From Firmicutes bacterium ADurb.Bin193 (GTDB lineage Bacteria; Bacillota; Clostridia; Monoglobales; Firm-18), in contig MWCQ01000003.1 of the NCBI GenBank assembly GCA_002070105.1, forward strand, positions 62,001 to 126,000: a stretch of 64,000 bases of DNA, in the 5' to 3' direction. The position numbers and the translations under genes were made by a program. Positions 1 through 64,000 of the stretch are shown here, piece after piece; position 1 is the first letter of the stretch; each line of letters opens with the position of its first letter. The notes under the pieces were generated by a model that worked only from the letters and a program-made list of their open reading frames with translations, had not been told where the DNA came from and searched no databases.

Positions 1-1752
1 TACCTTGCGCGTGATATTTTTCTGCCCCGCTCCGATGTCAGGGGGCAAAAGGCTGTTGTTCAATCCGAGGGGACTGGGACGGCAAAGCTCGTCAGGCTTG
101 ATATAATAATTATGACGGCGATAACCCTCATTTACGGTGTTGTTGCCTTTACCGGACTCGGTGATACCAAGGTGCCGCAGACTTTTTCGAAGATAGGCGA
201 CGGCTTTGTTGCCGACTTGGGAAAGCCGCAGGATATCGGCAGTATTATGATGTATCTCGGGATCGGCTCCGGTGAGTATTTAATAGAACAATCCGACGAC
301 GGAGTGATATGGGAGGAATATTCGACGCTTAAACACTCCTCGGTTTTTATGTGGAACAGGGCGTCAAAGAATACCTCGGCGCGCTATTTAAGATTTTCTT
401 CTAACGACCCGTCCCTATCCTTCGGCGAGGTCGGGATTTTTTCTCAGGACGGCGAAAGGCTTTTTGCAGTGGCGCATACCACCCTGCCCGAAGCGTTTGA
501 CGAGCAGGACGCCGTAGTCAAAAAGCCTTCTTACATGAACGGCACTTACTTTGACGAGATTTACCATCCGAGGACAGCGTATGAGATACTCCATCGCCTC
601 GCTCCCTACGAAACGACCCACCCCCCTTTGGGCAAGCTGATTATGTCGGTGGGTATTATGATGTTTGGCATGACTCCGTTCGGCTGGCGCTTTATGGGCA
701 CGCTTTTCGGCGTTTTGATGGTTCCGCTTTTTTACCTGATGTGTAAAAAGTTTGTGAGGCGCACGGATATTTCGGCGATTGCCACAATTATTTTCGCCTT
801 CGACTTTATGCACTATTCCCAGACGAGGCTTGCAACCGTAGACAGCTATGCCGTATTTTTTATAATGCTTATGTACTACTTTATTTGGGAATACTATAAT
901 ATAGATTTTAACAGGGAGTCCCTAAAAAAAGGACTGATTCCCCTTGCGCTTTGCGGAATATTCTTCGGAATCGGCGCCGCTACAAAGTGGATTTGCCTTT
1001 ACTCAGCGCTTGGGCTTGCCGGAATAATGCTTATCGTTTGGATAAGGGCGTTCTTTGAAGGTCATAAATATCCTGACTTCAACAAAAAACTTATTGGGAC
1101 GATTTTGTGGTGTATTGTGTTTTTTGTGCTGATTCCCGCGGCTGTGTACTTCGCCTCATACCTTCCGCAGATACGGTATGACCTTCACTCCAGAACACCT
1201 GTGGGGTATGTGATTCAGAACCAGAAATATATGCTTGATTACCACAGCAATGTCACGGACCCCCACCCATACTCCTCCGAATGGTACGAGTGGATTGTCG
1301 ACAAGCGGCCTCTGTGGGCGTATATTGATGCGGAGCTTAAAACACAAAACATTATATCAAGCATCTCATCCTTCGGAAACCCTGCGGTGTGGTGGGGAGG
1401 ACTTGCCGCCATATTCGGATGTATATATCTGGGGATAGTAAGAAAAAGCAGGGCGGCTGTGTTTATTCTTATCGCATATCTGTCCCAGCTTGTGCCCTGG
1501 ATTCCGATTAAGCGTGTTTTGTTTATTTACCACTACTTTGCCTGCGTGCCGTTTTTGGTTCTGGCAATCGCCTGCGGGATTAAATATATGCTTGAAAACA
1601 AAAGTCTGAAGATGAGGACTGTTTATGCCTACTGCGCAATTTGTGTGGGACTGTTTATTATGTTTTATCCCGTTATAACCGGAACACCCGTTAGCCCGCG
1701 GTATATATCGGGCGTATTAAAGTGGTTTGATTCATGGACCTTTATGAATTAG
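1..1752 (+). CDS. PMT-family (GT39-like) glycosyltransferase with embedded discoidin-like domain, 5' end outside window
   Basis: The reading frame is open from base 1, so the true start lies upstream. The visible part has an extracytoplasmic region (about bases 150-470) that resembles an F5/8 type C (discoidin-like) fold, with a typical ending RYLRFSS followed by FGEVGIF. After it come the PMT hallmarks FDEIYHPRTAYE and THPPLGK, then repeated hydrophobic segments to the C terminus. PMT/GT39 enzymes transfer sugars from a polyprenyl-phosphate carrier at the outer membrane face, usually onto protein Ser or Thr. The sugar and acceptor cannot be read from the sequence. The discoidin-like insert in the loop is unusual for a minimal PMT and may bind glycan. 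It is the last gene before a 137-base gap. Confidence 0.85.
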   Translation, partial: YLARDIFLPRSDVRGQKAVVQSEGTGTAKLVRLDIIIMTAITLIYGVVAFTGLGDTKVPQTFSKIGDGFVADLGKPQDIGSIMMYLGIGSGEYLIEQSDDGVIWEEYSTLKHSSVFMWNRASKNTSARYLRFSSNDPSLSFGEVGIFSQDGERLFAVAHTTLPEAFDEQDAVVKKPSYMNGTYFDEIYHPRTAYEILHRLAPYETTHPPLGKLIMSVGIMMFGMTPFGWRFMGTLFGVLMVPLFYLMCKKFVRRTDISAIATIIFAFDFMHYSQTRLATVDSYAVFFIMLMYYFIWEYYNIDFNRESLKKGLIPLALCGIFFGIGAATKWICLYSALGLAGIMLIVWIRAFFEGHKYPDFNKKLIGTILWCIVFFVLIPAAVYFASYLPQIRYDLHSRTPVGYVIQNQKYMLDYHSNVTDPHPYSSEWYEWIVDKRPLWAYIDAELKTQNIISSISSFGNPAVWWGGLAAIFGCIYLGIVRKSRAAVFILIAYLSQLVPWIPIKRVLFIYHYFACVPFLVLAIACGIKYMLENKSLKMRTVYAYCAICVGLFIMFYPVITGTPVSPRYISGVLKWFDSWTFMN

Positions 1753-1761
1753 GTCCGATAA

Positions 1762-1802
1762 AATTTCAGGTAGGAATTTCGACTATATATGTCGAATATA
1801 TA
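1762..1802 (+). promoter_or_regulatory. Candidate Spo0A box in a palindromic repeat motif
   Basis: TGTCGAA at 1790-1796 equals the 0A-box core known from Bacillus. It forms the right arm of an inverted pair, TTCGAC 1778-1783 and GTCGAA 1791-1796, and is followed by an AT-rich stretch. A related motif lies upstream of dnaG at 5348-5354. Binding is inferred, not shown. Confidence 0.35.
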
Positions 1803-1889
1803 ATACGGAAATCTAAAACACAAAAAGGGCTCTTATGACCGAAGTGCCGACGGTATCGGTTGCTTTTTGTAAGACGGGTTGTGATTACG

Positions 1890-2729
1890 ATGAGAAATAT
1901 TGATGTGAAAACAATAACGGACACGGTGGCAAGGCTTTGCATTGATGCAAACCGCTACCTATGTCCGGATATAAAGGCCGCGCTTGAAAAAGGCCTGAAG
2001 GAAGAATCCTCCCCTCGTGCGAGGGATGTGTTTTCAAAGCTGCTTGAAAATGCCGAAATCGCCAAAACCGAGGGAATATCAATGTGTCAGGATACGGGAA
2101 TGGCCGTTGTTTTTGTAAAGCTCGGACGGGAGGTATATATTGACGGAAGACTTGAGGATGCAATAAACGACGGCGTTCGTGAAGGCTATGGAAGCGGCTT
2201 TTTAAGAAAATCCGTAGTTTGTGACCCATTAAAAAGGATAAACACGGGCGACAATGCGCCCGCCGTCATACACCTTGAGCTTACCGAAGGCGATAAAATT
2301 GAAATTACGGTTGCCCCCAAGGGCTTCGGAAGCGAAAATATGAGTGCGGTTAAAATGCTTAAGCCGTCGGACGGCGAAAAGGGCGTTTTGGATTTCATAG
2401 TCGAAACGGTTAAAAGCGGAGGCGGGAACCCCTGCCCGCCGGTTGTTGTAGGCGTGGGTATAGGCGGGACAATGGAAAAGGCGGCATATCTTTCAAAAAA
2501 AGCTCTCCTCATCCCCGTTGACAATAAAAATGACGACGAATACTACGCCTCGCTTGAGGCCGAACTTTTAAAAAGGATCAATGCTCTCGGAATAGGGCCT
2601 ATGGGCTGGGGCGGCAATACAACGGCTTTGGGTGTAAATATACTGACATACCCTACACACATTGCGGGGCTTCCCGTGGCTGTCAACATCGGCTGTCATG
2701 CTACGCGACACGCAAGTGCAATAATATAA
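1890..2729 (+). CDS. Fumarate hydratase class I, alpha subunit
   Basis: The alpha (N-terminal) half of the oxygen-sensitive iron-sulfur fumarase/tartrate dehydratase family, which interconverts fumarate and malate. All three cysteines expected to hold the 4Fe-4S cluster are visible: MCQDTG, GNPCPP and IGCHA. The ATG at 1890 (MRNIDVK) is preferred. An in-frame upstream ATG at 1860 would add ten residues not expected in the family, though the ribosome site is weak for either. The beta subunit is not next door: it lies at 52159-52668 on the other strand, which is unusual because the two are normally adjacent. hpf follows after 14 bases with its own ribosome site. Confidence 0.93.
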   Translation: MRNIDVKTITDTVARLCIDANRYLCPDIKAALEKGLKEESSPRARDVFSKLLENAEIAKTEGISMCQDTGMAVVFVKLGREVYIDGRLEDAINDGVREGYGSGFLRKSVVCDPLKRINTGDNAPAVIHLELTEGDKIEITVAPKGFGSENMSAVKMLKPSDGEKGVLDFIVETVKSGGGNPCPPVVVGVGIGGTMEKAAYLSKKALLIPVDNKNDDEYYASLEAELLKRINALGIGPMGWGGNTTALGVNILTYPTHIAGLPVAVNIGCHATRHASAII

Positions 2730-2743
2730 ACGGAGGGATTGCT

Positions 2744-3271
2744 ATGAAGACAACAATTATCGGAAGAAAGCTTGAGATTACGAAGGGATTAAAGTCGTAT
2801 GCGGAAAAAAAGTATGCAAAGCTTGATAAGTTTTTCAACGATGACGCCGAGGCAAAAATAACGATGTCGGTTGAAAAGGACAGGCAGAAGGTTGAGGCGA
2901 CAATCTTTTCACAGAACATGATTTACCGCTCGGAGGAAACAACAAACGATATGTACAGTACGATAGACAAAATCGTTGATTCAATCGAGCATCAGATAAG
3001 AAAGCATAAAACAAGGCTTGAAAAGCGCCTTAAAGAAGGCTCGCTTGCATACATGCCCACACAGGATCAGGATACTGTCGAGGAGGAAAAGGAGTTTAAT
3101 GTCGTAAGAACAAAGATGTTTGAAACCAAGCCCATGAGCGCCGAGGAGGCTATTTTGCAGATGAACCTTTTGGGGCACAGCTTTTTCGTCTTCAGAAGCG
3201 ATGTAAACGGAAAAACAAGCATCGTCTATAAAAGAAATGATAAAAACTACGGCATAATAGAGGTTAATTAA
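2744..3271 (+). CDS. hpf: Ribosome hibernation promoting factor, long form
   Basis: A 175-residue protein of the long HPF/RaiA type. The N-terminal beta-alpha domain (about residues 1-100, starting MKTTIIGRKLEITKGLK) binds the 30S decoding region. The C-terminal domain (about 118-175, with FVFRSDVNGKTSIVYKR) mediates 100S ribosome dimerisation in characterised long HPFs. The charged middle linker is typical. The start is supported by CGGAGGG seven bases upstream. No terminator follows directly; a MITE-like element begins 24 bases after the stop. Confidence 0.95.
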   Translation: MKTTIIGRKLEITKGLKSYAEKKYAKLDKFFNDDAEAKITMSVEKDRQKVEATIFSQNMIYRSEETTNDMYSTIDKIVDSIEHQIRKHKTRLEKRLKEGSLAYMPTQDQDTVEEEKEFNVVRTKMFETKPMSAEEAILQMNLLGHSFFVFRSDVNGKTSIVYKRNDKNYGIIEVN

Positions 3272-3294
3272 GTCGGTTTATCGGCAGGCTGCGG

Positions 3295-3551
3295 GGGCTG
3301 TTGAAAAATGCACAGATTGCATAAAGACGAAAAAACCTTATATGTTTCAGTTTATGATATATCAAATGAGTAAAGTTCGTTAAATTCAGGTTAGAATATC
3401 TACGAAATAAAATTATCACTTTAATTAGTCTTTGTGCTGTGAACAAACTTAACCTTTCGGCGTACCTCTGTACGCCTTCGGGCAAGGTAAAAGGCGGAAT
3501 TTGCCGCCTTTTACTTCAGTTTGTCCATTCTGCACTATTTTGCAACAGCCC
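3295..3551. mobile_element. MITE-like non-coding element with terminal inverted repeats
   Basis: The ends are inverted copies: GGGCTGTTGAAAAAT at 3295-3309 and, read on the minus strand from 3551, GGGCTGTTGCAAAAT (14 of 15 bases match). Inside lie two perfect hairpins, GGCGTAC/GTACGCC at 3459-3476 and GTAAAAGGCGG/CCGCCTTTTAC at 3487-3514. There is no open reading frame of note. Small size, terminal repeats and no transposase fit a MITE. No clear target-site duplication is seen and no second copy lies in the window. It fills most of the 390-base gap between hpf and the next gene. Confidence 0.6.
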
Positions 3552-3667
3552 TATCCATTTGTAATTTTGAGAGTATACTTTAAATATATATCTATATGTC
3601 CCGGTCAATAATAAGGCACACTTTTGGCAGAAGCCTTTTACGGGATGCGAAAAAGGAGTTGGTTTTG

Positions 3668-4240
3668 TTGTACATAGTCGGATTGAACGGCAGTCCCAGA
3701 AAGAATTCCAATGTGAGATTTCTTATTGAAAAGGTTTTCGAAAAATGTGAGGAGCTCGGCGCAAAAACCGAGATTATCGATGTCCCCGCAGTCGTAAGCT
3801 CGGCAAAGACGCCGTTTTGCACGGTCTGCTCAACCCCGTGCAGCGGTGTTTGCTATAAGGGGACTGCACTTGAGGATTCCTTTGAGAAAATGAAACGGGC
3901 GGATACTATCGTTATGGGAAGCCCTGTCTATTTCGGAAGCATGAGCGCCCAGCTTAAAGCACTGTTTGACAAATCGAGGCGACTGCGGGCAGAAATGGCC
4001 TTAATCGGCAAGCCGTGCGGCTTTATCGCCGTGGGTGCATCCCGCTTCGGCGGGCAGGAGGCCACCCTTTCGGCAATGCACGCAATGGCGCTTGTGCAAG
4101 GCATGACGGTTTTGGGAACGGGTCATTCTCAATTTGATGCGGGGCATCTCGGAGTAAGCTCGCAGCAGCCCTCGGAAAAGGACGATTATGCGCTTTCGAG
4201 ATGCGAAGCTCTTGCACTCCGTATAATGGGAGGGGACTGA
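3668..4240 (+). CDS. NADPH-dependent FMN reductase / flavodoxin-fold protein
   Basis: A flavodoxin-like fold: the first strand and phosphate loop read YIVGLNGSPRKNSN, and MGSPVYFGSMSAQLKALFD is the second flavin-contacting region of this family. Three cysteines between them (CTVCSTPC, then C) resemble the cluster-binding stretch of iron-sulfur flavoproteins, but the spacing is not decisive. The start is taken as TTG 3668, nine bases after AAAAAGGAG; TTG 3665 is also possible. The frame is open upstream to an ATG at 3596, which lacks a ribosome site. The stop is one base before the dGTPase-like gene, so the two are probably co-transcribed. The substrate is unknown. Confidence 0.8.
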   Translation: MYIVGLNGSPRKNSNVRFLIEKVFEKCEELGAKTEIIDVPAVVSSAKTPFCTVCSTPCSGVCYKGTALEDSFEKMKRADTIVMGSPVYFGSMSAQLKALFDKSRRLRAEMALIGKPCGFIAVGASRFGGQEATLSAMHAMALVQGMTVLGTGHSQFDAGHLGVSSQQPSEKDDYALSRCEALALRIMGGD

Positions 4241-4241
4241 T

Positions 4242-5231
4242 ATGCTTTTAAGGGAGATTACCGAAAAGCGGGAAGAGCAGTACCTCAGCAAATATGCCGC
4301 TTTATCAAAAAACACGAGGGGCAGGGACAACCCCCAGCCCCTTTGCGATATACGGACGGAATTTCAGCGTGACCGTGACAGAATAACGCACAGCAAGGCT
4401 TTCCGCCGTCTAAAGCACAAGACACAGGTTTTCATTACTCCCGAAGGTGACCACTACCGAACACGCCTGACCCACACGCTTGAGGTCGCTCAGATCGGGC
4501 GAACGATTGCCCGCGCACTCAATCTTAACGAGGATTTGGTTGAGGCAATGGCATTGGGGCATGACCTTGGACATACCCCCTTCGGCCATTCGGGCGAGGA
4601 AGTTTTGGACGAAATTTGCCCCTACGGATTTAAGCACTATGAGCAGAGTGTGCGAATTGTAAAGATTCTCGAAAACGGTACGGGGCTTAACCTTACCTAT
4701 GAGGTTGTTGACGGTATTGCAAACCATACGGGCGACAATCTTGCAAGCACGCTTGAAGGAGCGGTCTTAAAGTATGCCGACAGGATAGCATACATAAACC
4801 ACGACATAGACGATGCTATAAGGGGTAATATTCTAAAAGCGGACGAGCTTCCCCGAAATTGCATAGAAATTCTCGGAAAAGAGCACAGTGAGCGTATAAA
4901 TACCATGATTTTGTCCATTATAAGTGAAAGCATGGACAAGCCCGTCGTTTCGATGGAGCCCGGTGTTTTTAAGGCTATGATGGAGCTTCGCAGCTTTTTG
5001 ACCGACAATGTTTACATCGGTTCCAAAGCAAAAGCCGAAGAGGATAAAGCAAAGGGCATTATCCGCAGACTCTATGAGTATTTTAAAAGCCACCCCGACG
5101 AACTTCCTCCGGGTGTCGATACCGACGATATCGACCGCAGGGTATGCGACTATATTGCGGGAATGTCCGACAGATACGCCGTTTACAGGTACAGCGAGCT
5201 TTTTGTTCCGCGCTCGTGGCAGGTATTATAA
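4242..5231 (+). CDS. dGTP triphosphohydrolase-like HD-domain protein
   Basis: A 329-residue HD-superfamily hydrolase of the deoxyguanosinetriphosphate triphosphohydrolase-like family, which cleaves dNTPs to the nucleoside and triphosphate. The N terminus has the family signature with FRRLKHKTQVF, then RTRLTHTLEVAQI, and the metal-binding GHDLGHTPFGHSGE. The start follows GGGAGGGG by five bases and is one base after the preceding stop. Its place ahead of dnaG is common in Clostridia. It is shorter than E. coli Dgt and matches the short Gram-positive group. Confidence 0.92.
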   Translation: MLLREITEKREEQYLSKYAALSKNTRGRDNPQPLCDIRTEFQRDRDRITHSKAFRRLKHKTQVFITPEGDHYRTRLTHTLEVAQIGRTIARALNLNEDLVEAMALGHDLGHTPFGHSGEEVLDEICPYGFKHYEQSVRIVKILENGTGLNLTYEVVDGIANHTGDNLASTLEGAVLKYADRIAYINHDIDDAIRGNILKADELPRNCIEILGKEHSERINTMILSIISESMDKPVVSMEPGVFKAMMELRSFLTDNVYIGSKAKAEEDKAKGIIRRLYEYFKSHPDELPPGVDTDDIDRRVCDYIAGMSDRYAVYRYSELFVPRSWQVL

Positions 5232-5312
5232 TCCTGTAAAATGGGCAGATTAGATAGAGCCGGCGCGTAAACGGAGTGCTGAAAAGCAGGTGCTCTTGCC
5301 TTGCGTTTAGGA

Positions 5313-5357
5313 CTACCTGAAATTGCAAGAAGGATTTTTGTGGAATATGTCGAATTT
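5313..5357 (+). promoter_or_regulatory. Second copy of the candidate Spo0A-box motif, upstream of dnaG
   Basis: TGTCGAA at 5348-5354 sits in ATATGTCGAATTTA after AGGATTTTT, closely resembling 1771-1800. CTACCTGAAATT at 5313-5324 is the exact reverse complement of AATTTCAGGTAG at 1762-1773, so the two intergenic regions share more than the 7-base core. Confidence 0.35.
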
Positions 5358-5361
5358 AGAG

Positions 5362-5409
5362 TAAGCAGAGTTAATCAAATACGAACTCATCTTTGATTTG
5401 CTCTGCTTA
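5362..5409 (+). other. Stem-loop in the dnaG leader
   Basis: TAAGCAGAG (5362-5370) pairs with CTCTGCTTA (5401-5409), and ATCAAA pairs with TTTGAT inside. No U-run follows, so this looks like a leader structure or operator rather than a terminator. It ends 27 bases before the dnaG start. Confidence 0.4.
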
Positions 5410-5436
5410 AGGTAATATTTTTGAAAGGGAGTTACT

Positions 5437-7203
5437 ATGTCGCAAATTTTCCCTGAGTCATTTTTGCAGGAGGTTATGGACAGAAACGATATTGTGGATA
5501 CCGTGTCGCGCTATGTAAAGCTAAAGCGAAGCGGTAGCTCGATGAAAGGGCTTTGCCCCTTTCATAAGGAAAAAACGCCCTCTTTTACCGTGTCGCCGGA
5601 CAAGCAGCTTTTCTTTTGCTTCGGGTGCCAGAGGGGCGGAACCATAGTCAACTTCATTATGCTGGCGGAAAATCTTGACTTTGTCGAGGCGGTAAAATAT
5701 TTAAGCGATCAGGCGGGACTTGCAATACCCGAGCCCAGCGGAGCGGTCGAGGGAGAAAGGGAAAAGCTCCGCCAGACCATATATAAAATAAACTCGGTCA
5801 GCGGAAGGTTTTTTTATGAATGTCTTTTGGCCGACGAGGGCAAGGCCGCATCGGATTATATTGCCTCGCGCGGGCTTTCGCAAAAAACAATCAGCAGATT
5901 CGGAATCGGCTTTGCGCCCGAAGGGAACAGGCTTTTGGCACATCTTCGCGACAACGGCTTTGATGATGAGGAAATAGTACAAAGCGGAATGGCTGTCCGA
6001 AACGACAGCGGTCATATATACGATAGATTCAGAAACCGCCTTATGTTCCCCATTATAGATATGCGGAAAAATATCGTGGGCTTCGGCGGAAGGGTTATGG
6101 ACGACACCACTCCGAAATACCTAAACTCTCCCGAAACCGTTGCGTTTTCAAAAAGCTATAATCTTTTCGGACTTAACCTTGCGAAAAATACCAAGGACGA
6201 TTTTCTTATTCTTGTCGAAGGGTATATGGATGTCATAAGCCTTCATCAGCACGGCATCGACTCTGCCGTTGCAACGCTCGGAACCTCTCTTACGCCCGAA
6301 CAGGCAAGGATAATAAAGCGCCGCAAGAGTGAGGTTATTATCGCGTATGACAGTGACGAGGCCGGGCAGAACGCCACCAAAAGGGCGATTGAGCTTCTTT
6401 GCGAGGAGGATGTTGTTGTCCGTGTCCTTACCGTCCCCGGCGCAAAGGACCCCGATGAATATATTAAAAAACACGGCGCAGGCGCATTCAGGGCGCTTAT
6501 AAACAGTGCAAAACTTCAAATAGAGTATAAAATATCCAAACTTCAAGAACAATATAATCTGGACAATACCGAGGACAAGGTAAAATATATTAATTCCCTT
6601 GCCACAGAGTTCGCTAAAATTAAAAGCCCTGTCGAGCGCGAGATTTATGTAAACAGGCTCGCCTCGGAAACTGGGATTTCAGCTTCAAGCATTTTAAGCG
6701 AGATTGACCGCTTAAATATAGCAAACGAGCGCAGGACCCGTGCAGGCGCGTTCAGGGGTGTTGCCCCGGTCGGCTCACTGAAAACCTCTGACCCGAAAAA
6801 GGAAAACATAGTTCGCGCACAAAGGCTTCTTTTGTGTCTTATGTGCGCCGATGCCACTGTTTCCGAAGCTGCGGGGAGTCAGCTTGACAGCTCTGACTTT
6901 GAAGAGGGCGTTAATCGTACGCTTTTTAATTTAATTCTGTCAATCCGTGCAAGCGGGGGCGAACCCGATGCCCGTCTTATTGTGTCACAGACCGAGGACG
7001 CGGCGTGTGCCGCCCGGATTTTGCATGACGATCAGAACATTGAGGACAAGCCGCTTGCGGCAAAGGAGCTTATACGCCTTATAATTCGCGAGCGTATGGT
7101 TAAAAAGCTCTTTGAAACCGCAACAAGCTCCGATGTTTCACAGGAGCAGAGAATTTGTGAGATGGAAAAATGCTTGAGAAAGGAGGTCGGGACCAATGAA
7201 TAG
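5437..7203 (+). CDS. dnaG: DNA primase
   Basis: A 588-residue primase that makes RNA primers at the replication fork. The N-terminal CHC2 zinc ribbon is clear: [11 protein letters not shown] with CFGCQRGG. The TOPRIM catalytic domain shows LVEGYMDVI with the acidic AYDSDEAGQ. The C-terminal region (about 450-588), which in other primases binds the DnaB helicase, is more divergent. The start follows GAAAGGGAG. The last eight bases overlap rpoD, the classical macromolecular synthesis arrangement. Confidence 0.97.
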
Positions 7204-8272
7204 TGTAGAGAACAAAAAACAGGTTATAAAAGACCTTATAGAGCGCGGCAAGAAAAAAGGAATGCTTACCTATAAGGAAATTATGGACACGCTTGAAGAA
7301 ATAGAGCTTGACCCCGACCAGATAGAAAAAGTTTACGAGAATGTAGAGAATTTAGGAATCGAAATTACCGGCGATATTGAGGAGGAGCTTGAGGAGCTTA
7401 AACTTGTCGAGGAGGAAATTGACCTTACAATCCCCGAGGGGATTGCTCTTGACGACCCTGTCAGGATGTACCTTAAAGAAATCGGAAAGGTTCCTCTTTT
7501 AAGTCCGGAGGAAGAAACAAACCTTGCCCAGCTTATGTCAACGGGCGATATTGAGGCTCGCCGCCGCCTTGCCGAAGCTAATCTGAGGCTTGTGGTGAGC
7601 ATTGCAAAAAGGTATGTGGGAAGGGGTATGCTGTTTCTTGACCTTATACAGGAGGGCAACCTCGGCCTTATTAAAGCTGTTGAAAAATTCGATTATCAAA
7701 AGGGCTATAAATTCAGCACATACGCAACCTGGTGGATAAGGCAGGCGATAACCCGCGCCATAGCCGACCAGGCAAGAACCATAAGAATTCCCGTACACAT
7801 GGTTGAAACGATAAACAAGCTTATCCGTGTTTCGCGTCAGCTTCTTCAGGAGCTTGGGCGTGACCCGCTTCCCGAAGAAATAGCCAAAGAAATGAGAATG
7901 ACCGTTGACAAGGTCAGGGAAATTCAGAAAATTGCGCAGGAGCCTGTTTCTCTTGAAACTCCGATAGGCGAGGAGGACGACAGTCACCTCGGAGATTTCA
8001 TTCCCGACGACGATGCACCCGCACCTGCGGAGGCGGCTTCCTTCTCTCTTTTGAAGGAGCAGCTTGTGGATGTTCTTTCAACCCTGACACCCCGTGAGGA
8101 AAAGGTTTTGCGCCTTAGATTCGGGCTTGACGACGGGCGGGCAAGGACGCTTGAGGAGGTTGGCAAGGAGTTTCAGGTTACCCGTGAGCGTATTCGCCAG
8201 ATTGAAGCAAAGGCACTCCGAAAGCTTCGCCACCCAAGCAGAAGCAAAAAACTAAAGGACTATTTGGATTAA
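7196..8272 (+). CDS. rpoD: RNA polymerase primary sigma factor (sigma-A)
   Basis: A 358-residue housekeeping sigma factor. Region 1.1 is short and acidic, region 1.2 begins [11 protein letters not shown], region 2 holds the -10-reading helix [19 protein letters not shown], and region 4 holds the -35-reading [17 protein letters not shown]. It overlaps dnaG and starts after GAAAGGAGG. Its targets are visible in this window as TTGACA-17-TATAAT promoters, for example at valS. Confidence 0.97.
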
Positions 8273-8384
8273 AACCGCTGAACAATTAATGACTATTCAA
8301 AACGGGCGTACAGAAGACGGTACGCTCTAATTATGTCTTTTTTCAAGCCCTTTATTACTCCAAAAAAAAGGAGCGGTAATACAT

Positions 8385-9068
8385 ATGAACCTACCCCCCC
8401 GCCTTGAGGTGACGGCTTCCTTTGTGCCGCCCTGCGAATGTCTTGCGGATATAGGAACCGACCACGCATACATACCGATACACCTTATAGAAAAGGGCGT
8501 TATAAAGCGTGCGGTTGCATCCGATATTGCCGCGGGGCCCGCCAAAATCGCCCTTCGCAACATTAAGAGGCATGGACTTGAGGACAGAATTTCGGTCGTC
8601 ACGGGCTATGGGCTTGAGCCGATAGACTGTGCCGATGTTATTGTCATAGCCGGAATGGGCGGAAAGGTCATCTGTGATATTCTAACGGCGGGCGAAAAGG
8701 TCGCTCGAAGTGCAAGGCTTGTTGTTATTCAGCCTATGACGATGGTCATGGATGTGCGCCGCTTTTTGTCGGAGAAAGGTTTTGCCATTACTGACGAAGC
8801 TATTGCAAAAGAGGGACAAAAGCTGTATAATATAATGGCGGTACGAACAGGAGAAGAAATTATTGAGGATGACATTTACTTCTATGTCGGCAAGCGCCTT
8901 GTGGAAAAGAAGGACCCGCTTTTGGGCGAGTATATAGGAAAGCGCATTGCTGCGCTTGACATTTCCATTGACAACATGGGAAACAGCGTGGGCGAGCTTG
9001 AAAAAAGAGAGCAGTTTATAAGCCTTAAAAAACAGCTTTTGGAGGTTCTAGATGACTACCGTTCGTGA
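8385..9068 (+). CDS. trmK: tRNA (adenine(22)-N1)-methyltransferase
   Basis: A class I SAM-dependent methyltransferase of the TrmK/YqfN family, which methylates A22 in the tRNA D-arm. Visible are the SAM loop ADIGTDHAYIPIHL, the acidic turn ASDIAAGPA and the family motif IAGMGGKVICDIL. The C-terminal part (about 150-227) is the helical domain of the family. The 112-base gap after rpoD holds a GCGTAC/GTACGC inverted pair near 8306-8326. The end overlaps the Nif3-like gene by 17 bases, the same order (sigA, trmK, nif3-like) as in Bacillus. Confidence 0.93.
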   Translation: MNLPPRLEVTASFVPPCECLADIGTDHAYIPIHLIEKGVIKRAVASDIAAGPAKIALRNIKRHGLEDRISVVTGYGLEPIDCADVIVIAGMGGKVICDILTAGEKVARSARLVVIQPMTMVMDVRRFLSEKGFAITDEAIAKEGQKLYNIMAVRTGEEIIEDDIYFYVGKRLVEKKDPLLGEYIGKRIAALDISIDNMGNSVGELEKREQFISLKKQLLEVLDDYRS

Positions 9069-9822
9069 TATTGCCGAAAAAATGAAGGTTTTTGCTCCGC
9101 CAGCGCTTGCAGGCGAGTGGGATAATGTCGGCCTTCTTGTCGGAAGCCACGACAAAGTGGTGCGCCGTATTCTTGTTGCGCTTGACATGGACAGCCAAAC
9201 CGCAGCCGAGGCGGCGGCAAAAAACGCTGATCTTGTAATTACCCATCATCCCATTCTTTTAAAGCCGGTAAACAGGATTACCGACGAAACCGCCGAGGGC
9301 AGGGTGATTAAAACCCTCATTAAAAACGACATATCAATGCTTGCCGCTCACACCAACCTTGACAGCGCCGACGGCGGTGTAAACGATGTTTTGGCACAGA
9401 AAATCGGGCTTATAAACATTCGAAAGATTTTTACGCCCGACGGGGTTGCAAGCTCAAGGACAGGCGAAATTACGCCGCAGACACTTGAGGCGTTTACGAA
9501 ATATGTAGGTGAAAAGTTAAACAGCACCGTAATTAAGCGTGTCGGAGATAAAAACAGAATTATAACCCGCGTTGCGGTATGCTCGGGCTCGGGCGCGTTT
9601 ATGATAAATACGGCTAATGACGAGGGCTGTGACGCTCTTGTAACGGGTGAGGCAAAATACAGCGATGAACAGCTTGCGCATGAAACGGGTTTATGCCTTA
9701 TCGAAGCGGGGCATTTCGAAACTGAAACTATTGTTTGTGAGGTTGTCCGCGATTTTCTCCGAAAAGAGTTTAAGGATATTGAGATAATGGTTTCACAAAG
9801 AAAAACAACATATTACGAGTAA
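9052..9822 (+). CDS. Nif3-like dinuclear metal center protein
   Basis: A 256-residue member of the Nif3/YqfO family (GTP cyclohydrolase 1 type 2 homolog). These proteins form hexameric rings with a two-metal site; the reaction is unsettled. Metal-ligand motifs are VITHHPILL and LAAHTNLD in the N-terminal half, and EAGHFETE near the end. The YqfO-type central insert domain appears absent, so this is the short form. The start follows GGAGGTTCTAG. The final codons fold into helix P1 of the downstream RNase P RNA. Confidence 0.93.
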   Translation: MTTVRDIAEKMKVFAPPALAGEWDNVGLLVGSHDKVVRRILVALDMDSQTAAEAAAKNADLVITHHPILLKPVNRITDETAEGRVIKTLIKNDISMLAAHTNLDSADGGVNDVLAQKIGLINIRKIFTPDGVASSRTGEITPQTLEAFTKYVGEKLNSTVIKRVGDKNRIITRVAVCSGSGAFMINTANDEGCDALVTGEAKYSDEQLAHETGLCLIEAGHFETETIVCEVVRDFLRKEFKDIEIMVSQRKTTYYE

Positions 9823-10142
9823 GTCAGACGGTCGCGGGGGGAGTTTTCCCCACGAGGAAAGTCCGAGCTGCGAAGGGCAAGGGTGCCGGGTAACTCCCGG
9901 TGGAGGCGACTCCAAGGATAGTGCAACAGAAATAGACTACCGCTTTTTGCGGTACAGGTGGAAAGGCGAGGTAAAAGCTCACCGGCGGTCAGGCGACTGA
10001 CCGGCCATGTAAACCCCACCCGCAGCAACACCGACAGGGGCGCCGGCCCGGCATATGCCCCGACGGGTGGCTTGAGCGGTGCAGAAATGTACCGCCTAGA
10101 TAGATGGCCGTCAAATACAGAACTCGGCTTATAGACTTGCTC
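9817..10142 (+). ncRNA. rnpB: RNase P RNA, class A
   Basis: The catalytic RNA that trims tRNA 5' leaders. Conserved blocks are GAGGAAAGTCC (from 9855), ACAGAAA, CCCGCAGCAACACC, TAGATAGATGGCC and CAGAACTCGGCTTA. Helix P1 can form from GAGTAAGTC (9817-9825) and GACTTGCTC (10134-10142), so the 5' strand includes the stop codon of the Nif3-like gene at 9820-9822. The layout fits class A rather than the Bacillus class B. The exact ends are estimated from P1. An intrinsic terminator follows. Confidence 0.95.
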
Positions 10143-10154
10143 GTATTATATACG

Positions 10155-10181
10155 AAAAACCCGCCTATAAGCGGGTTTTTT
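10155..10181 (+). terminator. Intrinsic terminator of rnpB
   Basis: AAAAACCCGC (10155-10164), a CTATAA loop, GCGGGTTTTT (10171-10180), and a further T. The A-run on the left could let it serve the convergent minus-strand gene as well. Confidence 0.9.
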
Positions 10182-10206
10182 GTTATATATTCCAATTTCT
10201 GATTAC

Positions 10207-11013
10207 TTATACCTTTAAAGCAGTAGCCTTTTCTAGCGCTGCCTTCTTTGGGCGAATCATGCCACCATTACGCGGCCCTATTTTCTTCATCGGTCCCTTG
10301 CCGCCCTTTACTCTTTCACCGGTTTTGCTTTTCATTTCGGCTTTTTGTTCTTCTGTTAAAGGTTTCCTTTCCTTATGCATGCGAACGGGCGGGAATTTTC
10401 CTTCCTCCGCCTTTGCGTATATCTCGTCTGCCTGTTCCTGTGTCAGCTTTCCCTCGGCAACCCTTTTATCAAGATTTTCTTTAAGGGTCTCAAGCCTTTT
10501 TGCCTTCATTTCGGCTTTTTGTTCCTCTGTTAGAGGTTCCCTTCCCTTACGAATACGAACGGGCGGGAATTTGCCTTCCTCCGCCTTTGCATATATCTCG
10601 TCTGCCTGTTCCTGTGTCAGCTTTCCCTCGGCAACCCTTTTATCAAGATTCTCCTTAAGGGTCTCAAGCCTTTTTGCCTTCATTTCGGCTTTTTGTTCTT
10701 CCGTTAAAGGTTCTCTTTTGCCAAACGGGAATTTTCCTTCCTCTGCGTTTGCATATATCTCGTCTGCCTGTTCCTGTGTCAGCTTTCCTTCGGCAACCCT
10801 TTTATCAAGATTCTCTTTAAGGGCTTCAAGTCTTTTTGCCTTCATTTCAGCTTTTTGCTCGTCTGTCAGCTTCGGGCCTGCCTTAACCATTGCCGCAGCT
10901 TTTACCCTTTCTCTTATCGGCTTTGTTGCCTCATCACCCAATACGGTAAACGATGCCAGAATCATAACCGCAGTAAGAAAAAGAGCGATTAGCTTTGATA
11001 CCTTAACTTTCAT
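10207..11013 (-). CDS. Secreted tandem-repeat protein (DUF2680-like), unknown function
   Basis: A 268-residue protein with a signal peptide (positively charged start, then LIALFLTAVMILASFTVLG). Most of the rest is three units of 54-58 residues, each running from LTEEQKAEMKAKRLE through LDKRVAEGKLTQEQADEIY to EEGKFP, then a partial fourth unit and a basic, Gly- and Pro-containing tail. The units are predicted helical and highly charged, like the short repeats of DUF2680 proteins of Clostridia. The start follows TAGGAGGAAG. It lies downstream of, and on the same strand as, a two-component system that may control it; this is inference. The long plus-strand frame opposite is a shadow. Confidence 0.8.
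   Translation of the reverse strand: MKVKVSKLIALFLTAVMILASFTVLGDEATKPIRERVKAAAMVKAGPKLTDEQKAEMKAKRLEALKENLDKRVAEGKLTQEQADEIYANAEEGKFPFGKREPLTEEQKAEMKAKRLETLKENLDKRVAEGKLTQEQADEIYAKAEEGKFPPVRIRKGREPLTEEQKAEMKAKRLETLKENLDKRVAEGKLTQEQADEIYAKAEEGKFPPVRMHKERKPLTEEQKAEMKSKTGERVKGGKGPMKKIGPRNGGMIRPKKAALEKATALKV
10360..10869 (-). repeat. Three tandem coding repeats of 162, 174 and 174 bases
   Basis: Units lie at 10708-10869, 10534-10707 and 10360-10533. They differ at few positions (for example TTTGCGTAT versus TTTGCATAT) and mainly in the variable linker after EGKFP. Unit number could change by recombination. Confidence 0.85.
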
Positions 11014-11173
11014 TATATCTTCCTCCTATCTCGTTTTGTTACCAATTGAAATATGAATCATTATGACAGCCCTTTTTGCTGCCGCTCATCCGGAGTAAAA
11101 ACCAATATATGCCTTCTAAGTCTATTCTATACAGAAAATGTGTTGATTTTGTGAAAAAAAGATGAAATTTTTA

Positions 11174-12652
11174 TTAATCCTGTTCGGCGTCGGCACTGTC
11201 AAGCTCTATATAAAACTTAACCCCGCCGATGACATTCCGGACTCCGTACGGCTTACCCATCGCCTTCATTATAGCCGAAACAACCGCAAGTCCTATCCCG
11301 CTTCCGCCGTATTCGCGTGTTCTTGCCTTATCCACCTTGTAAAAGCTTTGCCAGATTTTATCAAGGTCTTGTTCGGGTATGTTATCGCCCGTATTGAAAA
11401 CTTCAATCCTGACAACGCCCCCTCGGTTGTCAACATTAAATTCCACAATTTTTTCGCCGCCTGCATGGTTTATTGCATTTGAAAAGTAGTTGACAAGAAC
11501 ATCCTCAACCAAAAACTCGTCGCCCCACACGAAAACCCTGCCGGCTGTATTTGAAATTACCTTTATGCCCTTTGATTCCAGAACGATTTTATTTTTTTCG
11601 ATAATCGACCTAATCATAGAGGTAATTTCAAACCTCCGTATTGTAAGGGGGTCTTGCCCCGACTCAATCTGCATAAGGGTCATAAGCTTTTTAACCATAT
11701 CCCCCATTTTTCTGCTTTCGTCTACAATTACATCACAGTAATAATTTCGGCTTTTCTCGTCCGCGGCGATATTGTCCGAAAGCCCCTCCGCATAACCCTG
11801 AATAAGAGAAATAGGCGTTTTAAGCTCATGCGAAACATTGGAGAAAAACTCACGCCTCATCTCGTCAATTCGCGTTTTTGTTTCAATATCGCGGCACAAC
11901 TCGGCATTTGCGGTTTTCAGGTCGGAAATCGTTTCTTCAAGCCTCTCGGAAAGTATATTGATGCTTTTACCCAGATCGTTAATCTCGTCCTTGCCCTTTA
12001 CATCATACTTAACATTAAAATTTAGGTGAGCCATCTCGCCCGCAATAGCCGAGAGCTTTAAAATCGGCTTTGTCAGGCTTCGCGACAGTAAAAACGCAAT
12101 AACCGCACCGATTAAAAGGGCAATCGCCCCCACCGCAAGTATAAACCTGTTGGTGATTTTTACGCTTTCGGTTATCGACTCTATCGGCGTTCTTATAAAA
12201 AGCGAATACCCGTTGTCAAGCGTTGCGGTAAGTACTATATGGTATGACTGCAAAACCCTGTCATACCTTCTTGTTATAACGCTTTTTCCGTCGTCATGAA
12301 GTACATCGGAATCCCTGCCCAGAATCCCCGGAGAGGATTGATTCAGCCACATCTGCCTTGGGTTTTGCCTGTTCGGTCTGTTAACCCTGCCGTAAACCAG
12401 GGTATCGCCGTCTAATACCGCTATGTTCAGGCTTCGGTTAATGTCAAGGCGATCAAGCCTGACAGCCATATCACTTGCGTTTTCGTTGTAAAGGCTATTT
12501 ATTGTTGTATATGTTTTTATCAAAAGATCCTTTTTATAGTAAAGATGAAACGCCTCAAAAGCTACACTGTTGAGGATAATATAGAAAAGGACTATCCCCG
12601 CCGCAAATGCGGAGAGTATTATTAGAAACTTAATTCGTATGGAATTTTTCAT
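11174..12652 (-). CDS. Membrane sensor histidine kinase
   Basis: A 492-residue kinase. A first membrane helix (about 8-30), an extracytoplasmic sensor region (31-168), a second helix (170-190), a HAMP linker (190-243), HisKA with phospho-acceptor His275 in SNVSHELKTP, then the ATPase domain with NAINHAGG (N box) and YGGSGIGLAVV (G2 box). The sensor region has no domain I can name. It overlaps the regulator gene by four bases. The signal is unknown; the secreted repeat protein just downstream is a possible target. Confidence 0.93.
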   Translation of the reverse strand: MKNSIRIKFLIILSAFAAGIVLFYIILNSVAFEAFHLYYKKDLLIKTYTTINSLYNENASDMAVRLDRLDINRSLNIAVLDGDTLVYGRVNRPNRQNPRQMWLNQSSPGILGRDSDVLHDDGKSVITRRYDRVLQSYHIVLTATLDNGYSLFIRTPIESITESVKITNRFILAVGAIALLIGAVIAFLLSRSLTKPILKLSAIAGEMAHLNFNVKYDVKGKDEINDLGKSINILSERLEETISDLKTANAELCRDIETKTRIDEMRREFFSNVSHELKTPISLIQGYAEGLSDNIAADEKSRNYYCDVIVDESRKMGDMVKKLMTLMQIESGQDPLTIRRFEITSMIRSIIEKNKIVLESKGIKVISNTAGRVFVWGDEFLVEDVLVNYFSNAINHAGGEKIVEFNVDNRGGVVRIEVFNTGDNIPEQDLDKIWQSFYKVDKARTREYGGSGIGLAVVSAIMKAMGKPYGVRNVIGGVKFYIELDSADAEQD

Positions 12653-13326
12653 TCCCCCACCTCGAATTTATAACCCATTCCCCATACGGTTTTTATGTAG
12701 CAACCCTTGGAGCCAAGCTTGCTCCTTACTTTTTTGATATGTGTGTCAACCGTCCTCGCATCGCCAAAGTAATCATACGCCCATACATTGTTTAAAATTT
12801 TATCCCTTGACAGGGCAATTCCCTCGTTCTCAATCAGATACTCCAAAAGCTCAAATTCTTTAACCGTAAAGTTTACGGGCTTTCCGTCAACCCTTACGCT
12901 GTGCCCCGCACGGTCAAGCACAAGTCCGTCATACTCTGTCGTCTTTCCCTCATAAACGGTCGCGCGCCTTAAAAGCGCCTCAACCCTTGCGACAAGCACT
13001 TTGGGGCTGAAGGGCTTTGATATGTATTCATCCGCGCCGAGCTCAAAGCCTAAAAGCTCGTCCCGCTCGTCGCCCCTTGCGGTAAGCATCATTATAGGAA
13101 CCGTGGAAATCTGCCTGATCTCACGGCATACTGCCCAGCCGTCAAGACCGGGCATCATTACATCAAGAATAACAAGGTCAATCTTTTGCCCGCCCGTGAA
13201 TATATCAATCGCCTGCTCGCCGTTTTGTGCCTCTATAACATCAAATTCCTTCGTCAAAAGAAAATCACGGATAAGCTTTCTCATTCTGCTCTCGTCATCG
13301 ACGACAAGTATGGTTTTTTTCTTCAT
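12649..13326 (-). CDS. OmpR/PhoB-family response regulator
   Basis: A 225-residue regulator. The receiver domain has acidic DDE at 10-12, phospho-acceptor Asp55 in VILDVMMPG and the conserved Lys in YISKPFSP. The C-terminal winged helix (about 130-222) includes FTVKEFELLEYL and VDTHIKKVRSKLG. The start follows AGGGAGC. Upstream (13327-13486) lies a GCCGC/GCGGC hairpin and no gene. The regulator is first in the operon, before the kinase. Confidence 0.94.
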   Translation of the reverse strand: MKKKTILVVDDESRMRKLIRDFLLTKEFDVIEAQNGEQAIDIFTGGQKIDLVILDVMMPGLDGWAVCREIRQISTVPIMMLTARGDERDELLGFELGADEYISKPFSPKVLVARVEALLRRATVYEGKTTEYDGLVLDRAGHSVRVDGKPVNFTVKEFELLEYLIENEGIALSRDKILNNVWAYDYFGDARTVDTHIKKVRSKLGSKGCYIKTVWGMGYKFEVGE

Positions 13327-13486
13327 AAAAATGCTCCCTTTGAGCCGCCCTGCAGCGGCGCAATCAATTCTTCCGAAGGGTTAGTTTATAAGGTCCTTTC
13401 AAATCAATCTGCTCCACAGCTTACAGAGTTTTATAGCCTCCCCTTTAACATTAACAGAAAAATGTGTTTGTGTTGTGAACAAAGTA

Positions 13487-14719
13487 TTAATATTCAATTC
13501 CGCCGATAAGGTATAAAGAGCCGCAGACGCATATTACATCACCTTGTTTGGCAATGCTTTTCGCATAGTCCACCGCTTGTTGACGGTCGGCTACCGCAAC
13601 GGCGTTTTTTGTATACCTCTTTGCCGTTTTCATAAGTTCCTCGGCACTAAGCGCCCTCGGATTGTCGGGCATGGTTGCAATAAATAGTTTTGAAAGGGGC
13701 GAAATGGCGCGTATACACTTTTCATACTCCTTATCACGCAACATTCCCATTACTAATATAATATCGTTTTTCGGAAAATAGTCCGAAAGCGCGAGGGAAA
13801 GCGCCGTAACTCCCGAAAAATTATGCGCGCCGTCTACTATAATCATTGGGTCTTTTGATACAATTTCAAGCCGCCCTTTGAAAAATGTCTTTTTAAGTCC
13901 CTCTTTAATTTTCAAATCCAGTTTGAGCAGTTTCAGAGCGCAAATCGCCGTAACGGCATTATAAACCTGATGCTTACCCAGCATGGATAAGGCATACTCC
14001 TCGCCCATGTATGAGAACACCGTACCCCCAATACTTGTCCTTAATACTTTTATGTCAGCCTTATCCGCCGTTTCAACGGCGACGCCCTTTTCTTCGGCGG
14101 TTTTTTTGATAACCTCCATCGCTTCGGGGGGATTGTCGGGGTATACGGCAAGGGCACAGCCGCTTTTTATTATTCCGCTCTTTTCAAAGGCAATCTGACT
14201 GACCGTATCGCCCAAAAGCTCGGTGTGGTCTATGCTAATGCTTGTAATGACCGCCACAATCGGAGGCGGAATTACATTCGTCGCATCAAACCGCCCGCCA
14301 AGCCCCACCTCAAGCACCACATAATCGCATTTCTTATCCAAAAAGCGAAGAAAGCCTATTGCGGTAACAACCTCAAACTCGGTCGGACAGAGTGAATCGT
14401 CCAAAACCTCCGCTACCCTTTGGGCATGGCACGCAAGCTCGTCTTTAGTTATCTGAACATTATTAACCTGTATTCTCTCGGTAAAGGCGTTTACAAAAGG
14501 AGAAATATAAATCCCTGTTTTGTATCCGCTTTCAATCAGAGTGTTTGCAATAAAAGAGGAGGTCGAACCCTTGCCGTTCGTCCCCGCTACATGGATGAAT
14601 TTAAGCCTTTCCTGCGGGTTGCCGAGCCGATGCAAAAGCTCTCTGGTCGTTTCAAGCCCCGGCCTTGAGCCGTATTTCAGTCGGCCCCTTATAAATTCCA
14701 TTGCCTGTTCATAGTTCAT
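13487..14719 (-). CDS. folC: Folylpolyglutamate synthase / dihydrofolate synthase
   Basis: A 410-residue Mur-ligase-like enzyme that adds glutamate to folates, and in many bacteria to dihydropteroate. The P-loop [14 protein letters not shown], the [11 protein letters not shown] region and the family block [11 protein letters not shown] are present. Its start codon overlaps the valS stop by four bases, so translation is probably coupled. Whether it has both activities cannot be read from sequence. Confidence 0.94.
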
Positions 14720-17325
14720 ATTAAATTTTTCAACCCCGCCCTTACCTTTTCAAGCATTTCTCTGTATTTTTCGCCCTTTTCACGCTCCTGCTCAACTACG
14801 GCGGGCGGCGCCTTTTTAACAAAGCCCTCGTTTGAAAGCTTGGTGTCAACCCGCTTTATTTCATCAATTAAGCGGGCTTCCTCCCCCCTAAGCCTTGCAA
14901 TTTCCTTTTCAATATCAACAAGGTCACCATGCGGCATAAAAATCTCTGCGCCCTCAACAACAAGCGACAGGGCATTTTCGGGTATCTCGCCCCTGTCAAC
15001 CGTTACGGTAACATCGCTTGCCCATGCAAGCTTTTTGAAAAACGGCGCACCCTTTGTAAAGGTATCCGTATCGTCCGTCACCACAACAAGCCTTGCCTTT
15101 TTAGACGGAGGAACATTCATCTCAGCCCTGAGGTTCCTTACCGCTTTTATCGCGCTTTTAATAAGCTCGGTCTGCCCTGCTTCGGCGGGGAAATCAAGCT
15201 CCTTTTTAAATTCTGGCCATTTTTCTATCATTATGCTCCTACTATTGTTCGGAAGATATGAATATATCTCCTCTGTGATAAACGGCATAAACGGGTGGAG
15301 AAGCTTTAAAATATCCGACAAAACATAGACAAGAATATTTTGAGGGCTTCCCTCCTTGCCGAGCCTCGGCTTCGAAAGCTCTATATACCAGTCGCAAAAC
15401 TCGTCCCATATAAAGTCGTAAAGCTTTTGCACGGCTATGCCAAGCTCGTACTTCTCAAGGTTTTCCGTAACCTCTCTTATAAGAAGATTAAGCTTTGTCA
15501 AAATCCACTTGTCCTCAAGCTCTAAAACTTCGGGAAGCTTTCCGCTCACCTTATCGTCAAGGTTTAAAAGAACAAATCGTGAGGCGTTCCAGATTTTATT
15601 GGCAAAATTCCTGCTTGCCTCCACCCTTTCGGTGTAAAAGCGCATATCGTTTCCGGGTGAATTGCCCGTCGCAAGAGTAAAGCGAAGCGCATCCGCCCCG
15701 TAAAGCTCTATTATTTCAAGCGGGTCTATTCCGTTGCCGAGCGACTTGCTCATCTTCCTGCCCTGACCGTCACGGACTATGCCGTGTATAAAAACGGTGT
15801 GGAAGGGCTCCTTGCCCGTATGCTCCACTCCCGAAAACACCATTCGGGCAACCCAGAAAAATATAATGTCATACCCCGTTACAAGAACGCTTGTGGGGTA
15901 GAAATAGTCATAATCCTCGTTTTTATCGGGCCAGCCCAGCGTTGCAAAGGGCCAAAGCGCCGACGAAAACCATGTGTCTAAGACATCCTCCTCCCGTCTT
16001 ACCGCGCCGCCGCACTTTGGGCATGCCGTAATGTCCTCGCGGCTTACGGCCGTATATCCGCACTTTTCGCAGTAGAAGGCGGGAATTCTGTGCCCCCACC
16101 AAAGCTGGCGGGATACGCACCAGTCGTGAACATTCTCCATCCAGTTTGTATATATCTTCGAAAAGCGTTCGGGAACAAATTTTACCCTGCCGTTTTTGAC
16201 GACCTCGAGCGCAGGCCCGGCAAGCGGTTTCATTTTAACGAACCACTGTTTTGAGGTTATCGGCTCAACGGTTGTGCCGCAGCGGTAGCACTGCCCAACA
16301 TTGTGTGTATGCTCCTCGATTTTCACAAGAAGACCAAGCTCCGAAAGGTCGGCTATAATCTGCTTTCTTGCGGCATATCTGTCCATTCCCTCATATTTTC
16401 CGCCAAAGCTGTTAATGGTTGCATCGTCATTCATAACCTTAACTTGCTCTAAATTATGGCGCAGGCCTACCTCAAAATCGTTGGGGTCGTGCGCGGGGGT
16501 AATCTTAACCGCACCGGTTCCGAAATCCTTTTCGACATATTCGTCTGCGATAACGGGAATCTCACGGTTTACAAGAGGCAGTATAAGCGTTTTCCCCACA
16601 AGATGGGAATACCTTTCGTCGTCGGGGTGCACCGCAACCGCTGTGTCGCCCAGCATTGTTTCGGGGCGTGTTGTGGCAACTATTACATACTCATCGCTGT
16701 CCTTAGCGGGATATTTAATATGCCAGAAATGCCCCTCCTGTTCCGAATAGTCAACCTCCGTATCGGACAGCGCAGTGGCACAGCTCGGACACCAGTTAAT
16801 AATCCTGTTGCCCCTGTATATGAGACCCTTTTCATACAGGCTTACAAAAACCTCCCTGACCGCCTTTGAATAACGCTCGTCCATTGTAAAACGCTCTCTG
16901 TCCCAATCGCATGAGCTTCCGAGCTTTTTAAGCTGATTTATAATCCTGTCGCCGTATTTTTCCTTCCACTCCCAGACACGCTCTAAAAATTTTTCGCGCC
17001 CAAGGTCGTGCCGTGATTTGCCATCCTCGGTACGAAGCACTTCCTCAACCTTTATCTGTGTGGCTATTCCCGCATGGTCGGTCCCCGGAAGCCACAGGGC
17101 CTCCTCACCCTTCATTCTGTGATAGCGGATTAAAATATCCTGAAGCGTTTCGTCAAGGGCATGACCCATATGAAGCTGACCCGTCACATTGGGCGGGGGG
17201 ATTACTATTGTAAAGGGCTTTTTATCGGGGTTTGGCGCCGCACGAAAATATCCGCCCTCCTCCCAGCCTTTGTATATTCTGTCCTCAACCTGCTTCGGGT
17301 TGTATTTTGTTTCCATGTCTTTCAC
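14716..17325 (-). CDS. valS: Valine--tRNA ligase
   Basis: An 869-residue class I synthetase. Visible are HMGH in [17 protein letters not shown], the editing domain with [16 protein letters not shown], zinc-type CxxC pairs, KMSKS in [11 protein letters not shown], the anticodon-binding helical domain, and the C-terminal coiled coil typical of ValRS (last about 70 residues). The GTG at 17325 is preferred: GGAG lies eight bases upstream, and the protein then starts just before METKYNP. A longer frame to 17454 would include non-conserved sequence and overlap the promoter region. No T-box is seen in the leader. Confidence 0.95.
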
Positions 17326-17416
17326 GAAATCAGCTCCTGTATTGAAAATGAATAGGGGACTTACAAGCCCTTTTTGATTATTTATATCAGTCATTTCGGC
17401 TTGTTTAATATCACTA

Positions 17417-17445
17417 ATTATATAAAACCGCGCCATAAATGTCAA
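17417..17445 (-). promoter_or_regulatory. Consensus sigma-A promoter of valS
   Basis: On the minus strand, TTGACA (17440-17445), exactly 17 bases, then TATAAT (17417-17422). Both hexamers are perfect. Transcription would start near 17410, about 85 bases before the GTG start. Confidence 0.8.
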
Positions 17446-17462
17446 CACATACATGGGCTGTG

Positions 17463-17491
17463 TTGAGTTTTTTTGCCAAAGGTGATATAAT
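17463..17491 (+). promoter_or_regulatory. Sigma-A promoter of the alcohol dehydrogenase gene
   Basis: TTGAGT (17463-17468), 17 bases, TATAAT (17486-17491). Its -35 lies 17 bases from the -35 of the divergent valS promoter. A second TATAAT at 17585-17590 lacks a good -35. Confidence 0.7.
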
Positions 17492-17574
17492 AAATGCAGT
17501 AATGTAATAAAGCCTTATCGGCTTTATCCCGTTGCATTTATTGAATCGGTGTGAAACAAGCCGACTTACGGCTT
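17489..17574 (+). other. Nested inverted repeats in the alcohol dehydrogenase leader
   Basis: AATAAATGCA (17489-17498) pairs with TGCATTTATT (17533-17542), enclosing ATAAAGCC/GGCTTTAT (17507-17514, 17520-17527). A third pair is AAGCCG/CGGCTT (17558-17574). The outer arm touches the -10 element. It could be an operator or a leader structure; there is no known riboswitch match that I recognise. Confidence 0.5.
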
Positions 17575-17622
17575 GCACCTATGATATAATATTCTTTGAC
17601 AATATGAAAGGCGGATGAAATT

Positions 17623-18714
17623 ATGGAAACATTTTTTATGCCCGTTAAGGTTATTTCTGGTGACGGGTGCGTTGTCGAAAACTACAGTGAATTTTCAAAG
17701 CTCGGTAAACGCGCCGTCATTGTTACGGGGCGAAGCTCCGCAAGAAAAAGCGGTGCGCTTTTTGACATTGAGGATGCCTTAAATAAAGCCGGTGTCACAT
17801 ACACTCTTTTTGACAAAATCGAAAACAATCCTTCTGTTGAAACTGTTTTAGAGGGCGGCGTCTTCGCAAGAGAGTTCGGGGCGGATTTCATTATAGCCTG
17901 CGGCGGAGGTTCACCGCTTGATGCCGGAAAGGCGATTGCCGCCGCATACCACGGCTTAAGCCGAAAAGACCTTTTGGGCGGAAATTTCTCTTTTGCCCTT
18001 CCGATAATCGCAATCCCCACAACTGCGGGTACGGGAAGCGAGGTCACTCAATACTCCATTTTGACGGACAATGAGGATGAAACCAAGGTAAGCATAGCCA
18101 AATATGACCTTTTCCCTAAAACAGCGTTTTTGGATGCGAAATATACCGAGGCGCTCGGAGTGGCGGACACCGTAAACACCGCCATAGATGCCCTTAGCCA
18201 CGCTGTGGAGGGATATTTATCCAATTATTCGACCGATTTAAGCGATTTTATTGCGCTTGAGGCAATAAAGATTATAGGTAAAAAGCTTCCGTACCTAAAC
18301 GGCAGGCTTTCAAAAAAAGACAGAGAGGATCTTTTGTACGCCTCAATGATAAGCGGAATCGTTATCTCTCAAACCAAGACTACCGCTCTTCACAAGATGG
18401 GGTATCCCCTGACATACTACAAAAATATTCCCCACGGTCGGGCAAACGGGCTTATGTTCGGGGAATATTTAAGGGTTCTTGAAAGACTGGGCGTAAAAAA
18501 GGTTAACGACTGTATTTGTGCAATGAACATAGGCGGGGTTGACGACTTTTGCAGGATCATGTCTGACCTTATGAAGCCGAGCGGCGAAATCACCGCCGCC
18601 GAAGCAAAAAGCTACAGCGAAGGCGTAATAAAACACAGCGTTATGAATTATACCCCCGGCAATATGACCGTAGAAGATATTGAGTATATATACACAAAAT
18701 CCTTTAATCTGTAA
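17623..18714 (+). CDS. Iron-containing alcohol dehydrogenase family protein
   Basis: A 363-residue group III (metal-dependent) dehydrogenase. The NAD-binding part shows CGGGSPLDAGKAIA and PTTAGTGSEVT. Candidate metal ligands lie in the stretch with DALSHAVEG, in ALHKMGYPL and in IPHGRANGLM. Family members interconvert aldehydes or ketones and alcohols with NAD(P)H; the substrate is not evident. The start follows AAAGGCGGATGAAATT. It is a single-gene unit with its own promoter and a bidirectional terminator. Confidence 0.9.
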   Translation: METFFMPVKVISGDGCVVENYSEFSKLGKRAVIVTGRSSARKSGALFDIEDALNKAGVTYTLFDKIENNPSVETVLEGGVFAREFGADFIIACGGGSPLDAGKAIAAAYHGLSRKDLLGGNFSFALPIIAIPTTAGTGSEVTQYSILTDNEDETKVSIAKYDLFPKTAFLDAKYTEALGVADTVNTAIDALSHAVEGYLSNYSTDLSDFIALEAIKIIGKKLPYLNGRLSKKDREDLLYASMISGIVISQTKTTALHKMGYPLTYYKNIPHGRANGLMFGEYLRVLERLGVKKVNDCICAMNIGGVDDFCRIMSDLMKPSGEITAAEAKSYSEGVIKHSVMNYTPGNMTVEDIEYIYTKSFNL

Positions 18715-18731
18715 GCTTGTGCTTAAGTTTT

Positions 18732-18769
18732 AACAACAAAAGATGCCGCAATCGGCATCTTTCGTTGTT
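18732..18769. terminator. Bidirectional intrinsic terminator
   Basis: AACAACAAAAGATGCCG, a CAAT loop, then CGGCATCT and TTCGTTGTT form a long stem between two convergent genes, with T-runs on both sides. Confidence 0.85.
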
Positions 18770-18795
18770 TTTATATTTGAATAAACTTAAAAATA

Positions 18796-20835
18796 CTATT
18801 TGTCGATAAATCGGGATATATCCGCACAGTAGGCCTGAACCTTATTGCCGACAGGCTTATTAAAATAAACCTTCTTTCCGTCACGCGAAAAGGACGGATT
18901 GACATGGACACTCATACTCCATACCGTGCCCGCAGGTTCGGTCATAAGAGTAGCAAGAGGCTTAGCGCTGCCCTTTTTATACAGCCATACAACAACAGGA
19001 TTAGACTGATAAATGTTGTCGGTGGCAATATACTCTCTGTCGTAGGACATACTTACATGGTTTCCTTTTCCCCCAAGCTGTGCTATGAAATCGGCATCCC
19101 CGTCCCAGTGCTCTACCATGCCGTTGCCGGGCCTGCCTCCAATTTTAGCCTGGTGAACACCGAAAAAAGTATCATCGTCATACCACTGCCAGTGCAGGGG
19201 ATTCGTGCCGAAATTTTTAATGTCCGTGCCGTCGGTTTTGAAGGTTATAAGATAATTGGTGTTTGTCGTGGTGGTTATCCTTATTGCGAGGTGCGTTCCG
19301 CTTCTGTTCATCTGTGCATGGGTCAAAGTCCAGTTTTTGGCGTTGACCGCATCATTAAAAATATTGCTGAGCGGTTTAATATCCCTCTCCATGTCAATTA
19401 TCTGAGTTATAACCCCGTCTTTAAAAGTATAAACACCGTTTGGTCCAAGCTTGCTCCCGTTCGGGTAATGAATTATATCCACCAACAGAGGCAGAGTCCT
19501 GTCATAAATCTCGCCGTGACCTACCACGCCCTCTATCGGGTCGTACAGAAGCTCCCCGTTTGTGTTTATAATATATGTGGAAGGAACGCTATCGCCGTCC
19601 GCTCTGTCATTATATGCTATGGTGTTATTATCAAGCCATATCGCACTGACTCCGTTGTGCCAGCCGGCATTGTATATATCCCGTATCTTCACATGGTTTG
19701 TAAGGTCGGCGTTGCAAATATACAGCTCTCCGGATGTCTTTGACTTTTTGCCGGGGTCTTCGTCATACGCCACATAAACTATTTTGCTTCCGTCGGGGCT
19801 TTCGGGGCTTGTGCCGAAATAGCCGAACAAAGATGTCCGATTGTCAAGGGCAACCCTTTCGTAAACAGTAAAGCCATTGATGTATTCGTTTATCAAAGCC
19901 TCATCGGTCGACGGATCAAAACTGCTCTCTTTGTCACTTATCAAAATAAGTCCCCTGTCATCCCAAAAAACTTTTTTATCAAATGCCTCTGCAACCGCGC
20001 GAATGGGTATAAGCGTTCTGTCCTCCTGTATCCGCGGTGGAACATCAAGCTCGCTCGTTGCGCCGTTAATCTTATAGCAGCTGCTCCCCACTGTCATTGC
20101 AACGGTTTTGTCCGCAAGCGTAACCGTAATGCCGGCCGTCGCATCGTCATAGCCGACCTTCGCGCCAAAGCTCTCGGCAATAAATCTTAAAGGCACCATA
20201 GTTCTGCCGTCCGTAATAACCGGCTTAACATTGTGATTTTCGGGGTCAATTTTTGTTTTGGTATTGTCTATATACGCATCGGAGCTTCCGACAAGAATCC
20301 TTATTGTCCTCTCAGGTCTTTGGGAGATAGCGGAAGGGTAAAGAATACCTGTTTCAACCTCAAAGATATTGGTCCAGCTGTTTTGATTATTGCCTTTACC
20401 TATCAGTTTTAAGTACCTCGCGGTTTGCATCGGAAACTCATAAATCTCCAAATCATTAGTTGTGCCGCTACTCTCGCCGCTTAATAAGAGGCTAAAGTCT
20501 TTGCCGTCGGATGAACATAAAAGGTCAAAGCCATATCTGCGTGCCGCTCCGTTTGCCCATGCAACCGCAATATAGTCTACATTTTTTTCTGCTCCCAAAT
20601 CAAATGTGATTTGGACTTCGGTTTTTCCGGTGGACCAATTTGTTGTCAAATCCCCGTCCGTCATATTTTCAGGCACAAGTGCCGCCTTGTCGGCTTTTAC
20701 GCTTGTTGACACCGATAAAATTATGTGTTTTCCATAGCTGTTCTCTGCCGCAATGTCGTAAAATGCGAAAAGTGAAATCAGCATACAACAAAAGACCGTA
20801 ATAGTGACAGTTAGTTTAAGGCTTTTGCTTTTCAT
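18796..20835 (-). CDS. Exported protein: discoidin domain, copper-amine-oxidase-N-type domain, beta-propeller
   Basis: A 679-residue protein. A signal peptide (1-30) is followed by an F5/8 type C domain (about 38-165; NMTDGDLTTNWS to ARYLKLIGKG). Next comes a copper amine oxidase N-terminal-like domain (about 175-300) with its two hallmark repeats ITDGRTMVPLRFIAES and EDRTLIPIRAVAEAF. The rest resembles a TolB/WD40-like propeller, with SPDGSKIVYVAYDE. No amine oxidase catalytic domain is present; in Clostridia this N domain is a common surface module. It ends a minus-strand run of glycan genes, so a role in glycan binding at the surface is inferred. The start follows GGAGGAAATCCT. Confidence 0.8.
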   Translation of the reverse strand: MKSKSLKLTVTITVFCCMLISLFAFYDIAAENSYGKHIILSVSTSVKADKAALVPENMTDGDLTTNWSTGKTEVQITFDLGAEKNVDYIAVAWANGAARRYGFDLLCSSDGKDFSLLLSGESSGTTNDLEIYEFPMQTARYLKLIGKGNNQNSWTNIFEVETGILYPSAISQRPERTIRILVGSSDAYIDNTKTKIDPENHNVKPVITDGRTMVPLRFIAESFGAKVGYDDATAGITVTLADKTVAMTVGSSCYKINGATSELDVPPRIQEDRTLIPIRAVAEAFDKKVFWDDRGLILISDKESSFDPSTDEALINEYINGFTVYERVALDNRTSLFGYFGTSPESPDGSKIVYVAYDEDPGKKSKTSGELYICNADLTNHVKIRDIYNAGWHNGVSAIWLDNNTIAYNDRADGDSVPSTYIINTNGELLYDPIEGVVGHGEIYDRTLPLLVDIIHYPNGSKLGPNGVYTFKDGVITQIIDMERDIKPLSNIFNDAVNAKNWTLTHAQMNRSGTHLAIRITTTTNTNYLITFKTDGTDIKNFGTNPLHWQWYDDDTFFGVHQAKIGGRPGNGMVEHWDGDADFIAQLGGKGNHVSMSYDREYIATDNIYQSNPVVVWLYKKGSAKPLATLMTEPAGTVWSMSVHVNPSFSRDGKKVYFNKPVGNKVQAYCADISRFIDK

Positions 20836-20896
20836 AGGATTTCCTCCATATTTATAAGGTTAAAGCGTATTGCCTCTTGCATGTTTTGTTGTCGGT

Positions 20897-21622
20897 TTAC
20901 AAACGGATAAGCGCCTCAAACGACTTTCTTACGCTTTCTATGCCTGTTCCCTCAGGGCATTCCTGCTCGTAGATAAAATCCGCCTCCGGTGCAAGCTCGA
21001 TAATTTTCTTTAAATCAATAACTCCGTTTCCCGCTTCTGTGTTTTGTTGATTTTCCATATTGTCCATCTGACGAAGATGGATAGTGGGGCATCTATAAGC
21101 ATTTTCCCTTATATAATCGACGGGGTCAATCCCCGCACGCACAAGCCAGAATACATCGGGTTGGTGCTTCACATATTCGGGATTGGTGTTTTCAAACAAT
21201 ACATCAAGAGGATACCTTCCCTCATCCAATGTAAATTCATGATCATGGTTGTGATAAGCGAATATAAACCCCGCCTTTGTAATCTTTTCACCCATTACAT
21301 TCAGCAATTCCGCAGTTTTTTTAGCGGTCTCGACAGTTCGAGCATTCGACCACGCGCAAATCATATATTTTGCGCCAAGCTCACATAAATACTCAATCTC
21401 CTTGTCTAAATCGGCTTGCAAGTCATTTATTTTAACATGCGAGGACAATCCGACAAGATTCAAATCGTCAAGTTTCTTTTTCATTTCTTTCGCGGGAATA
21501 TTATTATACCCCGCAAACTCAACAGCGGTATAGCCTATCCTTGCAACCTCCTCAAGCGTTCCGAAAAAATCCTTATTAATAAGATCACGGACTGAATAAA
21601 GCTGCAATCCGAACTTTCGCAT
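20897..21622 (-). CDS. Sugar phosphate isomerase/epimerase-like TIM barrel protein
   Basis: A 241-residue protein of the xylose-isomerase-like (AP endonuclease 2 superfamily) TIM barrel. It starts FGLQLYSVRDLI and has metal-site candidates in AYHNHDHEF, the strand with HQPDVFWLV, and a late IYEQECPEG. Related proteins isomerise or epimerise keto-sugars or act on inositol-type compounds; the substrate is not evident. It is in line with GH30 upstream (40-base gap) and the propeller protein downstream (61 bases), probably in one operon. Confidence 0.85.
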   Translation of the reverse strand: MRKFGLQLYSVRDLINKDFFGTLEEVARIGYTAVEFAGYNNIPAKEMKKKLDDLNLVGLSSHVKINDLQADLDKEIEYLCELGAKYMICAWSNARTVETAKKTAELLNVMGEKITKAGFIFAYHNHDHEFTLDEGRYPLDVLFENTNPEYVKHQPDVFWLVRAGIDPVDYIRENAYRCPTIHLRQMDNMENQQNTEAGNGVIDLKKIIELAPEADFIYEQECPEGTGIESVRKSFEALIRL

Positions 21623-21662
21623 TAAAAAAATCGCTCCCTTTTATTGATATAACATACAAATT

Positions 21663-23030
21663 TTACGCATCGAATACTAATGTCATTATTGAATGAGGAA
21701 GGCTTTTTAACGGAACCCTCTCATCGTGGTACCTTAAACGGAAGAATACTTCTTCGTCGCTTTTATTAAGCACAACAACCGCTATCCTGCCGTCGGTATT
21801 CAAAAATGCGGTTGTCTCAATCTTGTCGGTGTATTTTGTGGAGGCTATCCTTTTTGCACCGGGGCGGATATATTTACTAAAGTGTCCCATATAGTAGTAT
21901 GAGCCGTTATAGATTACTTCATTTTTTTCTGTATCGGCAATTATGGGGGCATCACAATAGTTTCCCACATGGTTGGGACCGCCCATTACATTAAGTAACA
22001 GGTTCCAGTCCACCCAACCGCACGCCCAGTTGTTCAGGTTCCCTATAATGTCATGGCCGTACTTTTCGGCAGCGGTCCACATGTCGGTCGGCTTGCTTCT
22101 TTCCTGACACGCTTCCGTAAGCATCATCTTTATGTCGGGGAACATTCTGTTGACCGCCGAAAGCGCCTCAAAATGGTCGCCCGAATACCAGTGAAAGGCG
22201 ACCCCCCATATATATTTTGCAGCCTCAGGGTCTGTAAGCGCTATCTTCGCTCTTTCATAAATCCGCTCTTTGTTCTGATCCCAAATCATAAGCTTTACAT
22301 CGCCAAGCCCCTCTTTTTCCAGGGTTGGCCCAAGGTAATCGCGAACAAAATCCCGCTCCTCCTCTGCGGTGTAGATGCAGGAATCCCACCTTTGCACCGC
22401 AATAGGCTCATTCTGCACGGTAAGTCCCCATATTTTTATTCCCTCGGAATCATATTCCTTTATATATCTTGCGTAGTATTTTGCCCATGCCTCTCGGTAT
22501 TCGTCCTTAATCTTGCCGCCATGGTTCATTTCACCCGTGGTTTTCATCCATGCCGGAGGGCTCCACGGGGATGCGAAAAGCCTGAAATCCGCGCCCTCAA
22601 CCGCCATCGCGTCTTTTATAAAGGGTATAAGAGATTTTCTGTCCCTTTCGATGGTGAAATGCTCTAAATTTACATCGCCCTCAACCTCGGTATAAGCATA
22701 ATTCCCGAGCGAAAAGTCACAGCTGTTGATATGAGTCCGGCACATATTATAACCCAAGCCTGTCTTAGGGTTAAAATAGGCATTTAAAATTTCCGCTCTT
22801 TTGTCGGGACTCATTTTGTCAAGGGTTGTGGATGCCGCCTCGGTAAATGCCCCGCCAAAGCCTTCTATTTCCTGAAAGGTGACATCCTCATAGACATTTA
22901 TAAGAAATCTTTCAATGTCACTGGTCGCTTTTTCAAAATATACATCATCTTTTTGAGTAAGCCTGTCACCCGTATCACGCGCGGTTTGTATTACCTTCAC
23001 GCTTTTTTTTGATTTGTTTTCTACTGACAT
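21663..23030 (-). CDS. Glycoside hydrolase family 30 protein
   Basis: A 455-residue GH30 enzyme. The first strand reads IEGFGGAFTEAAS, the acid/base Glu is in GLTVQNEP, and the nucleophile Glu is in MMLTEACQE. The C-terminal beta domain closes the protein. GH30 includes beta-glucosidases, beta-1,6-glucanases, fucosidases and xylanases; PPAWMKTTGEMN is shared with the glucosylceramidase-like branch, but specificity is not provable here. There is no signal peptide, so it probably acts inside the cell. The ATG at 23030 (MSVENKS) is chosen, with GGGAG eight bases upstream; a frame to 23081 would overlap the previous gene. Confidence 0.88.
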   Translation of the reverse strand: MSVENKSKKSVKVIQTARDTGDRLTQKDDVYFEKATSDIERFLINVYEDVTFQEIEGFGGAFTEAASTTLDKMSPDKRAEILNAYFNPKTGLGYNMCRTHINSCDFSLGNYAYTEVEGDVNLEHFTIERDRKSLIPFIKDAMAVEGADFRLFASPWSPPAWMKTTGEMNHGGKIKDEYREAWAKYYARYIKEYDSEGIKIWGLTVQNEPIAVQRWDSCIYTAEEERDFVRDYLGPTLEKEGLGDVKLMIWDQNKERIYERAKIALTDPEAAKYIWGVAFHWYSGDHFEALSAVNRMFPDIKMMLTEACQERSKPTDMWTAAEKYGHDIIGNLNNWACGWVDWNLLLNVMGGPNHVGNYCDAPIIADTEKNEVIYNGSYYYMGHFSKYIRPGAKRIASTKYTDKIETTAFLNTDGRIAVVVLNKSDEEVFFRLRYHDERVPLKSLPHSIMTLVFDA

Positions 23031-23068
23031 TCTTCCTTCTCCCCTCAAAAAGCTATAATATACCCACT

Positions 23069-26053
23069 CTACTTTTTCCAAAGCTGCAGCACTGCCTTGC
23101 CATAAAAGCCCGCAGGTACAAACCGGGTATGCTCTTTTGCATAAAATGCGTTGGGACCGGTCAGGTTAAGGTTGGCAGTAGCATCAAAGGGTCCCAAAAG
23201 ATTTTGAAGCGAGTTGGCTATTTCAATTTCTATTACATTCTTGCCCTTTTTAAGGTACGGGGTAATGTCCGCACTGTAAGGCTTCCACCCGATTGTTCGC
23301 ACCGGCCTTCCGTTTACGAATACCTCTGCCGTAACCCCGTCGAATCGCTCAAACGAAAACTTTGCCATGCTAAAATCATCCCGAATATCAAACTCGGCGG
23401 TATAGTTTATAAGACCAGAATAATACGGACAACCCTGATCTGCAATGTTCCCCGGTTTAAGGCTTTTCGGCTTTTGTATGGAAAAACTTTTACCGTTTTT
23501 CGCAAGGCTGAAATCACCTACGATATAAACGCTTTCAAGATTTACTAAAATTCCGTATTTGTCGGTTTCAAGCCTGACCGTATTCTCACCCTTTTCGACA
23601 TAGGGTTTTATATCGTAAAGCGCGAATGCTCTGTCCTTGTAGAAGTCCCCCGTGGGCTCAACCTTTTGATTGTTTATGTAAACCGAAAAAACATCGGGGC
23701 GCTCTGAAGCAAGCATAATTTCGCCTTCGGGAAGCTCATGCACCGTGAAAGGATATTCAATCTTTACCTTTGCGGTTTTTTCCCTTTCCTCCTGCGGATA
23801 CATATAGGGCTGGCGGATAAAAAAGATATTGCCTCCAAAGCCCAGCCTCTCCTTAAAGCTGTCCTCCACGGCAAGAACATCGTTTATTTCTTCATAGGGT
23901 GCGCCATTTAGTGAAGCCCTGCAAAATTGCAGATTAAGCGCATTTTTATCCAAAAGGCGTACCGACCAGTCCGAAAGACTGACCGTCTTGTCGGCGGCGG
24001 GGGCAGCTTCTTCCCTACCAAGCCTTGCCTCCTGGTCCTCATTTAGCATAAAAAGCACAGAACCGAGCTCAGAAAGTCCAAAAGATATACAGTATCCGTT
24101 ACCGTCCTTTATTATTTCACAAGCCGTGCTTTCACCAGTTTCGGCGTTAAGTCTTTCAACAAAGCAGGGCTTTTCAATAGGCATTGAAAGATTAACGCTT
24201 TGGTTCGGATTAAGGTTGCAGATAAAAACCGTTTTTATACTTTCCTGCGCGCGGACATGGACATATATGTCGGACAAATCCTTGTTTTCCTTCTCCGAAA
24301 GACGAACACGGGTAATCGGTATATCTTTAAGCGCCGTGTCAAGAGCGGATTTTGTGTTTTCAACTTTTATGATAGCTTTTCCGCTAAAGAAATCACAGAC
24401 CTCCTGTGAAAATACACCGTCCAAAAGTGTTGGCGTATTGCCAGTTGTTATAATTACTCCGCCGTTTGCGGAAAACTCCTTTAAAAGCTCTAAAACCCGC
24501 CCTCTTATAACCTCGGTTTGAGGAATTATAACCACGGAATAATCCATCCGCCCGACCGTAAGTATTTTTCCGCTTACATGGGCGTGTTTTGAAATAATTA
24601 CATCATCCCCAAGGTCAAAGGTAATCTGAAGGCGATCAAGGTTTTTAACAAGCTCCTTTACGGAATTTCCGACCGCCTCAAGCTTATCCAAGGGCTCATA
24701 CGGCGTAAATGCCGTCCATGTAGACGAGGACGGATGAAGAACAAGCACATCGGCACAGTATTTCCCCTGCGACAGCGCATAGGACATCCGCCCGATATAA
24801 TCGCCGACAAGCCGATAATTTTTCCACCACGGCTGATGGTCCAAAAATGACAACGGATAGTCCCGCTTTCTGTAACCGGTCAGGGTATAATGCGACAAAT
24901 GCTGACAGAAAAGATTTATTCCGAGGGCAAGCTGCCAATCAACAACCTTTTTTTGGTCAGCAAAATTAAGGCTCCACCCCGAACCTCCGTAGGTTTCCGA
25001 AAGAACCCTTTCGTGTCCCATCTGATTGGCAACCGAAGATGCCTCCTTGACAATAAAATCATTGCCGTATTGCACCCCGCCTGGGTTGTTTACATAAAGC
25101 ATATCAATACCCGGAATCTGCATGTATTCATAATGCGGCATAACGGAAGCCGTATGAATAGGCATGGGGAATCTATGCTCCCAGTAATGCCCCGTAAATG
25201 CAATGCCTTTTTCACAGCACCAGTCATAAATATTTTTTGAATATGCCTCAACAGACATTGACAAAAGAAGATCCCAGTAATCAAACCGCGTTTTGACATA
25301 GTCACCCATATTGAAAAACAACTCCGGAAGGCGGTCAATCAAATCATAATTATTCTTTTTTATAAACCTTTCGGGTAGTGCGGGAGTCCACGGAAGCGAG
25401 TGTTCGTGACGGGGTGTAAAACTCGGTTCGTCCGTAAAAATCGCGGGAATACTTTTCCCGAAGGAAGATTTAAACCTTTCGTAATACTTGTCATGGGTAA
25501 TTTTAATAAAACTGTCAATAGCATCCTTGTTGCAGATATCAACATGAGGGTTGTTGTTAAACCTCGCCGAATTTGGCGCAAAAACGGTATACAGACAAAA
25601 CAGCTTTCCCGATTTGGGAGGAATATTTGATACAATCCGCTCATAAGAATTATCCTTTAGCAAAAACATTGCCAAAAGATCGTCCGTGCTTATCGAATCG
25701 GCGGCATCGCATATTTTTGAAACGATAAGCCGCTGACCGAAATCCTTGTTTTCGCCCACAACCCTTCCTCCGGCGTTGCCGCTCGGATATTGGTCTTCGT
25801 CATATAACCAAGCTTTCATGTCCTGGGCTTCACATTCATCTATACAATGCCCGATTGCATCAAAGTAATCGCCGCTTAAATATTCTGTAATCATTCCAAG
25901 GCGCGGATGTAAAAATGCGCCGCCCATGCCCTGTTTTTTGAATTCCCGAAGCTGCCTGCGAAGCTCGCCTTGCTCCAGCTTTCCGTTAAGCGACCAGAAT
26001 GGGGCGCTTCTGTATACGGATGGGGGATCTTTAAACATTTCCTTTTTTATCAT
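23069..26053 (-). CDS. GH106-like glycoside hydrolase (putative alpha-L-rhamnosidase)
   Basis: A 994-residue protein that opens with the GH106-type signature: PPSVYRSAPFWSLNG, then GGAFLHPRLG, then AWLYDEDQYPSG. Candidate acidic residues lie in IPAIFTDEPSF and SETYGGSGW. The C-terminal third has galactose-binding-like jelly-roll stretches (for example VEVFVNGRPV-type lines near residue 930). Characterised GH106 enzymes remove L-rhamnose from pectins such as rhamnogalacturonan, but many relatives with this layout are untested. No signal peptide is visible. It lies between hexokinase (60-base gap) and GH30 (38-base gap). Confidence 0.8.
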   Translation of the reverse strand: MIKKEMFKDPPSVYRSAPFWSLNGKLEQGELRRQLREFKKQGMGGAFLHPRLGMITEYLSGDYFDAIGHCIDECEAQDMKAWLYDEDQYPSGNAGGRVVGENKDFGQRLIVSKICDAADSISTDDLLAMFLLKDNSYERIVSNIPPKSGKLFCLYTVFAPNSARFNNNPHVDICNKDAIDSFIKITHDKYYERFKSSFGKSIPAIFTDEPSFTPRHEHSLPWTPALPERFIKKNNYDLIDRLPELFFNMGDYVKTRFDYWDLLLSMSVEAYSKNIYDWCCEKGIAFTGHYWEHRFPMPIHTASVMPHYEYMQIPGIDMLYVNNPGGVQYGNDFIVKEASSVANQMGHERVLSETYGGSGWSLNFADQKKVVDWQLALGINLFCQHLSHYTLTGYRKRDYPLSFLDHQPWWKNYRLVGDYIGRMSYALSQGKYCADVLVLHPSSSTWTAFTPYEPLDKLEAVGNSVKELVKNLDRLQITFDLGDDVIISKHAHVSGKILTVGRMDYSVVIIPQTEVIRGRVLELLKEFSANGGVIITTGNTPTLLDGVFSQEVCDFFSGKAIIKVENTKSALDTALKDIPITRVRLSEKENKDLSDIYVHVRAQESIKTVFICNLNPNQSVNLSMPIEKPCFVERLNAETGESTACEIIKDGNGYCISFGLSELGSVLFMLNEDQEARLGREEAAPAADKTVSLSDWSVRLLDKNALNLQFCRASLNGAPYEEINDVLAVEDSFKERLGFGGNIFFIRQPYMYPQEEREKTAKVKIEYPFTVHELPEGEIMLASERPDVFSVYINNQKVEPTGDFYKDRAFALYDIKPYVEKGENTVRLETDKYGILVNLESVYIVGDFSLAKNGKSFSIQKPKSLKPGNIADQGCPYYSGLINYTAEFDIRDDFSMAKFSFERFDGVTAEVFVNGRPVRTIGWKPYSADITPYLKKGKNVIEIEIANSLQNLLGPFDATANLNLTGPNAFYAKEHTRFVPAGFYGKAVLQLWKK

Positions 26054-26113
26054 TATAAACCTCCGAAAGTATAATATTGGGCTGTCGCTGTTTATAATTC
26101 TATCCTTCGCATT

Positions 26114-27415
26114 CTAATTAAGAAGCGCCGCAATAGCCGTTCCGATAAGGGTTGCACTGTCCGCCTGAACAAATTCGCAGTATGTACCCTTTTTATCATT
26201 TAAGAATGTTCTTATGTAATAGTCAAGCTTACCCCGCAGCAGCTTTGACTTATAAAAGGTCGTCCCCTCTGCCGCAACACACACAGGCATTGACGGGTCG
26301 GTCCCCTTCCCTGTTTTCATAACAACCGCCGATATATTAACCGCAACAAGCTTTGCCGCCCTTTCAAGCATTGCATCTATTAAATAGTACAAAACAAGCC
26401 TGTCGTTTCGGTCGCAAATCCTTGCCAGAGCATTATCACCAAAGGGATAGTAAAGAAAATCGTCGATTGCTTTTGAGGAAAGCTCTGAAATCTTCCTTAT
26501 GCCTTCGGTGAATTTTCCGCCGAAGAGGTCGTCGGCCGCCGCTTTCTTAAATACCGTAAGCATAAGCCCGCCCTGGTACCCGCCGGAAATCATTTTTTCG
26601 AACTTATACCGGTCGGGGTTAACGGTGCTTTTATCGAACTCGGCGTCGATTATGCCTCTTTCCGCCTTGTCATAAGCCCCCGACTCGATGTTTATAAGCA
26701 TTGCGCCTTGCGATGCCGATATTTCGGGCGATTTTTTAATATTTTTGTTTGCCTCGACATAACAGGTGTTTGTGCCCGTGCCGAGTATAAAGCCGATATA
26801 GCTGTCAAAAACCCTGTCGGGATATGCGGCCCTTCCGCCCAAAAGCGTTGCTACCGTATCATTAAGCAAAACAATGCTTTTATCTTCCGTATGCCCCTTG
26901 TTTTTCAATGCATCCAGAAGGCTTTTGCCCACAAGCATCCCTTCGGCACCCCTTACGCGGACCTCCTTGCAAAAAGATATAAGCTTTCCGTCTTTATTTG
27001 GCAGTATCTCTGTGGGGTATGAAAAACAAAAGCCGATTTTGTTGCTTTTTTCAAGCACGGGCCCTAAATACCTGCAAATCGTGTCAAAAAACTCATCGGT
27101 GCCGATTTCGCCTTCGGTGCCGGGCATGGGGTACTTTTGAAAATCCTCTATAACCGGCTTTTTGTCACTGTCAAAGTACACCGTCGCAACCCGAAAATTC
27201 GTGCCGCCGGCGTCCATAACAATAACCTTTTCGCCCACGGGAATATCCTTATCCATGCTGATATATGTGGGAATCATTTTAAGCGAGCTTTTTTGCCCCG
27301 CAAGCCCCTTTTCCATATCGGACAAAAACAAATCGCAGGATTTTTCCATATCAATTCCCGCATAGTCCATCTTATACTTTTTCAGAAAATCGTTTACCCT
27401 ATCTTTAGTCATCAT
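26114..27415 (-). CDS. Eukaryotic-type hexokinase
   Basis: A 433-residue sugar kinase of the eukaryotic hexokinase family, not the bacterial ROK or Glk type. Phosphate 1 motif VMDAGGTNFRVATVYF, sugar-contact region IGFCFSYPTEI, catalytic Asp in VLLNDTVATLL, phosphate 2 GFILGTGTNTCY, and the diagnostic NIESGAY and FEKMISGGYQGG are all visible. It phosphorylates hexoses at C6 using ATP in known members. It sits inside a run of glycan genes, so it probably primes a released monosaccharide. Bacterial members occur sporadically, mostly in anaerobic Firmicutes and Bacteroidetes. Confidence 0.9.
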   Translation of the reverse strand: MMTKDRVNDFLKKYKMDYAGIDMEKSCDLFLSDMEKGLAGQKSSLKMIPTYISMDKDIPVGEKVIVMDAGGTNFRVATVYFDSDKKPVIEDFQKYPMPGTEGEIGTDEFFDTICRYLGPVLEKSNKIGFCFSYPTEILPNKDGKLISFCKEVRVRGAEGMLVGKSLLDALKNKGHTEDKSIVLLNDTVATLLGGRAAYPDRVFDSYIGFILGTGTNTCYVEANKNIKKSPEISASQGAMLINIESGAYDKAERGIIDAEFDKSTVNPDRYKFEKMISGGYQGGLMLTVFKKAAADDLFGGKFTEGIRKISELSSKAIDDFLYYPFGDNALARICDRNDRLVLYYLIDAMLERAAKLVAVNISAVVMKTGKGTDPSMPVCVAAEGTTFYKSKLLRGKLDYYIRTFLNDKKGTYCEFVQADSATLIGTAIAALLN

Positions 27416-27437
27416 ATAACTCCAATCATACAGGTTA

Positions 27438-28361
27438 TTATATAATAAACTGGCTCATATACTTTTTGCTTAAAAGTAGTGATTTCTTTCTGTCGTCAAG
27501 TGTATCTTCAAACGCCTTGTCCTCAACCTCGATTACGGTACAGCCGCTGTATCTTATGTCGGTAAGCGCCGAAATAAACTTGCCCCATTTAATATCGCCG
27601 AAGCCCGGAAGCTTGGGTGAGTGATATGCAAGAGGTACAGCCATAATTCCGCACTCATTAAGCTTATCTTTGAATATCTTGCAGTCTTTAATGTGGATAT
27701 GGAATATCCTGTCCTTAAACTCATAAAGCGGCTTTATATAATCAATCTGTTGCCACAAAAGATGAGACGGGTCATAATTAAGTCCAAAGTTTTTGCTCGG
27801 TATTATCTCAAACATCTGCCTCCAGATAGCCGGAGTTGTCGCAAGATTACACCCGCCCGGCCATTCGTCGTTTGTAAAGAGCATGGGGCAGTTTTCAATA
27901 CCTATTTGAACATTGTTTTCCTCGGCGTACTTAACGATAGGCGCCCATACCTCTTTGAACATCTTAAGGTTTTCCTCAACGGACTTGTTTTTGTCCCTTC
28001 CGACAAAGGTGTTCATGGTTTTCAGCCCAAGCCTGCTCGCCGTTTTTATGACCTTTTTTATATGCTCTGCGTAAAACTCTCTCTTTTCGGGATCGGGGTC
28101 AAGCGGGTTGGGGTAGTAGCCGAGCGCAGATATTTCAACGCCCTTTTCCTTTGTAAAGTCTTTTATGTACTTTATTGTGTTATCGTCCGCTCTGGCTACA
28201 TCAATATGGGTTACGCCCGCATATCTTCTTTCCGCCTTACCTACCGGCCAGCAAAGAAACTCAACACATGAAAAACCGTTGTCGGATGCAAAGGTTATAA
28301 CCTCTTCAAAACTTAAATCCGCCAAAATCGCGCTTACAAAACCGAGTTTCATTTTACGCAT
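27438..28361 (-). CDS. Sugar phosphate isomerase/epimerase-like TIM barrel protein
   Basis: A 307-residue xylose-isomerase-like barrel that begins KLGFVSAILADLSFEEV. Putative metal ligands lie in GIENCPMLF, LNYDPSHLLWQ, FHIHIKDCK and TVIEVED, the usual Glu-Asp-His-Glu order of the superfamily. It is distinct from the 241-residue paralog at 20897 (low similarity). The 22-base gap to hexokinase and the 15-base gap to the dehydrogenase upstream suggest one transcript. It pairs naturally with a Gfo/Idh/MocA enzyme in pathways that oxidise and isomerise unusual sugars. Confidence 0.87.
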   Translation of the reverse strand: MRKMKLGFVSAILADLSFEEVITFASDNGFSCVEFLCWPVGKAERRYAGVTHIDVARADDNTIKYIKDFTKEKGVEISALGYYPNPLDPDPEKREFYAEHIKKVIKTASRLGLKTMNTFVGRDKNKSVEENLKMFKEVWAPIVKYAEENNVQIGIENCPMLFTNDEWPGGCNLATTPAIWRQMFEIIPSKNFGLNYDPSHLLWQQIDYIKPLYEFKDRIFHIHIKDCKIFKDKLNECGIMAVPLAYHSPKLPGFGDIKWGKFISALTDIRYSGCTVIEVEDKAFEDTLDDRKKSLLLSKKYMSQFII

Positions 28362-28376
28362 CTCCTTTACAATTAG

Positions 28377-29516
28377 TTATATCTTTACCCAAGAGTCGGT
28401 CTTATTGCTTTGAACGATTTTTTCGCAAAGGGATATTCCTCTAAGACCTGCGGAAAATTCGGGGTATTCCTTTACGGTTTTTTCGCCGGAAATAACGCCG
28501 TATATCTTTTTGAAATTCTGCTTAAATGTATCGGGGAAGCCTTCGTTATGCCCCCCGGGATAGTCTATAAGCTCTCTTGAGCCGGGATATACAAGTGAAG
28601 GGTCCCTAATCAGCAATTCGTTTGCGCCGTCTCTCTTGCCTATCCAAACCTCGTTGGGGCTTTCGGATGTCCATGCCGCTGCTTTTTTCGAGCCTGCGAT
28701 TTCAAAGGTTATCCTGTTCTTTCTTCCCGCACATACCTGGCTTACTGTAAGAGCGCCCCTTGCGCCGTTGTCAAACCTGAATATTACGGTAGCGTAATCC
28801 TCGGTATTTATCGGAACCTCTTTATAATCCTCAGGCTTTAAAAGCTTACCCGCATAGGTTTCAATGGGTTTTAAGGGCTTCTTTCTTGTTTTGTGGAAGG
28901 TTGCGAAATCCGCAAAAACCTCTGTGGCACGAAGCCCCGTAATAAACTCTATAAGATCCATCCAGTGCGAACCGATATCCGCAACAGCCCTCGACTCGCC
29001 CGCCGTTTCAGGCTCAAGCCTCCAATTATAGTCCGTATCATAAAACAGCCAGTCCTGAAGGTATGACCCGTGAACAGAAAAAATACGACCCATATCGCCG
29101 TTTTCAATCGCGGCTTTAATCTGCTGAACCAGCGGATAAAATCTTACATTAAAATTGACGGCGTTAACAAGTCCCTTTTGCTCCGCAAGCGCAACAAGCT
29201 CCTCGGTTTCACTCTTGTTTGTGGTCAGAGGCTTTTCGCATACGACATGCTTGCCCGCACTCAATGCCGCCTTAGCCATCATGTAATGAAGATGGTTGGG
29301 CGTGCATATATGTACGCAGTCAATATCCTTGCTGTTTATAAGCTGTTGCCAGTCACTGTAATATGTATCGACTCCGAGTTGCTCCGCTTTAGCTTTAACA
29401 ACGCTTTCGTCATCTGCTATCGCCACGACATTAACATTGCTAAGCCTCCGAAGCGCCTCAATATGAGCAACACCTATAAAGCCCACTCCGATTATTCCCG
29501 CATTTATTTTTTTCAT
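28377..29516 (-). CDS. Gfo/Idh/MocA-family oxidoreductase
   Basis: A 379-residue NAD(P)-dependent sugar or inositol dehydrogenase. The Rossmann loop reads [17 protein letters not shown], the conserved EKP is in [12 protein letters not shown], and the C-terminal sheet domain has [12 protein letters not shown], where the His is part of the usual catalytic set. It is the first gene of the run 29516 to 18796. The 140-base upstream region holds a perfect palindrome at 29561-29570, a possible regulator site. The substrate is unknown. Confidence 0.88.
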
Positions 29517-29560
29517 TTAAATATCACACCATTTCACATTATTCAGATTAAAAACATAGC

Positions 29561-29570
29561 TTAGCGCTAA
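29561..29570. promoter_or_regulatory. Perfect palindrome TTAGCGCTAA, candidate LacI-type operator
   Basis: It lies 45 bases upstream of the first gene of the glycan run. A palindrome with a central CG pair is typical of LacI/GalR-family operators. It is short, and no regulator gene is in the window. Confidence 0.3.
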
Positions 29571-29598
29571 AATTAAACCGATTTAATAACAATTTATA

Positions 29599-29629
29599 CG
29601 CCCCTAATGCTTTATTGCATATAGGGGCG
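29599..29629 (-). terminator. Possible terminator of deoC
   Basis: CGCCCCTA and TAGGGGCG pair, extended by ATGC/GCAT around a short loop. The T-run on the minus strand is weak. Confidence 0.5.
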
Positions 29630-29656
29630 ATATTTGCGTTGAGGTCAGATTATTGT

Positions 29657-30349
29657 TTATTTTAATGTCCCGGCCTTTTCCCTTGCCCTTGCTTCGTCAA
29701 CGATAGCTGCCGTTGCTGTTGCTCCGAACCTTGTCGCACCGGCTGCCCTTACTTCAAGCGCCGCATCCAGCGTCCTTACACCGCCCGCGGCCTTGACCTT
29801 TACATTCTTACTGCAGGTTGCCCTCATAAGCTTAAGGTCGTCAATGGTAGCGCCGCCGGTTCCGAAACCTGTCGAGGTTTTAACATAATCGGCGCCTGCC
29901 CTTTCGCATATTATGCAGGCCTCTTTTTTCAATTCATCGGTAAGATAGCAGTTTTCAAGAATAACCTTTACTATTACATTATGTTTGTGAGCCACATCAA
30001 CCACGGCTTTTATATCCTTTTCAACATAATCAAAATCGCCCGACAAAAGCCTGCCGATATTCAGCACCATGTCCAATTCAACACAGCCGTCCTTAATCGC
30101 TTCCTCTGCCTCAAAAACCTTTACCGCGGTTTTGTTTGAACCGTGGGGAAAACCTATAACGGTGGTTGTAAGAACATTACTGCCTTCCAGCTCTTTTTTA
30201 GCAAGCGCAGCATCCGAAGGCTTTACACATACCGTAGCTACATCATACTCCTTTGCAAGGCGACAGCCGTCTATAACATTTTGTGTAGTAAGCTCCGACC
30301 TTAACAGTGAATGGTCAATCATTTTTGCAATATCCTTTGCTGAAATCAT
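29657..30349 (-). CDS. deoC: Deoxyribose-phosphate aldolase
   Basis: A 230-residue class I aldolase that splits 2-deoxyribose 5-phosphate into glyceraldehyde 3-phosphate and acetaldehyde. The Schiff-base Lys is in ADYVKTSTGFGTGG and a second Lys is in VKAAGGVRTL. The N-terminal IDHSLLRSELT is typical. It has its own promoter and lies between, not inside, the glycan runs; no other nucleoside catabolism genes are near. Confidence 0.94.
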   Translation of the reverse strand: MISAKDIAKMIDHSLLRSELTTQNVIDGCRLAKEYDVATVCVKPSDAALAKKELEGSNVLTTTVIGFPHGSNKTAVKVFEAEEAIKDGCVELDMVLNIGRLLSGDFDYVEKDIKAVVDVAHKHNVIVKVILENCYLTDELKKEACIICERAGADYVKTSTGFGTGGATIDDLKLMRATCSKNVKVKAAGGVRTLDAALEVRAAGATRFGATATAAIVDEARAREKAGTLK

Positions 30350-30402
30350 TTTAACATCTCCTATTCTTTATTTGTGCATAATTTTTGCATTTTCCTATAA
30401 AA

Positions 30403-30431
30403 ATTCTATCATAAGTTTTTATTAAATGCAA
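30403..30431 (-). promoter_or_regulatory. Sigma-A promoter of deoC
   Basis: On the minus strand TTGCAT (30426-30431), 17 bases, TAGAAT (30403-30408). The rest of the 315-base gap holds AT-rich sequence and the terminator at 30505-30565. Confidence 0.6.
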
Positions 30432-30504
30432 TACCTATGGCGTTTAATGTCATCATAAAAACAAACAAAAAATTTCGACTTAATTTTTAAAAAATCTATT
30501 ATTC

Positions 30505-30565
30505 AAAAAAACAAGAGAAGCTTTGCCTGTTAAAGAAGGTCAAAAAAGCATTCTCTTGTTTTTTT
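30505..30565 (-). terminator. Terminator of the Gfo/Idh/MocA gene at 30665
   Basis: AACAAGAGAA and TTCTCTTGTT are complementary, with A-rich and T-rich flanks. Read on the minus strand the stem ends in seven T. Confidence 0.7.
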
Positions 30566-30664
30566 CTTGTTGTTTTTCTATGCCATCAATTGAAAAAAAT
30601 TCGATTGTAGAAATTTTTTCTTTCCTTTGCGCGTTTCGACGAAGCGGGGGATATCTTAATGGCG

Positions 30665-31744
30665 TTACAGATTCCAGTCTAAAATTACCTCACGCTTTGT
30701 TTGCGAGGACTGATATATTGCATCCAAAATAAGATTGTTTGTAAGCCCTGTCATCTGATTTGAAATGCTTTCCTTCCCTTCGCGCACGCAATCGATAAAA
30801 TGTCTGAGCATTGCAGCTCTGCTATCTTCGGTGTTGTCGGGCTTTTCGATATCAACGGTAATGGAGCGGTCAAACCCTTCGGTGTAAAACTTTCCCTCGT
30901 TTTCCGTCATTTGCGCGCCGCCTTCGGTTCCGAACAGATAAAGCCAAGGGTTGCTTTCACCTATATCACCGTGCATAGCCCAGCTTACTTCAAGCGAAAG
31001 CATGCTTCCGTCCTCCATTCTTATAAGCGCGGTAGCAAGGTCGTCAACATCAAACCACCCGCTCATGTCGCGAGTTCCCCATGTTCCGAGCCCTATTTTG
31101 TTTTGTCCGAGCTCAGCGTATGTCGAACCGAAAACCGATACGGGCTTCGGATTCCCCATAAGATACAGAGCAAGGTCAATCATATGTACGCCGATATCAA
31201 TTAAAGCGCCGCCGCCCGACTCTTCTTTTCGGGTAAAGGCAGAACCCCAGCCGGGGATTCCCTTTCTTCTGAGCCATCCCGTCTTGGCATAGTAAATCCT
31301 GCCAAGCTCGCCGGCTTCTACATTCTGTTTAATTTCCCGGGAAAGCCAGTTCCACCTCATCTGATGCGGAACCATAACAATTTTTTTATACTCCTTCTGT
31401 GCCCTTACTATATCCTTTGCCGACCGGACATCAAATGCCATAGGCTTTTCAAGCATAATATGCTTCCCCGCCTTTAATGCATCAATTGCAATAGGCGCAT
31501 GATATTTATTGGGCACCGCAATAATAACCGCATCAATATCCTTGTCCTCAAGCATCTCGGTATATGTTTTGCATACACGAGGCACATTAAATTCCGCTGC
31601 GACCTTCTGTGCCGAAGGCTCAAAAACATCCGTTACGGCTGAAATAATAACCTCATCAGGAATCATGGACAGTTGTTGCAGATGAATCTTGCCTATGCTC
31701 CCCGTTCCGACTACTCCAAAGCACAGTTTCCCGTTTTTACTCAT
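30665..31744 (-). CDS. Gfo/Idh/MocA-family oxidoreductase
   Basis: A 359-residue dehydrogenase with Rossmann loop GVVGTGSIGKIHLQQL, EKP in HIMLEKPMAF and a catalytic-type His in DIGVHMIDLALYL. It is only distantly like the 379-residue paralog at 28377. It appears to be a single-gene unit, with a near-consensus promoter upstream and a strong terminator downstream. Substrate unknown; a sugar or cyclitol from the neighbouring glycan genes is plausible. Confidence 0.88.
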   Translation of the reverse strand: MSKNGKLCFGVVGTGSIGKIHLQQLSMIPDEVIISAVTDVFEPSAQKVAAEFNVPRVCKTYTEMLEDKDIDAVIIAVPNKYHAPIAIDALKAGKHIMLEKPMAFDVRSAKDIVRAQKEYKKIVMVPHQMRWNWLSREIKQNVEAGELGRIYYAKTGWLRRKGIPGWGSAFTRKEESGGGALIDIGVHMIDLALYLMGNPKPVSVFGSTYAELGQNKIGLGTWGTRDMSGWFDVDDLATALIRMEDGSMLSLEVSWAMHGDIGESNPWLYLFGTEGGAQMTENEGKFYTEGFDRSITVDIEKPDNTEDSRAAMLRHFIDCVREGKESISNQMTGLTNNLILDAIYQSSQTKREVILDWNL

Positions 31745-31780
31745 ATAAACCGACTCCTTTTATCATGTATAATTGTCTTA

Positions 31781-31809
31781 ATTATATCTCATAATAAAGT
31801 ATATTGCAA
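31781..31809 (-). promoter_or_regulatory. Sigma-A promoter of the dehydrogenase gene at 30665
   Basis: On the minus strand TTGCAA (31804-31809), 17 bases, TATAAT (31781-31786). AAAAGGAG lies before the ATG. Confidence 0.65.
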
Positions 31810-31811
31810 TA

Positions 31812-31840
31812 TAAAAGGGGCAAAACTTTTGCCCCTTTTA
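31812..31840. terminator. Intrinsic terminator after the gene at 31855
   Basis: TAAAAGGGGCAAAA pairs with TTTTGCCCCTTTTA around one central base. It ends transcription of the minus-strand gene that stops at 31855. Confidence 0.8.
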
Positions 31841-31854
31841 AAATATTCAAATAA

Positions 31855-32796
31855 CTATCTCTTTCCGATTCCAAGCTCAAATATAGTTGTCCATGAGTTT
31901 TCGTTGTTGCCGTTTCCGGTAAGCCTTATATAGCGGATGCTTTGTTCTGCAAAGCCGTAATACTCATAACCCCTTAGTTCCGCTGAAGCACCACTGCTTA
32001 CAATGCTTCCGATAATTGTAAAGTCTGTTCCGTTTACAGAACCCTCAAGATCAAAATTATATTTTCTTGAATTAGCTTTTGCAAAAGAAATTACAACACA
32101 GTCAACCGGCTTTACGCTTCCGAGGTCGAAGGTTATGGTTATTCCCGGGCTTCCGTAGGAAAATTGTGTTTCCGTGCTACCGTCATACAGACTTTCAGCT
32201 TGAGTTCCATTTGCGCCGGGAGCGCTTGTTTCAACCGCTGAAATAGTGTATTTTTCCTTCATAACTGTAGTAGCAGGAAGGATCTCTACACCGGCGGCAG
32301 GAGTAGGTGCTGCTGTCGGTGTGGGTGTAGGTGTCGGCGTAGGTGTAGGTGTCGGCTCAGGCTTTTTGGTCGTTATTACAACCTTGTTGCTTGCCTCTAT
32401 CCACTGTACATCTGCGCCGAGCGACTCGGAAATGAACCGGAGAGGTACCATCGTCCTATCCTGATGCAGCATTGCGGGTACATCCAATATCTTTTTAGCA
32501 CCGTTTACGGTTGCCTCGGTGTTTCCGATTTGAAGTACTATTGTTGTATCGTCCTTAACCGCTGTTACCGTTTCGGTTGCCTCCTCCCAAGATACGGTTG
32601 CTCCCATAATCTCAAAAATATAACGCATAGGTACCATTGTACGGTCATTTATAAGGATGGGTGCGGGGTCAAAGGTGTACAATGTACCGTCAATCTCTAC
32701 CTTGATTGCATCATCTGCAAAAATCGTTCCGAAGGACAATAGTGTTGCAATAGCCGTTGCCATGCATAGCAATCTTACAAAAGAGAGTTTTTTCAT
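31855..32796 (-). CDS. Exported copper-amine-oxidase-N-type and discoidin domain protein
   Basis: A 313-residue protein. The signal peptide (1-27) ends near SFGTIFA. A CAO-N-type domain follows (about 30-145) with INDRTMVPMRYIFEIMG and QDRTMVPLRFISESLG. A Pro-Thr linker (about 148-168) leads to an F5/8 type C domain (about 185-311) ending FELGIGKR. There is no enzyme domain, so it is probably a surface or secreted binding protein. The CAO part shares 131 identical bases with the next gene. The start follows TAGGAGGGG. Confidence 0.82.
   Translation of the reverse strand: MKKLSFVRLLCMATAIATLLSFGTIFADDAIKVEIDGTLYTFDPAPILINDRTMVPMRYIFEIMGATVSWEEATETVTAVKDDTTIVLQIGNTEATVNGAKKILDVPAMLHQDRTMVPLRFISESLGADVQWIEASNKVVITTKKPEPTPTPTPTPTPTPTAAPTPAAGVEILPATTVMKEKYTISAVETSAPGANGTQAESLYDGSTETQFSYGSPGITITFDLGSVKPVDCVVISFAKANSRKYNFDLEGSVNGTDFTIIGSIVSSGASAELRGYEYYGFAEQSIRYIRLTGNGNNENSWTTIFELGIGKR
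32459..32589 (-). repeat. 131-base block identical to 33476-33606
   Basis: Reading both lines base by base I find no difference. Both copies encode the middle of the CAO-N-type domain. Flanking bases differ, which points to recent exchange. Confidence 0.85.
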
Positions 32797-32864
32797 AACT
32801 TCCCCTCCTATAATAATTATATTATTTTAACAAACAAAAGATTAATCTTGTGTCTGAAACCAAA

Positions 32865-33328
32865 GTTGATTCTTACTTCAACCCGATCACAATTGTCATA
32901 CTTTTTACTTTTTCTTCACAATAACTAAATACATTTGGTTATTGTTACTGTTTTCGCCAAGCTCTATTGTGCTTCCGGCCGTAAATGATTTTTTGTAAAG
33001 ACTGAATGTAACCTCTTTATTAAGCGTCGCCAAAATATCCTCTCCGGTGTCGGTATAGCCGCTCATCCATTCAGGCTTGGACGGGTCCATATCGGTGTGC
33101 GCAATATATACATCGGCATCCGCAGTAATCTTAAAGGTTGCTACTGTGCCACCGGAGTTTTTGGAGTCATTTGCGGTCTTAATCCAATCCGCACCCTTTA
33201 CAGTGTCGGGTACTGTGTTTAAAACAAAATCCCTGTCTCCGTAGAAAACATCACCCTCCTGAATGTTGCTTGCTACTGACCACATTGAACCAAAGCCGTC
33301 CATTGCAACAAAGTCGGTTATAATCGAA
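32865..33328 (-). repeat. 464-base block nearly identical to 38104-38567
   Basis: About four differences and no gaps between the copies. The block covers the C-terminal module and 40 bases beyond the stop codon. Confidence 0.9.
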
Positions 33329-36165
33329 GCACCTGACGGAGCCGGTGTTGTCGGTGCAGATGTCGGTGTAGGTGTAGCCTTTTTGGTCGTTATTACAACC
33401 ATATTGTTTACCTCTATCCACTGTACATCTGCGCCGAGCGACTCTGATATAAACCGAAGCGGTACCATTGTCCTGTCCTGATGCAGCATTGCGGGTACAT
33501 CCAATATCTTTTTAGCACCGTTTACGGTTGCCTCGGTGTTTCCGATTTGAAGTACTATTGTTGTATCGTCCTTAACCGCTGTTACCGTTTCGGTTGCCTC
33601 CTCCCACGATACGGTTGCGCCCATAATCTCGAATATATAACGCATAGGCACCATTGTTCTGTCATTTACAAGCATTGGTGCAGGGTCAAAGGTATATTCC
33701 TTTCCGTCTATCTCTACCTTTATTGCACCGCGGTCAACCGGTGCCTGAGTCGGAGCAGGTGCAACATATGAATCCCAACCGTTCGGAATTGGCAGGGGCA
33801 TATTAAGCCACAGCGCACGCTTGTACTGGCGCTTTTCGGGGTCCTTATGCTGCCAGTCGTCGGGCGCGGGGAATACAAAGTTTCCGTTGCCCGATCCCAA
33901 AATTATATCACCTGTAACAGGGTGCTGATACAGCCTTGGGGATTGCAGAACACGGGGAGCATTCATGGTAATGTCTTCCCATGTGCAGGCCGTAAAGTCG
34001 TCATTCATTCTGCCGCGCCATACAATCGGCCCGCCGCCGATATTGACAAGAGCGTGAAGAAGTTTCGGGTCGCTGCTGTCAACAATAATTTTTTCAACCA
34101 TCAGCGTTTCATACTTGATGGGGAATTTTTTGTACTCGGCAAGAAGATTCAGCTTAATCTGCTCCCATGTGCCATCGGGTTTTTCTTTAAGTAAAAGAGC
34201 ATCCCTGTCGGGGTCAACGGTATATATTCGCTTGTCGGTAGTCGGGTCAACAAACACCAGACCAAGCTCTGCGGGATAACCCATTACTCTTACCTTAAGG
34301 TGGTAAATTTCCTTCCATGTTTCACCGTGATCGGTACTCTTTTTTATAACATACTCGTTATTCGAAGGCTTTGTAACCGTATATATCGTGTCGCTTACCT
34401 GGGATGTTGTAATAACATCTGTCTTTGCCTTATTATATGTCCATGTGGTGCCTCCGTCAAAAGATATATTGGGTCCCGCATATACTATATTCGGGTTTGA
34501 CTTGCTGTAGCAAACATAATCGCGGTTAATGGCACCGCCGCCAACACCGGGGTCTTTTTCAATCCACTCGTTCCATGTGGTCTGCCCCTTATTTTGCGTA
34601 ATTATAAACTCAGGGCCGCCGGAGTTGTCACTAATTGTAGCAATACACCTTCCGGGCAAGTCGGGGCTTGCGGGCGGCGGTGCGTCCTTCGGCCACGGGT
34701 CGGGCAGTCTTACAATTGCACGGATGGTACGGCTACCCATTTTTGTTACCGCCTTCATTCTTGTCCATTGTTGATCGGTTATCTGACTGTAATTAAACGA
34801 ATCGCCTCCGTTTACCGTATAGAAGTTGCCGGCATCCTGACAGGAGATATCTATTCTTTTCCAGTCATTTTCATCAAAGTTCATATCATAGAAAATAGGT
34901 CCGAAAAAGTTTGTGGAGCTGCTCTTCCACACCGTGCCGCCGTTTCCTTCGCTCCTCCACCAATAGTTACGCCCATGGGCGATTGCCGAGTCGGGCTGCG
35001 TGGGGTGTGCAATAAAGCATGCCTGCTTTACTCCGGTCATTCCCTGCTGATTCCATACCGTGGGGTTGTCGGCTTTAAGCGTAGCCTTAACCCATTGTCC
35101 GTCAAAATTGCGGATCATCGGGCTTTCTTTACCGACGGCATTATGGACATAAATCATCCTTTTTCCGTCTGCATTTTTAGCACCGACCGCCATATGTCCG
35201 GGATTAATCTTTAAAATATTATTCCACGAAGCGCCACCGTCGGCGGTTTCCCAAACACCCTGCTTTTCCGCAGCAGCACTTTCTACGCTCACAATTATGT
35301 GATTTGTATCATCCGGGTCAACCCACAGAGCACGAACCCCACCATCTATCTGGGCTTTCCACGGCTGTGTCCAGGTTTTACCGCCGTCCTTTGTTACCCA
35401 AACTCCTGAAGCGGTAGACATATAAAGCGTATCCTTTTCAGTCGGATGCTGATCAAGATCATATTTGTCCTTGTATGTATCAAAGGACAATTCGCAGACC
35501 TTGGTCCATGTCTTTCCACCGTCGTTTGAGGTGAAGAAGCCCCCGTTAGCCTGTTGCTGTGCGGATGCCGCAAACCGCCATACACGGGTGTCCGGATCTC
35601 CTCCCGTTATGGGATAGCATGCAAAATTATCCTGCATTACCCTTAAATTAACCGCCGGAAATGACAAAACCTGAGACCAGTTTTGCCCTTTGTCGGTTGA
35701 GCGCCACACTCCTTCAAGCGGCTTTAAACTGGGGAAAATCTGTTTTACCGAACCTGTCAGCATACAGATCATCATTACATTTGAGTCTGCCGGGTCGATT
35801 GCACAGGACTGCGCCTGGAACCCCTGAAGCCCGGTGCTCACGGGTGTATACCATGTCTTGCCGAAATCGTCGCTTACGCGTGCCGCGCCCATATCCTGAC
35901 CCATTAGAATTGTACCGTCCGAGCCTACCGTTGCTCCCTGTATATACTGGTAGCCCTCGCCGCCGTAAATACCCTTGCTGTAAAGCTCGGGGTAATCGGC
36001 CTTATCGGCGCCCAATTGAAAGTCTGCCCGCCCAAGCATCGGACGCCACTCAATTTTCTCGCCCGCCGCAAAAGCCTCCTGTTGCGGCAGTACCAAACCG
36101 CTTGTAAGCAGTAGTGTCATAACCAAAGCTGTGCAAATACATCTGAAAAATACTTTCGATTTCAT
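32905..36165 (-). CDS. Exported GH74-like BNR beta-propeller protein with CAO-N-type and C-terminal modules
   Basis: A 1086-residue protein. After a signal peptide (1-33, ending QEAFAAG) a long propeller carries about eight Asp-box turns, for example SDDFGKTWY, STDKGQNWS, SNDGGKTWT and SFDGGTTWT. The layout resembles GH74 xyloglucanases or sortilin-type BNR proteins; a catalytic pair cannot be assigned. A CAO-N-type domain follows (about 815-925), then a Pro-Thr-Ala linker and a 140-residue module that also ends the protein at 38144. It is close to a full-length version of the broken gene at 39237. The start follows TTGGAGG. Confidence 0.8.
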   Translation of the reverse strand: MKSKVFFRCICTALVMTLLLTSGLVLPQQEAFAAGEKIEWRPMLGRADFQLGADKADYPELYSKGIYGGEGYQYIQGATVGSDGTILMGQDMGAARVSDDFGKTWYTPVSTGLQGFQAQSCAIDPADSNVMMICMLTGSVKQIFPSLKPLEGVWRSTDKGQNWSQVLSFPAVNLRVMQDNFACYPITGGDPDTRVWRFAASAQQQANGGFFTSNDGGKTWTKVCELSFDTYKDKYDLDQHPTEKDTLYMSTASGVWVTKDGGKTWTQPWKAQIDGGVRALWVDPDDTNHIIVSVESAAAEKQGVWETADGGASWNNILKINPGHMAVGAKNADGKRMIYVHNAVGKESPMIRNFDGQWVKATLKADNPTVWNQQGMTGVKQACFIAHPTQPDSAIAHGRNYWWRSEGNGGTVWKSSSTNFFGPIFYDMNFDENDWKRIDISCQDAGNFYTVNGGDSFNYSQITDQQWTRMKAVTKMGSRTIRAIVRLPDPWPKDAPPPASPDLPGRCIATISDNSGGPEFIITQNKGQTTWNEWIEKDPGVGGGAINRDYVCYSKSNPNIVYAGPNISFDGGTTWTYNKAKTDVITTSQVSDTIYTVTKPSNNEYVIKKSTDHGETWKEIYHLKVRVMGYPAELGLVFVDPTTDKRIYTVDPDRDALLLKEKPDGTWEQIKLNLLAEYKKFPIKYETLMVEKIIVDSSDPKLLHALVNIGGGPIVWRGRMNDDFTACTWEDITMNAPRVLQSPRLYQHPVTGDIILGSGNGNFVFPAPDDWQHKDPEKRQYKRALWLNMPLPIPNGWDSYVAPAPTQAPVDRGAIKVEIDGKEYTFDPAPMLVNDRTMVPMRYIFEIMGATVSWEEATETVTAVKDDTTIVLQIGNTEATVNGAKKILDVPAMLHQDRTMVPLRFISESLGADVQWIEVNNMVVITTKKATPTPTSAPTTPAPSGASIITDFVAMDGFGSMWSVASNIQEGDVFYGDRDFVLNTVPDTVKGADWIKTANDSKNSGGTVATFKITADADVYIAHTDMDPSKPEWMSGYTDTGEDILATLNKEVTFSLYKKSFTAGSTIELGENSNNNQMYLVIVKKK
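33476..33606 (-). repeat. 131-base block identical to 32459-32589
   Basis: Partner of the block in the neighbouring gene; the offset is 1017 bases. Confidence 0.85.
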
Positions 36166-36213
36166 AGTGTAACCTCCAAAAAAGTAAATTTTTTTATACT
36201 TTATCCTGTTTTA

Positions 36214-37917
36214 CTAAAAAGAATTATAAATCTTTTTTGCGCTCCAATATGCCATTTTCGGATTTCTGTATTCATTTACAATTCCCTTGTTGTTAAAACT
36301 TCTGGGCCTTTTCATTTCATTTTCCTTTGGCGTCCGTGTGTCGCAATACTGCCATATATACGAGCCGACTACACCGGGAGTATTATGGAACAGCTCCAGT
36401 TCATAGCCTATAAGCTCTGCCTGATAGTTTTCAGACCATTTTTGATTCTCAAACGAGCACACACCGGCTATTCCCCCGCCGCCGAACTCCGTCATAAGAA
36501 TCGGCAAATGTCCTAGGTTAAGGCTATTTACATATTCCTTCAGGTTTTCAAAAAATCTAAACCATGATGAGGCCTCGCCGTGATACCATCCGAAATACTT
36601 ATTAATGCTTATAACATCGACAAGCGAATAACAAATATCACACAAGGGGTGATTGCTTGCATAGGAAACAAGCCGGCTTTTATCAAGACTTCTGACCTTT
36701 TCAACAAACGACTTTGTAATATCAAACGCCGCCTGAGTATTCGTCGCAATTTCATTGTGAACGCTCCAGAAAATGATTGAGGGGTGGTGATAGTCCCTTA
36801 TAACCATTTCCTCAATCATCATAAGGCCTCTTTCCATAATCAGAGGATTTTGCAAAGGCTCTTCCGGATATCCCCACATGGGTATTTCTTCCCAGAAAAG
36901 CAAGCCTTCCTCATCAAGGCAGTCAAGAAACAGCTTTGAATTGGGATAGTGAGAACCCCTGATAGAATTACAGCCAAGGTTTTTTATTATGGCTATATCC
37001 TTTCTCATCAAATTAAGCGGAACGGCAAAGCCCCAGTCGGGGTGGTCCTCATGCCGATTAACGCCCTTAATGTATATTTCCTTGCCATTAAGCAGAATTT
37101 TTTTATTCTCCGCCTTTATATGCCTGAAGCCTGTGCGGTCAATCATATCGTCGACAACAACGCCGCCGTCTGTTATTTCTGCTCTGAAATAGTACAAATT
37201 CGGCTTAAAAATATCCCAAAGCTTTATATTATCTATCGAATACCCGCTAAAGCTTATTTCCTTTAACGGATTATTTTTGTCAAGCTCATGCGTATATATC
37301 AGATTATCCTCCATATATACATTTACAACTGGCTTTTGCAGTTTATCGGCAACACCGTTTATGCTCACCTTAACTCCGATTTCGGCAGATGTAAAAGCAT
37401 CGTTAAGTTTATAGTCTATCTTAAAATCATCGACCCACAAATTCCGAAGTTCCTGAACCTCTACGCTTCGGTGGATTCCGCCGTAATGAAACCAGTCCAC
37501 CTCTGCAAGCGGAATGGTGTTCATGTTGTCATGCGTGTTGTCAACGGAAACGGCAAGAAAATGCTCTCCGGCTTTCAGACCGCTTAAAATAAAATTAAAC
37601 CCTGTCCATCCGCCATAATGTCCGCCGATATGTACGCCGTCAACATAAACCTCTGCCTGTCCCGTTACCGCATGGAAAATAAGATTCACATTTCCGCCTG
37701 CGGTAAACTTTTTGAAATACCACATAATGCCTTCATAATGATACAATCCCAGTTCATTATTCCAGCAGGAAGGAACACAAGTATCCTTACACTCGTTCGG
37801 CAGGCTTTCATACCATTTTTCGCTGACACCCACCTTTTCCGGGTCCGCTTTCATTTTCCACATTCCGTCTAAAAAGTTAGTCTTTCGGTTTTTATAACTT
37901 TCAAAAAGCCTTACCAA
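36214..37917 (-). CDS. Glycoside hydrolase family 2 protein (beta-glucuronidase/galactosidase-like)
   Basis: A 567-residue GH2 enzyme: an N-terminal jelly-roll (about 1-170, with VYVDGVHIGGHYGGWTGF), an immunoglobulin-like domain, and a TIM barrel with GVNRHEDHPDWG, the acid/base Glu in WSVHNEIATN and the nucleophile Glu in PILMTEFGGGG. The length and YIWQYCDTRTPKE favour the glucuronidase-like branch; the sugar is not proven. No signal peptide is visible. The start is TTG 37917, nine bases after GGAG. Confidence 0.87.
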   Translation of the reverse strand: MVRLFESYKNRKTNFLDGMWKMKADPEKVGVSEKWYESLPNECKDTCVPSCWNNELGLYHYEGIMWYFKKFTAGGNVNLIFHAVTGQAEVYVDGVHIGGHYGGWTGFNFILSGLKAGEHFLAVSVDNTHDNMNTIPLAEVDWFHYGGIHRSVEVQELRNLWVDDFKIDYKLNDAFTSAEIGVKVSINGVADKLQKPVVNVYMEDNLIYTHELDKNNPLKEISFSGYSIDNIKLWDIFKPNLYYFRAEITDGGVVVDDMIDRTGFRHIKAENKKILLNGKEIYIKGVNRHEDHPDWGFAVPLNLMRKDIAIIKNLGCNSIRGSHYPNSKLFLDCLDEEGLLFWEEIPMWGYPEEPLQNPLIMERGLMMIEEMVIRDYHHPSIIFWSVHNEIATNTQAAFDITKSFVEKVRSLDKSRLVSYASNHPLCDICYSLVDVISINKYFGWYHGEASSWFRFFENLKEYVNSLNLGHLPILMTEFGGGGIAGVCSFENQKWSENYQAELIGYELELFHNTPGVVGSYIWQYCDTRTPKENEMKRPRSFNNKGIVNEYRNPKMAYWSAKKIYNSF

Positions 37918-38045
37918 ATTCGCTCACTCCATCAATTTATTATTCAGCTTTATTTTAAAGATCATAATATTTTGCGTTAGCTATAGTTTGTCTTAATAGC
38001 GAATAAAATCCCGCCCAGATGCGATTTTTTTGATAAAACACCGAT

Positions 38046-38075
38046 TTGAAGGGGCAGTAGCCTCTGCCCCTTCAA
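38046..38075 (-). terminator. Intrinsic terminator after the gene at 38144
   Basis: TTGAAGGGGCAG pairs with CTGCCCCTTCAA around TAGCCT. It lies just past the duplicated 464-base block, so the duplicated DNA stops before the terminator. Confidence 0.75.
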
Positions 38076-38103
38076 AATCAAATGTTATGCTCGATTTTAC
38101 CTC

Positions 38104-38567
38104 GTTGATTCTTACTTCAACCCGATCACAATTGTCATACTTTTTACTTTTTCTTCACAATAACTAAATACATTTGGTTATTGTTACTGTTTTCGCCAAG
38201 CTCTATTGTGCTTCCGGCCGTAAATGATTTTTTGTAAAGACTGAATGTAACCTCTTTATTAAGCGTCGCCAAAATATCCTCTCCGGTGTCGGTATAGCCG
38301 CTCATCCATTCAGGCTTGGACGGGTCCATATCGGTGTGCGCAATATATACATCGGCATCCGCAGTAATCTTAAAGGTTGCTACTGTGCCACCGGAGTTTT
38401 TGGAGTCATTTGCGGTCTTAATCCAATCCGCACCCTTTACAGTGTCGGGTACTGTGGTTAAAACAAAATCCCTGTCTCCGTAGAAAACATCACCTTCCTG
38501 AATGTTGCTCGCTACTGACCACATTGAACCAAAGCCGTCCAGTGCAACAAAGTCGGTTATAATCGAA
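38104..38567 (-). repeat. 464-base block nearly identical to 32865-33328
   Basis: Partner of the block in the 32905 gene, offset 5239 bases. Protein differences are Asn to Thr in DFVLNTVP and Met to Leu in FVAMDGF. Confidence 0.9.
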
Positions 38568-39103
38568 CCACTTGACGAATCGGGCGTTGTTGTCGGTGTG
38601 GGTGTGGGTGTAGGTGTAGGTGTAGGTGTAGGTGTGGGTGTCGGCGTAGGCGTAGGTGTCGGCTCAGGCTTTTTGGTCGTTATTACAACCGTGCTTGTTG
38701 CCTCTACCCACTGCACATCGGCGCCGAGCGACTCTGAAACAAACCTTAGCGGAACCATTGTCCTGTCCTGATACAGCATCGCGGGTGCGTCCAATACCTT
38801 TTGAGCACCGTTTACCGTTGCATTAACGCTTCCGATTTGAAGAACTATTGTTGTGCTGCCCTTAACAGCCGTTACAGTTTCGGTAGCTTCCTCCCACGAT
38901 ACGGTTGCGCCCATAATCTCGAAAATATAACGCATGGGTACCATAGTACGGTCATTTACAAGGATGGGTGCGGGGTCAAAGGTGTACGATGTGCCGTCAA
39001 TCACGACCTTAATCGGATCATCCGCAAAGATCGCACCGAAAGACAATAGCATTGTGAAAACAGTTGCAATGCATAGCATTTTGATAAAATTGTGTTTTTT
39101 CAT
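38144..39103 (-). CDS. Exported CAO-N-type domain protein with Pro-Thr linker and C-terminal module
   Basis: A 319-residue protein: signal peptide (1-27), CAO-N-type domain (about 30-145) with VNDRTMVPMRYIFEIMG, a Pro-Thr linker of about 30 residues coded by a hexamer tract, then the 140-residue module (EWMSGYTDTGEDI, MYLVIVKKK). The module looks like those at the C termini of some pectin-acting enzymes; that link is from memory and tentative. It is a reassortment of parts from the genes at 31855 and 32905. The start follows GGAGGG. Confidence 0.82.
   Translation of the reverse strand: MKKHNFIKMLCIATVFTMLLSFGAIFADDPIKVVIDGTSYTFDPAPILVNDRTMVPMRYIFEIMGATVSWEEATETVTAVKGSTTIVLQIGSVNATVNGAQKVLDAPAMLYQDRTMVPLRFVSESLGADVQWVEATSTVVITTKKPEPTPTPTPTPTPTPTPTPTPTPTPTTTPDSSSGSIITDFVALDGFGSMWSVASNIQEGDVFYGDRDFVLTTVPDTVKGADWIKTANDSKNSGGTVATFKITADADVYIAHTDMDPSKPEWMSGYTDTGEDILATLNKEVTFSLYKKSFTAGSTIELGENSNNNQMYLVIVKKK
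38595..38660. repeat. Hexanucleotide tract (GGTGTA-type), about 11 units
   Basis: Runs of GGTGTA, GGTGTG and GGCGTA code on the minus strand for the Pro-Thr linker. Length change by slippage would keep the frame. A shorter tract is at about 32319-32354. Confidence 0.9.
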
Positions 39104-39236
39104 GACTTTCCCTCCAAATTTAATAATATTATGATAAACAAAAGTTTGCCTTTTGTCTATACCTTAAAAATTGAATATTGCCGCCAAAAGTGCGCTGTGG
39201 TGCGATGAAAATAATTCAAGTATTGCTTTAAAACAT

Positions 39237-39981
39237 TTATCTGTGCCCTATTTCAGCCTCATAAATATTTATAAAGGTATTTTTGGTATTTCCCTTATTT
39301 ACAATCCTGATATAGCGGAGGCTTTGTTCGGGTATTGCATAATACTCCTTAGAATTGTTTTTTGCTGCCGTTCCGGTGCTCTCAAGGCTTGTCGCTATAG
39401 GTGTAAAGTCCGTCCCGTTTACCGGCACTTCAAGATCAAAGGTGTATTTTCTTGAATTGTTGCCGCTCCATGATATTGCTATACAGTCAACCTTCTTTTC
39501 ACTTCCGAGGTCATGGGTTATAGTCACACCAATTTCTTTATTTGCCCAGTTTGTTGCTAAATCCCCGTCAAACAAATTCTCGGCAGGAAGACCATTGTGG
39601 CCGGGGCTGCTTGTTTCAGCACTTACAATAGTGTATTTTTCCTTCAAAGTAGTATTAGCAGGAAGAATACTTACTCCGCTTGCAGGAGCGGGTGCGGGTT
39701 GTGCCCATATCCTGACCCATCAGAACTGTGCCGTCCGAGCCTACGGTTGCACCCTGTATGTACTGGTAGCCCTCGCCTCCGTAAATACCCTTGATGTAAA
39801 GGTCGGGATAATCAGCCTTATCGGCGCCCAACATAAAGTCCCTGCGCCCAAGCATAGGACGCCACTCTATTTTCTCGCCGGCCGCAAAAGTTGCCTGTTG
39901 TACGAACGGCAGTCCGCCCGTCAGCAGTACTGTCATAACCAATACTGCGCACAGCAATCTTAAATACCGTCTTCTTTTCAC
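39237..39981 (-). pseudogene. Collapsed BNR-propeller gene fused out of frame to a discoidin domain
   Basis: The 5' part (39981 to about 39712) encodes a signal peptide and the first 90 residues of a BNR protein very like the 32905 gene (EKIEWRPMLGR, KGIYGGEGYQYIQGA, GQDMG). At GQDMG the sequence jumps to a Pro-Ala linker and an F5/8 C domain like that of the 31855 gene (LKEKYTIVSAET, FINIYEAEIGHR), but in another frame, so the first frame stops at 39655. The downstream frame has no ATG or ribosome site; its nominal start is an internal TTG. An internal deletion plus frame change in an ancestral propeller-discoidin gene explains this. Confidence 0.85.
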
Positions 39982-40058
39982 ATTTTATCCTCCAATAATT
40001 ATACAAAACAAGAACAATATCGTCAATTTGTTGCGAAATTGTGTTCAATAAGCATTTA

Positions 40059-41564
40059 TTAAGCCGGTGATGTCCGCTCACAAAGCTCTCCGTCCTTTTC
40101 CATTTCAGCGGATATAAAACGCCGGAAAAGCAAAAACTTTACATCGGCATACTGCGGGTTATCCCATAGATTGCGAAGCTGGTCGGGGTCGTCATGGAGG
40201 TCATACAATTCCCCGTATTCCCTGTTGTGATAGACAACAAGCTTATACCTTTCCGTAATAAATGTCTTTTGCATGAACGAGCTTTGAGACGGTCTGAATT
40301 CGACCATTGCCCAATCCCTTTGACTGTTTTTTGCATCTATCCAGGCATTTTCCTGATTAACTCCCTGCAAGCCCACGGGAGGCTTTACGCCCGCAAAGCT
40401 TAAAAATGTTGCCCCCAAATCTACTATGCTTTGAAGAGCCGTGCTTCTTTGGTTGGGCGTTTTACAATCGGGATGTACGACAAGGAACGGGATTTTTTGA
40501 ACATCCTCATACGCAGGCAGACCCTTCCACCAAAGACCGTGGTTCCCCATATAATCCCCGTGGTCTGTCGTAAACACAATTATGGTATCCTCCATAAGCC
40601 CTTTTTCCTCAAGATAATCCACTATTCTTCCGATATGGTGGTCCATCTGGCTTACCATGCCATAGTATTTTGTCATTATATCACGCTTTTTCTCATCATC
40701 CATAAAAGGAAGCGGAGAAATACAGTGCCAGTCCTTCTCACCAAAGTCAAGGTCATCACAGGCATAGCCGGTATCGGGTTTTTTCTCGACAATGGTTGAA
40801 TAGAACGGAGGCTTACCCTCAAGCTCACCCTCACGAAGTCCGTAAACAGGCATATCCTCCTTATTATACATGCTTGCCCACGGTTCGGGTACGAAACAGG
40901 GGTTGTGCGGGTCTTCAAAACTTGACCAGATGAAGAACGGTTTATCCTTTTCCTGCGCCATTTCAACCGCCTTAATGGTTAAGTCCGCCGTCCACTTTGA
41001 ATTGGAATATTCCTGGGGCAGATCCCATGTTCCGAAATCCGTATATTTGTTGTTTCCGAAATATTTTGACACATCAAGCCCCTGTTCCTCAAGCCACAGA
41101 CCATAGTGCATTCCCGAAGCAAGGATCTCGCAGGAATGCCCTATGACAAGCTGGCAATACTCAAAGCCGAAATAGGGACCTGACCAGTTTCGGTAAAAAT
41201 CTCTGTCTAAAATGCTCGGCAATGATTCAAAGCCGCCTTCCGTAAGGCAAGGCTTAAAATGAGCCTTACCGATCAGACTTGTGAAATATCCGTTTTCGCC
41301 GAGAATCTTCGGAATCGTTGTGGGATAATCATCTTCAAGCCCTGTTCCGATTGTATAACAACCGTGCTTTGACGGATAATGCCCCGTCAGAATAGACACT
41401 CTTGTGGGCGTACAAACGGGGTTGCAGGTGTATGCCCTTTCAAATGCAATCCCCTTCTTTAAGAGCTTGTCAAGATTGGGCGTTTTTATTTTGTCGTTCA
41501 TATAGCCCACTGTATCCCAACGCTGTTGGTCACTTGTAATTAGAAGAATATTTCGCTTTTTCAA
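40059..41564 (-). CDS. Sulfatase of the alkaline phosphatase superfamily
   Basis: A 501-residue type I sulfatase. The formylglycine motif is C-T-P-T-R with Cys51 (NPVCTPTRVSILTG). Metal residues are suggested by ITSDQQRWD near the start and by FTTDHGDYMGNHG. It hydrolyses sulfate esters; a glycan substrate is likely from its neighbours. As a Cys-type enzyme in an anaerobe it should need a radical-SAM maturase (anSME), which is not in the window. There is no clear signal peptide. It lies between two exported BNR loci. Confidence 0.88.
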   Translation of the reverse strand: MKKRNILLITSDQQRWDTVGYMNDKIKTPNLDKLLKKGIAFERAYTCNPVCTPTRVSILTGHYPSKHGCYTIGTGLEDDYPTTIPKILGENGYFTSLIGKAHFKPCLTEGGFESLPSILDRDFYRNWSGPYFGFEYCQLVIGHSCEILASGMHYGLWLEEQGLDVSKYFGNNKYTDFGTWDLPQEYSNSKWTADLTIKAVEMAQEKDKPFFIWSSFEDPHNPCFVPEPWASMYNKEDMPVYGLREGELEGKPPFYSTIVEKKPDTGYACDDLDFGEKDWHCISPLPFMDDEKKRDIMTKYYGMVSQMDHHIGRIVDYLEEKGLMEDTIIVFTTDHGDYMGNHGLWWKGLPAYEDVQKIPFLVVHPDCKTPNQRSTALQSIVDLGATFLSFAGVKPPVGLQGVNQENAWIDAKNSQRDWAMVEFRPSQSSFMQKTFITERYKLVVYHNREYGELYDLHDDPDQLRNLWDNPQYADVKFLLFRRFISAEMEKDGELCERTSPA

Positions 41565-41606
41565 TTGATTGCCTCCTATGTATTTTGCTTAAATTTTAGT
41601 AAAAGG

Positions 41607-44600
41607 CTATAACCCCGTTACGCCTGAAGAAGAGAAAGTTATAACCTCTGCCGCGGGCTGAATCTCCGACAGACTGTCCCATACGAAAACCTTTACCCTA
41701 TAATCCGCAACGGACTGTCCCTGCGAAACCGTAACATTCGTGGTTAAGGAAAGCTCAAGCTGACCTTCCGAGGGAATATCTTCCTTGTCCGTAACCTTTA
41801 TTCCGACAAGCTTTCCCTTATAGTATACCGCAACCCCGACCCTTACGGGAGTGGGGAAGGTTTCATTTGTGTTTTTAACCGTTATGTCTGTCTTTATATT
41901 CCCGCTTTGTAAGCCTGTCTGCGTTATGTCTCGGTCTCCTCCCACTGCGTCCTTCAGCGTAAAGCGAACACTTTCAACGGACAGCTCAAGAGGCATAAAG
42001 CCTATCGAAACCTCGCATATATCGGTAAATTTGAATGAACTAACCCCTGTAGATGTGTTTCCTTTACAAATATATCTGATATAGCGGATGTTTTGGGTGC
42101 GGAATTTGAAAAATTCATAATTCCCTTTTGCAAGACCGGCGCTTAATAGGTTGCCCGTTATGTCGGTGAAATTGTTTCCGTCCTTTGAGCCCTGTAATTT
42201 GAATTTATATTTCCTGTCGCTTGCGGAACCGTACCACGATAGCGCAATATAATTTACATCCTTTACGCTTCCCAAGTCATACTGTATGTATGCTCCCAGG
42301 ACATTTGTATTGTAATATGTATTAAAGTCCCCGTCAATCATATTTGATGCAATGTTCTCTTCTTTATAGGGACCAACTTCGGTTATAATTCCTGTTATAT
42401 TGCTTGGGAGCGGTTCCTTCTCTTCCTCCTCAAGTATGCTTCCGTCATTCGGAATAGGCTTGGGCAGATTGAGCCACAGCGCCCGCTTGTACTGGCGCTT
42501 TGCGGGATCCTTATGCTCCCAGTCATCAGGCGCGGGATAAACAAAGTTTCCGCAGCCCGAGCCTAAAAGCAAATCGCCCGTAACCGGATGGACAAAAATC
42601 TTTGACGACATTGAAATTCTCGGCGCATTTGCGCTTATATCCTCCCATGTGCACGCCGTAAAGCTTTCGTTCAAACGCCCGCGCCACACGGTCGGCGCAC
42701 CCGCCACATCAACAAGCGCATATATAAGCCTCGGATCGCTGTAATCCACGCGTATGAATTCGACAACCCAGCCGGGGTTTTTACTGCCGTAAGAGCCGGA
42801 AAGATTAAGATTTTTACCGCTCCAGGTCCCGCCGCTTTCTTTAAGGAGGTATACATCGCCTTCCTCACTGACTGTGTAAAGGCGCTTATCGCTGTTGGGG
42901 CCTGTAAAAATCTTTCCGTTTGAACCGTTATCTAATATTCTCCATGTAGTAGTAAAAATTGTGCTCCAGCTACTGCCCTGGTTGGTAGATCTCATAATAT
43001 GATAGTTGGGCTTTGCTTCATTAACCGAATATATTGTGTCACCGTTTATATAAGACATAGCGGCAACTCTTCTGCTTCCGTTATTTATCGTCCAGGTAGT
43101 ACCCCCGTCGGTTGAAACATTCGGACCGGTATAGACAACATTGGGGTTTTGCCTGCTGAAAAAAACATGATCCCGGTTGACTCCGTTGCCGCCCACATTT
43201 GTAGCCTTCCCTATCCAGTCATTCCATGTGGTCTGACCCTTATCCTGAGTAAAGATAAAATGCGCAGCGCTGCCGCCGAGACTTAAAATTCGTCTGCCGG
43301 GAACTTTTGAGTTTGCGGGTGGCGGAACATTAGAAGGCCACGGGTCGGAAAGCCGGACAATATCACGCCCTGAACGGGCTTTTACTTTATCAGCGCCGAC
43401 CTGTTTTATCATTCTATCCCATTGTTGGCCTGTTCCCTTGCCTGTTATATTACTTAAGGTAAACCAGTCACCGCCTGTTGTGCTGCAGGTGGTTCCGCTG
43501 TCCTGTGTAGCCATGTCCATTATTCTCCAGTTTTCGTCGTCAAAGTGTACGCCGTTTATGGAGAATCCGAAATAATTCGTATTGCTGGGTACCCAGGTCC
43601 TACCTTCGGTGCCCTCACTTCGCCACCAGTAGTTCCTGCCGTGAACAAGACACACATCAGGCTCGGTAGGGTGGGGAAGAAATACGCACTGCATACTCCC
43701 TGTAATAGATTGCTGATTCCATACCTCAGGATTTGCCGCTTGTATGGTGGGAGTAATCCAGTTACCCGAAAAATTTCTGATCCTCGGAGAACCGGTGCTA
43801 TCATCGTTGTGGACATATATCATCCGCTTGCCCTGAGCATTTTTCGCCCCGACAGCTGCCTGACCGGGATTTATCGCATTCATTATGTTGTTCCAGCTTG
43901 TGCCCCCGTTTGTTGTCTCCCAGATGCCGCGCTGTGAGGTAGTGTTGCTGGTTACGCTTACAATCATGTGGTTCGGATCATCGGGGTCAATCCACAGCGA
44001 GCGGGGAGAACCCTGAATTTTCGATGCAAACAGCTCCGTCCAGTTTTTACCCCCGTCAGTAGTGCGCCAAAGCCCCGTTTTAGTACACATGTACAGAGTG
44101 TTAACCTGTGTGGGGTGCTGGTCCAAATCATACTTAGGTCCGTATGTACCGTTTGCAAGGTTTGTTACCTTTGTCCATGTCCTGCCTCCGTTCTTGGATT
44201 CCCAAAACGAGCCGGGCCCTCCGTCCTGGTCGGAGGTTGCAAAGCGCCAGATACGCTCATCACTTGAGCCGCCCGAAATCGGATAGCATGCAAAGGTATC
44301 CTTGTAAAACCTATAGCCGCTTGTATATGTAATGTCTGGAATCGCCTGAACAAGCGTCCAGCTCTGTCCCTTGTTATCCGAGCGATAAATGCCCTCAAGA
44401 TTCAAAAGCTGGGGCACCGCCTGTTTCAGATTGTTTGATGACATTGCGATAAACATCACATTTGAATCCGCAGGGTCTATTGCACAGGCATTTCCGCCGT
44501 ACAGAGGATTGCCGATGTTCGGAGGGGAATACCATGTTTTCCCGAAATCCGTACTTACCCGTGCGGAGCCCATATCCTGTCCCATTAGCACGGTCCCGTC

Positions 44601-44846
44601 CGGATGTATTGCAGCACCGTGTATATATTGATAGCCCTCTCCGCCGTATTTACCCTTTGTGTAATACTGCGGATAGTCAACCTTGTCCGCGCCAAATTCA
44701 GCCTGCTTACGATTAATAAGCGGACGCCACTCAATCTTCTCGCCCGCAGCGGAAGATTGCTGTACTTTAAATACTATTCCACCGTTTGTAACCGTCATAA
44801 AAACCAAAGCTGCACACAAAAGCCGAGAAAACAACCCCTTTTTCAT
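41607..44846 (-). CDS. Exported GH74-like BNR beta-propeller protein with discoidin domain
   Basis: A 1079-residue paralog of the 32905 protein. A signal peptide (MKKGLFS through SSAAG) leads to a propeller with about eight Asp-box turns (STDFGKTWY, SDNKGQSWT, TTDGGKNWT, STDGGTTWT). The C-terminal part differs: an F5/8 C domain (MIDGDFNTYYNT to TDICEVSIGF) and a final Ig-like domain of about 110 residues. There is no CAO-N-type domain. The ATG at 44846 follows AAGGAGAAG; an ATG at 44867 lacks a ribosome site. It is probably the promoter-proximal gene of the run down to 38144. Confidence 0.82.
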   Translation of the reverse strand: MKKGLFSRLLCAALVFMTVTNGGIVFKVQQSSAAGEKIEWRPLINRKQAEFGADKVDYPQYYTKGKYGGEGYQYIHGAAIHPDGTVLMGQDMGSARVSTDFGKTWYSPPNIGNPLYGGNACAIDPADSNVMFIAMSSNNLKQAVPQLLNLEGIYRSDNKGQSWTLVQAIPDITYTSGYRFYKDTFACYPISGGSSDERIWRFATSDQDGGPGSFWESKNGGRTWTKVTNLANGTYGPKYDLDQHPTQVNTLYMCTKTGLWRTTDGGKNWTELFASKIQGSPRSLWIDPDDPNHMIVSVTSNTTSQRGIWETTNGGTSWNNIMNAINPGQAAVGAKNAQGKRMIYVHNDDSTGSPRIRNFSGNWITPTIQAANPEVWNQQSITGSMQCVFLPHPTEPDVCLVHGRNYWWRSEGTEGRTWVPSNTNYFGFSINGVHFDDENWRIMDMATQDSGTTCSTTGGDWFTLSNITGKGTGQQWDRMIKQVGADKVKARSGRDIVRLSDPWPSNVPPPANSKVPGRRILSLGGSAAHFIFTQDKGQTTWNDWIGKATNVGGNGVNRDHVFFSRQNPNVVYTGPNVSTDGGTTWTINNGSRRVAAMSYINGDTIYSVNEAKPNYHIMRSTNQGSSWSTIFTTTWRILDNGSNGKIFTGPNSDKRLYTVSEEGDVYLLKESGGTWSGKNLNLSGSYGSKNPGWVVEFIRVDYSDPRLIYALVDVAGAPTVWRGRLNESFTACTWEDISANAPRISMSSKIFVHPVTGDLLLGSGCGNFVYPAPDDWEHKDPAKRQYKRALWLNLPKPIPNDGSILEEEEKEPLPSNITGIITEVGPYKEENIASNMIDGDFNTYYNTNVLGAYIQYDLGSVKDVNYIALSWYGSASDRKYKFKLQGSKDGNNFTDITGNLLSAGLAKGNYEFFKFRTQNIRYIRYICKGNTSTGVSSFKFTDICEVSIGFMPLELSVESVRFTLKDAVGGDRDITQTGLQSGNIKTDITVKNTNETFPTPVRVGVAVYYKGKLVGIKVTDKEDIPSEGQLELSLTTNVTVSQGQSVADYRVKVFVWDSLSEIQPAAEVITFSSSGVTGL

Positions 44847-45911
44847 AAATCTTCTCCTTAAAACCATTTACCGATCCACTGAAATACAGTTTTTTCAGTG
44901 AAGCTCGCCAAAACCTCCCTTTAACTGTAACATAACCGACTGTCTAAAAGAGTAGTGCAAAAAACACAAATCGTGTTACCTATACAATCCTATTTACAAC
45001 CGATTTTATGCATGCTTCCTGCGCAAAAACAACGCAGGCATTATCTGTTTCCTATTACAACCTCCATAAGGTTAAACCATATTTTAGCCGTTTCTATACT
45101 ATTCCCGTGACCGATAATCTTCAGATAACGGAGCAAAACCTAAAAACATGGATACCGTCAGAGAAAATCCTAATTGTCAGGATATTGTGCGTTTTAATGA
45201 GTTTCGCCTTTTCACTTTTCATTTTCCTCCAATAATATAGTAAGCCGTCGTATTGCAAGCCGGATGTATTTAAAGGCCTGAAAAACATTCATTTAAAGTC
45301 AACAACAGTAGCGGTATCATCTTTGTTATAGTATGATATCGCTTGTAAATCCGGTGGAGCATCTTTCCCATAATTTAATTTCAGTGAAACCGCCGTAAGA
45401 TTTTTAAGCAATAGCAAATAACAAGTAATATGTAAAAATAATAGCAGAAAAGGAATGATTATGAGTAATCTATAACATTATATTACTATCTATATTATGA
45501 TTACAGTTACCCTATTATTATTTTATAATATAAGAAGGGTTTTGTCAATAAAAAGCGGAAATAGGTTGCATTTCTCGCCTTTTGATTATAAGCACATTCA
45601 ATAATAAACAAGTCGTTTCATCCAAAGTCTTTATGTATAATGACAACAACAAAAAACACCGCATAACAGCTTATTAATAACACATAATTTTTATCTTGAA
45701 AAAGATTGATTGAAGAAAAACGGAGAACGAAAGAAGAAAAAATAAGCCACACCTTCACAACTTTTGCAGCTATTAAGAATTTCTTAAATTCATTAAAAAG
45801 CTTTTCGCTTGCGAAAAGCAACCATAATTCTTCTTTTTTCTTTTTTATTTCTTATTTCGAAAAGCCTTTTTAAAGAAAAAAGAAAAATGAAGAAATAAGA
45901 AATAAAAATAC
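44847..45911. other. Gene-free stretch with hairpins and A/T-rich inverted repeats
   Basis: No credible gene is seen in this 1.1 kb. It holds CACTGAAA/TTTCAGTG (about 44877-44900), CCTGCG/CGCAGG (45018-45038), GCTTTTCGC/GCGAAAAGC (45800-45819) and a perfect 17-base inverted repeat, 45842-45858 with 45892-45908. Frames at 45008-45235 and 45618-45821 lack ribosome sites and family features. Confidence 0.6.
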
Positions 45912-45953
45912 AAAACGAAAAGCCTCATGCTATTGCATAAGACTTTTCGTTTT
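45912..45953 (-). terminator. Intrinsic terminator of the tRNA-Pro gene
   Basis: AAAACGAAAAG (45912-45922) pairs with CTTTTCGTTTT (45943-45953). On the minus strand the stem is followed by GTATTTTTATTT. Confidence 0.75.
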
Positions 45954-46029
45954 GGTCGGGGTTACAGGATTTGAACCTGTGGCCCCTTGGTCCCAAACCA
46001 AGTGCGCTACCAAACTGCGCTAAACCCCG
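45953..46029 (-). tRNA. tRNA-Pro (anticodon UGG)
   Basis: On the minus strand: acceptor CGGGGTT/AACCCCG, D-arm GCGC/GCGC, anticodon arm CTTGG-TTTGGGA-CCAAG with anticodon TGG, T-arm ACAGG-TTCAAAT-CCTGT, discriminator A and an encoded CCA (45953-45955). Confidence 0.97.
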
Positions 46030-46053
46030 ACAAACAATTACAGAATGCTATTT

Positions 46054-46083
46054 ATTTTACACTACGAATATATCGTTCATCAA
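46054..46083 (-). promoter_or_regulatory. Possible promoter of tRNA-Pro
   Basis: TTGATG (46078-46083), 18 bases, TAAAAT (46054-46059) on the minus strand, 25 bases before the tRNA 5' end. Confidence 0.45.
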
Positions 46084-46203
46084 CTGCCGAAAAATTCGTT
46101 TATCGGCGCAAACCGCATACTTTTCTCGATGTTCCTTCGCTTTTCGCCGTTTTTCTTATTATGCGGAATATTGCCTTGCATTATCCGCCGAACAAGCCGA
46201 CTA

Positions 46204-46232
46204 TTGACATTTTGCCTAAAATTGACGATAAT
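46204..46232 (+). promoter_or_regulatory. Sigma-A promoter of glyS
   Basis: TTGACA (46204-46209), 17 bases, GATAAT (46227-46232). No T-box is recognised in the short leader. Confidence 0.6.
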
Positions 46233-46308
46233 ATAAAATAAAGCATTACAGAAGGCGAAATTCATTTGCGCCGGGGCTGAAAATCATAATAATGACGGGA
46301 GAAATATT

Positions 46309-47682
46309 ATGTTAAACACAGAAAAAACCATGGACAAAATCGTCGCGCTTTGCAAGGGCAGGGGCTTTGTATATTCCGGCTCGGAGATTTACGGCGGGCT
46401 TGCGAATACCTGGGATTACGGACCGCTCGGCACCGAGCTTAAAAACAACATTAAGCGTGCCTGGTGGAAAAAGTTTGTTCAGGAAAGCCCTTATAATGTC
46501 GGGCTCGACTCTGCAATACTTATGAACCCTCAGACCTGGGTTGCCTCAGGTCATGTCGGCGGTTTTGCCGACCCCCTTATGGACTGCAAGGACTGTAAAA
46601 CCCGCCACCGAGCCGATAAGCTTATTGAAAGCCTTGGGGTCAGCGCCGACGGGTGGACGGACGAGCAGATGATGTCTTATATTAAGGACAACAATGTTGC
46701 CTGCCCCGACTGCGGAGGGCATAATTTTACCGATATAAGAAAGTTTAACCTTATGTTCAAAACTTTTCAGGGCGTTACGGAGGACGCAAAGGACGAGATT
46801 TATCTTCGTCCCGAAACAGCGCAGGGCATTTTCGTCAACTTTAAGAATATTCAGCGTACAACCCGAAAAAAAGTGCCTTTCGGGGTCGGACAGATCGGAA
46901 AATCCTTCAGAAACGAAATAACTCCCGGCAACTTTACATTCCGGACTCGCGAGTTTGAACAGATGGAGCTTGAGTTTTTCTGCAAGCCCGGTACTGACCT
47001 TGAATGGTTTGCTTATTGGAAGGATTTTTGCAAAAGCTGGCTTATAAACCTCGGCATGAAAGAGGAAAACCTCCGCCTGCGTGACCACAGCCCCGAGGAG
47101 CTTTCGCACTATTCCAACGCCACGACCGACTTTGAATTTCTTTTCCCGTTCGGCTGGGGCGAACTTTGGGGGATTGCCGACAGAACTGATTTTGACCTTA
47201 AGGCGCACGCCACCCACTCGGGTGAGAATTTTGAGTATCTTGACCCTGTGACAAACGAGAAATATATACCCTATGTTATAGAGCCGTCACTCGGCGCAGA
47301 CCGCGTTACGCTTGCCTTTCTTATAGATGCCTATGACGAGGAGGACCTCGGCGACGGCGATATGCGCGTTGTCCTTCGGCTTCACCCCACGCTTGCTCCC
47401 ATAAAAGCCGCCGTGCTTCCGCTTTCGAAAAAGCTTGGCGACAAGGCGCAGGAGATATATACAATGCTTTCCAAAAAATTTATGTGCGAATATGACGACG
47501 CGGGAAGCATAGGAAAAAGATACAGAAGGCAGGACGAAATCGGAACGCCCCTTTGCATTACGATTGACTTTGAAACGGAAAATGACGGCTGTGTGACCGT
47601 TCGCGACCGTGACACAATGCAACAGATTAGGCTTCACATCGGAGAGCTTGAAAAATATGTTTCTGATAAGGGTGAGTATTGA
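46309..47682 (+). CDS. glyS: Glycine--tRNA ligase (single-chain, alpha2 type)
   Basis: A 457-residue class II synthetase of the dimeric GlyQS type also found in Gram-positives, archaea and eukaryotes, not the alpha2beta2 type. Visible are [15 protein letters not shown], the zinc-type Cys pairs, [12 protein letters not shown] (motif 2 region), [14 protein letters not shown], and motif 3 [13 protein letters not shown]. The C-terminal anticodon domain is complete. The start follows GGGAG. The ATGA overlap with the next gene suggests translational coupling. Confidence 0.96.
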
Positions 47683-48677
47683 TGATAATACCCAATGACA
47701 ACAACCGCTATAAAAACATGAAGTACAACCGATGCGGACGGAGCGGGCTTTTGCTTCCCGCCGTTTCGCTCGGTCTTTGGCATAATTTCGGAAGCGCAGA
47801 CTCTTTTGACAATATGGTCGAGATGGTCGAAACAGCCTTCAACCTCGGAATCACGCATTTTGACCTTGCCAACAACTACGGCCCCGTACCGGGAAGCGCA
47901 GAGGAGAATTTCGGGAAGATTCTAAAAACTGTATTAAAGGATTGCCGCAATGAGATTGTCGTTTCCACAAAAGCGGGTTATAAGCACTGGAACGGTCCGT
48001 ACGGTGACTGGGGAAGCCGAAAATACCTGCTTTCCTCGCTCGACAGCTCTCTTAAAAGGCTTGGGCTTGAATATGTTGATATTTTTTACTCTCACCGTCC
48101 CGACCCCGACACTCCTTTGGAGGAGACCATGGGCGCTTTGGCAACCGCCGTCAAGCAGGGCATGGCTTTGTATGCGGGTATATCAAATTACGGTCCCGAA
48201 CAGACGGAAACGGCGTCAAAAATACTTAAAAACCTCGGCGTACCGTGCCTGATTCATCAGATGAAATATAATATGTTTACGAGAAATCTTGAAAACGGAC
48301 TTATCGATGTCCTTGAAAAAGAGGGAATCGGAAAAATCGCCTTTTCTCCCTTGGATCAGGGTATTCTGACCGACAGGTACCTGCACGGAATCCCCAAGGG
48401 TTCGCGCGCGGATAAAGGCATCGGATTTTTAAAGCCCGACCGTATTACCGGGGAAATAATAAGTAAGGTTAAAAGGCTTAACGAAATCGCTAAGGCGAGA
48501 GGGCAGTCCATGGCGCAGATGGCACTTGCATGGGCGCTTAAGGCGGGAAGGCTTACAAGCGTTTTAATCGGTGCAAGCAGTCCAAAGCAGATAGCCGACA
48601 ATGTAAAAGCCCTTGACAACAGCGACTTTTCCGATGATAAAATGGCTTTAATCGACAGCATTTTAGGGGATGAATAA
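47679..48677 (+). CDS. Aldo/keto reductase
   Basis: A 332-residue NADPH-dependent TIM barrel reductase. The catalytic tetrad residues are in FDLANNYGP (Asp, Tyr), STKAGYKHW (Lys) and [14 protein letters not shown] (His). The cofactor-binding end has [17 protein letters not shown]. It resembles the YghZ/L-glyceraldehyde-3-phosphate reductase branch (entry line [17 protein letters not shown]). The start overlaps the glyS stop; an internal ATG a few codons on is also possible. Confidence 0.9.
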
Positions 48678-48722
48678 ATAAATCACGAAGATAATGGTAA
48701 AAGATTTATCTGATATATGAAA

Positions 48723-48751
48723 CATGCCCCCGTAATATACACGGGGGCATG
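48723..48751. terminator. Bidirectional terminator
   Basis: CATGCCCCCGT and ACGGGGGCATG form an 11-base-pair stem between convergent genes. Confidence 0.85.
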
Positions 48752-48755
48752 ATTA

Positions 48756-48965
48756 TTATTCCTTGGGGGCGTTCTTTTCCATGGATTCAAGAAGAACCTG
48801 AATCTCGGCCAAAAGCTTTTCCCTTTCCTCCTTGTCGGTGGTTGAGTTTGCCTTTTCTATAAGCTTCGGAAGGTCCGCCGGCGTCGGAGCCTTATTCTGT
48901 TTCAAAAAGCCGCAACCCGTTAAAAGCAGTACCGTAACAATAAATAAAGCCAAAATTCTTTTCAT
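48756..48965 (-). CDS. Small lipoprotein, unknown function
   Basis: A 69-residue protein with a type II signal peptide: MKRILALFIV, then lipobox LLTGC. The mature part is a short linker and a charged helix (about 25-69). Membrane anchoring via the Cys is expected. The ATG at 48965 is preferred; an in-frame ATG at 49001 after AAAGGAT would add 12 residues and cannot be excluded. A GCCCTC/GAGGGC hairpin (48979-48999) lies between the two. I know no family for it. Confidence 0.7.
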   Translation of the reverse strand: MKRILALFIVTVLLLTGCGFLKQNKAPTPADLPKLIEKANSTTDKEEREKLLAEIQVLLESMEKNAPKE

Positions 48966-49043
48966 TTTCACTACCTGCGCCCTCTCTTGTGACGAGGGCA
49001 TTTATCCTTTCGTTTAAAATTTTCAATGAAATTTACAATATAT

Positions 49044-49072
49044 ATTATATCAGATAGTTTCGGTTTTCTCAA
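49044..49072 (-). promoter_or_regulatory. Sigma-A promoter of the lipoprotein gene
   Basis: TTGAGA (49067-49072), 17 bases, TATAAT (49044-49049) on the minus strand. The remaining 200 bases up to the next terminator hold no gene I can support. Confidence 0.65.
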
Positions 49073-49279
49073 TAGGTTTAGGGGCAAAATTTCATACCAA
49101 AAGACGATTAAATATAGCCCGTCCTTTTATTTGTTTTGCGAATACATAAATTTCGGCGTGCTTGTCATCCAAAAAGAAGTAAAGAATTTTAACGATTCTT
49201 CGGCGTTGCCTCAGAAAGACAGGGTAAGAGCAAAAATTTTTAGGCTTACCCCAACAATATGGAAAGAGTCACACAAAAA

Positions 49280-49302
49280 ACGCACCGCTTTATGCGGTGC
49301 GC
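49280..49302 (-). terminator. Intrinsic terminator of the NlpC/P60 gene
   Basis: CGCACCGC, TTTAT, GCGGTGCG; on the minus strand it is followed by six T. Confidence 0.85.
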
Positions 49303-49317
49303 AATTTTTTATATATT

Positions 49318-50007
49318 TCAGTTAATAATCCTTCTTACAACCTTCAGACGCCGTCCGTAGTTTGTTGTCCAAAGCCCTGTCATGCTGACGGGAGTCCCCG
49401 TCTGAACCGAGTGTATAAACCAGCCGTCTCCCGCATATATTCCCACATGCCCGTAGGTCTGCTTCGCATTGGAAAAAATCAAAAGGTCACCGGGCATAAT
49501 GTCGTCAAACGATACCGCTACGCCGTTTTGGGTCTGTCCCGCAGCCGTCCTGTTTAATGTATAGCCGAACTGCTTGTATACATATGATGTAAAGCCGGAA
49601 CAGTCAAAGCCCGTACTCGGAGAACTTCCGCCGTATCTGTATTTATAACCTAAATATTTTTTTGCATACTCTACGACTTCGACACCCGTAGGATTGCCCT
49701 GTCTGTTAACCTCAACGCCCGAACGGTCGGTTGCTTCCTTTCTGATTGTAACATATTGCGCACTCACAAAGCCGTTTTTTCCGTTGTATGTAGCCTTTAT
49801 CCATCCGTCCTGGACACCGTCAACGGTAATAATGGTTCCATTCGGTATAGTGCATATAATACTGTGATTTGTTCCCGGACCTGTCCTTAAATTCAGTCCT
49901 CCGTTGGCCTTCACAAGCGCCGTGTCTGCGCTTGCGGCTGCTGTCCAAAACAGCAATACACCCGCCGTAACGAAGAATAAACGCAAAAGCTTTTTAGATA
50001 AACCCAC
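49318..50007 (-). CDS. Secreted SH3b and NlpC/P60 peptidoglycan hydrolase
   Basis: A 229-residue cell-wall endopeptidase. The signal peptide (KKLLRLFFVTAGVLLFW) ends near ASA. An SH3b domain follows (LNLRTGPGTNHSII to GFVSAQYV), then NlpC/P60 with the catalytic Cys in FDCSGFTSY, His in GHVGIYAGDG and a further His in WFIHSV. It should cleave D-Glu to diamino acid bonds in stem peptides. The GTG at 50007 is chosen, with GGAG seven bases upstream; the frame is open to 50088, which lies on the promoter. Confidence 0.92.
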   Translation of the reverse strand: MGLSKKLLRLFFVTAGVLLFWTAAASADTALVKANGGLNLRTGPGTNHSIICTIPNGTIITVDGVQDGWIKATYNGKNGFVSAQYVTIRKEATDRSGVEVNRQGNPTGVEVVEYAKKYLGYKYRYGGSSPSTGFDCSGFTSYVYKQFGYTLNRTAAGQTQNGVAVSFDDIMPGDLLIFSNAKQTYGHVGIYAGDGWFIHSVQTGTPVSMTGLWTTNYGRRLKVVRRIIN

Positions 50008-50055
50008 GCCATCACTCCCTTGGTTTTTCTTCCGTAAAAATTCTTTTTCTTTATT

Positions 50056-50084
50056 ATTATATACAAAACGACGGGATAAGTCAA
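50056..50084 (-). promoter_or_regulatory. Sigma-A promoter of the NlpC/P60 gene
   Basis: TTGACT (50079-50084), 17 bases, TATAAT (50056-50061) on the minus strand. Confidence 0.7.
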
Positions 50085-50186
50085 ACATTTTTGTAATATG
50101 TTTGTAAAAAAAGCAAAAACAACCACCCCCAAAGCCGCATTATTAAAGGCTAAAAGGGCAGTTGTAAATAATTTATGAACAAGATT

Positions 50187-50480
50187 TTAAGACGACAAAG
50201 CCTCCGTAAGCCAAAACTCGCCAAGGTCAAGTGCGGAGTAAAGGCCGTCGCGCTCCGCTTTTTTTATAACCTTTTCCTTGCCGGGTGCGGCGTTTGTCTG
50301 AAGCTGAACGGAAACCAATGATGAAACATCAAGGTCAATAATCTTTGTTGATTCCAAAACAGTCATCATAACAATGTACTTGTCCTCAGGATTTCCGTAA
50401 TAAATCAGATTGCCTCGCCTTAAAAGCGGCTTGCCCTTATATGTCAGCTGCTGTTTTTCTTCCTTCTTTTTGGTAGCCAT
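50187..50480 (-). CDS. Conserved-looking small protein, unknown function
   Basis: A 97-residue protein: a Lys-rich start, then a beta-rich core (GKPLLRRGNLIYYG, YIVMMTVLES, DVSSLVSVQLQ) and a short helical end (AERDGLYSALDLGEFWL). It has no signal peptide, membrane segment or cysteine. It lies 27 bases downstream of purA on the same strand with AAAGGATG before the ATG, so it is probably co-transcribed. I do not recognise the family; a small nucleic-acid- or protein-binding role is only a guess. Confidence 0.75.
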   Translation of the reverse strand: MATKKKEEKQQLTYKGKPLLRRGNLIYYGNPEDKYIVMMTVLESTKIIDLDVSSLVSVQLQTNAAPGKEKVIKKAERDGLYSALDLGEFWLTEALSS

Positions 50481-50507
50481 GTGACCATCCTTTCTGTTTT
50501 ATCGCAA

Positions 50508-51785
<1,278 letters not shown>

Positions 51786-51844
51786 TTAACTTCCTCCTAA
51801 CATCAGACCTGTAAGGTCCGATATGTAAATTCAAGAGGGCCACT

Positions 51845-51868
51845 ACCCCGCCGTTTTTCAGGCGGGGT
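51845..51868. terminator. Hairpin between the DUF1858 gene and purA
   Basis: ACCCCGCC and GGCGGGGT form an eight-base-pair stem. The minus-strand side has no T-run, so it may be a weak terminator or a purA leader structure. Confidence 0.4.
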
Positions 51869-51906
51869 TAGGCACTTTTTTTGATTGGTATGGATTGTGC
51901 TTTGTC

Positions 51907-52110
51907 TTATTGTTTCCCCTCTAAATACTCGTTTATTTTGTCTACAAGCTCGTCGGGGTCCGCACCGTGAACCTCACAAGCCTGTTCAATGGATTCTCCG
52001 CTTGCGGAGGGACAGCCGATGCAGTGCATTCCGATATCCATGAAAAACCGTGCCGTTCCCATGTCCATTCTTAAAACATCCATAATAATCGTATCCTTGG
52101 TTACCTTCAT
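51907..52110 (-). CDS. DUF1858 domain protein
   Basis: A 67-residue protein that is a single DUF1858 domain (TKDTIIMDVLRMDMG to GMHCIGCPSASGESI). The CxxC pair could bind metal or do redox chemistry; the domain is also the N-terminal part of ScdA-type proteins. It follows the fumarase beta gene after 48 bases and has GAAGGAGAG before the ATG, so it may be linked to that iron-sulfur enzyme. The function is unknown. Confidence 0.85.
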   Translation of the reverse strand: MKVTKDTIIMDVLRMDMGTARFFMDIGMHCIGCPSASGESIEQACEVHGADPDELVDKINEYLEGKQ

Positions 52111-52158
52111 CCTTCATCTCTCCTTCGCCGACTTGTTTCGGCAGATATTCAGATATAG

Positions 52159-52668
52159 TTATATGCTGTTGCCGTACGAATCTATAAGCACAACTGCGGG
52201 AAAATCAACAACCTCAAGCCTCATAACCGCCTCGGTGCCCAAATCGTCATAGGCTATGACCTCTGCCGATTTGACGCATTTTGAAATCAGCGCACCCGCG
52301 CCGCCTATCGCGCCGAAATACACCGCAGTATGCTCCTTCATAGCGTTTATAACCTCAGCGTTTCGCTCACCCTTGCCAATCATTGCGGTCATGCCCTTCG
52401 CAATAAGAACGGGAGCATAGGCATCCATACGCCCGCTAGTCGTCGGCCCGCACGGGCCGATAACCCGGCCTTCTCTTGCGGGAGCGGGACCGGTATAGTA
52501 GATTACCGCATTTTGTATGTCAAACGGAATTTCTCCGCTTTCCACCATTCTTTTGTGTGCGGCATCCCTTGCGGTATAGATTGTTCCGCTTATTAAAACA
52601 CTGTCACCCGCCCTCAAAGAGCGCGCCGCCGCCTTTGTAAGCGGTGCTTCAACCCTTATATTGTCCAT
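52159..52668 (-). CDS. Fumarate hydratase class I, beta subunit
   Basis: A 169-residue beta (C-terminal) subunit of the class I iron-sulfur hydratase family. Visible are GDSVLISGTIYTARDAAHKR, YYTGPAPA, IGPCGPTTSGRMD and IAYDDLGTEAVMRLEV. It completes the alpha subunit coded at 1890-2729 on the other strand, 50 kb away. An L-tartrate dehydratase activity is an alternative for this family. It lies 17 bases after the HAD gene and before the DUF1858 gene. Confidence 0.93.
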   Translation of the reverse strand: MDNIRVEAPLTKAAARSLRAGDSVLISGTIYTARDAAHKRMVESGEIPFDIQNAVIYYTGPAPAREGRVIGPCGPTTSGRMDAYAPVLIAKGMTAMIGKGERNAEVINAMKEHTAVYFGAIGGAGALISKCVKSAEVIAYDDLGTEAVMRLEVVDFPAVVLIDSYGNSI

Positions 52669-52685
52669 ATTTTAAGACCTTCATT

Positions 52686-53666
52686 CTATTTTATTAATTC
52701 GGAAATGTCATTTAAAATATGCGTTGCGCCCATTTGTTCAAAATAGCGCCTCGCCCTTTGACCCGAAATACCCGTCAAAACGGCAGCAAAGTCCATTCCG
52801 CCACCCTGCGCCGCAAGAATGTCTGCTCCCGCATCGCCAATCACAAGCGTCTTTTTTGCAAGAGCTTTGTCATAATCGCCGCCTATTATCCTGTAATTAT
52901 CATATTTTAGACCCGTCATACCCTTTATAAACATAAAGGGGTGTGGCTTTGTAAGCGTTTTGCCGGGCATGCTTTTTTCGGCATTTATAATCTCTGTGTA
53001 TGTGACAATCCGATTTTCGTCGAAATATTTTTCAATATCCCATTTTTTTAGAGGATAGTCGATTTCATACCGAACCCTTCCCGTTCCTATACCCAAAGAA
53101 AGCCCCGCTTCGCAAAGGGTTTTCAAAACCTTGGTAAGCGTTTTTAACGGTACAATAGGCTCTTCAAACCATATAAGCCCCTTTTTTGTTTTTTCCCCCG
53201 CAGGCTTTTGCCATGCTTTTTCGTAAAGCTCGCTTCCCAAATACCACTCCTGAAACACATCGACAATTCGCTGATACCCCTGCCCGCCGCGCTCACCGAA
53301 AGGACTGTTTTTGCCGAAATGCGCGTACATCTCAAGCGCACCCATTGAAAGATCGGAGATATAGTCGTAAACCGCCTTAAAATCGTCCTTTACACCGAGA
53401 ATTTTTGCCGCTGAAAGAATAACATACGCCGTGTCCCAGTTGGAGTTTACGCCCGCTTCTTTAAGGTATGTAACGGTTTTACCCCCGCAGGTCACTTTAT
53501 CGTAAATCGCTCGGGCCCCTGTTTTTGCAGGGTCCAAGTCAGGGTTCAAATACTCATAAACCGTAAGGGCGGCGGCATCCCAATACCGTTTTTCGCTTGT
53601 GATGACACCGTCCATATCAAATAGCAATATTTCATATTTTGAAAGAATATCCGAGAGTTTTTTCAT
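52686..53666 (-). CDS. HAD-superfamily hydrolase
   Basis: A 326-residue HAD protein, longer than simple phosphatases. Motif I is FDMDGVITSEKRYWD, and the late motif is VIGDAGADILAAQ with GITG-like ending VLTGISGQRARRYFE. A large helical cap (about 40-190) may set the substrate. It lies 26 bases after the hisB-like gene; a histidinol-phosphate phosphatase role is possible by position but not supported by sequence alone. Confidence 0.83.
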   Translation of the reverse strand: MKKLSDILSKYEILLFDMDGVITSEKRYWDAAALTVYEYLNPDLDPAKTGARAIYDKVTCGGKTVTYLKEAGVNSNWDTAYVILSAAKILGVKDDFKAVYDYISDLSMGALEMYAHFGKNSPFGERGGQGYQRIVDVFQEWYLGSELYEKAWQKPAGEKTKKGLIWFEEPIVPLKTLTKVLKTLCEAGLSLGIGTGRVRYEIDYPLKKWDIEKYFDENRIVTYTEIINAEKSMPGKTLTKPHPFMFIKGMTGLKYDNYRIIGGDYDKALAKKTLVIGDAGADILAAQGGGMDFAAVLTGISGQRARRYFEQMGATHILNDISELIK

Positions 53667-53692
53667 TATAACAAGACTCCATCAGCGCCGTT

Positions 53693-54307
53693 TTATTCGA
53701 CAGTGTAATTAATCTTACCCGCAACGCCCGATGTCATATTCGCCCTTGCGGCGTCCTGTGCAACGGCGTTTCCGAGCGCAATCCCGACTGCCCTGTATGC
53801 CGCCTCCCAGATATGATGTCCGTTTTTGCCGCGCTCTATCGAAACATGGAGCGTGCAGTTTGCGCCCTGTGCAAAGCCGTCAAGAAAAGTGGACAAATCC
53901 TCACTGTTGGTTTTTTCGGTGGAGGCGGGTATTTTAACGGCGGTATCAAAAACGAGCAATGCACGGCTTTCGAAACTTATCGCCGCAAGCGCCCTCGCCT
54001 CATCGATTATGCCTACTCCGGAGCCATAGCCCGTCATACCCTTTTTACGTTTTTTTTCGATATACTGCAAAACCGCCCTTCCGACAGCCATTCCCGCATC
54101 CTCGCACACAACATGGGCAAGGTCGAATTTATCAAGCTTAATGTCAACGCCTATATTAAGGCCGCTGCGCCATACGATATGCTCTATCATGTGGGAAAGA
54201 AAGGGCATGGGCGTATTTATTGCGGTGCGATACTCCGCCTTAACGGGCGGACCTTCAAGCGTTATCGTAATTTTTGATTCAGTTGTTTCGCGCTTAACCG
54301 TAATCAT
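53693..54307 (-). CDS. hisB: Divergent imidazoleglycerol-phosphate dehydratase homolog
   Basis: A 204-residue member of the IGPD family (sixth step of histidine synthesis), of normal length. The second metal motif is intact (HHIWEAAYRA), and HMIEH matches the first conserved region. The usual HHxxED motif reads HVVCED, so one histidine that ligates manganese in known enzymes is Val here. TGYGSGVGIIDEARA is likewise unlike the usual RFG-type stretch. It may be a diverged but active enzyme or a repurposed one. It sits between hisD and a HAD gene. Confidence 0.75.
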   Translation of the reverse strand: MITVKRETTESKITITLEGPPVKAEYRTAINTPMPFLSHMIEHIVWRSGLNIGVDIKLDKFDLAHVVCEDAGMAVGRAVLQYIEKKRKKGMTGYGSGVGIIDEARALAAISFESRALLVFDTAVKIPASTEKTNSEDLSTFLDGFAQGANCTLHVSIERGKNGHHIWEAAYRAVGIALGNAVAQDAARANMTSGVAGKINYTVE

Positions 54308-54333
54308 TAAATCATTCCTTTCTTTATCCCTGC

Positions 54334-55617
54334 CTACCTTTCCCTTACCGCAAGGGCGTGGGCATCAAACCCTTCCGATGCCGCAAAATTCCCCGCCTTT
54401 TCCCTTACAGCCTCAAAGCCCGCCTTTGTCGCATAGCCGATTGACGAACGCTTTAGAAAGTCAAACACCGACACGCTTGAGTATGTTTTCGCAAAACCTC
54501 CCGTGGGAAGAATTGCGTTGGGGCCCAAAAGGTAGTTGCAAAGAGTTACGGGTGTATAGTCGCCCAAAAGTATCTCGCCCGCATTTTTAATCATGGGAAG
54601 TATATCAAAGGGCTTTTCCGTCATAACCTCCATGTGCTCCGGCGCATACTCGTTTACGAAGGCAATGGATTCCTCCAGACTTTCGGTAAGTATCACGCCG
54701 CCGTAGGTATCAAGATTTGTGCTTATAAAGCTTCTGCGCTTTTCCGACAGCTTTTCAAGCTGAGAGTTTACGATTGGTATAACCTTATCGACAAGCTCCC
54801 GTGAATGTGTAACAAGTAGTGAGGCACTGTCGGGCCCGTGCTCTGCCTCTATCATCCAGTCAAGCGCAACCTTATGGGGGTCCGCCTTTTCGTCGCAGAG
54901 TATTATTGCCTCGGACGGCCCTGCGGGAAGACCCGTGTCTATGTAATTGGCAAGCACGCGTTTAGCCGCCGTTACATAGGCATTGCCCGGCCCTATGATT
55001 TTATGCGATTTCGGAATCGTCTCCGTTCCGAACGCCGCCGCCGCAACCGCCTGTATTCCGCCCGCCTTGTATATTTCGGTTATCCCCGCTGTCTTTGCCG
55101 CCGCCAAAATGGCATCATCCACATCGCCGTTTTCGTTGGGCGGAGTGGTAACCCTTATATTTTTCACTCCCGCAACCTTTGCGGGTATCCCAAGCATCAG
55201 CAAAACGGAAGGAAAGCTCCCCTTTCCTCTCGGCACATAAAGGCATACATCAACAATGGGCGTAGTCTTTTCGCCCACCATAAGACCCTTGTCCACCTCG
55301 GTAAACCACATATCTTCGGGAAGTTGCTTTTCATGGAACCTTTTTATATTCCCCGCCGCGTATAGAATAGCCTCTTTTAGCGTCGGGTCAACGCGGTTTG
55401 CGCCGGTTTCAATTTCCTCCGGCGTTACCTTAAGGCTTTTCAGTTTTACTCCGTCAAATTTTTCGGTATAAGAAAAAACCGCGCTGTCACCGTTTTTTCG
55501 GACATCGTCCGCAACCGACCGCGCTGTATCCATGTATTCGGTAATGTCAAGCTCCGCCCTTTTCAGGACTAAATCCTTTTCAGCCTTATCCGTCTGGTTC
55601 CATCTGCGAATTTTCAT
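54334..55617 (-). CDS. hisD: Histidinol dehydrogenase
   Basis: A 427-residue zinc enzyme for the last two steps of histidine synthesis. Family blocks are PRGKGSFPSVLLMLG, AGPSEAIILCD, DWMIEAEHGPDSASLL and the catalytic EYAPEHMEV (Glu-His pair). Length and spacing are normal. It is followed by the divergent hisB-like gene only; hisG, hisC, hisH, hisA, hisF and hisI are not in the window. Its promoter region carries two DnaA boxes. Confidence 0.95.
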   Translation of the reverse strand: MKIRRWNQTDKAEKDLVLKRAELDITEYMDTARSVADDVRKNGDSAVFSYTEKFDGVKLKSLKVTPEEIETGANRVDPTLKEAILYAAGNIKRFHEKQLPEDMWFTEVDKGLMVGEKTTPIVDVCLYVPRGKGSFPSVLLMLGIPAKVAGVKNIRVTTPPNENGDVDDAILAAAKTAGITEIYKAGGIQAVAAAAFGTETIPKSHKIIGPGNAYVTAAKRVLANYIDTGLPAGPSEAIILCDEKADPHKVALDWMIEAEHGPDSASLLVTHSRELVDKVIPIVNSQLEKLSEKRRSFISTNLDTYGGVILTESLEESIAFVNEYAPEHMEVMTEKPFDILPMIKNAGEILLGDYTPVTLCNYLLGPNAILPTGGFAKTYSSVSVFDFLKRSSIGYATKAGFEAVREKAGNFAASEGFDAHALAVRER

Positions 55618-55668
55618 GGCAGTAAACTATCCCCTCACACAAAAACAAAATCTATAATATCTTAATAT

Positions 55669-55697
55669 ATTATAGACTATTTTTATATATAAATCAA
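55669..55697 (-). promoter_or_regulatory. Sigma-A promoter of hisD
   Basis: TTGATT (55692-55697), 17 bases, TATAAT (55669-55674) on the minus strand, about 50 bases before the ATG. Confidence 0.6.
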
Positions 55698-55741
55698 TAT
55701 AAAATTTCACTATAAATGCCAAACGGGAAACATAATATACC

Positions 55742-55771
55742 TGTGGATAAAGTGCAAAACTCTGTGGATAA
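55742..55771. promoter_or_regulatory. Two perfect DnaA boxes
   Basis: TGTGGATAA (the reverse of TTATCCACA) occurs at 55742-55750 and 55763-55771, in the same orientation, 21 bases apart, about two helical turns. An AT-rich stretch (55651-55720) lies next to them. They are 45 bases upstream of the hisD -35. No dnaA gene is in the window. Confidence 0.75.
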
Positions 55772-55880
55772 CAATAAAATAAGGCTTTTTTTTGTTAATA
55801 ACTTGTTAAATCTCGGATTATTTGCACATTTTATGTAAACTCTTTGTAATATTTCTGCCTGTCACACTAAAAAGCGGAAT

Positions 55881-56138
55881 TTAAACAATATACTGTAAAA
55901 ACAAAAGCAGCGCAAGCCCCGGAAGCCCTAAAACCCCCACCGTAACCGAGGTCGCAAGGTTTACGCCAATGTAAAGCCCGAAAAGACCTCCGATAAGGTT
56001 AAACGCTATAAGCCCTATACAGCCCAAAACGGAGTTTATAATAAGCTTAAACATCCACTTAATCGGCCGTGCAAGCAAAAACAGCGCAATAACAAGAAGC
56101 ATTGCCCCCACAGCGTACGCAAATATATATTGTCCCAT
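55881..56138 (-). CDS. bofA: Pro-sigma-K processing inhibitor BofA family protein
   Basis: An 85-residue membrane protein with two or three hydrophobic segments and the family motif region FNLIGGLFGLYIGVNLATS followed by GVLGLPGLALLLFL. In Bacillus, BofA holds the SpoIVFB protease inactive in the outer forespore membrane until the mother cell should activate sigma-K. The ATG at 56138 (MGQYIF) follows GGGGTGAT; an upstream in-frame ATG at 56171 would place a hairpin in the coding part. It follows spoVAC on the same strand. Confidence 0.88.
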   Translation of the reverse strand: MGQYIFAYAVGAMLLVIALFLLARPIKWMFKLIINSVLGCIGLIAFNLIGGLFGLYIGVNLATSVTVGVLGLPGLALLLFLQYIV

Positions 56139-56146
56139 AAAAATCA

Positions 56147-56168
56147 CCCCGTATATTATATTACGGGG
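56147..56168 (-). other. Hairpin that overlaps the bofA ribosome site
   Basis: CCCCGTA and TACGGGG pair around an AT loop. On the minus strand the 3' arm contains the GGGG of the bofA ribosome site and is followed by GATTTTT, so it may be a terminator for spoVAC, a translational brake on bofA, or both. Confidence 0.5.
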
Positions 56169-56240
56169 CAAGCTTTTATATTACATAAGCATAATACTTA
56201 ACAAAACAATATGATACTACGGATTTTCGTCGTGCCTTTG

Positions 56241-56684
56241 TTATCCGAAAAAGTAGTAGAAAAGCCCTACGGCGATTGATGCGATTGTACCGAATACGAT
56301 TACGGGGCCTGCGATTATAAACATTTTAGCTCCTATTCCCATGACATGTCCTTCTGTTTTAAACTCTATTGCGGGCGAAACAACGGCATTCGCAAAGCCG
56401 GTTATCGGAACTATCGTCCCCGCTCCGCCGTATTTTGCAAGCTTTTCGTAAAGACCAAGACCCGTGAAAAACGCACCGAGCCCAACCATTACAATCGGAA
56501 GAGCAGACTTTATGATTTCCTCGGAAACACCCCTATAACGCATATAGTCGGCTATACCCTCCGCAATCATACATATAAGCCCGCCAATTACAAACGCAAG
56601 AGCCGTGTCCCTTATTGTGTTTGATTTCGGAGATTTCTTTTCGATGTAATCGGTGTATTCCTGATTTGTATAGTCTTTTTTCAT
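56241..56684 (-). CDS. spoVAC: Stage V sporulation protein AC
   Basis: A 147-residue membrane protein with four hydrophobic segments, matching SpoVAC, a component of the forespore channel that moves dipicolinic acid (mechanosensitive in Bacillus). Visible are GGLICMIAEGIADYMRY, GLGAFFTGLGLYEKLAKY and the family block IVPITGFANAVVSPAIEF. spoVAD and spoVAE, usually next in the operon, are missing here; bofA follows instead. The start follows AAGGGAGAG. Confidence 0.93.
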   Translation of the reverse strand: MKKDYTNQEYTDYIEKKSPKSNTIRDTALAFVIGGLICMIAEGIADYMRYRGVSEEIIKSALPIVMVGLGAFFTGLGLYEKLAKYGGAGTIVPITGFANAVVSPAIEFKTEGHVMGIGAKMFIIAGPVIVFGTIASIAVGLFYYFFG

Positions 56685-56737
56685 AAATACTCTCCCTTTT
56701 ATCTTGGCAAAATTAGATTCTGACTAAATTTCAAAGA

Positions 56738-56767
56738 TATTATATTCAAATTGCGAATTTATATTCA
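56738..56767 (-). promoter_or_regulatory. Candidate forespore (sigma-F/G-type) promoter of spoVAC
   Basis: TGAATA (56762-56767), 17 bases, TATAATA (56738-56744) on the minus strand. TGAATA matches the sigma-G -35 and TATAATA is one base from CATAATA. The same bases give TTGAAT-18-TATAAT for sigma-A, so the assignment is open. Confidence 0.4.
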
Positions 56768-57484
56768 ATTTGACACGCTTATTTTTTTTCGCATTTCCAG
56801 CAAAACCCTTTTTTCTATTCTTGAAACCTGAACCTGTGAGATTCCCAGCATTGCGGCGACCTGCATCTGAGTTTTTTGCCTGAAATACCTTAATATTATT
56901 ATCTGGCGTTCTCGCGGCTTAAGTTCCGACAGCGCCTCTTTAAGCGCAAGGCGGTCGGTTATCTCCGCTTCCGCATCGATTTCGCCGTCAATTTTTTCGA
57001 TAAGCTCTCTGTCGTCGCCGCTTTGAACACCGCTGAGCGACTCCGGCGCACACGACGAATCCAAAGCCATAATAAGCTCGGTTTTATCCACTCCCAGAGT
57101 GTCTGCTATTTCATAAACCGAAGGCTCCCTGCCATGAGTTTTTATAAAATTTTCCCGCACAGCCTTTGCTTTTGCCGCAAGTTCCTTGAGGCTTCGGCTT
57201 ACCTTAATTATGCCGTCATCTCTGATAAACCGTTTTATCTCCCCCATTATCATCGGGACGGCATAGGTTGAAAACCTTACATTAAAGGAACGGTCGAATT
57301 TTTGAATCGCCTTTATAAGCCCTATACAGCCAATCTGAAACAAATCCTCCGCTTCGTGTCCCCTGCCCAAAAATCTTTTAACAATGCTCCATACAAGCCC
57401 CGTATTTTCCTCAACGACTATGGCCTGCGCCTCTTTGTTTCCTTTTTTTGCCAGCTCTATGTTAAAAAAAATATCCGTCTCCAT
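56765..57484 (-). CDS. sigF: Sporulation sigma factor sigma-F
   Basis: A 239-residue sigma-70 family factor without region 1. Region 2 shows GRGHEAEDLFQIGCIGLIKA and VRFSTYAVPMIMGEIKRFI, region 3 REPSVYEIADTLGV, and region 4 ends MLGISQVQVSRIEKRVL. The position after spoIIAA and spoIIAB identifies it as sigma-F, the first forespore factor, rather than sigma-G. The gap to spoIIAB is 41 bases. Confidence 0.96.
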   Translation of the reverse strand: METDIFFNIELAKKGNKEAQAIVVEENTGLVWSIVKRFLGRGHEAEDLFQIGCIGLIKAIQKFDRSFNVRFSTYAVPMIMGEIKRFIRDDGIIKVSRSLKELAAKAKAVRENFIKTHGREPSVYEIADTLGVDKTELIMALDSSCAPESLSGVQSGDDRELIEKIDGEIDAEAEITDRLALKEALSELKPRERQIIILRYFRQKTQMQVAAMLGISQVQVSRIEKRVLLEMRKKISVSN

Positions 57485-57525
57485 TTTAATGCTTTCCTTT
57501 CTTTAATGGTAAAAGCATATTTTGC

Positions 57526-57957
57526 TTACTCCTTGGGGGATATTCTTTTTTTCATTGTAACCGTAGTTCCGACGCCGAGTGCGGAGGTTACGGATACTTC
57601 GTCCATAAAAGTTTCCATAACCGTAAAGCCCATTCCGCTTCGTTCAAGCTCCGGACGGGAGGTGTAAAGCGGTTGGCGCGCCTTTTCTACATCGGCAATG
57701 CCGTGGCCGCTGTCGTTTACGGTGATTTCTATGGTGTTGTCAAGTATTTTACATTCAACCGTTATGTACCCTTTAAGATTTTCATAGCCGTGTACGATTG
57801 CGTTTGTAACCGCCTCCGACACCGCCGTTTTAATATCCGACATTTCCTCAACGGTTAGGTCAAGCTGGGCGGCAAAAGCGGCAACCGCCACTCTTGCAAA
57901 GCCCTCATTCGATGACTTGTTGGGAAAAATAATTTTCATCTCGTTTGAATACTGCAT
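57526..57957 (-). CDS. spoIIAB: Anti-sigma-F factor and serine kinase
   Basis: A 143-residue GHKL ATPase. The N box has [16 protein letters not shown], the G1 box DSGHGIADV, and the G2 box [14 protein letters not shown]. SpoIIAB binds sigma-F with ATP and phosphorylates SpoIIAA. The start codon overlaps the spoIIAA stop by one base. Confidence 0.97.
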
Positions 57958-58292
57958 CAGCTCACTCCCCCTACCGCTTCTTTTTCACTATTGTAAATCG
58001 AAATAATCTTTTTTATTCCCGACATTGACAAAAGCTTGTCCAGCCTGGGCGATATTCCAAAGACTCCCACGCTTCCGCCGAGGGTCTGCATAAGCTTGTA
58101 ACGACCCATAAGCGTGCCTATGCCTGAGCTGTCCATAAAGCCCACACCCGTAAAATCAAAAATAATCTTTCTGACATCACCGACCATAACCGCGCCGTCC
58201 ACAGCCTCGCGTATCTTTGTCGCATAGTGATGGTCAAGCTCTCCGTCAAGTCGGACAATTAAAATCCCGCCCGTTTTTTCCAGTTTCATCAT
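57957..58292 (-). CDS. spoIIAA: Anti-anti-sigma-F factor
   Basis: A 111-residue STAS protein. The phosphorylation motif is [15 protein letters not shown], with Ser56 the likely target. The unphosphorylated form releases sigma-F from SpoIIAB. GAGAGGTGG lies before the start; ATG 58292 or the next ATG at 58289 may be used. Only 17 bases separate it from the ABC transporter ATPase gene, so the sigma-H/Spo0A-type promoter expected for spoIIA must lie inside that gene or be absent. Confidence 0.96.
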
Positions 58293-58309
58293 ACCACCTC
58301 TCGCGGATA

Positions 58310-59077
58310 TTATACCCCACGAGAATTAAAATAATTGTCGTTTTTTAGTATGTCCAATATTTTTCTTTTGTATTCAACAAATCGCTCGTCCGTAATAAAT
58401 GATGTATCCCTCGGCTTTTTTACATCTATTTTTATCTCGCTTGTAATCCGTCCCGGATTCCCCGTCATTATATAAACCCTGTCGGACAGAAAAACAGCTT
58501 CGTCTATGTCGTGCGTTATAAAGAGCGCAGAAAGCCCAAGCTCGTCCGAAACATCAAGGTACCAGCTTTGCATCTTTGCCCTTGTTATCGCATCGAGCGC
58601 AGAAAAAGGCTCGTCCAGCAAAATAACCTCTTTTTCAAAAAGATAGGTGCGCAAAAGCGCCGCCCTCTGCCTCATTCCTCCCGAAAGGCGGTTCGGGTAT
58701 GTGCTTTCATACCCGCTTATTCCGAAGCGGGCGGCATATTTTTGCGCTTTTTCCCGCGCCGATTTTTTCGGCTCGCCCCGTATTACAAGGGGGAGGGCAA
58801 CATTGTCTATGACCGTTTTGAAGGGAAGAAGAAGGTCCTTTTGCTGCATATAGCTAACCTCGCCCGCCCGCGCGGTTATATCCCTGCCGTTTAGCATAAC
58901 CCTTCCGCCGTCGGGCGCCAAAGTACCCGACAGGACATTAAAAAGCGTGCTTTTACCCACACCGCTTGCGCCTACAAGGCAGACAAGCTCTCTTTTTTTA
59001 AGATAAAGCGATACATCTTCGATAACCGGCTTGCCGAAATAGTTTACGGTTATACTCTCTGCGGTCAGTATGCTCAA
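58310..59077 (-). CDS. ABC transporter ATPase, thiamine precursor (HMP-type) uptake
   Basis: A 255-residue ATPase: Walker A GASGVGKSTLF, Q loop YMQQKDLLLPF, signature RLSGGMRQRAALLR, Walker B VILLDEPFSALD, H loop LFITHDIDEAVFL. The C-terminal line NPGRITSEIKIDVKKPRD is typical of the NitT/TauT/ThiZ group. TTG 59077, six bases after AGGGGGAG, is the likely start; an ATG at 59107 would abut the preceding stop but lacks a ribosome site. It is last in the TPP-riboswitch operon. Confidence 0.92.
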   Translation of the reverse strand: MSILTAESITVNYFGKPVIEDVSLYLKKRELVCLVGASGVGKSTLFNVLSGTLAPDGGRVMLNGRDITARAGEVSYMQQKDLLLPFKTVIDNVALPLVIRGEPKKSAREKAQKYAARFGISGYESTYPNRLSGGMRQRAALLRTYLFEKEVILLDEPFSALDAITRAKMQSWYLDVSDELGLSALFITHDIDEAVFLSDRVYIMTGNPGRITSEIKIDVKKPRDTSFITDERFVEYKRKILDILKNDNYFNSRGV

Positions 59078-59107
59078 GTATAACTCCCCCTTTTTGCATA
59101 TAGCCAT

Positions 59108-60088
59108 TTATTTTAAATACTCATTTGTAAAGCCTGCTGTTCCGAGTAATTTTTTAGTAAGCCCCCGCTCAAAAAGCCAGGTGTAAAAGCCGCTCCATCT
59201 TTCGGGGTCTATAACGCCCCATTTTTCAGCCTCGGCAATATACTCGCCGCTTAAAAACTCCTGACTTTTAATTGCGATCTCCAAATCCGTTTCAGGTGCG
59301 TTTCTGACAAGACACTCTGCCGCCTCCTTGGGATTCGCAACCGCGTATTCATACCCCTTTGCCGTGGCGGCAAGGAATTTTTTAGCCGTTTCACCGTTGT
59401 TTTTTAGAAAATCGTTACCCGAAATCAGTATGGGTGTGTAAAAATCAAGCACGGGATTTATGCTTCTGAAATCAAAGTAGTTTGTGTCAAGCCCCTTAAC
59501 CTCTGCCGCAACGCCGTCCCAGCCGTAGTATATCCACACCGCATCGACATTTGTCTGCAAAGCCGTAATGACATCCGTAACGGTGGAAGGAATCATTTTA
59601 ACCTTGTCAAAGCTTCCGCCGTCGCTTTCAATCACGCTTTTCAGTATTGCCTTTTCAACGGGCATATCCCATGTCGCATATTTTTTCCCCTCAAGCCCCT
59701 TCGGACTTGTTATCCCCTTATCCTTAAGAGAGATAATTCCGGAAGTGTTGTGCTGCAGAATTGCCGCGACCGCCGTTACGGGCATGGGCTCGTCCGCATC
59801 AAGCGCAAAGGCAATTTCCTCCTGAAAGCTTACGCCGAAATCCGCCTTTCCGCCCGCAACTAAAGCTACCGCGCCGTCCTCGGGAGGCTGGATAATTTCA
59901 ACATCAAGCCCCACCTCCGCATAATAGCCCAAATCCTTTGCAAGATACATTCCCGTGTGGTTGGTGTTGGGAATCCAGTCCAAAACAACCGTAACCTTTT
60001 TAAGCTCCGGATTTTCGGGGGGCTTGACAACAAAACAGCCCGAAAGTGCAAAACAAAGTGTCACAAACAGCAATAAAAATCTTTTCAT
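59108..60088 (-). CDS. Substrate-binding lipoprotein, thiamine precursor (NMT1/THI5-like)
   Basis: A 326-residue lipoprotein with lipobox ALSGC. The mature part starts with the NMT1/THI5-like signature VVLDWIPNTNHTGMYLAKDLGYY and has FGVSFQEEIAFALD. ThiY-type proteins bind formylaminopyrimidine or HMP-related pyrimidines; the thiamine link is strengthened by the riboswitch. The start follows GGGAGG. One base separates it from the permease stop. Confidence 0.94.
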   Translation of the reverse strand: MKRFLLLFVTLCFALSGCFVVKPPENPELKKVTVVLDWIPNTNHTGMYLAKDLGYYAEVGLDVEIIQPPEDGAVALVAGGKADFGVSFQEEIAFALDADEPMPVTAVAAILQHNTSGIISLKDKGITSPKGLEGKKYATWDMPVEKAILKSVIESDGGSFDKVKMIPSTVTDVITALQTNVDAVWIYYGWDGVAAEVKGLDTNYFDFRSINPVLDFYTPILISGNDFLKNNGETAKKFLAATAKGYEYAVANPKEAAECLVRNAPETDLEIAIKSQEFLSGEYIAEAEKWGVIDPERWSGFYTWLFERGLTKKLLGTAGFTNEYLK

Positions 60089-60089
60089 T

Positions 60090-60851
60090 TTAATTATCCT
60101 CCCAGGGCATAGAATATTTTTGTATTGTTTTTACAAGCCTTATAAGAACAAGGCTTAAAATGCTTACCAAAACTATAACCGCGAACATTTTGTCATAGGC
60201 GTATGATTTCCTCACCCTTGTCATGTATACGCCAAGACCCTCGTTTCCGCCGAGCCATTCGGATATAACCGCCCCGACGACCGCATAGGAGGCGGAAATT
60301 TTCAGTCCCGCAAAAAACCCGCCGAGCGATGAGGGAAGCTTAATATGAGTATAAATCTGAAGCCTTGAAGCTCCCATTGCCCGAAGAAGGGTTAACGCAT
60401 CCTCGTCAGCACTTTTGAAGCCGTCAAGAAGCCCCACCGCAACGGGAAAAAAGCACATCAGCGCAACAAGCGTAATCTTCGGCGCAATTCCGTAGCCCAT
60501 CCAAAGCACCAAAAGCGGCGCAATCGCCACAATGGGCACGGTTTGAGATATTATGAGCAGCGGATAAACCGACCTGTAAAAAAATATGAACCTGTCCATT
60601 AAGACGGCTATTAAAAAAGCCGCGGCAACACCTATCAAAAGTCCCGAAAGCCCCTCAAACAGCGTAATCCATGTATGCCCCGCAAGCTCGGGCGCGGAGA
60701 TAAGCAGAGCCGAAATAACCCTTGTCGGCGAGGGAAGAAGATACCCGGGCACAAGCCCCGACGACGATACAGCCTGCCACACCGCAAGCAAAAGCAGGCA
60801 TAAAGATGCGGGATAGATATTAGCTATGATGCTTTCGTACCTTTTTTTCAA
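60090..60851 (-). CDS. ABC transporter permease, thiamine precursor uptake
   Basis: A 253-residue permease of the BPD type with about six membrane helices. The ATPase-contact (EAA-like) loop reads LLRAMGASRLQIYTHIKLPSS, and GLKISASYAVVGAVISEWLGG is typical of the NitT/TauT/ThiX branch. The start is TTG 60851, nine bases after GGGAG, overlapping the upstream gene by 32 bases, which suggests coupling. Confidence 0.93.
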   Translation of the reverse strand: MKKRYESIIANIYPASLCLLLLAVWQAVSSSGLVPGYLLPSPTRVISALLISAPELAGHTWITLFEGLSGLLIGVAAAFLIAVLMDRFIFFYRSVYPLLIISQTVPIVAIAPLLVLWMGYGIAPKITLVALMCFFPVAVGLLDGFKSADEDALTLLRAMGASRLQIYTHIKLPSSLGGFFAGLKISASYAVVGAVISEWLGGNEGLGVYMTRVRKSYAYDKMFAVIVLVSILSLVLIRLVKTIQKYSMPWEDN

Positions 60852-61113
60852 TGCTCCACACTCCCTTCGGATTATACGCTATTTTTACATAGCTCATTAC
60901 GGACGGAGCCCCCTCTTCGATACATATAAGCTGGCATTTTTTCACAATCTCCATAAGGGTATCAAAATCCCCCTCTACGGTTGTTTCGAAGGGCCCGACA
61001 AAAACCTCAAGCCCGGTCGATTTAATATAGGCTATAACCTTGTCCACAATACGGATAATCTCCTCACCCTGCACTGCGGGAAGAACCTGTATGGCAATGC
61101 TTGCCTCAACCAT
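60820..61113 (-). CDS. Thiamine-binding / MTH1187-YkoF-family protein
   Basis: A 97-residue protein of the DUF77 (MTH1187, thiamine-binding) family: VEASIAIQVLPAVQGEEIIRI, then GPFETTVEGDFDTLMEIV. Relatives such as YkoF bind thiamine or its pyrimidine in the cytoplasm. The ATG at 61113 follows GGAGGTG; the frame runs upstream to 61197, over non-conserved sequence next to the riboswitch terminator. It is the first gene of the operon. Confidence 0.9.
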   Translation of the reverse strand: MVEASIAIQVLPAVQGEEIIRIVDKVIAYIKSTGLEVFVGPFETTVEGDFDTLMEIVKKCQLICIEEGAPSVMSYVKIAYNPKGVWSIEKKVRKHHS

Positions 61114-61198
61114 TTTTTCACCTCCTGCTCCTTGCGGCATTATATTGAAATTCCCATAAATCCCGCAATTATTTTTTGTGATTAATAATTCAAACAAA

Positions 61199-61227
61199 AA
61201 ACCATATGCGGTTAGCGTATATGGTTT
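61199..61227 (-). terminator. Riboswitch-linked intrinsic terminator
   Basis: AAACCATAT and ATATGGTTT pair, with inner GC pairs, and on the minus strand a T-run (TTTTTTGTTTG) follows. It lies between the TPP aptamer and the first gene, as expected for transcriptional control. Confidence 0.8.
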
Positions 61228-61248
61228 AATAAGCTTAATAAGCTGATT

Positions 61249-61330
61249 ATTATCCCTACGCCGGCATTATCCGTATCAGGTTCGCGGGTCGAAGCGTGCG
61301 CTTCCTCTCAGCCATCTTAGGCTCCCCGTT
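61249..61330 (-). promoter_or_regulatory. TPP riboswitch (THI element)
   Basis: On the minus strand: GGGGAGCC, GGCTGAGAGG, GACCCGCGAACCTGATACGG, then TAATGCCGGCGTAGGGA, the conserved order of the thiamine pyrophosphate aptamer. High TPP should favour the downstream terminator and stop expression of the transporter genes, possibly lowering read-through into spoIIA too. Confidence 0.97.
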
Positions 61331-61371
61331 TTTATTCTGTTAAACCCGCCGCACATTATTGCGGTATATAT

Positions 61372-61400
61372 ATGTTAGCATTAATTTATATTTTTGTCAA
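61372..61400 (-). promoter_or_regulatory. Sigma-A promoter of the thiamine transporter operon
   Basis: TTGACA (61395-61400), 17 bases, TAACAT (61372-61377) on the minus strand; the -35 lies in the last codons of cwlD. Confidence 0.7.
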
Positions 61401-62102
61401 ATATAACTTAAAGCCCTCGTATATATGCTGTGCAAGCCGTTTTTGATACTCCTCCTGGCAAAGCAGGGCCTCCTCCTCCGGGTTTGACAAAAATCCGCAC
61501 TCAACCATTACCGCAGTCCACACCGTGTTTTTAAAGATATAAACACTCGCCGGCGCTCTTTTTGCTACTCTTGTGTTGCCGTCGTTAAGCCCGTCAATCA
61601 GCGCCTGCTGTATACATTCACCTAAAATTTTGCTTCTGTCGTTGCCTGCGTAAAAAACCTGAGCGCCCCTGTATTTGCTTTGTTCGAATTTATTCATATG
61701 TATGCTTATAAACGCCATTGCTCCGCTTTCGTTCAAAATTTTTTTGCGGTACTCAAGGTCAGACCTTTTTTGAACCCTTATTCTTGAGCTCTCGGTTGTG
61801 TGGAGGGATTTATCCTCAGTTCGGGTCATAATTACATTCATTCCGTCAGCCTCGGCAATTTCCTTTAAGAAAAAAGCAACGGACAGGTTTAAATCCTTTT
61901 CCAAAACGCCGCTTTCTCCCTGTGAGCCTCCGTCCAGTCCGCCGTGCCCCGCATCGATTACCAGTGTATTTGTTGCAAAGGGAATGCTTGCGGGCGCAAC
62001 GGTGGTCAGTGCGACATAGGTCATCCACATGACGGAAAGAAAAAGACACCCGATCATAATATCAGTCTTTTTCCAAACCATAAACACAAAAAACCACCCC
62101 AT
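61386..62102 (-). CDS. cwlD: N-acetylmuramoyl-L-alanine amidase, CwlD-like
   Basis: A 238-residue zinc amidase (Amidase_3). A membrane helix near the N terminus (about 12-40) is followed by VIDAGHGGLDGGSQG (zinc His), EKDLNLSVAFFLKE, FISIHMNKF (zinc His) and the catalytic Glu in VMVECGFLSNPEE. In Bacillus, CwlD removes stem peptides so that spore-cortex muramic-delta-lactam can form. The size, the N-terminal anchor and nearby sporulation genes favour CwlD over other amidases. Confidence 0.87.
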   Translation of the reverse strand: MGWFFVFMVWKKTDIMIGCLFLSVMWMTYVALTTVAPASIPFATNTLVIDAGHGGLDGGSQGESGVLEKDLNLSVAFFLKEIAEADGMNVIMTRTEDKSLHTTESSRIRVQKRSDLEYRKKILNESGAMAFISIHMNKFEQSKYRGAQVFYAGNDRSKILGECIQQALIDGLNDGNTRVAKRAPASVYIFKNTVWTAVMVECGFLSNPEEEALLCQEEYQKRLAQHIYEGFKLYLTKI

Positions 62103-62229
62103 AACATTGTATGAGGCGGTCTTACGCTTTATTCTTTTATGTTTTTTCGTCTGTTTTTATGTCAATAATCGAAAAAACCGACAACAGCAATGCAAATGCT
62201 TCTCGTAAAACAGACTTTTGCACTCTTTA

Positions 62230-63240
62230 TTATTCAAGGCCGTTTGGGTTCATGCTCTGCCAACGCCACGAATCCTCGCACATTTGCTTTAACCCGCGCT
62301 CAGCCTTCCAGCCAAGCTCTAAAAGCGCCTTGCTTGCATCAGCATAGCACTGCGCAATGTCACCCGCGCGGGGGCTTACAATCCTGTAAGGTATCTTTTT
62401 TTTGCAGACTTCCTCCATTGTATGAAGAATCTCCAAAACCGAGTAGCCTATGCCCGTACCGAGGTTGTAGATATGCACACCGGGTATCCCTGTCTTTTTT
62501 TCGAGCGCCTTTATATGTCCGATTGCAAGGTCAACCACATGGATATAATCACGCACTCCCGTTCCGTCCCTTGTGGGATAGGTGTCCCCGAAAACCCTGA
62601 GGTAGTCAAGCTTCCCTATTGCCACCTGGGTTATATACGGCATTAGATTGTTGGGTATTCCCCTCGGATTTTCGCCCAGCCTTCCGCTTATGTGCGCGCC
62701 GATGGGGTTGAAATAGCGAAGGATTGATACGGAAAACCTGTTGTCCGAAACAAATAAATCCTTTAATATGTTTTCAATCATAAGCTTTGTTCCGCCGTAC
62801 GGGTTTGTGGCGGAAAGCGGAAAATCCTCGGATATCGGCACGGTTTTAACATCGCCGTACACTGTTGCGGAGGAGGAAAACACAATATTTCTCACTTCGT
62901 ATTTTTCCATAAGCCGAAGCAAATTAAGGGTGCCGCAAATATTGTTGGTATAATATTTAACAGGCATTTCAACCGACTCGCCCACTGCCTTAAGCCCTGC
63001 AAAATGTACAACCGAGTCAAATTTGTTGTCCTCAAATATCTGCTCCAATCCGTCGGCGTCGAGCATATCGCATTTGTAAAACTTAAAATCCTTGCCCGTA
63101 ATGCTCTTAACGATATCCACAACCTTTTCGCTTGAGTTTACAAGGCTGTCAAAAACGACAAGCTCATAGCCCCTCTCCAAAAGCTCTATACAGGTATGGC
63201 TTCCGATATAGCCCGTACCGCCCGTTACTAATACTTTCAA
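62230..63240 (-). CDS. galE: UDP-glucose 4-epimerase
   Basis: A 336-residue short-chain dehydrogenase-type epimerase. NAD loop VTGGTGYIGSHTCIELL, catalytic Ser region VFSSSATVYGD, YxxxK in NPYGGTKLMIENIL, and the substrate region YFNPIGAH. It interconverts UDP-glucose and UDP-galactose (or the N-acetyl forms). No other gal genes are adjacent. The 127-base gap to cwlD holds nothing I can assign. Confidence 0.95.
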   Translation of the reverse strand: MKVLVTGGTGYIGSHTCIELLERGYELVVFDSLVNSSEKVVDIVKSITGKDFKFYKCDMLDADGLEQIFEDNKFDSVVHFAGLKAVGESVEMPVKYYTNNICGTLNLLRLMEKYEVRNIVFSSSATVYGDVKTVPISEDFPLSATNPYGGTKLMIENILKDLFVSDNRFSVSILRYFNPIGAHISGRLGENPRGIPNNLMPYITQVAIGKLDYLRVFGDTYPTRDGTGVRDYIHVVDLAIGHIKALEKKTGIPGVHIYNLGTGIGYSVLEILHTMEEVCKKKIPYRIVSPRAGDIAQCYADASKALLELGWKAERGLKQMCEDSWRWQSMNPNGLE

Positions 63241-63263
63241 TATATTATCCTCCCCGTGTCCTT

Positions 63264-63791
63264 TTATTCTTTTGAGCTTTTTTGCTCATTCATCTGCTTT
63301 TTCAGCGCCGCAAGCCTGTCTAAAACCGAAAAGTTTTTCCACCCCATAAGATAAGCTATCATAACCGTAAGCGGCGCTGCCATGCCCGACAAAATAATTT
63401 CGGCAACGCTTATATCTTCGGTTTTTTTATAAAATCCCAAAAACGGCATATACCAGATTCTTATTATAAAGTCGAAAAGGGGATTATTTAATAACCTGAC
63501 TGCGGCAATGCAAGCAAAGATAAGGCACACCCCTACCAAAACGGACGAGGACTTCACTACTCGAAGCAGGCTTGGCTTTACCTGACTGAAGCTTTTCCCT
63601 TCGCTTCGACCCCAGTTCCAGCCCTCCGAATAAAATAGGCTGCAATAAAAAACCGCCGTAACAACCGAAAAAGCGACAAATCCCCATTTTCTTATCACCC
63701 AACCCAACGCAATCATAAAAAAGAAGGTAATCGCAATTCCCGTAATATGAAGCCCCGTAAGCCTTAATGCTTTTTTCATAAGCATACCCAT
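63264..63791 (-). CDS. Membrane protein, unknown function
   Basis: A 175-residue protein with about four membrane segments (near 10-30, 35-55, 82-103 and 128-148) and a charged, Lys-rich C-terminal tail. I do not recognise the family. ATG 63791 follows GGTGATAAA; an internal ATG (MKKALRL) four codons on is equally likely. It lies 23 bases before galE on the same strand and may be co-transcribed. Confidence 0.7.
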   Translation of the reverse strand: MGMLMKKALRLTGLHITGIAITFFFMIALGWVIRKWGFVAFSVVTAVFYCSLFYSEGWNWGRSEGKSFSQVKPSLLRVVKSSSVLVGVCLIFACIAAVRLLNNPLFDFIIRIWYMPFLGFYKKTEDISVAEIILSGMAAPLTVMIAYLMGWKNFSVLDRLAALKKQMNEQKSSKE

Positions 63792-63837
63792 TTTATCACC
63801 TTCCGTAATCCTATGCGTTTATAGCCGAGTTTATTCG

Positions 63838-64000
63838 TTAAATATCCGCAAACCTTTTGATAAGGCTTTCTATCTGACCCTCACGGCGACTTCCCGACCA
63901 GTTTATGTTCCCCTTTGCGAAAACGATTCCGCCCTTTTCCTTAATAATCCTTGCCATCTGCCCCGTCGCATTGCTTCCGCCCATCCATGAAAACGGGAAA
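63838..64000 (-). CDS. Flavodoxin-like protein, C-terminal end only
   Basis: The last 54 codons of a minus-strand gene that begins beyond the window. The visible piece has FSWMGGSNATGQMARIIKE, then GGIVFAKGNINWSG and a final helix. A Gly- and Thr-containing turn followed by an amphipathic helix and a strand fits the end of a flavodoxin-fold protein, but the flavin-binding loop is outside the window. Stop TAA at 63838-63840. Confidence 0.5.
   Translation of the reverse strand, partial: FPFSWMGGSNATGQMARIIKEKGGIVFAKGNINWSGSRREGQIESLIKRFADI

Follow-up and report, generated by a model that had tools for sequence, protein, structure and literature searches.

The locus raises the question of what work is done at the cell surface by a set of exported proteins in which BNR, copper amine oxidase N (CAO-N; Cu_amine_oxidN1, PF07833) and discoidin (F5/8C; PF00754) modules recur in different orders. 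The window, that is, the whole stretch of 64,000 nucleotides analysed, belongs to a 2.63-Mb genome of 58 contigs. Taken together, the results make it likely that these genes encode wall-displayed, GH74-like polysaccharide degraders with a CAO-N anchor and glycan-holding modules, and that modules have been copied between the genes.

Modular genes and their remnant

The five modular genes, named here by their lower coordinates (Table 1), were all open and on the minus strand. Their predicted export and their Pfam modules bore out the description of an exported modular family given in the initial annotation, and profile searches confirmed BNR/Vps10-type propellers, Cu_amine_oxidN1 and F5/8C. Four ORFs of the window matched F5/8C at 41.8-59.5 bits against a curated cut-off of 28.2, and chance was excluded for the module calls by Pfam E-values of 1e-10 to 1e-39 together with a perfect repeat of 353 bp. 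The fourth module, a tail of about 140 amino acids in 32905 and 38144, had no Pfam match; it weakly matched (profile, 7e-5) the C-terminal part of PDB 6hpd, a GH2 beta-galactosidase, which is insufficient for a name. The four module types proposed for the five loci are present, but 18796 lacks BNR, its third region giving a weak PD40/WD40-like match, and it falls outside the exchanging set because its CAO-N is just 32-37% identical to those of the other window genes.

The single remnant that had been predicted was confirmed as an out-of-frame BNR head with F5/8C. At its junction, the BNR head is joined out of frame to the linker and F5/8C ORF, the linker reading AQPAPAPASG in the other frame. 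The remnant records a deletion that joined a BNR head to the linker upstream of F5/8C, and therefore whole modules are also lost.

No dockerin or cohesin was detected by Pfam in the five modular genes, and none of the 66 SLH repeats of the genome lies in them. The earlier statement that dockerins and S-layer repeats are missing thus holds for these genes but not for the genome, where three dockerins and five cohesins exceeded the cut-off, all outside the five genes. A cellulosome (cohesin-dockerin) reading of these genes was rejected, since they carry neither domain and the few in the genome are on other contigs. Two small scaffold loci are separate from the CAO-N proteins: at C7:81249-85723, a frame of 953 aa encodes three cohesins and one dockerin and lies beside a second dockerin frame and an SLH protein, and at C2:218010-219527 one 777-aa frame combines dockerin, cohesin and SLH.

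Table 1. Coordinates of the features of the locus within the window
Feature	Position	Strand	Basis
Exported F5/8C (51-160) + divergent CAO-N (201-294) + PD40-like region	18796..20835	-	Pfam, CAO-N identity
Co-oriented catabolic genes: isomerase-like (2), GH30, GH106, hexokinase, Gfo/Idh/MocA (2), DeoC/LacD aldolase	20897..31744	-	
Exported stand-alone CAO-N (35-141) + PT linker + F5/8C (190-308); signal	31855..32796	-	Pfam
353-bp identical tract: tail end, stop + 40 bp beyond	32865..33217	-	= 38104..38456
Exported BNR/GH74-like double propeller + CAO-N (819-925) + PT linker + tail; signal	32905..36165	-	Pfam; AlphaFold model
CAO-N module of 32905-36165 (residues 819-925)	33391..33711	-	PF07833 7.5e-38
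Asp444 codon, motif QDxG, invariant; candidate catalytic acid	34834..34836	-	
Asp91 codon, motif GQDMG, invariant; candidate catalytic base	35893..35895	-	
GH2 glycosidase without signal peptide	36214..37917	-	PF02836 2.3e-46; N-terminus read
Second copy of 353-bp identical tract	38104..38456	-	= 32865..33217
Exported stand-alone CAO-N (34-141) + PT linker + same tail as 32905; signal	38144..39103	-	PF07833 3.5e-39
Remnant part 2: F5/8C module of a deleted BNR protein	39237..39647	-	PF00754 4.8e-16
Remnant part 1: signal peptide + BNR head, fused out of frame	39655..39981	-	86% DNA identity to 35878-36084; junction read
Sulfatase without signal peptide	40059..41564	-	PF00884 2.7e-51, SGSH_C; N-terminus read
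Exported BNR/GH74-like double propeller + F5/8C (CBM32-type; residues 834-943) + further C-terminal region, without CAO-N	41607..44867	-	Pfam; fold family

A sugar-catabolic cluster around the modular genes

The region 18796-44867 looks like an operon-like sugar-catabolic cluster of 26 kb, its main genes from 44867 down to 18796 all lying on the minus strand. The order is 41607 (BNR and F5/8C), the sulfatase 40059, the remnant (39981-39237), 38144 (CAO-N and tail), the GH2 gene 36214, 32905 (BNR, CAO-N and tail) and 31855 (CAO-N and F5/8C), followed by Gfo/Idh/MocA, aldolase, Gfo/Idh/MocA, isomerase-like, hexokinase, GH106, GH30 and isomerase-like genes, and then 18796. The cluster appears to be placed between housekeeping genes, because tRNA-synthetase-type genes occur near both flanks (valyl-type at 14716, class II at 46309). 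Neither a transporter nor a regulator was found in the annotated gene set of the cluster. The hexokinase of this bacterial sugar cluster (26114-27415) is of the Hexokinase_1/Hexokinase_2 type (PF00349/PF03727), which is better known from eukaryotes.

Sulfatases number 18 in the genome, both exported and cytoplasmic. BNR genes on contigs C2, C7 and C20 also adjoin sulfatases, which with the window makes four loci, and the BNR gene of C7 is in addition adjoined by a GH78-type rhamnosidase.

The BNR propeller resembles GH74 enzymes

Pfam gave mainly a Vps10/BNR match on the propeller. An AlphaFold model of 32905-36165 built from 14 homologous rows with signal peptides removed reached a pLDDT of 81.6 and a pTM of 0.76 (a first model from nine sequences with signal peptides kept had a pLDDT of 67.6). 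GH74 enzymes took the first 25 places among the PDB matches of this model, with E-values from 2.6e-22 to 3e-15 and TM values of at most 0.65, ahead of sortilin and unrelated WD40 proteins. The propeller is thus predicted to have the fold of GH74 (xyloglucanase), a tandem 7+7-bladed Asp-box two-propeller fold. Since the identity to GH74 in the structural alignments is only about 11-15%, it does not establish a substrate or even activity, and the GH74 profile matches covered part of one propeller only, short of clear similarity to characterised GH74 enzymes.

In GH74 enzymes, each propeller contributes a single catalytic Asp located close to its start. Asp91 and Asp444, both suitably placed for such a role, were invariant in the nine paralogues compared, and Asp444 was kept also in a 21%-identical relative. 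Asp91 aligned with GH74 in a weak stretch, whereas for Asp444 an alignment with GH74 by sequence was not obtained, the second propeller half giving no profile match by which to place it. Because only Asp91 aligned, and weakly, the two residues are treated as candidates and catalysis by the propeller as putative.

Of the ten BNR paralogues in the genome, one is interrupted by an in-frame TGA and the other nine are either intact or truncated at a contig end; the nine that were compared share 41-85% identity in pairs. The broken tenth gene (C4:55163-58621) has Sialidase-like_CBM (PF22585) modules in its C-terminal part, like the C9 paralogue, and a CotH-family (PF08757) protein (L052:8085-9719) adjoins the BNR gene of C4. 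Among 40 genomes including the nearest relatives, the BNR part was absent from all others among the matches listed, where a BNR match would rank high. It was found in 3 of 391 genomes of the class, counting the own genome and one distant match, and across 399 genomes of the phylum in the own genome only; one contig of a Paenibacillaceae MAG carried a BNR homologue, cut at the contig end. What is newly seen here is this ten-copy GH74-like family, nearly absent elsewhere, together with recent copying of modules.

CAO-N as a putative wall anchor

CAO-N occurs 50 times in the genome. In the 48 complete proteins it was N-terminal in 28, C-terminal in 14 and internal in six, and a signal-like hydrophobic segment was present in 46, the other two falling just under the threshold. 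Its partners include sulfatases, esterases, a solute-binding protein, LRR, MORN, GH26-like and lactamase-fold proteins. No CAO-N protein scanned had a Pfam match to the amine oxidase catalytic domain, as had been noted for the modular genes. This is expected rather than odd, because C. thermocellum OlpC has a CAO-like domain for which binding of secondary cell-wall polymer was found by experiment, according to the statement in PMC4582956 that cites Pinheiro et al., and because PF07833 proteins without an oxidase domain are listed in the surface proteome of D. reducens (PMC4137172), so that the state is a known one in Firmicutes.

CAO-N and SLH never shared a reading frame in the own genome, where the comparison was complete, and did not do so among the matches listed in three relatives, for which coordinates and frame lengths were compared by eye. 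The terminal position of CAO-N (42 of 48) and the lack of a frame in common with SLH are as expected of an alternative wall anchor. By analogy with OlpC, we infer that CAO-N would bind the wall in this species as an alternative to SLH; no sortase was found in the genome. Against reading the family as wall-anchored enzymes counts 41607, which has no CAO-N.

Stand-alone proteins of CAO-N and a CBM adjoin CAO-N enzymes in the window, and two such genes lie together on contig C15. Elsewhere, five CAO-N genes stand in tandem (C2:70467-78567), the one scanned giving a weak PD40 match; four CAO-N modules compared from this tandem were 76-92% alike and 46-50% identical to that of 18796.

Copying of modules between genes

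The tail is common to 32905, 38144 and a C20 sulfatase without BNR, with 2-4 base differences (1-3 silent) per 138 codons. In the same gene pairs, the CAO-N directly upstream differs by 40-59 bases (21-26 silent) in 116 codons. The tract matching the C20 sulfatase reaches from within the CACCTACACC linker repeat to the stop codon, and the one between 32905 and 38144 continues about 40 bp beyond the stop.

Between 32905 and its neighbour 31855 the CAO-N modules are 94% identical, against 74% between 32905 and the C7 BNR protein, the BNR part of which is the nearest to that of 32905 by identity (58%). The tree placed the CAO-N of 32905 as sister to that of the neighbouring gene (100/98), and a single clade of BNR-linked CAO-N was rejected (AU p 0.002), as was a clade of the C2, C7 and C3 trio CAO-N (p 0.004). 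For C2 and C7 as a pair, common descent was not rejected (p 0.16), so not every CAO-N pairing is in conflict. In a permutation test, conversion-like runs were detected for 31855 with 32905 (corrected p 0.018) and for the two C15 genes; other such runs were non-significant after correction.

Module exchange between genes is therefore real and recent, and the claim of rapid reshuffling stands as far as the tail tract and the tree test go. It does not extend to the BNR and CAO-N core: in a genome of another family (G301) the homologue likewise has BNR followed by a C-terminal CAO-N, so that this fusion looks old, or transferred whole. What moved are the modules outside this core, and the sequence of the CAO-N within it. 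In the assembly, C20 ends with a BNR gene cut inside CAO-N and C15 with the start of a CAO-N and F5/8C frame; an in-frame overlap of 11 bases between these ends makes it probable that the contigs are continuous here and that the break in the assembly fell within a repeated module.

Proposed working and alternative explanations

We propose that the proteins are displayed on the surface as part of a Gram-positive utilisation locus and degrade polysaccharide. The GH74-like double propeller would most likely cut an extracellular polysaccharide in the cleft between the propellers by means of the two Asp residues. CAO-N would anchor the enzyme to the wall via the secondary cell-wall polymer, as is reported for OlpC, doing the same job as SLH elsewhere in the cell, while F5/8C and the tail would hold the glycan. 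Oligosaccharides would then enter the cell, where the sulfatase, GH2, GH106, GH30 and sugar enzymes encoded in the cluster would complete their breakdown in the cytoplasm. A sulfated, rhamnose-containing substrate seems probable, as suggested by the exported and cytoplasmic sulfatases, the GH106 gene of the cluster and the rhamnosidase adjoining the BNR gene of C7; no single substrate follows from the neighbouring sulfatase, GH2 and GH106 genes. Anchor and binding modules are copied from one paralogue to another and also among unrelated enzymes. Homologous recombination or gene conversion is the probable route, and the copied tracts have their borders within the Pro/Thr linker and either at the stop codon or a little past it.

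The adhesin or scaffold logic of the initial annotation would make the propellers non-catalytic glycan-binding lectins, with modules swapped for attachment or variation. Export, the F5/8C modules, the number and identity range of the paralogues, and the stand-alone CAO-N proteins with F5/8C or tail and no catalytic part would all suit such a family, and the stand-alone proteins by themselves may be adhesins. For the family as a whole we regard this as unlikely, as the AlphaFold model gave a GH74 fold, the two Asp are invariant, and the genes are set inside a sugar-catabolic operon beside sulfatase and rhamnosidase genes, with sulfatases adjacent at four loci. Still less support can be given to whole-gene duplication or strong purifying selection as the source of the near-identical tails and similar CAO-N. 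The genes do lie close together and paralogue families are common, but silent sites are near-identical in the tail but differ in the CAO-N that these genes also carry, one tail partner is a sulfatase without BNR, identity stops at the stop codon and within the linker, and the trees conflict; an account free of module copying is thus highly improbable.

A different role for CAO-N, as a homotypic dimerisation module coupling the enzymes with stand-alone CAO-N and CBM proteins into cohesin-free complexes, is suggested by a Paenibacillus superoxide dismutase in which the PF07833 domain is the homodimer interface (PMC10432803) and by the adjoining stand-alone genes. That structure is only partly like the E. 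coli CAO domain (PMC10432803), OlpC offers a direct wall-binding precedent in the statement cited above, and CAO-N avoids SLH within one protein, as expected of two anchors; dimerisation in place of anchoring is accordingly improbable. Wall binding and dimerisation are mutually compatible, and CAO-N might be both wall ligand and homotypic coupler, the enzymes and stand-alone proteins forming scaffold-free wall complexes with a composition redrawn by gene conversion, although we give this extension little credence.

Relation to known systems and significance

The wall-anchored degraders favoured here would belong to an enzyme system whose general kind is known, although its anchor is little known. 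They are like GH74 xyloglucanases (PDB 7kn8, 6p2m, 2cn3) in the predicted two-propeller Asp-box fold over the full length and in having an invariant Asp close to where each propeller half begins, but differ in the low identity, in the attached CAO-N wall-anchor module, and in a sulfatase and rhamnosidase rather than xyloglucan context. With OlpC and ScaG of cellulosome-forming clostridia they would have in common, as far as the published statements cover it, PF07833 as a non-SLH wall anchor on exported polysaccharide-degrading machinery; here, however, CAO-N is fused directly to enzymes and CBMs, is present in 50 copies, and has no cohesin on the CAO-N proteins examined. The logic of terminal anchor, catalytic domain and CBM is that of SLH-anchored modular enzymes of Firmicutes, whereas the anchor here would be CAO-N, and SLH is found on different proteins of this organism. 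Gram-positive polysaccharide utilisation loci are similar in their co-oriented glycosidases, sulfatase and sugar-catabolic genes, and differ in that a transporter or regulator was not identified among the annotated genes of this cluster.

These results would give a concrete role, as an alternative to SLH, to CAO-N, a very common and little-understood domain of Firmicute surface proteins. They point to a candidate GH74-like enzyme family expanded in one lineage, and they make the copying of modules between unrelated surface enzymes visible with borders at the level of single bases.
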